Origin: a virus
Length of the DNA stretch: 31,413 nt
IMG/VR virus record: IMGVR_UViG_3300009326_000090
Span: 1 to 31,413 of that record
Direction: 5' to 3' (one strand)
Below, piece after piece: positions 1 through 31,413 of the stretch; within the stretch, counting starts at the first letter, position 1, and each line of letters begins with the position of its first letter. Position numbers and translations under genes: made by a program. The notes under the pieces are model-generated. The model had not been told where the DNA came from, ran no database searches, and saw only the letters and a list, made by a program, of their open reading frames with translations.

Positions 1-1
1 A

Positions 2-97
2 CATCCAAAAATATTAATAAGATGGATTCGAGAGTTTAACGAATATTGCGAAACTCACCATTCAGAACAATTTAATAGCTTTTTTACGCCGTGGTAA
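2..97 (+). CDS. C-terminal end of an unidentified protein (partial)
   Basis: The window opens inside an open frame that runs from base 2 to a TAA at 95-97 and encodes about 31 residues ending in FNSFFTPW. The mix of Trp, Glu, His and Phe looks protein-like, and the frame ends just before the AAGGAG ribosome binding site (about 101-106) of the next gene, as expected in a tight phage operon. The other two forward frames do not give a comparable run. No family can be assigned from so short a tail. The reading frame is inferred from its position and composition only. Confidence 0.5.
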   Translation, partial: HPKILIRWIREFNEYCETHHSEQFNSFFTPW

Positions 98-113
98 AAT
101 AAGGAGAAATAAA

Positions 114-647
114 ATGAATCTCGCCAAAGCACTTAAAATAGCCGATGCCACCAAATCTGAGCTTGCACCCCACTGTGAGCGGATAGAAATTGCTGGTAGC
201 ATCAGGAGGCAGCGACCCGAGGTGGGCGATATTGAAATTGTCTGTATCCCCAAGATGGAGGAGTGGTGGGAGGTATTTTTCGACAGCAAGCTGGTCGCCT
301 GTGAGGGATTTCGGGATACTGTCAACAAGTGGGAAAAGGTGCGTGGCGAACCGACAGGGAAATACACTCAGCGGATTCTACCGGGTGGAATCAAATTAGA
401 CTTATTCATGGCAACCGAGCAGAACTGGGGACTGATCTACGCTATCCGTACTGGGTCGTCGTGGTTTTCGCATAAAGTTTTGGCAACAGAGTGGGTGAAA
501 CAGGGCTACAAAAGCAACGGCGGGATGCTGATTCGACAGAGCGATAACAAGATCACACCGATAGAATCAGAGCGACAGTTATTCAAAGTACTGGCATTGG
601 ATTGGGTGGAACCGGAAAATCGAGAGGAAAGCAAATGGCGACAATAA
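114..647 (+). CDS. Minimal DNA polymerase X-type nucleotidyltransferase
   Basis: This 177-residue protein matches the palm (nucleotidyltransferase) part of family X polymerases. The helix-turn GSIRR is at about residues 28-32. The metal-binding pair sits in GDIEIV at about 38-43 and a third acidic residue in KLDLFMA at about 95-101. The C-terminal half has the family pattern WGLIYAIRTGS...SHKVLATEWVKQGYKSNGGMLIR and ends in an LDWVEPENR segment. Complete PolX enzymes have an added 8-kDa lyase domain, fingers and often a PHP exonuclease; these are absent, so this is a stripped form. It could fill short gaps or add nucleotides during DNA repair, but that is inferred. A clean AAGGAG site precedes the ATG at 114. 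Confidence 0.85.
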   Translation: MNLAKALKIADATKSELAPHCERIEIAGSIRRQRPEVGDIEIVCIPKMEEWWEVFFDSKLVACEGFRDTVNKWEKVRGEPTGKYTQRILPGGIKLDLFMATEQNWGLIYAIRTGSSWFSHKVLATEWVKQGYKSNGGMLIRQSDNKITPIESERQLFKVLALDWVEPENREESKWRQ

Positions 648-745
648 CAAAAACAGCTAATGTAATTTTGGTTAGATTAGAGGAAGCTGACTGGAAAGCT
701 GAATGGAAAGAATTTATTAATAGTCTGAAAGAGAGTTGTAAGTAG
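635..745 (+). CDS. Small 36-residue ORF of unknown function
   Basis: An ATG at 635 follows a GAGAGGAAA ribosome binding site placed inside the end of the PolX-like gene, with which it overlaps by 13 bases. It reads 36 codons to TAG at 743-745. The peptide begins MATITKTANVILVRLEE and contains the acidic and tryptophan-rich patch DWKAEWKEF. The good ribosome site and coupling overlap favour translation. No family is recognised. It sits at the boundary where the DNA turns AT-rich, so it may be a remnant of a longer gene cut by insertion of the next methyltransferase. Confidence 0.5.
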   Translation: MATITKTANVILVRLEEADWKAEWKEFINSLKESCK

Positions 746-764
746 TTAAATTAAAAAAATAGCG

Positions 765-1595
765 ATGGAAATAAACAAGATATACAACAAAGATGCTTTT
801 GAATTGCTTTTTGAATTAGAAGATGAAAGCGTTGATTTAATAATACTTGACCCTAATTACCAAGATTGGGAAAGGTTTTGTGCTGATGGCTTGATTGTTC
901 AAGCGGTTAGAGTGTTAAAGAAAACAGGAAACATTCTTTGCTTCACAAAACAACCTTTTGATTTTGAATTAAGAAAGGAAGTAAACCATATTTTCAGGCG
1001 TGAGATAGTTTGGACTTTTACAAATGGCGGTGCTTGGGTTTCTAATAGAATGCCTTTAGTTTCTCACCAAAAAATATATCATTGCGTAGTTGATAGCAAA
1101 AAGAGTTTCTTTAATGAAAGGACAAGGGTTGACTATTCAGAAAATACAAAATCATTTAAGCGAAGCAAGAAAGTATTTGAAGGCTACCAAGAAGAAGGGA
1201 AGCAATTTGAAAAAAGCAAAGAAGGTGTTTGGTTACGTGACCATTTACATTTTAATAAGCCACATACAGGAAAGATACCAAGCAAACCCCAAGAACTTTA
1301 CAACATACTTATTAAATGCTATTGCCCTGAAAATGGTTTAGTAGTTGAGCCGTTTAGCGGTAGTGGAAATTTTGCAAAAACTTGTATTAAACAAAACAAA
1401 AATTATATAGGTAGCGAATTAGATAAAAAAGTTTTTGATTACTCTATTACTAACGTGAATGAGTTAGGTGAATACGAATACGACGGCGAAAACAAAACAT
1501 GGATACTACCCATCAGACATCTTGAGACCGTCGCACAGCGCAAAAAACGTTACTTACTCATGGAAGACCCCAACCAGATAGGACTATTCGAATGA
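765..1595 (+). CDS. DNA methyltransferase, class beta, with DPNY catalytic motif
   Basis: The 276-residue protein has the order of a class-beta amino-methyltransferase. The catalytic motif comes first, here LIILDPNYQDW at about residues 25-35, and the SAM-binding motif comes late, VVEPFSGSGNFAKT at about 190-203, followed by YIGSELDKK. The usual DPPY is DPNY, an unusual variant. It probably methylates adenine N6 or cytosine N4 in DNA. The gene is visibly richer in A+T than its neighbours and the ATG at 765 has only an A-rich leader with no Shine-Dalgarno site. From about base 1500 the sequence changes to the neighbours' style, ending in EDPNQIGLFE, which suggests a foreign gene joined to a resident 3' end. 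Its TGA overlaps the next start. Confidence 0.85.
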   Translation: MEINKIYNKDAFELLFELEDESVDLIILDPNYQDWERFCADGLIVQAVRVLKKTGNILCFTKQPFDFELRKEVNHIFRREIVWTFTNGGAWVSNRMPLVSHQKIYHCVVDSKKSFFNERTRVDYSENTKSFKRSKKVFEGYQEEGKQFEKSKEGVWLRDHLHFNKPHTGKIPSKPQELYNILIKCYCPENGLVVEPFSGSGNFAKTCIKQNKNYIGSELDKKVFDYSITNVNELGEYEYDGENKTWILPIRHLETVAQRKKRYLLMEDPNQIGLFE

Positions 1596-3022
1596 CAAAA
1601 TCCAACAAGTCAAATAATAACAAACAGATACAAAATAATAATGGTATTGTGACCAAAGACGGAATCAAGGTATACTGCGAACATACCGAACTGAGAGACC
1701 CTGCGTCACTCATACCCAATCCCAAAAATCCTAACCAGCACCCCCCAGAGCAAATCACACTGCTTTCGAGGATCATCAAAGCACAGGGATGGAGAGTACC
1801 CATCACCGTATCCGACAGAAGCGGATTCATCGTGAGGGGACACGGCAGACTCGAGGCAGCCATAGAACTCAACCTCACCGAAACACCCGTGGATGTCCAG
1901 CACTACGATACCGAAGCTGAGGAGTATGCCGATATGGTTGCGGACAACCGACTCTCCGAACTATCATCGATGGACAACAGCATGCTCTTCGACATACTCG
2001 ACGAACTGCATCAGGACGGATACAACATCGAACTGACAGGTTATATGGAAGAAGAACTCGAGAGAATCCAGGCAGAGCATTTCAAAGAAAAAGAGGGACT
2101 CACCGATCCTGACGAGATACCGGACTTCGCACAGAAAGACACATTCGCACAACCCGGAGAAATCTGGCTCATAGGTGATAAGCACAAGATCATCTGCGGA
2201 GACAGCACCGATTCAGAAGTGCTTGCCAGACTGATCGGAAAAGACCCTGTGGGAATGATATTCACCGATCCGCCGTACAACGTAGACTACGTCCCGGAAG
2301 ACCAGCCCCGCAGCGATAAATCGAAGCAGGTTAAGCGCAAATACAAGGCTGGAGGGATCATGCAGGATGATGGAGAATTCGACACCATTGCCTGGCTCGA
2401 GGCGGTAGAGACCTACATGCGACAGGGAGCATTTTATATCTGCTCCGGCGGGAAGGAAGCACCACTCATCCACAACTGGATATCAGAGCGCATCGCACCC
2501 CGTGAACCCACATACATCGTCTGGGCGAAAAACAGCTTCTCATTGGGACGCCGGGACTACCACCGACAGCATGAATTTATATTTTACTCATGGCTGGGAG
2601 ATAAGCACTGGGCAGGCACACGAACCGAAAGCGACCTGTGGTGGGCTGATAAACAAATCGTGAAGGAGATGGACAAGGAGTCACTCATTAAGATGTACTA
2701 CGAGATTATAGAGCAGACCGACCTGTGGGACGTACACCGAGACCCCGTGCAGGAATACATCCATCCCACGCAAAAGCCAGTCGCACTCGCAAAACGAGCT
2801 ATGCGCTTCTCATCCAGAGTGAACGATATCGTGGTGGACTTCTTCGCCGGGAGCGGAAGTACCATCATAGCAGCCGAACAGATGGGGCGCAAGTGTTACG
2901 GCGTGGAGCTTGACCCCTACTATGTTTCGGTATCACTTATCAGAGCATACAAATTTATAGGCGTAGAACCGATACGGGATGACGGTATTGCACTAAGCGA
3001 AATTATGGATCAACACAAATAA
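1592..3022 (+). CDS. ParB-like domain fused to class-beta DNA methyltransferase
   Basis: The 476-residue protein starts at an ATGA overlap with the preceding methyltransferase. Residues about 15-125 form a ParB/Srx-like domain: LIPNPKNPNQHPPEQI, then GFIVRGHGRLEAAIEL and a YADMVADNRLSE segment. The methyltransferase follows, with TDPPYNVDY at about 229-237 (catalytic motif IV) and FFAGSGSTIIAAEQMG near 417-432 (SAM motif I) followed by YGVELDPYYV. HPTQKPVALAKRAM is also typical. Such ParB-methyltransferase fusions are common in phages, where they modify virus DNA at adenine N6 or cytosine N4 to evade host restriction; the target sequence cannot be read here. Composition matches the native genes, unlike the methyltransferase just before it. 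Confidence 0.92.
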   Translation: MTKSNKSNNNKQIQNNNGIVTKDGIKVYCEHTELRDPASLIPNPKNPNQHPPEQITLLSRIIKAQGWRVPITVSDRSGFIVRGHGRLEAAIELNLTETPVDVQHYDTEAEEYADMVADNRLSELSSMDNSMLFDILDELHQDGYNIELTGYMEEELERIQAEHFKEKEGLTDPDEIPDFAQKDTFAQPGEIWLIGDKHKIICGDSTDSEVLARLIGKDPVGMIFTDPPYNVDYVPEDQPRSDKSKQVKRKYKAGGIMQDDGEFDTIAWLEAVETYMRQGAFYICSGGKEAPLIHNWISERIAPREPTYIVWAKNSFSLGRRDYHRQHEFIFYSWLGDKHWAGTRTESDLWWADKQIVKEMDKESLIKMYYEIIEQTDLWDVHRDPVQEYIHPTQKPVALAKRAMRFSSRVNDIVVDFFAGSGSTIIAAEQMGRKCYGVELDPYYVSVSLIRAYKFIGVEPIRDDGIALSEIMDQHK

Positions 3023-3057
3023 TGCAATTCGACGACAACGGCAAAAGGACATAACCT

Positions 3058-3924
3058 GTGGCACTGAGTAAGAAAACCGAATCAACGCTGAAACTTATCG
3101 AGAAAACTATCGTCGATACGGGGCGGTATAAGGACGCAATTGAACTCGTAGGGGTACATCCCAGTACATTCAGCCGATGGCTGAAAAAAGATGCAAGTTT
3201 TCGTCAAATGGTCAAGCGTGCGGTAGACAGACACGCCAAACTCAACCTCCGCAACAGAACCGACCTGAAGGAAAAAGCCGTCGCCAGTCTCGAAATGCTT
3301 CTCGTCGAGAGAAAAGTCAAGAAAAATCAGGTCAAGATTACAAAATTATACGATAAAAACGGAAAACTCAGCGGGCACAGAGAGGAAACTATCCAGAAAG
3401 ACATAGTGCGAGACCCCAGTTACTACGCCATCGAAAAGGTGCTGGGTAAAAGGGAGATCGAATACATCGTACTCAACAAAGCGATAGAGGCGGGCAAGGA
3501 AGATAAGGACTCACCCATATTCAAGCGCATATTCGGTGACTGGGGAAAAGACAATACCATCACCGACGGATTCGAGGATAACATCTTCAGCGATACCATT
3601 GACCTGATCAAACTCAGGCAGGCGCAACTTGAGACGCAGAACCGATACGATCAAGGGAGACTCTCATTCGAGGAGTGGGAAAAAATGGTGCGTGACCAGT
3701 CGAAAGATTACGTCACCATGAAAGACAAAATCGAAAGGCGGGCTATGGGTCTCATCGAGGGCTACACCCCGCAGGAGTTGATCATGCAAATCAGGCAATT
3801 CACTTTTATGCTGATCCACACATTAGAGGAGGTCGTGAACGACATTGGAATTGATCGAGCAAATATTCCTGCAGAGCTTGGAAGAAAAATCCGGCAGAAG
3901 TCGGAACTTCCCGTTGCGGGCTGA
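3058..3924 (+). CDS. Probable terminase small subunit
   Basis: The 288-residue protein lies directly before the large terminase. Residues about 22-45 form a helix-turn-helix of the type GRYKDAIELVGVHPSTFSRWL followed by basic helices, as in small terminase subunits that recognise the packaging site. The rest is mostly helical and charged, with a C-terminal hydrophobic helix FTFMLIHTLEEVV that could oligomerise. The start is GTG at 3058, about 8 bases after an AAAAGGAC site; an in-frame ATG is not available nearby. It is longer than many small terminases. The function rests on the helix-turn-helix and position; another DNA-binding regulator is possible. Confidence 0.7.
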   Translation: MALSKKTESTLKLIEKTIVDTGRYKDAIELVGVHPSTFSRWLKKDASFRQMVKRAVDRHAKLNLRNRTDLKEKAVASLEMLLVERKVKKNQVKITKLYDKNGKLSGHREETIQKDIVRDPSYYAIEKVLGKREIEYIVLNKAIEAGKEDKDSPIFKRIFGDWGKDNTITDGFEDNIFSDTIDLIKLRQAQLETQNRYDQGRLSFEEWEKMVRDQSKDYVTMKDKIERRAMGLIEGYTPQELIMQIRQFTFMLIHTLEEVVNDIGIDRANIPAELGRKIRQKSELPVAG

Positions 3925-5956
3925 TACCATATTCGCCGAAGATACCGAAATTGAAGACGACGGCAGCATCTGGCTGATCGATCCCGTGACTATACATGAA
4001 TTTGTCCAGGAATACATACGACTGAGCGGACTCTCGGAAGCGCAGGCTGACGTTCTGGGTGCAATCTTCCCCGCCAACCCCGCAGACGGAGAACAAATCT
4101 TCCAGGTAGAACAGGCAATCCTGAGAGTGGGGCAGGGAGGAGGAAAGAACTATACTACGACCATAGCAGTCGTATATGCCATATACCTCTGGTGCTGCCT
4201 CAAAGACCCCCACCGCTTCTTCGATCTCGAGTACCACGAACCGTTCGACATACTAAACTTCTCACAAGTGAATGAGCAACAGGCACGTAATGTCTTTTTC
4301 AGAACATTATCCAACGTTATGCGACGCACAATCGTACCCAATACCAGCGAAAACTGGTTTTCGAAACATATGGGATTCAAAATAGCAGATTATGGGAGAA
4401 AGGACATCAAAGACAAAGAGATGACGATCCCGAATCGCAACCGTGACAGGGGTGGTATCCGCATTTATTGCCTCGATTCCACTGCCAAGAGCGTGGAGGG
4501 ATACACCATCTGGATGTACATACTCGACGAACCGAGCAGAGCCAACACACCAGCCAAATACGGCACAGCCAAAAGACAGTACGAAACTGCACACACAAAT
4601 GCCACAACACGATTCGAACCGCACCAGTACCTCGGCTGCATGTTCGCCTATCCCGAACAGGAGGTAAACGACCTCCTCATCGAGACATTTGAGAGGTATG
4701 CCGTCAACCCGCAGGAAAATCACCACGAAGTGGGTGATAATGTTCTCACGGCATGGTACGCCACATACGTATTCAATCCCAAAAAAGAGAAAAATACTTA
4801 CCTCAAAGCGTTCAAACACGACCCCGTAGATGCCGACAGACGCTGGAGAGCAATCGTGCCACCCAACGAGTTCGGATTCTTTATGCCCCACATGAACAAG
4901 ATAGAAGACTGCGCCAACCCCGATATCGTGAAACCCGTAGAATGGCGACCCACAATAACCCGTCGTACAGGGTCAGTGAAGGGTAAAAAGCAGGAGATCG
5001 ACTTTACGGCAATAGAACTCCTCGCCGTGAACAAAGATGACCGACAGAGAAGGTGGGGTGGAGACTTCGCCGTATCCCGGGACAGCCTCGTTCTCGTAGG
5101 AGGCTACATGCGAAACACCGACAAGGATATCCCCGACTACGTTTACACGGAGAGAACAAAAGAGGGAACGGAAACAGAGAAACGGGTGGAAATAGGCGCT
5201 ATGCCAGTCATAGACACAATCCTGATCTGGCAGCCCCACAAAGGCAAACCAGTTGACTATGCCAACGTGGAAGAAACGATTCTGAGACTACTTGGAGACA
5301 GCTTCCCCAACTCACGCAGTCTCCACTTCGACAAGTACAACACCGAGAGCATCAAGCAGAAGCTTCTCGATCTTGGTATATACGACTGCGATACACTCAC
5401 CTTCACCAACCCCCAGCAGTTAGATTACGGGAGACTGACCCGACACCTCGTTTGGAACAACGCCATCGAATATCCAAATAACCCCACACTCATGAGGGAA
5501 ATGAAGCGACTGCTCCTGATCAATAACGCCAAACTCGACCATCCCGACGGAGCGAAAGAATCGAAGGACGTATGGGATGCCCTCATCATCTGCGTCAAAC
5601 TGCTGGTAGAGCACTCATTCGACGGAGGTGCCCTGGACATAGACATGGGTGAGACAATAGGCATGGCTGACGAAGACAGAGCAGAAATCGAACTCTACGG
5701 GAAAGCATACGAACAATTCATCAATCAGCATCACCGTGAACCCAAAAACAACAAGGAAATGGCTGATTACATCAAAAGAGAATTTAGAATCGACAAAACA
5801 GCGAGTCAAATCGAATACATGAAACAGAGCTGGCTGGTGGATCATGAGGCGATGGAGGCAAAAATCCCGGGGCTCGGTGATGGAGGCATGCTTGACATGG
5901 GTGACGATTATGACCCCCCATTGGTCGCCCAAAACATAGATGAAATAGACTTTTGA
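3845..5956 (+). CDS. Terminase large subunit (packaging ATPase/nuclease)
   Basis: The 703-residue protein has the two parts of a packaging motor. The ATPase has a glycine-rich Walker A, RVGQGGGKNYTT, near residues 94-105 and a Walker B, WMYILDEPS, near 222-230. The RNase H-like nuclease has RRWGGDFAVSRDSLVLVGG near 400-418 (first Asp), HFDKYNTESIK near 494-504 and KESKDVWDALI near 571-581 (last Asp). The Walker A is an atypical G-rich form. The motor pumps DNA through the portal and cuts it. There is no early ATG; the annotated start is TTG at 3845, 12 bases after GAGGAGG (3826-3832), overlapping the small subunit by 80 bases. The true start could be a nearby downstream TTG. Confidence 0.92.
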   Translation: MELIEQIFLQSLEEKSGRSRNFPLRADTIFAEDTEIEDDGSIWLIDPVTIHEFVQEYIRLSGLSEAQADVLGAIFPANPADGEQIFQVEQAILRVGQGGGKNYTTTIAVVYAIYLWCCLKDPHRFFDLEYHEPFDILNFSQVNEQQARNVFFRTLSNVMRRTIVPNTSENWFSKHMGFKIADYGRKDIKDKEMTIPNRNRDRGGIRIYCLDSTAKSVEGYTIWMYILDEPSRANTPAKYGTAKRQYETAHTNATTRFEPHQYLGCMFAYPEQEVNDLLIETFERYAVNPQENHHEVGDNVLTAWYATYVFNPKKEKNTYLKAFKHDPVDADRRWRAIVPPNEFGFFMPHMNKIEDCANPDIVKPVEWRPTITRRTGSVKGKKQEIDFTAIELLAVNKDDRQRRWGGDFAVSRDSLVLVGGYMRNTDKDIPDYVYTERTKEGTETEKRVEIGAMPVIDTILIWQPHKGKPVDYANVEETILRLLGDSFPNSRSLHFDKYNTESIKQKLLDLGIYDCDTLTFTNPQQLDYGRLTRHLVWNNAIEYPNNPTLMREMKRLLLINNAKLDHPDGAKESKDVWDALIICVKLLVEHSFDGGALDIDMGETIGMADEDRAEIELYGKAYEQFINQHHREPKNNKEMADYIKREFRIDKTASQIEYMKQSWLVDHEAMEAKIPGLGDGGMLDMGDDYDPPLVAQNIDEIDF

Positions 5957-5978
5957 CAGACAGACGAAAAATAATTTC

Positions 5979-6008
5979 TTGTGTTATTCATTTACACAGA
6001 GGTATATT
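5979..6008 (+). promoter_or_regulatory. Possible sigma-70-like promoter before portal
   Basis: In the 115-base gap between terminase and portal, TTGTGT (5979-5984) and TATATT (6003-6008) are separated by 18 bases, a reasonable -35/-10 arrangement. The portal ATG is 64 bases further on. The -35 box is a poor match to TTGACA, so this is a weak prediction. Confidence 0.3.
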
Positions 6009-6071
6009 TACAGCAGTCTCAGCGGTGAACCAACACGACACTGCGGAGACATTTTTATATCAGGAGGTAAA

Positions 6072-7952
6072 ATGAGTAACGGATTATCCAACAAATTCGC
6101 CTTCACCGACCAAAACAGCAACATAGACGCACTCAAAAACATCCGGGCAGACCTCGCCCAAAACATGCGCACCTTCCTCAACGAAGCCCGAAACACGGGA
6201 TTCATAGAGGAAATAGACAGCATGATCGAGAACGATCCCGAGATGGAGAAAAGCTACAAGAGCTTTATCAAGGCACTCGACAAGAGGGACGGAACAGATA
6301 CTTTTGCACAGCAGATGGTAGCTATGATGATCGATCCCGATTACCTCGTGGACTCGGTGGAGAACTACAATTTCCCGCATGAGCGAGTACGACCCGAACT
6401 CCTCCGGAGAGCAGGAAATAGCATACCAGGGAATCTAATCAAATCCCACCGGACACATCAGCTTGCTGAGTTCGGTAAAGTCTCAAATGGGAAAGAACCT
6501 GGCTTCCAGATTGCATTTGCTGATGACGAAAAAATACCCAACAAAAGTGAGAGGAAGAAACTAACAGAAGCGGAGAAAGCATTTGCCAACAATCTGTTCT
6601 ACGTCCCCAACGACCCGACACCATCGTTACAAAAATTTCTGTCCTATGCCTATGCCGACTACTTCGACCTTGACAAAATAGCAATCGCCGTAGTACGTAC
6701 CCGAGCCAGCGCTAATAAGAAATACGGATACAGGGGTTTACCCATAGCACTGCAACTCGTAGATGGCGGGACTATCTACCGGATTATCCCCGGGTACGCC
6801 GGACACCCCGGGCACTTCAATAATCGCTGGGATATAGTGGGATATAACCAGACTCGGGAGAAAGCAGGACTCCAGCCAATCTACCATGATGACTTCCGCT
6901 TCATCCAGGTAGACAAATATGGGAAAAGGCGAGCCATCTGGAAAGAGAGCGAAATGCTGCTCACCCATGCCTACGGTACAACCGATGCTAAAAACCAGTT
7001 CATGGGCTATGGAATCGTAGAAAAATCACTGAAAGTACTGCGCTACATGATGGACAGCATCATCTACAACTATACCCGCCGATCCACACAAACCATGCCG
7101 AAAGGTATGATCACTCTCACAGGAGCTACCGAGGACGGATTCTCACGTGAAGAAATGGCACTATTTCGGAAAATGATCTGGGCAATCTCGTCGGGCAAGA
7201 AGAATCAGTGGAAATATCCAGTCATAGGGCTTCCGAAGCAGTCACAGGCAAATTTTATACGATTCCACGAATCTTCTAAAGAGATGGAGGATTTCGCTTG
7301 GTGGTCGACGCTCATGAGCCTCTTTTGTACTTACGCAGGACTCAGCCCGGAAGACCTGGGGATGGCATCCAACCGTAACACCGTGGGCAGACAGAGACTC
7401 TTTGACAAGACAGATGAAGAAGGGAGTATGATGCGCAGTCAGGATATGGGGCTGCGTTATTTCCTTAGCCACTTCGAAAACTTACTGAATGCAGCACACA
7501 TATCAGAGGAGATAGCCGGGATAGGTGACGTTGTATTACGGTTCCGAGGACTGGACGTAGAAGACGAGACTAAGAAAGCGGATCTTAAAACTAAAATGCT
7601 GCAGATTGACACCTCAGTGAACGAGCTGCTGATCGCACAGGATAAGAAACCGTTTGAGTTTATGCTGGGCGATATAAACATATTCGATATTCCTGCCATT
7701 GCCAACCCGCAGGTGCAACAGACTATCATACAGGCATATCAGCAACAAATGATGGCAGAGCAAGAGGAACAGGGAGAAGAAGGTGGAGGATATCCGTGGG
7801 AAGAAATGGGCGGAGAAGGGGAAGAAAACTCCGGAGAAGGGGAAGAAAACTCCGGAGAAGGAGTGGAAAGCGGTGGTGAACCGGGATCTCCCCCACCCGC
7901 CCAAAAGGGAATGACAAAATCAAACGAAGTTTTAATACGCATCATAGACTGA
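6072..7952 (+). CDS. Portal protein
   Basis: The 626-residue protein follows the large terminase and reads as a portal: the ring at the capsid vertex through which DNA passes. Typical features are LQLVDGGTIYRIIPGY, then ESEMLLTHAYGTTDAKNQFMGYGIVEKSL, a long helix LRYMMDSIIYNYTRR and a C-terminal core DMGLRYFLSHFENLLNAA. The start at ATG 6072 is fixed by AGGAGGT at 6062-6068. The last 60 residues are a flexible tail rich in Gly and Glu containing a 7-residue repeat GEGEENS. The final residues, AQKGMTKSNEVLIRIID, resemble the junction in front of a tag in the giant protein at 17432, including a 13-base identity, suggesting that a tag gene start became fused onto the portal end. Confidence 0.85.
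   Translation: MSNGLSNKFAFTDQNSNIDALKNIRADLAQNMRTFLNEARNTGFIEEIDSMIENDPEMEKSYKSFIKALDKRDGTDTFAQQMVAMMIDPDYLVDSVENYNFPHERVRPELLRRAGNSIPGNLIKSHRTHQLAEFGKVSNGKEPGFQIAFADDEKIPNKSERKKLTEAEKAFANNLFYVPNDPTPSLQKFLSYAYADYFDLDKIAIAVVRTRASANKKYGYRGLPIALQLVDGGTIYRIIPGYAGHPGHFNNRWDIVGYNQTREKAGLQPIYHDDFRFIQVDKYGKRRAIWKESEMLLTHAYGTTDAKNQFMGYGIVEKSLKVLRYMMDSIIYNYTRRSTQTMPKGMITLTGATEDGFSREEMALFRKMIWAISSGKKNQWKYPVIGLPKQSQANFIRFHESSKEMEDFAWWSTLMSLFCTYAGLSPEDLGMASNRNTVGRQRLFDKTDEEGSMMRSQDMGLRYFLSHFENLLNAAHISEEIAGIGDVVLRFRGLDVEDETKKADLKTKMLQIDTSVNELLIAQDKKPFEFMLGDINIFDIPAIANPQVQQTIIQAYQQQMMAEQEEQGEEGGGYPWEEMGGEGEENSGEGEENSGEGVESGGEPGSPPPAQKGMTKSNEVLIRIID
7812..7861 (+). repeat. 21-base tandem repeat in portal tail
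   Basis: Two perfect 21-base units (7812-7832 and 7833-7853) and the start of a third encode GEGEENS repeats in the acidic C-terminal tail of the portal. The perfect identity of the units suggests recent slippage or expansion. Confidence 0.9.
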
Positions 7953-7953
7953 A

Positions 7954-8058
7954 CAACCTAAACGACTGTAAAAACATAACCACATAGGAGTGACTAACAA
8001 TGAGTTTAGCAAACATAGACAACTACCCCTTGCTGAAAAGCAGGGTAAAAGCGCATCA
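7954..8058 (+). repeat. Direct repeat copy A: leader plus tag gene start
   Basis: This segment is nearly identical to 10644-10786. The left part (7954-7984) matches 10644-10674 exactly over 31 bases. The right part (7985-8058) matches 10713-10786 with four mismatches over 74 bases and covers the ribosome site and the first 20 codons of the tag gene. Copy A lacks the 38 bases present in copy B between these parts, which hold the promoter-like element. Confidence 0.95.
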
Positions 8059-8356
8059 GCGTAGAACTAAGACAGGAAAAATCGTTCAAGTGCGAGAACA
8101 TGAAGATAGAAGGACTAAAGATGAATTAGGGAAAAAACCCGTTGAAGAACAAGCGAAGACGTCTAAGACGGCTGAGGAGTTTGTGGAGGCACGGGGAGGC
8201 AAGGCAGACCCACTCATCGAAGAAGCCAAGAAGTACAAGACGGCTGAGGAGTTCATTAAAAGTAATAACCCAATGAATATGCCAATTAATAAAATTAATC
8301 CTATTATTAAACTCAATAGAGGGATTTGCTCCCAAGCATTGCTCAACTTAAAATGA
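8000..8356 (+). CDS. Tagged leader protein A with KTAEEF repeats, probably truncated
   Basis: The 118-residue protein starts at ATG 8000 after TAGGAG. Residues 16-38 are the basic tag VKAHQRRTKTGKIVQV (8045-8113). Two repeats follow, KTAEEFVEARG and KTAEEFIKS, spaced 24 residues apart. After about base 8255 the DNA turns AT-rich and the protein ends in a low-complexity Asn/Ile stretch, with its TGA overlapping the next methyltransferase start. Repeats of this kind normally belong to longer tagged phage proteins, so this looks like the front of a larger gene cut by an AT-rich insertion. The tag may be a targeting or packaging signal; that is inferred from its recurrence on unrelated proteins in this window. 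Confidence 0.75.
   Translation: MSLANIDNYPLLKSRVKAHQRRTKTGKIVQVREHEDRRTKDELGKKPVEEQAKTSKTAEEFVEARGGKADPLIEEAKKYKTAEEFIKSNNPMNMPINKINPIIKLNRGICSQALLNLK
8165..8253 (+). repeat. Two 17-base repeats encoding KTAEEF
   Basis: The sequence AAGACGGCTGAGGAGTT occurs at 8165-8181 and again at 8237-8253, 72 bases (24 codons) apart in the same frame. The exact match at DNA level points to recent duplication of a 24-residue protein unit. Confidence 0.85.
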
Positions 8357-9216
8357 TAGATAAAACAGAACCAAAGAAATTTATATTGGACGCTTGTTGT
8401 GGTAATCGTATGATGTGGGTCAATAAAAAACACCCAAATACAATTTATCACGACCAAAGAGATGAAGTCAAACCAGACATCGTTGGGGATTTTAGGGAAC
8501 TTAAAAGCATAAGTTCCAATTCTTTAAAATTGGTTGTGATTGACCCACCACACGATATTTACCATAGACGCCCAAATAAAAATGCAGGGTTTCAGAAGAA
8601 TTTTGGCAATTTAAATCCTGATACTTGGCAGGAAGATTTGAAGAAAGGGTTATCAGAATGTTGGCGTGTTTTAGAAGATTATGGCGTTTTGATTTTCAAA
8701 TGGAATACACACGACGCCAAAATTCATAGGATTATGCCATTACTTCCTGCCGAACCTTTATTTATGAATAAATTGACAAAACTGAATACTCATAATTCTG
8801 AAACCATTTGGTTCTGTTTTATGAAGATACCAATCGCAAATCCCTCTACTTCGGCTTCGCCGACTTTTGTTTCACAAAAGGAGTTTAATAAGGGTTTAGA
8901 GGTTTCGGCTACGCCTACACCCAAATCGCCTTCGGCGACTTCTCCAAACCCTAATAAAGGGTTTACAAAAGAAAATACCATTGATAAGCATAAACCACGA
9001 GACAGTAAAGCTCCTATAAGAGTTAGTGTCGACCATAAAGGGAATATTAATATTGAGGATGGTCATCACAGATATTTTGCTGCAATTGAAAATGGTGATA
9101 AAAACATAAATATAATATTTGGCACTCAACTATCAAGAAATGAAAAAACCATACTCACCGACATCTGGAACAAGGCACATGAATCCGAAACCAAACAACC
9201 CCATGGAAATAGTTAG
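8353..9216 (+). CDS. SAM-dependent methyltransferase with C-terminal ParB-like domain
   Basis: This frame starts at ATG 8353 in an ATGA overlap with the tagged leader, giving 287 residues. The first 165 residues are a methyltransferase: ILDACCGNRMMW near residues 9-20 (SAM motif), LVVIDPPHDIY near 59-69 (catalytic DPPH) and GVLIFKWN near 109-116. A Ser/Pro/Thr-rich linker follows. The C-terminal part carries APIRVSVDHKGNINIEDGHHRYFAAIENG, the signature loop of ParB-like domains. A shorter relative without the ParB part is at 11777. The DNA is AT-rich compared with terminase and portal and has short GC-rich palindromes in the linker. It probably methylates a nucleic acid, but the substrate is not evident. 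Confidence 0.8.
   Translation: MIDKTEPKKFILDACCGNRMMWVNKKHPNTIYHDQRDEVKPDIVGDFRELKSISSNSLKLVVIDPPHDIYHRRPNKNAGFQKNFGNLNPDTWQEDLKKGLSECWRVLEDYGVLIFKWNTHDAKIHRIMPLLPAEPLFMNKLTKLNTHNSETIWFCFMKIPIANPSTSASPTFVSQKEFNKGLEVSATPTPKSPSATSPNPNKGFTKENTIDKHKPRDSKAPIRVSVDHKGNINIEDGHHRYFAAIENGDKNINIIFGTQLSRNEKTILTDIWNKAHESETKQPHGNS
8851..8964 (+). repeat. Cluster of short palindromes in a coding linker
   Basis: Three stem-loops lie in the linker-coding part of the methyltransferase: TCGGC-TTC-GCCGA (8851-8863), TCGCC-TTC-GGCGA (8926-8938) and AAACCCT-AATAA-AGGGTTT (8946-8964). A weaker GGC-TAC-GCC lies at 8907-8915. They are GC-rich islands in an AT-rich gene and are kept in frame. Confidence 0.75.
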
Positions 9217-9379
9217 TGCAGGACGTGATGGTGTAGAACATGCGATTGACGACATCCACATCAGAGACTATATGGGAGGCAGAGAAAAAGTGGATTATTT
9301 TGGAGACAAATATGGTCTGCCAGATACGAATATAGACATATATAACCGTCTCCATGAAAAAGCACAAAAACAAGACTGA
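9179..9379 (+). CDS. Small protein of unknown function, possibly a remnant
   Basis: This frame gives 66 residues from ATG 9179 and overlaps the end of the methyltransferase by 38 bases; ATG 9206 is another possible start. No good ribosome site is seen for either. The protein is acidic with the segment DDIHIRDYMGGREKVDYFGDKYGLPDTNIDIYNRLHEKA split over helices. Composition returns here to that of the native genes. It may be the remaining 3' end of the tagged gene that begins at 8000, displaced by the AT-rich methyltransferase insertion. No family is recognised. Confidence 0.5.
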   Translation: MNPKPNNPMEIVSAGRDGVEHAIDDIHIRDYMGGREKVDYFGDKYGLPDTNIDIYNRLHEKAQKQD

Positions 9380-9388
9380 ACGAATCTA

Positions 9389-10651
9389 ATGCATTCCCAA
9401 ATCCAAATAACCAAATCCGTTCTTAACGGCAGTATTCCACAAAGGATTGATACCGTCGCCAAATTCGCTACAGCGTTAAACTTAGGCGAACAGGTGGAAA
9501 TCCACCACCACATGAGCAAAGCACACAAAGGTGAGCGGATAACCACGCCACATCTCATACCGGAACTGTGGGAATGCGAGAAAGAGTTTCACGCACTGCT
9601 CGAACCACGCAAAGTGGTGGAAACCATACTTGAAGGTATCGGGATATCAAAGCGATTCTGGAAAGCAATAAGAGTCAAATCAGGTGTGCTCTACACAGGC
9701 ACCGGCAGACCATTCACAGACAAAGAATTAAGGGAGTTAGAGAAAGTGCTCTCCCGGGCACTCAACGTGTCCAAAGAGAAAATACGCAAACTGATTATGC
9801 GAGCTGCCATGGTCGGGAAACTGACAGGTATTTACAAAGTTGGAAGGAAAATAGAATTAGACATAAGCAAGCTGCCTGCTACGATCCGGGCAGCCGTTAA
9901 TCAGGGACTTTTTACAGCACAGGAAGTGAGAGGACTCCAATTCGCACAGGAGTTAGCGGCAGTCAACGTCACCGCCGTCCAAGACAGAACCAAAACCGAG
10001 ATCAAGCGGATGGTACTCGAAGCGCAGAAAAACCGGACACACCCCAGAGCATTAGCGCAGAAGATGTTCCACGAAATCGCCTCCGATGACGAGGGGACAC
10101 TCACCAGAGACTGGGAGCGGGTAGCTGTCACCGAGATGAACCGGACAGCCTCCGACGGATTTGTTGGCAGCCAGCCGGATGGCGGATATGTCGTAGGCAA
10201 CGCTCATGATGACGCATGTGTGTATTGCAAGAGCATGATCGAGGGGAAAGTTTATCGTGTGAATCACGACGGCGTACCGGACTACGATAACCTGAAACCG
10301 GGCAGTAAAGAGTACTGGAAACTGGCGAAACAGTGGACTCAGGAAATATGGGTTGGCAAGACCAACTATGGGAGAGCATTCAGCAATCGCAAGCGGACAG
10401 AGGGCAAGCTGGTGCTGCGGAAAGACCACGAACTGGCAAAGCCGATTATTCCCCTCCACCCATCGTGTAGATGCCGCTGGACTCCCTTCATGCCGGACAT
10501 GGCATACATCCAGACCGACAGACGGGGCAAGAGAACAGTCAAGTACGTACTCACCGAAGCAGACGAGAGGAAGCGAGTGAAGTGGGTAGAGAAGAACCGG
10601 GATCTCTTCCAGGGCGAATTTGAGGAACAGAAATGGATACCAGCAACCTAA
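9389..10651 (+). CDS. Mu gpF-like (MuF) minor head protein
   Basis: The 420-residue protein carries a MuF domain in its C-terminal half. EVRGLQFAQELAAVNVTAV begins a helical region near residue 178. VAVTEMNRTASDGF follows near 246-259, and then the cysteine-containing pair DDACVYCKSMIEGK near 274-287 and HPSCRCRWTPF near 357-367. MuF proteins are minor capsid components found next to portal genes and are often fused to effectors in polyvalent proteins. The N-terminal half (HMSKAHKGERI, then EFHALLEPRKVVETILEGIG) is not recognised. Portal, tagged leader and MuF are in the usual order apart from the inserted methyltransferase. The start at ATG 9389 lacks a strong ribosome site, so a later start is possible. 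Confidence 0.85.
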   Translation: MHSQIQITKSVLNGSIPQRIDTVAKFATALNLGEQVEIHHHMSKAHKGERITTPHLIPELWECEKEFHALLEPRKVVETILEGIGISKRFWKAIRVKSGVLYTGTGRPFTDKELRELEKVLSRALNVSKEKIRKLIMRAAMVGKLTGIYKVGRKIELDISKLPATIRAAVNQGLFTAQEVRGLQFAQELAAVNVTAVQDRTKTEIKRMVLEAQKNRTHPRALAQKMFHEIASDDEGTLTRDWERVAVTEMNRTASDGFVGSQPDGGYVVGNAHDDACVYCKSMIEGKVYRVNHDGVPDYDNLKPGSKEYWKLAKQWTQEIWVGKTNYGRAFSNRKRTEGKLVLRKDHELAKPIIPLHPSCRCRWTPFMPDMAYIQTDRRGKRTVKYVLTEADERKRVKWVEKNRDLFQGEFEEQKWIPAT

Positions 10652-10786
10652 ACGACTGTAAAAACATAACCACAGGCGTTGGATGTATGGTAATAGTGAT
10701 AACAAACAAACATAGGAGTGACTAACAATGAGTTTAGCGAACATAGACAACTACCCCTTGCTGAAAAGCAGGGTGAAGGCACATCA
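10644..10786 (+). repeat. Direct repeat copy B, with promoter-like insert
   Basis: This is the second copy of the repeat seen at 7954-8058. Its two matching parts (10644-10674 and 10713-10786) are separated by 38 bases (10675-10712) that contain the promoter-like element. The left part starts within the last codons of the MuF gene, whose TAA lies inside the repeat. Confidence 0.95.
10654..10699 (+). promoter_or_regulatory. Promoter-like repeat element, copy 1
   Basis: GACTGT at 10654 is followed after 26 bases by TATGGT inside the core GTTGGATGTATGGT (core 10678-10699, ending TAATAGTGA). The same GACTGT-26-TATAGT layout is found at 27033 and 29251. The tagged gene at 10728 begins 29 bases downstream. 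It is not a standard sigma-70 promoter; its role as a phage promoter is inferred from recurrence and position. Confidence 0.5.
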
Positions 10787-11255
10787 AAGAAGAACAAAAA
10801 CGGGGAAAATCGCGCAAGTCAGGGATTATCAAACATCAAAATTAAAGCGATATCAACCAATTGATACAAATGAAAAATATGCAATGCCTGATAAAGATAT
10901 TAAACCTAAATATACCGCACGAAAAAAGCCTGAAATAAAGTCGGAACTTAAAGAAGAATTACCTGGTAAAGTGGTTAGATATTTAGACAGAGTACAAAAA
11001 GAATTAGAAACCTATGCAACAAGAGATTTAGAGCTAAGGAAAAATGAGTTAGAAAGAAGTATTAAAAAAACAGAAGTATATCGAACGAAAGATGCAAGGT
11101 CGTCTATGACTGCGTGGAATGAATTATATAAACTTAGCGATAATGCTAAACAAGCTGTACTTGAAAACAATTTAATGTTTAGAAAAGAGCTTGAGATTGT
11201 TAATGAACTGATAAATGATAAAACAAATCTACAATACAATGCTACGAGAAATTAA
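10728..11255 (+). CDS. Tagged leader protein B with an AT-rich helical body
   Basis: The 175-residue protein starts at ATG 10728 after ATAGGAG. The first 31 residues are almost identical to protein A at 8000 and include the tag VKAHQRRTKTGKIAQV (10773-10829). After the tag the sequence is unrelated to protein A: a Lys/Glu-rich, probably helical and coiled-coil region with RDLELRKNELERSIKK and ending YNATRN. The DNA after about 10830 is AT-rich, whereas the tag is in the style of the native genes. This is the clearest case of a constant head joined to a different body. The function of the body is unknown. Confidence 0.8.
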   Translation: MSLANIDNYPLLKSRVKAHQRRTKTGKIAQVRDYQTSKLKRYQPIDTNEKYAMPDKDIKPKYTARKKPEIKSELKEELPGKVVRYLDRVQKELETYATRDLELRKNELERSIKKTEVYRTKDARSSMTAWNELYKLSDNAKQAVLENNLMFRKELEIVNELINDKTNLQYNATRN

Positions 11256-11309
11256 AGAAAAAAAGACTCTGAGTGGTATAAAAGCATATAATCACAAGGA
11301 CAGATGTAA

Positions 11310-11720
11310 ATGAAAGAATCAACCATCATCCACGAACTGAGACTACTTCACAAGCGGTGCGAGCAATTGACGATGGCGAACAACATGCTGACTCAATCCT
11401 ACAGCGACCTCGTCACTCGGGTGAGAGCCTACGAGAACCTGATCAACAGGGGACGCATCCTGAAACGCATCCTGCCGATATGCAAGATCGAGAAGGAAAT
11501 CGCCAGAGTTAAGCAAGAAGAAATCACCCTGCAGGAAAAGATGAACAGAGCCCAGCAGAAGGCAATACTGGCACAGCAGGAGAAGGATAATATTCGCAAG
11601 GATGATGCCAAACTCAAGCGGAAGATAAAGACAAAACAAAAACGAGTTAAAAGACTCGTAAAAAGTGCAGAAAAGGAGACAAAACAAGGCGCAACCGCTC
11701 CGTGTAACAGGTCGTTTTAA
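11310..11720 (+). CDS. Coiled-coil protein of unknown function
   Basis: The 136-residue protein starts at ATG 11310 after ACAAGGAC. It is predicted to be almost wholly helical, with long Gln/Glu/Lys heptad-like runs such as KQEEITLQEKMNRAQQKA and a very basic C-terminal part (KLKRKIKTKQKRVKRLVKS). Two cysteines appear, one mid-protein (LPICK) and one near the end. Composition is like the native genes, unlike the AT-rich genes on either side. In this position, after portal and MuF, a scaffolding role is conceivable, but nothing specific supports it. The stop lies inside a hairpin. Confidence 0.7.
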   Translation: MKESTIIHELRLLHKRCEQLTMANNMLTQSYSDLVTRVRAYENLINRGRILKRILPICKIEKEIARVKQEEITLQEKMNRAQQKAILAQQEKDNIRKDDAKLKRKIKTKQKRVKRLVKSAEKETKQGATAPCNRSF

Positions 11721-11731
11721 TGCCTGTTACA
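11703..11731 (+). terminator. Hairpin at gene end, possible terminator
   Basis: TGTAACAGG (11703-11711) and CCTGTTACA (11723-11731) form a perfect 9-base stem around an 11-base loop that contains the TAA stop of the coiled-coil gene. The downstream run ATATTGTTAG is not a proper U-tract, so termination is possible but weak. It marks the junction to the AT-rich methyltransferase and could also be a scar of insertion. Confidence 0.4.
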
Positions 11732-11776
11732 TATTGTTAGCATTAGTACGGATTATTAACGATAAAATTAAATAGA

Positions 11777-12262
11777 ATGAATAAAAAAGTATTAGATGTT
11801 TGTTGTGGCCCTAAAAGTATGTGGTTTAATAAACAAGACGAAAGAGCATTGTTTTTAGATAAAAGACAAGAGAAGCACATAATAAAAAGAAAAGATGGCT
11901 ATGATAGAAATATAATAGTTGAGCCGGATGAAATAGGTGATTTTACAAACATAAATCAAAAAGATAATTCATTTCATCATATTGTTTTTGACCCTCCACA
12001 TATACCACAAAAAACGATGACAGGAGCAATATGTAAGCAATACGGACATTTAACAGGCGATTGGAAAGAAATGTTAAAACAAGGATTTAAGGAATGCTTT
12101 AGAGTATTAAAACCTAATGGAACTTTGATTTTTAAATGGAATGAATGCAGAATACCTGTAAAAGAAATACTTGCATTAACAGAAGAAAACCCACTTTACG
12201 GTCATAAAAGTGGAAAAGCTATGCAAACTCATTGGATTTGCTTTATGAAAACGGAAGCATAG
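11777..12262 (+). CDS. SAM-dependent methyltransferase, short form
   Basis: The 161-residue protein is related to the first half of the protein at 8353. It has LDVCCGPKSMWFNK near residues 5-18 (SAM motif), IVFDPPHIPQK near 70-80 (catalytic DPPH), the helix MLKQGFKECFRVL and the strand GTLIFKWNE, and both end on a similar (I/F)CFMK. It has no ParB-like extension. The gene is AT-rich and its ATG at 11777 has only an A-rich leader with no Shine-Dalgarno site, a style unlike the neighbours. Both copies follow tagged leader genes (8000 and 10728), so the pair probably arose by repeated capture or duplication. The substrate is unknown. Confidence 0.8.
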   Translation: MNKKVLDVCCGPKSMWFNKQDERALFLDKRQEKHIIKRKDGYDRNIIVEPDEIGDFTNINQKDNSFHHIVFDPPHIPQKTMTGAICKQYGHLTGDWKEMLKQGFKECFRVLKPNGTLIFKWNECRIPVKEILALTEENPLYGHKSGKAMQTHWICFMKTEA

Positions 12263-12277
12263 TATTAATGCTAACTA

Positions 12278-12451
12278 ATGAATAAACGAACTCCACCCGA
12301 AGTAGAGAGTATCGTGATCAAAAGCATATCACCGATACTAATCCCCCAGCCACTCTTGGGGACACTCACTGTTAAGATGACTTGGTGGAAGAAACTGATG
12401 TATAAACGTAAAATGAGGAAACAACATGAGCCAAGCAGAGACACCGATTAA
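12278..12451 (+). CDS. Small 57-residue protein of unknown function
   Basis: An open frame from ATG 12278 to TAA 12449-12451 fills the gap between the methyltransferase and the next gene, overlapping the latter by 26 bases. The peptide begins MNKRTPPEVESIVIKS, continues through a Pro/Leu-rich stretch and ends in a basic, Trp-containing part (KMTWWKKLMYKRKMRK). Codon use is like the native genes, which supports it. No clear ribosome site precedes the ATG. No family is recognised. Confidence 0.5.
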   Translation: MNKRTPPEVESIVIKSISPILIPQPLLGTLTVKMTWWKKLMYKRKMRKQHEPSRDTD

Positions 12452-12713
12452 CATTAACGTAGACGATACGGTCATTAAGAGACTTGACATCAAGAGCAAT
12501 TCACTGGTGGTTATGACCATACCTCACCCACTCGACAGCGTCTCTGCTGAGTACTGCTACAGCACGGTCAAGGGGATCATCTACCACGCCACGGGCATCA
12601 AACCCAATCTGTTTCTGATCGACTACGGCGGCAACCTGGAGATCATGCCTGATGACCGACTTATAGGAATCAAAAATCAGATCAACAATATCCTTAGAGC
12701 GAGGGCGAACTGA
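12426..12713 (+). CDS. Unknown 95-residue protein
   Basis: ATG 12426 follows GAGGAAA. The protein has alternating strands (IKSNSLVVMTIPHP, GIKPNLFLIDYGGNLEIM) and a C-terminal helix, consistent with a small alpha/beta domain. Its last base is shared with the first base of the next start (TGATG), indicating translational coupling. The family is not recognised. Position between head genes and polyvalent genes gives no clear role. Confidence 0.75.
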   Translation: MSQAETPININVDDTVIKRLDIKSNSLVVMTIPHPLDSVSAEYCYSTVKGIIYHATGIKPNLFLIDYGGNLEIMPDDRLIGIKNQINNILRARAN

Positions 12714-13456
12714 TGCCCGGCAAAATGAATAAGCGAGATGAACATTTGTGGAACAAAGCAAAGGGAGTCGTGACAAAGCAGTACCCGAAAGTAGCAGAGG
12801 ACTCCGACCAGTATTGGAAGCTGGTACAGGGAGTGTACCAGAAAATGAAAGGCGGGAAATCTATGAGCGACAAGATAGATATGACAAAAGGAAAGGACAC
12901 CATGTTAGAAAATTACCCATTACTCAAATCAAGAGTAAAAGCGCACCAGAGAAGAACCAAGACAGGGAATATCGTGCAGGTTAAAGAACATCAGGACAGT
13001 AGGCAGAAAAAAGAACCACGCATTAAAAAACATGCCATCGGTACACATTTAGGTTACTACCATCCACGAGTTAAGGACATTCTGAACCCGATAGGACATA
13101 AAAAGCACAGAGATGCCCATCTGGAAGCACATGAAAAACAGAATAAACTGGCGAAAAAAGCCAGAGCGGAGGGGAAACATGACCTTGACCTTCATCATTC
13201 AGCGAAATCGGAATGGCATAAAGCACAGGCGGATGCACACGACGTGATGACAAACAAAAGATACCATCGAGGGGATATGGTGATGGGTGAGGATAAGGAT
13301 AAACGACACTTTGCAGGTTGGGGTTATGATAGACATAAAGAAATACTTAGTGACATCAGAGCCAGAATAACGGATAAAGACAAAACGAAAGTCGGCAAAA
13401 TCCAGCAGATGATGGCGAATGAGAAAAAGAAGCAGGGGGAAAAAACAAAGGAATGA
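12713..13456 (+). CDS. Tagged protein C, His/Lys-rich
   Basis: The 247-residue protein is coupled to the previous gene (TGATG). Residues about 10-46 (LWNKAKGVVTKQYPK...YWKLVQGVYQKMKGG) match a small helical module often seen in phage structural proteins. A second possible start, ATG 12904 (MLENYPLLKSRVKAH), mirrors the starts of proteins A and B. The tag VKAHQRRTKTGNIVQV lies at residues 75-97 (12935-13003). The remaining 150 residues are rich in His, Lys and Asp (for example HRDAHLEAHEKQNK) and unrecognised. It appears to be a fusion of the helical module with a tagged cargo protein. Confidence 0.75.
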   Translation: MPGKMNKRDEHLWNKAKGVVTKQYPKVAEDSDQYWKLVQGVYQKMKGGKSMSDKIDMTKGKDTMLENYPLLKSRVKAHQRRTKTGNIVQVKEHQDSRQKKEPRIKKHAIGTHLGYYHPRVKDILNPIGHKKHRDAHLEAHEKQNKLAKKARAEGKHDLDLHHSAKSEWHKAQADAHDVMTNKRYHRGDMVMGEDKDKRHFAGWGYDRHKEILSDIRARITDKDKTKVGKIQQMMANEKKKQGEKTKE

Positions 13457-13457
13457 G

Positions 13458-15209
13458 GTGATAGAATACCAGTATAACCTGAAAATGAAGGTGCAACGCC
13501 CCGGTAGCCGGGGTGGACAATTCTGGGTGGATGACAACGGAAATATCCGCTACGGTGCTATCCCCCTACGATATAGAGAAACCCTCCAACAGAGAGCCTT
13601 CCAGGAATGGTTTCACCGTGAAGTCATGGCAGGAAGGCTTCCTCGCATTAAAAAACCACAGGATGCAAAAAAAGTAAAGGAATGGTGGGAAAGCACATTG
13701 TGGGCGCAGGCTGCACGGGAGAGCCAACAGAAACTATTCAAAACCAAAAGTAAACTCGCACTTCTTCCGTCCAAAAAGAACCCAAGAGTGAAGCGGTGGC
13801 AGAGTGTCGCCATTGATCCCAAAGACTACAAGAAACACGGCATACAGGGGAAAGCTACCGATGCCTACCAATACCACGACCATCCCAAGTGGACACACGA
13901 ATGGCGGGATCCTAAAGACCGACTGATACGCCGACTAACCCCTGAGTACACAAAAGCGAATGCCATCCGGAAATTTAAGCGGGTAGAGAAAGCGATCAAG
14001 TACATACCGGAGTTGCGAACTGCCGTCCAGAAGGATGCTCGCTCTCGCAACGCCAGAAGACGAGTGCTGGCAATGGTGATCACCACACTCGACCAGACAG
14101 GCATGAGGGTAGGGACGGGACATCATCTAGAGCGATACGGCACATACGGAGCGACTACGCTGAACAAGGAGCACGTCACCGTCAAGGGTGACACCGTGAC
14201 ACTCACATACGTTGGTAAAAAAAACAAAGAGCAGAAACATACTGTTACCGATCCTACCTATGCCAGACAAATGCGCAAACTTCTTAAATCCGATGGTGAT
14301 AAAGTATTCGCATACACAGAACGAGGTAAAACAAAATCCATTACGGGAGAGGACGTAAACAACTACCTCAAAAGATACGGGATCACAGCAAAGGATATCC
14401 GCACCTTCAAAGCCAACGTAGTATTCACCTCCGCACTCAGGCGGATGGGGAAAGCAAAGAACGAGAAGCAGGCGAGGAAAAACATCACTGTGGCACTTGA
14501 TGAAGCTGCCAATCACCTCGGCAACACCCGGGACGTGTGTAAAAAAGATTATATAAGCCCTGAAATCCTGCAAGCCTACCTCGAAGGTAAACGGCTCAAC
14601 ACAAAGTACCTGCGAAAATCCATCACAACCGGATGGACGGCAGAAGAAAGGGAGTTCATCCGGCTTTGGTTGGGATTTAAAGACCCAAGAAGGAATGCCT
14701 ACAAATATGTTCCATATATAAACGAAAATATAATCCTTAAATCCCTCGCCTTCTCCGGACACAAACTGCAGGGACGCACCACATACGCCGGAATGAATAT
14801 ATCCATCGAAAACAAAGCTGGATCGTACAGGACAGGTAAAGACCCAGATGGACACAAATGGAAAACGAAGTTACATCAAGACTACGGTTACATCAGGGGA
14901 ACGGTAGGACACGACAAAGATCACGTAGACTGCTTCATTGGTAATGCCCCAGACTCACAGAAGGTTTATATCATCCACCAAAAGGACATCAAGACAGGAA
15001 AGTACGATGAAGACAAGGTCATGTTAGGCTGGAGCGATAAAAAAACGGCTGTGGTGGATTATTTAAAGAATTATGACCGTAAGGACATGCTGGGGAGCGT
15101 CACCACCATGACCATAGATCAATTCAAGAAAAAAGCATTTTCCAAAAAGTACAAAGGGAAAATGATTAAAGCCTTCGGCAAAAGTATAATTTACAGGCAC
15201 GCCGCATGA
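13458..15209 (+). CDS. DNA topoisomerase IB fused to pyrophosphatase-like domain
   Basis: The 583-residue protein (GTG 13458 with AAGGA just upstream; an upstream frame extends to 13419) begins with the RPGSRGGQFWVDDNGNIRYG motif. The topoisomerase IB core follows. It has RRVLAMVITTLDQTGMRVG with the catalytic Arg, TLTYVGKKNKEQKH with the Lys, ITAKDIRTFKANVVF with the second Arg, and NHLGNTRDVCKKDYISP with His and the Tyr nucleophile near residue 365. From about 434 to the end is an inorganic-pyrophosphatase-like domain of polyvalent proteins: GMNISIENKAGSYR, then GHDKDHVDCFIGN. It could relax incoming DNA; the pyrophosphatase-like part may be enzymatic or structural. The stop overlaps the next start. 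Confidence 0.9.
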   Translation: MIEYQYNLKMKVQRPGSRGGQFWVDDNGNIRYGAIPLRYRETLQQRAFQEWFHREVMAGRLPRIKKPQDAKKVKEWWESTLWAQAARESQQKLFKTKSKLALLPSKKNPRVKRWQSVAIDPKDYKKHGIQGKATDAYQYHDHPKWTHEWRDPKDRLIRRLTPEYTKANAIRKFKRVEKAIKYIPELRTAVQKDARSRNARRRVLAMVITTLDQTGMRVGTGHHLERYGTYGATTLNKEHVTVKGDTVTLTYVGKKNKEQKHTVTDPTYARQMRKLLKSDGDKVFAYTERGKTKSITGEDVNNYLKRYGITAKDIRTFKANVVFTSALRRMGKAKNEKQARKNITVALDEAANHLGNTRDVCKKDYISPEILQAYLEGKRLNTKYLRKSITTGWTAEEREFIRLWLGFKDPRRNAYKYVPYINENIILKSLAFSGHKLQGRTTYAGMNISIENKAGSYRTGKDPDGHKWKTKLHQDYGYIRGTVGHDKDHVDCFIGNAPDSQKVYIIHQKDIKTGKYDEDKVMLGWSDKKTAVVDYLKNYDRKDMLGSVTTMTIDQFKKKAFSKKYKGKMIKAFGKSIIYRHAA

Positions 15210-18200
15210 GATTATTAATGAAAGCGAAAATTAAACGCCCCGGATTACGAGGGGGGAAATATTGGATTGATAAAAAGGGAGAAGTCATTTACGGGGAAAA
15301 ACCGCACCCCAGAGCAAAGCAGGCGAGCCATGAACAAATAAGCAAGCACCACGCAAAAACCAAGACAAATCCGAAAACAAAAACAAATCCAAACACGAAA
15401 ATGATTGGAGGAAAGTCATTCGAATTTAAACAAAAAGGCAAAGAATGGCACGTATACCACGAAGGAAAACATATCGACACAATCCCGGAAGGTCTTGACA
15501 GCAACCAAAAGACTGAATATGTGAAGGAACGATCAGAGTATTGGCTGAAAATGCATGGGGAGAAAAAGAAACCAATAATGCATCCTACGAAATTTTACCG
15601 ATACGCTAAAAAAGGCGCAAAGGGTGATGCTGGCGAATGGGCATCAGCAGATAGTAAAGAATTAGCATCAGGACGGAAAGGACAGGAATTAAAAGAAATA
15701 AATTTCAAACCATCCGATAAAATATTATATATCAATGCAGAGGGCAATATAGGCGGTGCTGGTGAATATGGTTATTTATCACTAACAAGTGATCGTGAGC
15801 AAACCATTATAGAACACGCTATGGATATAGGGAGAATAGACGAAGATGATGGTTTATTGGTGATGGATATTATAGCCGCAATAAAAGCAAAACAATCAGG
15901 CTATGCAGGAATAGTCTATAAAGGAGGAGATAAAAACCAACACCACGCCCAAGATTTAAGAGAGCATACCGAAAAAGAATTAATAAACACGTTAGGAGAA
16001 TACTACGAAGATGCAAAACCATTCGCAGATAAATTTTTAACTGACAAAGTAACGCCAAAAGGGAAATTCATGATAAAAAAGAGCCTTTTAATTAAATCCC
16101 ACGTCAAAGCGTACCAACGACGGAGCAAATCAGGGAAAGTCGTCAACGTGAAGGCGCATGAGACCAAAGTAAGGAAAAAAGCGAAAACAGAGAATAAAGC
16201 ATGGGCGATGACGGTTGAAAAGTACTTTAATAAAAAACATAACATGCTTTCAGGATTAGTACAGGACATAAAAGAAGACATCTGGTACGCCAAAAAAGAG
16301 CTAAAGGGATTAGAGGCAGGACAGATGGGCGGATTTAAAGTATCAGCGAATCGCCGACAGAAAAAACTACTAAAAGAGCAGATAGAAGCCAGCAAGGGTA
16401 ATATCGCCAACTTAGAGAAAAAGCTGACGATCCATAAAAAGCATAAAGCCATTGTCAAAAAAGCATTAAAAGAGGGGAAACCAGTTCCTCAAAACGTCCT
16501 CAACGATTATCCAGAATTAGTGACCAAAAAGAACCGTCCAAAAGCCATCAGGTTTTTCGACGCATATAAAGAGAACGGCGCACCGTTAGAGGAAGACCCA
16601 TTCACAGGAAAACTGAAGCTGATGGGAAATCTAATGGATCATTCAATAATCTCAGATGAAACAGGACGCTATGTGCGATATGGTGCAGAACTTACCGATG
16701 GTCGGAAAGTATCGCTGGACGGCGTAATCCGTATAACCGATCCAGAACGCTGGGACAAAATAAAAGATATTATCGCAGGAAAGACAGGAGCAGATAAGAT
16801 CGCTCTCTATATTAAAAACTCCATGAAATCGAAAGACCTGAAACAAAGCATAAAAGATACATGGATCGATGCAGAGCAATCTGGATGGAAACAAAGGGAT
16901 ATAGGGACACAATCATTCGACAAATGGATAAAAGACGGCAGATACCTTATCGCAGGATTAACTCATCAGAAATTGCCTACGATGGATGGCATAATCAGTA
17001 TTGAAGCGGAATTACACGAAAACGCAGGAATTAAATTAAAAAAAGTCAAAGGATGGGTGACAAACAAAGTAAAAGCTAAAGCAGTAGCAAATGCCGTAGC
17101 TTATTACAATGAAAATAAGGAATGGTCAAAAAACATCGTAAAAGAGACAAAAGAAGACTTTATCGACAGGGAATCGAAAATCCCGAAAAACATGTCCATG
17201 ACATCAGCCGTTAATTACATCAAAAAATACTTCCCAGAAATTAAGGGATCGAGAATAAAGCTACGGCATAAATTAGAGCAAGAACTCAAATCAACGGGGA
17301 CAGGAAAAATGGGATACCAATCAAGCGGAGTTTACAGAAGTACAGGCGAACCCGGAAGCGGATCAATATCATATTCCAAATATAAGACTGAAGACATCGA
17401 TGAATGGATATACGACAACCTGTCACCAAAGCAAAAGGGAATGAGTAAATCCAAAATTAAGGCTCACATGAGACGCACAAAGACAGGGAAAATCGTAGCA
17501 GTCAGACAGCATGAGGACTCCCGAACCAAAAAACAGAAACCAGCATCAAAGAAAAAGCAAAACGTGGACTTATTCGGGAATCCGATTCAAGAAGCAAACA
17601 AAACCCCCCTCTCCGTAGCAAAAGAATTACAGATTCAGGACATCGAACCCGATCCAGACCAACCGAGAAAAGAATTTGATCAGGAAAAACTAAAAACGCT
17701 GGCTGACAGCATCAAAAAGATAGGGCTGATTCAGGACATCGCCGTCCGACCACACCCGACCAAAAAAGGTAAGTACATTATTATCGCTGGTGAGCGGCGA
17801 TACAGAGCGCATAAAATCGCAGGATTAACGCATGCCAGAACCAGAATCTACGATTTAGTCGATCCAAAGGACATCTTCGCCATCCAAGTCGCTGAAAATG
17901 TAGGCAGAAAGGATATGAATCCGATAGAGACGGCAACGGCATTCAAAAAATTATATGACGTAGGAATGCCCATAGAAGAAATAGCAAAAAAAGTAAGCGC
18001 AAAAGCCGTCACCGTCGAAAGGAAAATGCAACTCCTGAACCTTATTCCGGGATTACAGAAACACATTAAAGGAGGACACGTCTCGATCCATCAAGGCTGG
18101 ATGATAGCCAACGCCAAACTTTCCCCGGAACTCCAGCACAACGTCATGATCCGACTGAACGCTGGCAAAATATCCAACGAGGCACTTTCAGGCATGCTCG

Positions 18201-21200
18201 GAAAATACAAAGCAGGCATGAGTCAGACAGACATTTTTCAGACTCAGAAAGTAACACCCTCCGGACTCGAGAGACTCCACAAAAATACCGTGAGATCGTT
18301 AGAGCGAAAAGCCAACAACCTCGTCAAGGAAATCGGGAAGCTCCTGACGCAGATAAATGAACAGGGAGGTGAGAAGTTAATTCCCGCCATCACAAAAGAA
18401 CGTGGTAAGATGGAAGTGTACTCAGCCAAGCTGGACATCATTACCGAACAGATGATCAAGATCAAAAAGGAGATGGACAGGGCGAAAGCATTCTTTAATG
18501 CCGGTGGGACTGTATCGCAGTATCTCGATACCCGCAAGGTAGGTGAAGAAAACAAATGGGTCTTCGAAGGCGGGAAGCGTAAACGTAAGAAAGCGAAAAA
18601 ATCCCTCGTAAAACGCATACTGAAAGCGATAAGTGGGTATCAGAAACCGGATCACAAGTACATCAAGCGGGAAGGATCGCCTGGGAACTATAAGTATACC
18701 TATCCAAAAGAACCCGTGACCGAAGCCGATATTCTGCTGGACACCACGAACAACCCCAACGTCATGAGAGTGCTTTTCGACTTCAAATGGGGTGACATGG
18801 AGTGGGAGAAGACCAAAAAAGCAGTAGATCAGGCTGGGGGACGGTATTGGGATAAAACAAAAACATGGTACATCAAACGCCACAACATCCACAGACTCCA
18901 TGACCGACTCGACAAGATCGCAATCACATCAAAAGCTCGTAGACAAACAGGTACACCACCTCCGGAGAGAGGAACAAAAGGTGCTCCACCGAGATCAAAA
19001 TCCAAAATAGACATTAACAAAAAGAAATTCCACAGCGAATTTGCACTCATCCTGAATCAGTTCACTAAATGGCAAGAGCATAGAGAGTTACAGAGAAAAT
19101 TGGGAGAGCTTATAGGATGGGCTCGGCATAGACGTTTGAATTTATCAGAAGTCAATGATGCCAGAGACAAGTTTAAAGAGAAACACCGAAAACTCCTCGC
19201 CGAGGGGGAAAAACGTGGTGAACTCGTAAAAATGGACGGCAGATACTATGAGGTGAAAGAACCTGGCAAACTTGGCAGCACCAAGTGGTGGATAGACGAT
19301 AAAGGCAAGGTGCGCTATGGGGAACGACCTAAAAGCGCAAAGCACATCAAGAAAGAAGACCTCCACATATGGGATGCATATACTAAGGGATTGGAGATAG
19401 GATTACAAACCCAACATGAGGGGGAAATAAAATATAATAAAAAGCAGATAGAATCCATCGCAAAAGAGCACCTCGAGGATATCAAGGCAGAGAAGGGATC
19501 GGGAAGACTCAAAGTGTCTACCGTGACCAAGTCTGAGGGCGAATCTACCCTCGAGGATTATGCAGCCATCATCCAGTATGCCATAGATAACAAGTACCTG
19601 CGCATACCAACACGGGGAAAATACAAAGGGAAGGTATGCATAAATAAAAAGGAACTTAATACTCCACACAAACACAAAGCCGACAGCAAGCTGCGAGATA
19701 TATTCGGTAATCTAATACGCTGGGATAGGAATCTAAACAGAGAACCTCTCGCACCACCCGTGACAAAATGGAAAAAATGGGATTCACCGAGCCACTATGA
19801 AATCGAATTAAGCAAACTGATTAACGACTACAACGAGGGCAAGGGCGAGATGGTGATCCAGGCGATCTTTGCTAAAGAGACTACTGGTTCAAAAGACCTT
19901 TACGAGCAAATAGAGAAAATCCAGGCGAGAGCATCCGATATCGAGAAACACCGCAACAAAGCACTCAAGGCATTCAGCGACAAGACTCCACCAGAAATCA
20001 AGAGCATGAAAAAGGGTAAAAGTCTCTGGGCGCATCAAGCACAGTACGTGAACTGGATGATGGCAGTCAATAAGGGAATCGTGGGAGCGGACACCGCACT
20101 GGGCAAGACACTCATGGCACTGGGATATATAAAAAAAATGCAGGAGAACGGTAAGATAGACGGCGGACTGGCATTCCTCCCCGGCAGCGTCATGTACGGC
20201 TGGGAAGACGACCTCGATGAATTCTTTAAGGGAAGACCAAAGGTGCTGTACATCGAAGGGACACCGGAACAAAAGATGGCGAAGATCAAGACCATCGGTA
20301 AAAAGAAATACGACCTCGTCGTAGCATCACACGGACTGATTCAGGGTGACGGCAGGCTGCTAACTGAACTCATGAGACGCACTAAGAAGCACGCTGTCTT
20401 CTACGATGAATCGCACAAAGGACTGCTGAACACCCAGAACAACGTGTATAAGAATTTCCATAAGCATGTGAAACAGAAGTACCAGTTCCTTATGACAGCA
20501 ACCCCAGCGAGAAACGAACCGCTGGACATTATGCATATGAACAACCTGCTCCACCCCGGGCACATGGGCAACGCTGGAACATTCCATTCCAACTATTACG
20601 AGAAGATACAAGGCAGATGGCATCCAAAAGCCATCGCAATGGATGATATGTGGGATAAAGCGAGACCGTACATCCCCGTGATGAGCAAATATGCCGCTGG
20701 CGTCAAACTCCCCAAGCGAGTGGATTCCACACACCGACTATCGATGGGAGACCAGCAGAGGAAATACTACGAGGCAGCACAGAAGAATCTCATGAACGTA
20801 CTTCTCGATGTAGAGAACCCCGAAGCCATGAAACGCAGCGAGGTTGATCACATCTTCAAGATCATAGCCGAACTTCGCCTAACGTCCTTCGACCCCGTGA
20901 TGATCAACCCCAAGTATGCGGGGAAAAGCGTGACCTTCGAAAGAACCAGCGATATCATAGGTGACCACCTGCGTCTCGGGAAACACGGAATCGTCGTAGC
21001 CAGCGCATTTACGAAACCATTCGCCAAGTATGTCACACAACTGAAAAAAGAGCACAGACTTCTCGAAAGCGAAATAGCCGTGATCGATAAAGACACGAAA
21101 CCAAAAGAACGCCACGAAATCCAGAAACGCATGAACAGTGGTAAGGTCAAGGTGCTGCTCATGGGGATAGCTTCCGGTGGAGCAGGGATGAACCTGCAGA

Positions 21201-21556
21201 AGGGAGCCGACGCAATGGTGATTCTGTCCGATCCGTGGACATACGCCGATAAGAAACAAGCCGTAGACCGGATCATCAGACCGGGATCTGCCAGCGATAC
21301 CGTGTTCGTCCACGACTTCAGTCTCCCCCGTACCATAACCGACCTCGTGAGAGGCAAAATAGAGATCAAACAGACTATGCACGAAAAAGCAGACGTGGAA
21401 GGGACAGCTAAAGAAAAAATGGCAACATGGTCATTCAACGACTATCTCAAACTTGTAGGAATGACAAAAGAACAGTATGAAATTGCAAAAAAGAAAACAG
21501 CGAAGAAATCAATAACATTACCAAAAAACATAAGCTGGAGATACCAATGGACGTAG
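15206..21556 (+). CDS. Giant polyvalent protein with ParB and SNF2-type helicase domains
   Basis: This 2116-residue protein starts at an ATGA overlap. In order it has: an RPGLRGGKYWIDKKGEVIYG motif (residues 10-29); a possible ADP-ribosyltransferase-like part from about 132 (KFYRYAKKG, GEWASAD; uncertain); a tag at 300-323; an unrecognised region containing EGKPVPQNVLNDYPEL; a second tag at 751-773; a ParB domain at about 810-1000 (DPDQPRKEF, AGERRYRAH); HKYIKREGSPGNYKYTYP at about 1150; a HARP-like strand set near 1185-1225 (weak); a third-type motif STKWWIDDKGKVRYG near 1360; and a SNF2-type helicase from 1606. The helicase has TALGKT (motif I), YDESHKG (II), MTATPARN (III), GIASGGAGMNLQ (V) and QAVDRIIRPG (VI). 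It looks built by serial fusion and is probably delivered with the DNA. Confidence 0.88.
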   Translation: MRLLMKAKIKRPGLRGGKYWIDKKGEVIYGEKPHPRAKQASHEQISKHHAKTKTNPKTKTNPNTKMIGGKSFEFKQKGKEWHVYHEGKHIDTIPEGLDSNQKTEYVKERSEYWLKMHGEKKKPIMHPTKFYRYAKKGAKGDAGEWASADSKELASGRKGQELKEINFKPSDKILYINAEGNIGGAGEYGYLSLTSDREQTIIEHAMDIGRIDEDDGLLVMDIIAAIKAKQSGYAGIVYKGGDKNQHHAQDLREHTEKELINTLGEYYEDAKPFADKFLTDKVTPKGKFMIKKSLLIKSHVKAYQRRSKSGKVVNVKAHETKVRKKAKTENKAWAMTVEKYFNKKHNMLSGLVQDIKEDIWYAKKELKGLEAGQMGGFKVSANRRQKKLLKEQIEASKGNIANLEKKLTIHKKHKAIVKKALKEGKPVPQNVLNDYPELVTKKNRPKAIRFFDAYKENGAPLEEDPFTGKLKLMGNLMDHSIISDETGRYVRYGAELTDGRKVSLDGVIRITDPERWDKIKDIIAGKTGADKIALYIKNSMKSKDLKQSIKDTWIDAEQSGWKQRDIGTQSFDKWIKDGRYLIAGLTHQKLPTMDGIISIEAELHENAGIKLKKVKGWVTNKVKAKAVANAVAYYNENKEWSKNIVKETKEDFIDRESKIPKNMSMTSAVNYIKKYFPEIKGSRIKLRHKLEQELKSTGTGKMGYQSSGVYRSTGEPGSGSISYSKYKTEDIDEWIYDNLSPKQKGMSKSKIKAHMRRTKTGKIVAVRQHEDSRTKKQKPASKKKQNVDLFGNPIQEANKTPLSVAKELQIQDIEPDPDQPRKEFDQEKLKTLADSIKKIGLIQDIAVRPHPTKKGKYIIIAGERRYRAHKIAGLTHARTRIYDLVDPKDIFAIQVAENVGRKDMNPIETATAFKKLYDVGMPIEEIAKKVSAKAVTVERKMQLLNLIPGLQKHIKGGHVSIHQGWMIANAKLSPELQHNVMIRLNAGKISNEALSGMLGKYKAGMSQTDIFQTQKVTPSGLERLHKNTVRSLERKANNLVKEIGKLLTQINEQGGEKLIPAITKERGKMEVYSAKLDIITEQMIKIKKEMDRAKAFFNAGGTVSQYLDTRKVGEENKWVFEGGKRKRKKAKKSLVKRILKAISGYQKPDHKYIKREGSPGNYKYTYPKEPVTEADILLDTTNNPNVMRVLFDFKWGDMEWEKTKKAVDQAGGRYWDKTKTWYIKRHNIHRLHDRLDKIAITSKARRQTGTPPPERGTKGAPPRSKSKIDINKKKFHSEFALILNQFTKWQEHRELQRKLGELIGWARHRRLNLSEVNDARDKFKEKHRKLLAEGEKRGELVKMDGRYYEVKEPGKLGSTKWWIDDKGKVRYGERPKSAKHIKKEDLHIWDAYTKGLEIGLQTQHEGEIKYNKKQIESIAKEHLEDIKAEKGSGRLKVSTVTKSEGESTLEDYAAIIQYAIDNKYLRIPTRGKYKGKVCINKKELNTPHKHKADSKLRDIFGNLIRWDRNLNREPLAPPVTKWKKWDSPSHYEIELSKLINDYNEGKGEMVIQAIFAKETTGSKDLYEQIEKIQARASDIEKHRNKALKAFSDKTPPEIKSMKKGKSLWAHQAQYVNWMMAVNKGIVGADTALGKTLMALGYIKKMQENGKIDGGLAFLPGSVMYGWEDDLDEFFKGRPKVLYIEGTPEQKMAKIKTIGKKKYDLVVASHGLIQGDGRLLTELMRRTKKHAVFYDESHKGLLNTQNNVYKNFHKHVKQKYQFLMTATPARNEPLDIMHMNNLLHPGHMGNAGTFHSNYYEKIQGRWHPKAIAMDDMWDKARPYIPVMSKYAAGVKLPKRVDSTHRLSMGDQQRKYYEAAQKNLMNVLLDVENPEAMKRSEVDHIFKIIAELRLTSFDPVMINPKYAGKSVTFERTSDIIGDHLRLGKHGIVVASAFTKPFAKYVTQLKKEHRLLESEIAVIDKDTKPKERHEIQKRMNSGKVKVLLMGIASGGAGMNLQKGADAMVILSDPWTYADKKQAVDRIIRPGSASDTVFVHDFSLPRTITDLVRGKIEIKQTMHEKADVEGTAKEKMATWSFNDYLKLVGMTKEQYEIAKKKTAKKSITLPKNISWRYQWT
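16103..16174 (+). repeat. Internal tag copy in giant protein (first)
   Basis: This encodes VKAYQRRSKSGKVVNVKAH at residues 300-318. It follows an internal ATG at 16070 preceded by AAAAGGGAAATTC, which resembles a former gene start with its ribosome site. It separates the possible ADP-ribosyltransferase-like region from the following unrecognised region. Confidence 0.85.
17456..17524 (+). repeat. Internal tag copy in giant protein (second)
   Basis: This encodes IKAHMRRTKTGKIVAVRQH from residue 751, just before the ParB domain. An ATG at 17441 preceded by CAAAAGGGA resembles an old gene start. The 13 bases CAAAAGGGAATGA (17432-17444) recur at 7902-7914 in the tail of the portal gene. Confidence 0.88.
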
Positions 21557-21711
21557 ATAATGATAAAATGACAAAAGCTCAACTCAAGAGACTTCTCAAA
21601 TGGTACTCTACACCACCCTATAGGTTACGGCAGGACTGGGAGATAATCAGGAAACAGATGATTGCAGCCTGTAAGAGACATAAGGTTAAAATACCGGAGT
21701 GGCTGACATGA
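21547..21711 (+). CDS. Small basic protein of unknown function (54 residues)
   Basis: A frame from ATG 21547 overlaps the end of the giant gene by 10 bases and ends in TGA 21709-21711, which overlaps the ATG 21708 of the next gene. The peptide is basic and helical (KAQLKRLLKWYSTPPYRLRQDWEIIRKQ split by a Pro pair) with one cysteine. Filling the gap exactly and coupling at both ends make it a likely real gene. No family is recognised. A link between two large helicase proteins suggests a role in the same complex, but that is only positional. Confidence 0.65.
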   Translation: MDVDNDKMTKAQLKRLLKWYSTPPYRLRQDWEIIRKQMIAACKRHKVKIPEWLT

Positions 21712-24700
21712 GGGGACAGGTAAAGGCGCACATCAGACGCACCCCAGCAGGCAGAATAGTAGCAATCCCGACACACAGTCGCAGTAATCAGTTTAAACTC
21801 CGCAGTAAGCGGATAAACGATGGAATTAAACACCATCAGAAGACCTCAGACGGTATAACTACCTCACAAGAGTGCCGACAGCACCTCGCACTGGCACGTA
21901 AGCGATATAGGGATACGGCACACGCCATCTGGATCAAGCCACGACTTGCACCCTCAGATGACCGGATGCGCATGTGGACAGTATACGCCAAGAGCGACTG
22001 GACACCCGCACTCAAAAAAGAATACAAGAGTTTCTGGACGGAAGTCGTAGACATCTACAAAAAAAGACTTTCACAATTGCAGACACAGAAATCATTCGCC
22101 GTCCAGCCAAACGAACAGTATCACATACTGCGAGACAGAACCTGCAGCGAAGGAGAATTCTACCTCCAGCACCCCAAGACTCAGAAGACCTGTAAGTGTC
22201 TGGTCAGGAAAGGACTCAAGCTTAGAAAAAGCTGGTCGAGCAAAATGCAGGGGAAGTACGCTGGCTCACGGTGGGTGACAATAACCGACCCATCGTCACC
22301 ACTGAAAGGACGACATATCCTGATCGTCCCGCATAAGGACGGCACAGCATCGATAGCCTGGGCTCCCTCACACTCCGGGCTGACCCACAAAATCCTCCAG
22401 CCCAAAGAGAAAAAAGCGAAGGATCAGGTAAAGCCGAAGGAGAAAGAAAAGAAGAAAATAAAGGAACTGAGTGAGGAGCAGCACGAAAAATTTACGACCC
22501 AAAAGAGAGAGCTTATCTCGCAAAAACAAAAACAGAAACAGAAACTCCACGAAATGATCCGTGAGAAGGTGGGCGTTGAAACCACTGTGACCAAAGAAGA
22601 AAAGAAAGAAATCGAGGAAAAAGTCTCTAAGGTCGAGAAAGAAAAACAGCCCATAGAGCGACTGAAAGAGTACAACAAAATCCAAAACAAGCGAAAAGAA
22701 GCACTCAACAGCATCATCAGTGAAGCCAAGAACGTGATGCTTGGAGACGAGACCACTCCACCGGAACAGCTATCCGCACAGCAGAAAAACATACGAGAAG
22801 CGATAAAAGAGAACGCTGAAGACTTCCTCAAAAGCTGGTATACCATCAAGGGTACGGAACGGGAGCTGCGAACTATCAATAAATTCCTCAAGACAGGAAA
22901 CGTTACTCGAGCCGGATCGGACATCGTAGAGATGGAGACCATCACCACAGACGATCTGATGAAAACCCTGCAGAACGAGAAAGCGGTAGAATCAGAAATC
23001 GATGCGCACTACAACCTGATTATCAATACCAGGGGCGGTATTGACAGAGACGGGAATGAAATCTCAGGCAAAGGGACTGGCAGTCTGGTTATGCAGAGAC
23101 ATATCGCCACAGGCGCACTGGAGGCAATAACCGGACTGACCGGAGAAATGGCTGGGACGAGCATGATAGATGCCGACATCGCCAAAGAACTGGGATCTGC
23201 CAACGTCGCTGTGCTGGCGGACTACTACCTCGAGAATACCGCCGGAAGTGACTATGGCAAACGGATGGAAAAAATACGGGACTATATCGAAACTAAAGGC
23301 AGCAAGATCGCACAGGAAGCGATGGCAAAAGGTGACAAGTATATCGAGATGGCACAACGGGTACGCCAGCATGCGAAAGGCGAGAAGTCACTCTACGGTT
23401 CAGTCCAGCAGGGAACGGCAGCCAGCCTCGCCTACACGAACCGAGCTTACGAAGCCTACGGACAGGCAGAGGGGGCACTCAATCAGGTAGCAGAAATGCT
23501 CCACCAGTTTGAAGTGAAAAAGGAGATGATGGTAATTAAAGCCACTAATCGACCCGCACTAAACCGTAAACTCAAGCGACTTGGACTGAACAAATCAGAC
23601 ACTTCTATCGTAAGACATGGGTATGGCGATTACGAACTCCGCATACCCAAGCGATCATTCGAGAAGCTCATTGAGGAACGAGTGATAGCCCAGTTTAAGA
23701 CTGTCGCCAAAGAACCGACACCAGAGAGCATTATTGCAGGCAGGGAAAACACCGACCACTTCCAGCCCTCCATGATCAAAACACACCTCGCTCCTGACGC
23801 TGACGGGAACATGCAGCGCATCATACCCACCGAAGCCCAACAGTCGGCAGCACGGCTCGTAGGCATGCAGAAGAAAGTGTATCTCAACTGGGAGGCTGGA
23901 ACCGGAAAGAGCCTCGCATATTTAGAGGCGATCTCACAAGCATCAGACAAGGCGGGAAAACCACTCAAGACCATCATCTCCATGCCGAAAAAGCTCATGG
24001 GAAACTTCCGAGAGGAAGTGGAGAAGTTCACGAACTACAAAGTGGAAATAGTAAGTGGGGATAAAAAATCACGGGTAGAAAAATACAAAAAAGACCCGAA
24101 CACAATTGTAGTTATCAATAAAGAAAAATACAGAAAAGACCAAGATTATGAAGAAATAAAAAACGCCGGGTTTGACATGATAATAGCCGATGAAGCCCAC
24201 AAGATAACCCAACGCAGCGATACCGGGAGTAAGGGAAGCATGATGAGTCATGGACTGGCTGAGATAGCAAAACAATCCGAGTACTTTATAGCCGGAACGG
24301 GTACACCCACACCCAACAACCTGTCTGAACTCTACTTCCACCTCAACATTATGGATCCCGATAAGTACTCCTCGCAAAAGGCATTCATGGATAAATACAA
24401 GCACCTCCACAAAGGAGCTGGCTTGAAAGAGAAACTTGCACAAATTATGAATGCCGAACTGTCCGACAGGGTAATGACTCAGAAAAAAGATGCTAAAAAT
24501 AAGTTCTTTGAAAACATACATCGTGTAGACCTGACCGACAAACAACGCAAGGAGTACAAGAATACACAGAAACGATTCCGTGAAGGAAAAATTTTGGGCA
24601 TCACCCGTGACCAGCTACTGACCAGTGTGCTGAACAGCACGCACCACAGCGAGAACAACAAGTACGCTAAAATGAAAAATATCATAGACCATCACCTGAA

Positions 24701-25268
24701 AACAAAAGGCGATTCCGAGAAAGTGCTAATCTACGCCAAGAATTACGAGACAGTGCGAATGATAGAGGATTTTCTCAAAACGCAATATCCTGATCAAGCA
24801 ATCAGATTTACTGGGCAGAATAAAAAAGGGAGTGATATGAGTATCAAGCAAATAGCTTCCAATAAAAATAAATATTTGACCGACGGCAAAGTCAAGTTCG
24901 CCATCCACACGGATGCTGGAACTGAGGGGCTAAACCTCCAGCACACCGGAGAGAAAGACAGACCTTACGGAGCGACCACAGTGATAGCGATGGCATCCGG
25001 TATGCATAGCTACTCCGTTCTTGACCAGTTTTTCTCCAGAGCCAATCGCAAGGGAGCCACAAAAGACGTACATGGGCACCTTATCTTAACCGACAGCCCG
25101 CATGATATGGCAACGGAGGAGCGACTCGGTGACAAGCGGACTATTATGAACCTCATCCATAACGGCAAAGTACGTGATGAGAACGGCGTACTTGGGACAC
25201 CAGCGAGTAAGAGCATATTCCTCAAGAGTATACGAATGAAAAGGAAGATATTATGGGCAGCAGCGTAA
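21708..25268 (+). CDS. Second tagged polyvalent protein with SNF2-type helicase
   Basis: The start is taken as ATG 21708 (GGAG at 21696-21699, ATGA overlap), giving 1186 residues; a GTG at 21699 is an alternative. Residues 5-25 are the tag VKAHIRRTPAGRIVAI. Near residues 180-235 there is a further strand-rich module (GSRWVTITDPSSPLKGRH then ILIVPHKDGTASIAWAP) of the kind seen in other polyvalent proteins. A long Lys/Glu coiled coil covers about 235-330. The helicase starts near 715: NWEAGTGKSLAYLEA (motif I), MIIADEAHKI (II, near 827), AGTGTPTPNN (III), HTDAGTEGLNLQH (V, near 1068) and QFFSRANRKG (VI). It is distinct from the helicase of the giant protein, so two translocases are encoded in a row. 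Confidence 0.88.
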   Translation: MRGQVKAHIRRTPAGRIVAIPTHSRSNQFKLRSKRINDGIKHHQKTSDGITTSQECRQHLALARKRYRDTAHAIWIKPRLAPSDDRMRMWTVYAKSDWTPALKKEYKSFWTEVVDIYKKRLSQLQTQKSFAVQPNEQYHILRDRTCSEGEFYLQHPKTQKTCKCLVRKGLKLRKSWSSKMQGKYAGSRWVTITDPSSPLKGRHILIVPHKDGTASIAWAPSHSGLTHKILQPKEKKAKDQVKPKEKEKKKIKELSEEQHEKFTTQKRELISQKQKQKQKLHEMIREKVGVETTVTKEEKKEIEEKVSKVEKEKQPIERLKEYNKIQNKRKEALNSIISEAKNVMLGDETTPPEQLSAQQKNIREAIKENAEDFLKSWYTIKGTERELRTINKFLKTGNVTRAGSDIVEMETITTDDLMKTLQNEKAVESEIDAHYNLIINTRGGIDRDGNEISGKGTGSLVMQRHIATGALEAITGLTGEMAGTSMIDADIAKELGSANVAVLADYYLENTAGSDYGKRMEKIRDYIETKGSKIAQEAMAKGDKYIEMAQRVRQHAKGEKSLYGSVQQGTAASLAYTNRAYEAYGQAEGALNQVAEMLHQFEVKKEMMVIKATNRPALNRKLKRLGLNKSDTSIVRHGYGDYELRIPKRSFEKLIEERVIAQFKTVAKEPTPESIIAGRENTDHFQPSMIKTHLAPDADGNMQRIIPTEAQQSAARLVGMQKKVYLNWEAGTGKSLAYLEAISQASDKAGKPLKTIISMPKKLMGNFREEVEKFTNYKVEIVSGDKKSRVEKYKKDPNTIVVINKEKYRKDQDYEEIKNAGFDMIIADEAHKITQRSDTGSKGSMMSHGLAEIAKQSEYFIAGTGTPTPNNLSELYFHLNIMDPDKYSSQKAFMDKYKHLHKGAGLKEKLAQIMNAELSDRVMTQKKDAKNKFFENIHRVDLTDKQRKEYKNTQKRFREGKILGITRDQLLTSVLNSTHHSENNKYAKMKNIIDHHLKTKGDSEKVLIYAKNYETVRMIEDFLKTQYPDQAIRFTGQNKKGSDMSIKQIASNKNKYLTDGKVKFAIHTDAGTEGLNLQHTGEKDRPYGATTVIAMASGMHSYSVLDQFFSRANRKGATKDVHGHLILTDSPHDMATEERLGDKRTIMNLIHNGKVRDENGVLGTPASKSIFLKSIRMKRKILWAAA

Positions 25269-25534
25269 CAGCAAAATTAGCAAAGCGTCTCGATGTATGT
25301 GATAAACTCCATACCGAGAACATCGAGACATTAAAGAGACTGAAAAAAGAAGCATCAACTAAATTCGATGGTACTAATCGTCATATCAGACGGTTGAAAA
25401 AACAGCTTGACAGAGACCCCGAGAATAAAAAGTTGCAGAAAGAATATGCGGCAATGGTGAATGCAAGAGCCATGTACTATGCGGCGCATCAACTCAACGA
25501 CGGATTACTGGAGAAAGCAAATGAACGGAGTTAA
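25253..25534 (+). CDS. Small coiled-coil protein of unknown function
   Basis: The 93-residue protein overlaps the helicase gene by 16 bases, with GGAAG before ATG 25253. It is highly charged and helical: LHTENIETLKRLKKEAS, then a run IRRLKKQLDRDPENKKLQKEY that fits a coiled coil, and an Ala/Asn-rich last part. It overlaps the next gene's start. Helper or adapter roles are possible, but nothing in it is diagnostic. Confidence 0.75.
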   Translation: MGSSVTAKLAKRLDVCDKLHTENIETLKRLKKEASTKFDGTNRHIRRLKKQLDRDPENKKLQKEYAAMVNARAMYYAAHQLNDGLLEKANERS

Positions 25535-25775
25535 TATATTTGGAAATTGTAGGAGGTGCAGAGAAAAGGTAGTACGACGTTATCGATATGACCGTCAACG
25601 ATACTTTATCAAAGCGATACCGATTATGAGTCTCGATGGCAACGTGAGGTACCTCTGTTCCCAATGCAAAGCAGAAATCATAGTGGATAAAAAAGTACTC
25701 AAAAATATAAGAAAACTTAGTAATGCGATTAACACTACCAGGATACACAATAATCCAAAAAGCAGAAAAATCTAA
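25521..25775 (+). CDS. Small zinc-ribbon-like protein
   Basis: ATG 25521 follows GGAG at the proper spacing and overlaps the preceding gene. The 84-residue protein has two CxxC pairs: GNCRRCREK near residue 10 and YLCSQCKAE near 45, with a basic Arg/Tyr stretch between them (VVRRYRYDRQRYF). This is the pattern of a zinc ribbon that binds nucleic acid or protein. It lies directly before the sigma-like gene, overlapping its start by 53 bases, so a role in transcription is plausible but inferred. Confidence 0.75.
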   Translation: MNGVNIFGNCRRCREKVVRRYRYDRQRYFIKAIPIMSLDGNVRYLCSQCKAEIIVDKKVLKNIRKLSNAINTTRIHNNPKSRKI

Positions 25776-26961
25776 AACTATCCAGGTAAGAGGGCACGTC
25801 CGCCGGGGTAAGCCTGTCAAACCACACCCACGTGTCGTAACCGGGTTCAGAAAAGTGGACTTCCACGTGCTGCATGATATCAATAGCGAAATCGAGAAGA
25901 ACATTGCCTACCTCGTTTATATCGCAAAAGTGATAAGCAACAGTCACGGAATACCCATCCAATTCGAGAGCGGACAGCCAACAGGTTGTACCGCCGACCT
26001 GTTCGCCGAAGGACGCATGGGAATGCTCTTAGGCGGAATCGAGTGGGAGAACCGAAAAGATAAGAAATTAAGAAGATTCATCCAGATGAAGACAAGGGCG
26101 AGGTTAAACATGCTCAAGATGGCAAAAAAATTATCATCACAAATTAAGAGACCCCGGGACTTCCACATCCATTACAGCATTATTAACAATATGATTGAGA
26201 AACTAACGCAAGAAAAAGGTGGTTATCCCCCCACGCCAGAGGACGTAGCAGACAAGATAACATTGATGAAACGTACCAGGGATGGAAGACGAGAACTCAA
26301 TTATACAGAACGGCTACAAAAAGTATACGAGATAGCCAAGTATGGCAGTCGCTACGAGATGAATACCGATTGGGAAATAATGGGGGATAGAGACATAGGG
26401 ATGTGGACGGAAAGGACAATCGAGGAGAGACAACTTCAGAGGGACGTGAGAAGGGTACTAAGCGGACTATTAGATCAAGGGATACTTTCTCCTGAACAGT
26501 ACGAGGTCATTAAAAAACGTTATTACTTAGGTAATAAGCAATTGCCGAAAAACCCACGCACCTTCCAGCGTATTGCCGACATGATATGGGATGAAAACAA
26601 ACCGAGACAGGTGCGAAAAAAGGTAGGAGATTTTTATCGTTATACACCGAAAAGCAAAAAGGGGAAGAAATATAAAACCCCCGTTTATACGCAGATCACA
26701 AAAGTGATAAAAAAGCCAAAAGCTTATTTCCTCGTAAAGATGAGGACAAGTGACAAACAGAAACGAATAGAAGGGTTACCACCCTTTCGCAAGAGAGTAA
26801 AAGTCCCCACTGTCCATAACGTAATCGAGACACACGCCAATGCCGTTGAGATTATCAAACCATACCTTGAGTATCTCATACCACTGCTGAAAAAATCTGT
26901 AGTTGAGAAAAATCGTATAGCCGAATGGATCGGCAAAGACATAAAATTATTTACTGAGTAA
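25723..26961 (+). CDS. Tagged sigma-70-like RNA polymerase factor
   Basis: The 412-residue protein has the order of a sigma factor. Residues about 90-140 (TADLFAEGRMGMLLGGIEWE, then KKLRRFIQMKTRARLNML) resemble region 2. IEKLTQEKGGYPPTPEDVADKI, near 170-191, resembles region 3. ERQLQRDVRRVLSGLLDQGILS with PEQYEVIKKRYYLG, and then RTFQRIADMIWDENKPRQVRKKV, near 238-305, resemble region 4 with its helix-turn-helix. Residues 22-37 hold a short tag, VRGHVRRGKPVKPHPR (25786-25833). The C-terminal 100 residues are not recognised. It may redirect host polymerase to phage promoters, and the tag suggests delivery with the DNA. The ATG at 25723 has a weak ribosome site. The family call rests on reading motifs only. 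Confidence 0.68.
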   Translation: MRLTLPGYTIIQKAEKSKTIQVRGHVRRGKPVKPHPRVVTGFRKVDFHVLHDINSEIEKNIAYLVYIAKVISNSHGIPIQFESGQPTGCTADLFAEGRMGMLLGGIEWENRKDKKLRRFIQMKTRARLNMLKMAKKLSSQIKRPRDFHIHYSIINNMIEKLTQEKGGYPPTPEDVADKITLMKRTRDGRRELNYTERLQKVYEIAKYGSRYEMNTDWEIMGDRDIGMWTERTIEERQLQRDVRRVLSGLLDQGILSPEQYEVIKKRYYLGNKQLPKNPRTFQRIADMIWDENKPRQVRKKVGDFYRYTPKSKKGKKYKTPVYTQITKVIKKPKAYFLVKMRTSDKQKRIEGLPPFRKRVKVPTVHNVIETHANAVEIIKPYLEYLIPLLKKSVVEKNRIAEWIGKDIKLFTE

Positions 26962-27011
26962 CGGCATCACCGCCCCCCACTCGGGGACTACCACCACCCC
27001 CGACACACATA

Positions 27012-27026
27012 TCGTCGCCACGACGA
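27012..27026 (+). terminator. Small hairpin after the sigma-like gene
   Basis: TCGTCG and CGACGA pair perfectly around a CCA loop in the non-coding region after the sigma-like gene. A C-rich stretch with CCCC-ACTC-GGGG-type pairing lies just upstream (26976-26986). There is no U-tract, so intrinsic termination is uncertain. Confidence 0.3.
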
Positions 27027-27032
27027 CAAAAT

Positions 27033-27098
27033 GACTGTGAATACATGATCTCAGATGTTGGAGGTATAGTAATAGTGAGGGGAGGGACAGCCTCCTCC
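27033..27098 (+). promoter_or_regulatory. Promoter-like repeat element, copy 2, with leader hairpin
   Basis: GACTGT (27033) and TATAGT (27065-27070) are 26 bases apart, with the core GTTGGAGGTATAGT starting at 27057 and running to TAATAGTGA at 27078. A hairpin follows: GGGGAGG (27079-27085), loop GACAG, CCTCCTC (27091-27097). Element and hairpin are nearly repeated at 31013. The CCTCC strand resembles the anti-Shine-Dalgarno sequence, so the hairpin might influence ribosome loading or RNA stability. The next gene starts at 27227. Confidence 0.6.
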
Positions 27099-27116
27099 AT
27101 CACATAACCAAAAAGT

Positions 27117-27190
27117 GGTAGGGATATATGAATGGTTGCGAAACACCCCGCTACTTACCATGCAATCCCTACCCTTGCATGGTAAGTAGC
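27117..27190 (+). promoter_or_regulatory. Perfect 16-base hairpin in leader RNA, possible pseudoknot
   Basis: GCTACTTACCATGCAA (27150-27165) and its exact reverse complement (27175-27190) enclose the 9-base loop TCCCTACCC. The segment GGTAGGGAT at 27117-27125 is complementary to the loop plus one stem base (27165-27173). It could therefore form a pseudoknot or a competing structure. The hairpin is followed by TTTATTA and lies 36 bases before ATG 27227, after the promoter-like element. It may be a regulatory leader, an attenuator or a protein-binding site. Confidence 0.7.
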
Positions 27191-27226
27191 TTTATTACTA
27201 ATCCTGAGAAGGAAGGAGATAAGAAA

Positions 27227-27472
27227 ATGCCTGATTATAAAATCCGAGTAATTCAATATCACGAGCATGAAAGAACTTTCTATGTTAAAGCAAAGAATAA
27301 AACAGAAGCAAGGAAGAAATTCAAAGAAGATGATTGGGATGACAGTTGTGTCCGGTCAGTCCGGTTATTGCCTCCAGTGCGCCTGTGTGGATGGGATGAT
27401 GGGAGCGATGGTTGGACAGGTATAATTAGAACTGTCATAAAAAAAGTTGAATTATATAATAAAAGGAGATAA
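27227..27472 (+). CDS. Unknown 81-residue protein
   Basis: The start at ATG 27227 is set by GGAAGGAG upstream; the frame is open back to 27128, but that part lies within the hairpin and is unlikely to be translated. The N-terminal half (KIRVIQYHEHERTFYVKAKN then KTEARKKFKED) looks like a small beta-beta-alpha fold seen in many phage orphan proteins. The second half has a Gly/Asp-rich loop and ends in a basic tail. It is the first gene of a run of small unknown genes and would be controlled by the leader structures before it. Confidence 0.75.
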   Translation: MPDYKIRVIQYHEHERTFYVKAKNKTEARKKFKEDDWDDSCVRSVRLLPPVRLCGWDDGSDGWTGIIRTVIKKVELYNKRR

Positions 27473-27506
27473 ATCAAATAAGGTTTACAGACAAAGGAGG
27501 CAAGCA

Positions 27507-27881
27507 ATGAACCTAAACAAAAGCGACAACCAGAAAATAAACAAAACAGTCAAGATAGGTAACAATATCGTTAGCAGGTACAACATCATCGATACGAGCT
27601 TAATCGTCTACGAAGCCTACGAACCGACCATGCCATTCATGTTCGAGAATCGACCATCGTTCAGAAACCATGCAACCTTCATGGAATTCGGTGGCAGGTA
27701 CTACGGTAGGATTGGGACTCGCAGAACTAACGACCATGAAGATCAATACGCAAGAGCGTACCAGCTAATCAATGACGCATTCCCGGAAACGGTGAGTGAG
27801 GGGCGACGGTCACACGGGGAAATCACAATCATAATCGATAAATTCCTCTATGATTGTTTTCTTGATGCGGAGGTAACGTAA
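27507..27881 (+). CDS. Unknown 124-residue protein
   Basis: ATG 27507 follows AAAGGAGG. The protein has strands around IVSRYNIIDTSLIVYEAYEP, a central FMEFGGRYYGRIG segment, and a C-terminal helix with IIIDKFLYDCFLDAEV. It seems a compact alpha/beta protein. Its TAA overlaps the next ATG by one base. No family is recognised. It lies in a run of small genes typical of phage early or host-takeover regions. Confidence 0.75.
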   Translation: MNLNKSDNQKINKTVKIGNNIVSRYNIIDTSLIVYEAYEPTMPFMFENRPSFRNHATFMEFGGRYYGRIGTRRTNDHEDQYARAYQLINDAFPETVSEGRRSHGEITIIIDKFLYDCFLDAEVT

Positions 27882-28111
27882 TGGCAATGTGTGAAACATT
27901 TAAGGTAAGGTGCCGAGGCGATGGCTGCGAAAAAGAATCAGAACCGATCCAGCCAATCCAGCATCATCAGTGGGCAAGGTTCGATGCCTACGGGATTTAC
28001 ACAGGGCTGTATTGTGGAAAGTGCTATCGAGACAATTATCCCTACAGAAAAGACCGATACCCAACGATGGAATATGACGGGTACGGTGAACAATTAGAAC
28101 CCGATTATTAA
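27881..28111 (+). CDS. Small cysteine-rich (zinc-binding-like) phage protein
   Basis: The 76-residue protein starts at ATG 27881 with GGAGG seven bases upstream. It has cysteines in VRCRGDGCEKE and in YCGKCYRDNYPYRKDRY, a spacing suggestive of a zinc site. The segment DAYGIYTGLYCGKCY is familiar from small phage proteins of unknown function. No membrane segment is present. Possible binding to nucleic acid or a host protein is inferred. Confidence 0.78.
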   Translation: MAMCETFKVRCRGDGCEKESEPIQPIQHHQWARFDAYGIYTGLYCGKCYRDNYPYRKDRYPTMEYDGYGEQLEPDY

Positions 28112-28128
28112 ACAGAGGAGGAACAATC

Positions 28129-28641
28129 ATGAGCGAGAATGACATTATCAAGAAAACAATCATAGAGGAATTTATCGATGTACCTACGGGTGAACTGGCG
28201 CATATGCTGGGGGTAGATTACAGCATTGCAGAAACGCTACAGTTACATGCAGTCGATGGGATTAACAAACCAGCACACCCCTACGAGCTTTGGTCAACTG
28301 GTATCACCATGAAAGCAGAAATCGATGAGATGGGAACAATGTGGATGGCAGTAGCAGAAGTCCAAGACCAGTATTTTGCGGATGGCAAGGCTGTCTCATT
28401 GGAACTTAAAAGCAGATACTGGCGTGAAGACATCGCTGAAGCTATCGATAACGTTCTGGAAGTAGCTAAACAGATTGGAGTAGAATGGGGTAGTAGCGCA
28501 CAGGATAAACCCCATATCTATTATTATGGGGACGGCGAGGATCCCGACAATCTGCCACCGCAAGGATGGAAATACGCACTCAAAGAGCAGTGTGATCGGA
28601 TCGGCTGGAAGTTCCCCTACGAGACAGAGGAGGAACAATAG
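28129..28641 (+). CDS. Unknown 170-residue protein
   Basis: ATG 28129 follows GAGGAGG. The protein starts with a helical segment (IIKKTIIEEFIDVPTGELAHML). It continues with strands in MTMWMAVAEVQDQY-like context and ends acidic, through a DGEDPDNLPPQGWKYALKEQ region. No catalytic motif is apparent. Its stop codon overlaps a GTG that may start a 19-residue leader peptide coupling it to the next gene. Confidence 0.75.
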   Translation: MSENDIIKKTIIEEFIDVPTGELAHMLGVDYSIAETLQLHAVDGINKPAHPYELWSTGITMKAEIDEMGTMWMAVAEVQDQYFADGKAVSLELKSRYWREDIAEAIDNVLEVAKQIGVEWGSSAQDKPHIYYYGDGEDPDNLPPQGWKYALKEQCDRIGWKFPYETEEEQ

Positions 28642-28700
28642 TGAATGATGAGATTAAGTGGATAGAGATCACTAACAAACAAAATAGGAGAGGACAATGA
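28641..28700 (+). CDS. Possible 19-residue coupling peptide
   Basis: A GTG at 28641, overlapping the TAG of the previous gene and preceded by GAGGAGG (28626-28632), reads MNDEIKWIEITNKQNRRGQ and stops at TGA 28698-28700, overlapping the ATG of the next gene (ATGA). The last codons double as that gene's AGGAG ribosome site. It may serve translational coupling rather than encode a functional peptide. Confidence 0.4.
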   Translation: MNDEIKWIEITNKQNRRGQ

Positions 28701-29266
28701 GAACTCAATACTCAAAAGAAAAGAAACTCAACATTTTCAAGAACTTCGCCAATCAACATAATGATACTTACCCCATGCTGACTAATCTGGTATGGCATTT
28801 ACTCTTCAATCAACCTGACCGTGACTGTGCTTGTGTTCCACTAAGCGATGGTATCGGACTGGTCGATGCTGGCACCCGAGGCTATACCAGGGCTGGATTA
28901 TTTTCCAACGATTACAAACAGAACTGTGACCTCGCCGACGAGATCAATGAAAAGGTCTTGGGAGTCGGTGAAATAGTAGCTGCCGGAATGGTTGCGGCGA
29001 GCATGAGAGAAGGACCCGTCACCGTTGCTTCAATCAAGGCAGTACTTAGAACACTCGTCAACATTTGGAGCGAATACACCGGGGACATCTTCGCCGAGAA
29101 GATACTCGGATCATCCTGGAAGAAAAATGCGAAACTGGACGACTACTGTGTGGAGAAATTCAGACAGTTCCAGAACAACACCCTCAGCTTCATAAACAAC
29201 GCAGATGACTCACGGCTGACACTCCTGGCAAAGACAATCATAGAGGAAATGACTGTGAATTCATGA
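28697..29266 (+). CDS. Unknown 189-residue protein
   Basis: ATG 28697 follows TAGGAGAGG. The protein appears mainly helical. It has a Cys-containing centre (RDCACVPLSD), a Gly/Val-rich helix (KVLGVGEIVAAGMVAASM) and a long C-terminal helical part with several Asn. No recognised family. The last codons overlap the GACTGT box of the promoter-like element at 29251, so transcription of the next gene may start inside or just after this gene. Confidence 0.75.
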   Translation: MRTQYSKEKKLNIFKNFANQHNDTYPMLTNLVWHLLFNQPDRDCACVPLSDGIGLVDAGTRGYTRAGLFSNDYKQNCDLADEINEKVLGVGEIVAAGMVAASMREGPVTVASIKAVLRTLVNIWSEYTGDIFAEKILGSSWKKNAKLDDYCVEKFRQFQNNTLSFINNADDSRLTLLAKTIIEEMTVNS

Positions 29267-29296
29267 ACTGTGATGTTGGATGTATAGTATTAGTGA
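29251..29296 (+). promoter_or_regulatory. Promoter-like repeat element, copy 3
   Basis: GACTGT (29251) and TATAGT (29283-29288) are 26 bases apart; the core GTTGGATGTATAGT runs from 29275 to TATTAGTGA at 29296. The bases between, GAATTCATGA, resemble GAATACATGA of copy 2. The leader after it (AAGGGCATGACGACCATCA) shows only a weak relic of the hairpin of copies 2 and 4. The next ATG is at 29339. Confidence 0.55.
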
Positions 29297-29338
29297 AGGG
29301 CATGACGACCATCAAAATAAAAAAAAAGGAGTTCTGAA

Positions 29339-30001
29339 ATGGAACAACAAAAACAAAGAACCGAAACGGTTAATATCAACACCCTAATCTCTGAAACAGA
29401 GAAGGTCAACGATCTGCGAAAAAAAGAAACACTCCGCATAATTGCGGAAGCCACAAAAGTCTGCCGAAGACTGGCAGAATTGTCGAAAAGTAGTCCGGGT
29501 GAAGTGATGATCCAAAATAATGTTGGCTCAACGCTTGCCATTTATGGCGACCCAGCAGAAACAAACAGATGGATGATAGCATCTGGAGGTGAAATTAACA
29601 TAGTGAATATAAGCATGAAGGGGAGTAAGTATGAATGGATCGGAGAATCCACTGTAATAGCATATGCACCTGAAACGTGGCGAATTGGATACAGAATTTC
29701 TGACGGTAAATATCCTGAGTTTCCGTCAGGAAAAATCATTTATATGCCCGAACAAAGAGACAGGATTGTAGGGGGAAGTGAAACAAAGGTGTTCGATACC
29801 TTCATCGAGCCAGAAAAATGGATGAACACTCTTGAGAAGGTAGAAAAAGAACCAGATTCGATCCCAAGGAACTGGTGGATACTGGTAGCAAGACATCTTG
29901 TTGCACTGTCACAAGATATGAAAGATACAGAAGAAATAAAGGAAACTGCTACCAGAGAAGCTGCTGATCTGGCAGAGAAACTGGCGAAGGCGATACAGTG
30001 A
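29339..30001 (+). CDS. Unknown 220-residue protein
   Basis: ATG 29339 follows AAAAGGAG. The N-terminal 60 residues are charged and helical (SETEKVNDLRKKETLRII). The middle is strand-rich with GSTLAIYGDPAE, INIVNISMKGSKYEW and ESTVIAYAPETW, and the C-terminus is an acidic-basic helix (EIKETATREAADLAEKL). This may be a beta domain between coiled coils. No family is recognised. It is the first gene after promoter-like copy 3. Confidence 0.75.
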   Translation: MEQQKQRTETVNINTLISETEKVNDLRKKETLRIIAEATKVCRRLAELSKSSPGEVMIQNNVGSTLAIYGDPAETNRWMIASGGEINIVNISMKGSKYEWIGESTVIAYAPETWRIGYRISDGKYPEFPSGKIIYMPEQRDRIVGGSETKVFDTFIEPEKWMNTLEKVEKEPDSIPRNWWILVARHLVALSQDMKDTEEIKETATREAADLAEKLAKAIQ

Positions 30002-30054
30002 AACAGATGAAACAATTCCAATATTAATCGAAATCATAAAGAAGGAGAGACACA

Positions 30055-30453
30055 ATGAGTACAAGAAGCACCATAAACGTAAAAATGACTAATGGGGATA
30101 TCAAATCGATATACATTCACTTTGACGGATACCCCAGCCACCACGTACCCATACTTCTGAGCCATTACGACTCGCAGGAAAAAGCAGAAGAATTAATAGC
30201 ATTGGGTAACATAAGTTCACTGGCTCCAAGCGCGGAAAAACCGGAAGGACATGATTGGAGAAACCCAGTAGAAGGCTACTGCGTAGCTTACGGTAGGGAC
30301 AGAGGTGATAGGGAAGAAGAAGCCTCCACGCACAGGACGTTATATGAGTTTCTCCAAGAATGCAGACAAGAATACAATTACTACTGGAATGGGACAGAAT
30401 GGTTACTGGATGGTGAACCCATCGCAGACATAGAACATTTATTCAAATTCTGA
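30055..30453 (+). CDS. Conserved phage-type protein of unknown function
   Basis: The 132-residue protein starts at ATG 30055 after AAGGAGAG. Its front half, MSTRSTINVKMTNGDIKSIY then IHFDGYPSHHVPILLSHY and LIALGNISSLAP, follows a pattern I recognise from many phage and bacterial proteins of unknown function (start M-[SG]-T-R-[SA]-T-I, then HWDGYP-like). The second half is Arg/Glu/Tyr-rich with QEYNYYWNGTEWLLDGEP. It is probably an intact soluble protein of normal length. The function is not known. Confidence 0.8.
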   Translation: MSTRSTINVKMTNGDIKSIYIHFDGYPSHHVPILLSHYDSQEKAEELIALGNISSLAPSAEKPEGHDWRNPVEGYCVAYGRDRGDREEEASTHRTLYEFLQECRQEYNYYWNGTEWLLDGEPIADIEHLFKF

Positions 30454-30466
30454 AAGGTAGTAGAAA

Positions 30467-30514
30467 ATGAGTGAATACTACAGACTCGAATCAAGGAAAA
30501 GGAGAACACAATGA
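30467..30514 (+). CDS. Possible 15-residue coupling peptide
   Basis: ATG 30467 reads MSEYYRLESRKRRTQ to a TGA at 30512-30514 that overlaps the next ATG (ATGA). Its last codons encode the AAGGAG ribosome site of that gene. The layout repeats that of the 19-residue frame at 28641. A weak AAAGGTAG site precedes it. It may act only in coupling. Confidence 0.35.
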   Translation: MSEYYRLESRKRRTQ

Positions 30515-30972
30515 GACTGGAAATAGAGAAAAACCAATCCATCAAAATGGCGGAGGAGATACTCGATAAACTCTCATGGATGGTCGACGAATTTGGAGTC
30601 AGAATAACCGAAACATTTGTCGTAGACGGATTCATGACATTATCGGCATGGGACAATTGCCGTGAACAAGGCTACCAGTTAGAATGCATTAAAAATTATG
30701 ATAGAGCCAGCATTCGGGCAGGGCTGAAAAATCAAACCATGATCTTCGCATTCGGAGAACACCGAAACGTAGACAAACCGGTTTTATGGATAAATAAAGG
30801 ACATTCAGACAAAACAAGATCATGGCTGACTAATTCAGAGGATTTCCGGTCTGCTTATGGTACAGAAACCAAACATGATACAGTGATAGACAGCATCAAT
30901 GAATGCGCCAGAATTATCTACGATGACATCGTTGAATTCTTCGGCGAAAAAAACAGTAACGACGATTGTTGA
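30511..30972 (+). CDS. Unknown 153-residue protein
   Basis: ATG 30511 follows AAAAGGAG. The protein has a helical start (KMAEEILDKLSWMVDEFG), strands (VRITETFVVDGFMTL, TMIFAFGEH, VLWINKG) and a helical C-terminal part (DSINECARIIYDDIVEFFG), as in a compact alpha/beta domain. Its Cys residues are scattered and give no metal motif. No family is recognised. Confidence 0.75.
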   Translation: MRLEIEKNQSIKMAEEILDKLSWMVDEFGVRITETFVVDGFMTLSAWDNCREQGYQLECIKNYDRASIRAGLKNQTMIFAFGEHRNVDKPVLWINKGHSDKTRSWLTNSEDFRSAYGTETKHDTVIDSINECARIIYDDIVEFFGEKNSNDDC

Positions 30973-31012
30973 GATTATTGACGACTAAGAATGCGAATAC
31001 ATAGTTTATGAG

Positions 31013-31057
31013 GTTGGAGGTATAGTGATAGTGAGGGGAGGACAGCCTCCTCCTCCA
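31013..31057 (+). promoter_or_regulatory. Promoter-like repeat element, copy 4, with leader hairpin
   Basis: The core GTTGGAGGTATAGT begins at 31013 and ends with GATAGTGA at 31034. It is followed by GGGGAGG (31035-31041), loop ACAG and CCTCCTCC, then CATCACATAA. Apart from small length changes this repeats 27057-27106. Upstream GAATACAT matches copy 2, though GACTGT is replaced. The ATPase gene begins at 31085. Confidence 0.6.
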
Positions 31058-31084
31058 TCACATAAAAACATGAGGTAGTATAAA

Positions 31085-31413
31085 ATGCTTGAAGTCAACA
31101 CAAAAGGATTCGCCGAACTCCAGCGGGGACGCTCCCCCTGGAGTTTCGTGAGGGAACTCATCAGCAATGCCTTCGATGAGAAGATCACGACCTGCACAGT
31201 ACGCATCGCAAAAGAAGGGAGGGATCCAGCAACGGTCATAATAGAAGATGACGGAGGTGGTTTTCGTGACCTCCGGGACGCATACACCCTCTTCGCCCCG
31301 ACACCCAAGCGGAGCGACCCAAGCGTAAGGGGCAGATTCAATCTCGGCGAAAAGGAATTTGCTGCCATCGCTAAAGAGATGAAGATCGAGACCACTACAG
31401 GCGGGATACACTT
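31085..31413 (+). CDS. GHKL-type ATPase, N-terminal part (runs off window)
   Basis: From ATG 31085, preceded by GAGG at about 31071, an open frame runs to the end of the window (109 codons). It shows the GHKL ATP-binding fold: SFVRELISNAFDE (N box, residues about 22-34), IIEDDGGGFRDL (G1 box DxGxG, about 58-69) and VRGRFNLGEKEFAAIAKEM (G2-like lid region). Members include MutL, Hsp90, gyrase B and the phage rIIA-like proteins. The function here cannot be fixed from the ATPase alone. It stands behind promoter-like copy 4. Confidence 0.85.
   Translation, partial: MLEVNTKGFAELQRGRSPWSFVRELISNAFDEKITTCTVRIAKEGRDPATVIIEDDGGGFRDLRDAYTLFAPTPKRSDPSVRGRFNLGEKEFAAIAKEMKIETTTGGIH

Follow-up and report, generated by a model that had tools for sequence, protein, structure and literature searches.

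The window analysed here, by which we mean the whole stretch of DNA under study, is a virus record of 31,413 bases and is probably a fragment of a tailed-phage genome. It carries a terminase gene (3845-5956) whose distant tblastn matches are Streptomyces phage terminases, a portal gene (5979-7952) that matches the PHROG portal family and, distantly, the portals of SPO1-like phages and of Bordetella phage PHB04, and a gene for a MuF-like minor head protein (9389-10651). The product of 13419-15209 holds topoisomerase IB and InPase domains and that of 15206-21556 holds ParB and SNF2 domains, within a gene run of the polyvalent type described in PMC5512222. The same run includes, on the plus strand, the gene for a tagged SNF2-type helicase (21699-25268), which lies upstream of the gene of main concern here: an ORF at 25723-26961, also on the plus strand, that starts with ATG and encodes a sigma-70-like protein of 412 residues (P0001). 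This region of the window also holds inverted repeats. One, of 42 nt and 95% complementary, pairs 23103-23144 in the helicase gene with 27351-27392, which falls in a small ORF downstream of the sigma gene, and may be a recombination scar or an assembly artefact; the other is a perfect 33-nt repeat with its arms 280 nt apart (27834-27866 and 28147-28179) and a partial copy at 29231-29248.

Searches with the window protein as a single sequence (Pfam, PHROGs, NCBIfam, PDB, phages, viral contigs and species genomes) returned nothing useful. One relative, in L011 (15227-16525; 36% identity, E 3.4e-45), was reached via records matched by the InPase neighbour, and another, in L054 (9971-11293, which is 11056-12378 of a related 101.5-kb contig), was then reached via the alignment. 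Both relatives are 35-37% identical to the window protein and both are syntenic; scans with two- and three-row alignments found no fourth member, and the family alignment consists of these three proteins. Because two relatives exist, the ORF is a genuine gene.

The original prediction had described this gene as the last large one of the polyvalent block, which is true for the window, L011 and L054 alike. In all three the sigma-like gene shares its neighbourhood with polyvalent genes and with packaging, portal and MuF genes, and the local order is the same: an SNF2 helicase (52-54% mutual identity among the three phages), an ORF of about 100 residues, a zinc-ribbon ORF and then the sigma-like ORF. 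The small zinc-ribbon ORF (CxxC...CxxC), at 25523-25775 on the plus strand of the window and at the equivalent place in L011 (about 15013-15240) and L054 (9739-9984), overlaps the start of the sigma gene in three out of three cases, and its product could act together with the sigma factor or regulate it. Each junction along this chain is an overlap, both in the window (25268/25253, 25534/25523 and 25775/25723) and in the L054 contig (10563/10550, 10852/10824 and 11069/11056). Since the sigma gene overlaps the chain of small ORFs behind the helicase, it is probably made together with the cargo, and this arrangement of the genes suggests co-expression with it.

Sequence and predicted fold of the sigma-like protein

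The protein had originally been called sigma-like, a description which is now backed by profile comparison, by a weak Pfam match on one relative and by structure searches whose leading matches are sigma factors, so that the product of 25723-26961 is very probably a divergent sigma-70-family factor. When the three-row alignment was compared by hhalign with E. coli RpoD, RpoS, RpoH and FliA, residues 55-179 aligned with RpoD 378-487 (E 2.3e-3), covering regions 2.1 to 3.1. Against a set of 190 single proteins, E. coli RpoD ranked first (E 2.7e-4, score 38.8, with the runner-up at 25.4) through a match of residues 141-270 to RpoD 450-566; RpoH ranked fourth and RpoS sixth, and neither FliA nor RpoE was prominent in this ranking. 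The two matched stretches are collinear with RpoD, and regions 2, 3/linker and 4 keep its order. Among curated profiles (Pfam, NCBIfam and PHROGs) none matches the window protein above its cut-off, and the Pfam Sigma70_r4 match on the L054 relative (E 0.0071) is likewise below it, at 16.3 bits against a cut-off of 24.1.

The region 2-like part, which both hhalign and the structure models indicate, comprises residues 55-145 (25885-26157, plus strand). Within it D92 L93 ..E96 G97 ..G100 matches DLIQEGNIG of RpoD region 2.2, and these five residues of the core-binding signature D L x x E G x x G, which correspond to RpoD D403, L404, E407, G408 and G411, are invariant in all three proteins; D403, L404, G408 and G411 are also invariant across the E. 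coli sigma set. The region 3-like part (residues 141-180; 26143-26262, plus strand) aligns IKRPRDF...PPTPEDVADKI with IRIPVHM...EPTPEELAERM of RpoD, and the region 4-like part (residues 232-306; 26416-26640, plus strand), seen by hhalign and in the Sigma70_r4 match on L054, would by analogy be the reader of the -35 sequence. Behind it lies a C-terminal extension (26665-26958, plus strand) that is absent from RpoD and partly conserved among the relatives, and for which the low-confidence model predicts a small beta unit and helices. The Trp dyad of the housekeeping region 2.3 is absent, the corresponding stretch RRFIQMKTRARLNML (KFMQMKTRAKQRMR in L054) having no Trp. Group 3 and 4 sigma factors are likewise variable at the aromatic positions of region 2.3, and the absence of Trp therefore counts only against a housekeeping type.

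AlphaFold models were of low confidence, with a mean pLDDT of 53 for the window protein and 58 for the L054 core, which is why TM-scores were poor (about 0.15-0.25). The Foldseek matches were nevertheless sigma factors: the first 21 matches of the window model in the PDB and, for the L054 core, 50 of the 50 matches listed (best E 4.5e-4, prob 1.00), whilst phage sigma factors lead the viral list, including those of Vibrio phage Kuja and Bacillus phage Eldridge. We consider it very likely that the window protein has a sigma fold.

The N-terminal tag and related modules

Residues 22-37 of the sigma-like protein, VRGHVRRGKPVKPHPR (25786-25833, plus strand), form an N-terminal tag that is evident from the alignment and from a tag profile. 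V22, H25, R27, G29, K30, P31, V32 and R37 are invariant in the three relatives (V..H.R.GKPV....R), which is to say that 8 of the 16 tag positions are invariant in the three-protein alignment, compared with 0 of the following 19; the linker between the tag and the sigma core is unconserved. A conserved block beside a stretch free of invariant positions is the strongest evidence that the tag is a selected unit. In the window the tag V.A(H/Y).RR..(S/T)GK.V.V..H, represented by VKAHQRRTKTGKIVQVREH, marks six further ORFs or domain units; compared with these, the sigma protein has a shorter version of the helicase tag, with a differing motif. Scored with a profile of the other tags it reaches E 0.64, below inclusion, and its relatives 0.044 and 1.3; shuffles of the same residues attained the tag score in 14 of 2832 cases for the window protein and in 0 of 2812 and 10 of 2710 for the relatives (p about 0.005 or less each). 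The closest likeness is to HVGAHVRKDGTVVKPHIR, with which one of the polyvalent proteins of Bordetella phage PHB04 starts. The proposal that this protein carries the same kind of tag as the helicases thus stands in that a tag-like block is present and conserved in three relatives, but needs qualifying in that it is a shortened variant of only moderate profile similarity.

Tags are also found inside long fused proteins, ahead of successive domains, and since they precede internal domains they may be modules of domain units rather than packaging signals; a role in packaging would be one interpretation of their distribution. Searches by tblastn with 28-residue tags gave weak matches only. One of these is in the cultured Bacteroides phage BS162P1 (L078 7787-8482), at about residues 6-25 of a 231-residue ORF which lies a few genes ahead of terminase-like and portal-like genes, as assigned by reading. 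Besides the H/R tag there are two further module types, RPG.RGG..W.D..G...YG and (K)PGHKY..R.G.PGHY.Y.Y, which also stand ahead of domain units; their sites are the N terminus of the 15206-21556 product and the vicinity of its residue 1400, the N terminus of the 13419-15209 product and, outside the window, the ParB starts at L011 8175 and L054 4611. At the other end of the proteins, K(S/A) plus a hydrophobic residue occurs within the last 30 residues of 11 of 17 cargo proteins, the sigma-like protein included, against 13 of 119 others, a count over the tagged proteins of the window, L011 and the L054 contig for a motif that was chosen post hoc; it is possible that this is a site for a maturation protease.

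Promoter-like elements behind the sigma gene

A repeat search of the window revealed a 54-nt repeat at 10650, 27029, 29247 and 30985, and this contains a two-block promoter-like element, of which the window has four copies and the L054 contig six. Element 1 (27031-27078), just behind the sigma gene, consists of an upstream block, ATGACTGTGAATACATGA, and a core, GTTGGAGGTATAGTAATAGTGA; the core has a TATAGT-type -10 sequence and the upstream block is at the -35 position. Element 2 lies at 29249-29296 and element 3 (30987-31034) ahead of a GHKL-ATPase-like ORF, whilst element 4 (10652-10699) precedes a tagged ORF of the polyvalent block. Element 4 is also found in L002, and in L004 and L005 its core is conserved before a tagged ORF. 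A matrix built from the four window sites scores 64-80 at those sites, which are the same ones that trained it, against at most 8.4 in ten shuffles. The recurrence of the core, GTTGGATGTATAGTATTAGTGA, in the L054 contig, with four close copies in the whole 101.5 kb, is an independent result. The six sites there, at 12523, 14552, 17046, 19250, 21700 and 58832, combine the core with an upstream block GTTCACACAGTCTC(A/G)TTTGTAG, and a scan of the contig with six mismatches allowed gave one further match, where shuffles gave 0-3.

All ten elements, those of the window lying on its plus strand, are oriented with the genes, and eight of them follow the sigma gene at a distance of no more than about 10 kb; five of the six in the L054 contig do so, lying less than 10 kb behind the gene at 11056-12378, and the sixth heads a gene of phrog_13782, to which no function is assigned. 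Two promoter-gene pairs are syntenic between the window and L054, namely that of the element nearest to the sigma gene on its downstream side and that of the GHKL-ATPase-like gene (31085 in the window, 21771 in the contig, and named by reading the sequence). A hairpin is present at the expected transcript start in three elements (z -2.4 to -3.2). Of the terminase, portal, protease and capsid genes that were mapped, none has an element directly in front of it, though read-through could still reach the protease (24714) and capsid (26404) genes of the L054 contig. The core is common to the two phages and the upstream block differs between them, the two blocks showing an apparent reverse-complement likeness. 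A separate feature near element 4 is a 137-nt duplication (82%; 7968-8104 and 10696-10832) associated with two ORFs that have the same tagged start, MSLANIDNYPLLKSRVKAHQRRTKTGKI; its first copy has kept the upstream promoter block and lacks the core. The idea that the phage begins transcription at promoters of its own gains unforeseen support from this conserved two-block promoter-like element, which in both of the diverged phages makes its first appearance immediately after the sigma gene.

Proposed virion delivery and competing readings

The sigma-like fold, the conserved tag, the conserved operon position and the conserved promoter-like elements could be joined in one scheme, which we regard as evenly balanced between being right and wrong. 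In this scheme a large tailed phage encodes a divergent initiation factor of the sigma-70 family that would be made from the gene run yielding the tagged polyvalent proteins, be packaged with them via its N-terminal tag and enter the host together with the DNA. The injected sigma would then bind the host RNA polymerase core and initiate at phage promoters comprising the core and the block at the -35 position; these promoters would stand before the operons of small genes downstream of the sigma gene and before one gene of the recombination/replication region. The 101.5-kb contig was found to lack a multisubunit RNA polymerase, and it would therefore be the host core that serves. The pairing of sigma and elements is a candidate one, proposed because of their position and co-conservation, and early use of the elements is suggested by gene type alone. 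If the elements are this sigma's promoters and head early or middle operons, a factor made with late cargo would have to come in with the DNA to act on them from the outset. Virion delivery of the sigma is thus plausible, and we tentatively put forward, at a little short of an even chance, that a head-packed, tagged and injected sigma redirects the host polymerase to dedicated promoters at once, without a virion polymerase. Overall, the original observation is confirmed and its interpretation is partly supported.

A conventional sigma switch comes close to a virion-borne sigma in likelihood. The factor would in that case be made after infection and turn the host RNA polymerase to middle or late phage promoters, with the tag a vestige or a domain-unit module that has no role in packaging, and we give this appreciable weight whilst thinking it somewhat improbable. 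It matches the published accounts of phage sigma factors that we consulted: group 2 jumbo phages all encode sigma factors thought to recruit the host RNA polymerase (PMC7824862), and the sigma gene of Listeria phage CKA15 peaks mid-infection, consistent with a late-gene switch (PMC12282133). Sigma peptides were detected in particles of fRuSau02 and judged non-structural by the authors (PMC5618024). The position of element 4 at the head of a tagged cargo ORF fits late expression, and the protease and capsid genes may be reached by transcripts that start at the last element of the cluster. However, the gene overlaps the ORF chain of the cargo helicase instead of lying in an early or middle operon, the tag has been kept although the adjoining linker has diverged, and the mapped virion structural genes have no element directly in front of them.

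The elements themselves could instead be promoters at which the host sigma acts with the help of an activator from the phage, or they could be sites of processing or attachment, which we think unlikely. TATAGT differs from TATAAT by one base, such -10-like sequences (TATAGT/TATGGT) could be read by a host sigma with an activator, and a shared core with a differing upstream block would suit such an arrangement. Yet a plain sigma-70 promoter scan finds the region no richer than shuffles, whereas the strict core GTTGG..GTATAGTA..AGTG and the -35-position block are found again and again a short way ahead of ORFs, with the same layout and orientation, and some elements have a hairpin at the expected start. 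Less likely again, and in our view distinctly improbable, is a sigma-fold protein with no part in initiation, such as a DNA- or polymerase-binding virion protein that blocks the host sigma or anchors the genome. The missing Trp dyad, the scores of all Pfam and NCBIfam sigma families below cut-off and the additional C-terminal part would be in keeping with this, but regions 2, 3 and 4 are collinear with those of RpoD, the core-binding DLxxEGxxG is intact, and promoter-like elements lie directly behind the gene in two phages.

Phages are known to deliver complete RNA polymerases into the cell, or enzymes that modify the polymerase of the host, and injection of the specificity subunit alone, if true, would be a cheaper route to the same end. 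The idea lends itself to direct testing in vitro even without a cultured phage, given the gene, the tag and the small group of candidate promoters. Our searches of the open-access literature turned up no established instance of a sigma factor being injected, and for the P-SS2 sigma factors the published table of particle peptides records zero (PMC2784084). Iyer et al. (2017; PMC5512222) proposed that polyvalent proteins jump-start transcription, and as the word "sigma" is absent from their text, a sigma factor is not among the cargo they describe.

The preferred reading, a packaged and injected sigma, has points of contact with several known systems. The window protein resembles the sigma-70-family factors of phages such as Kuja and Eldridge in its predicted sigma fold, in presumably borrowing the host core (the L054 contig being without a multisubunit polymerase) and in the promoter-like elements nearby; it differs in lying beyond the reach of the sequence libraries used, in its N-terminal tag and C-terminal extension, and in that its gene ends a polyvalent cargo run. 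With the polyvalent systems (PMC5512222) it shares a gene run with SNF2, ParB, InPase and other polyvalent domains behind portal and MuF and, in a shortened form, the type of tag that precedes those domains, although it is a single sigma unit and not a multi-domain fusion. The capsid targeting sequences of T4 (PMC9026906) are short N-terminal sequences common to internal head proteins whose mature parts are unrelated, and by analogy of layout the tags may have a head-loading role, albeit that they are longer and occur internally too. The virion RNA polymerases N4 gp50 and phiKZ vRNAP have the same proposed aim, immediate transcription from a particle-borne protein, but here only the specificity subunit would be carried and the host core would catalyse.
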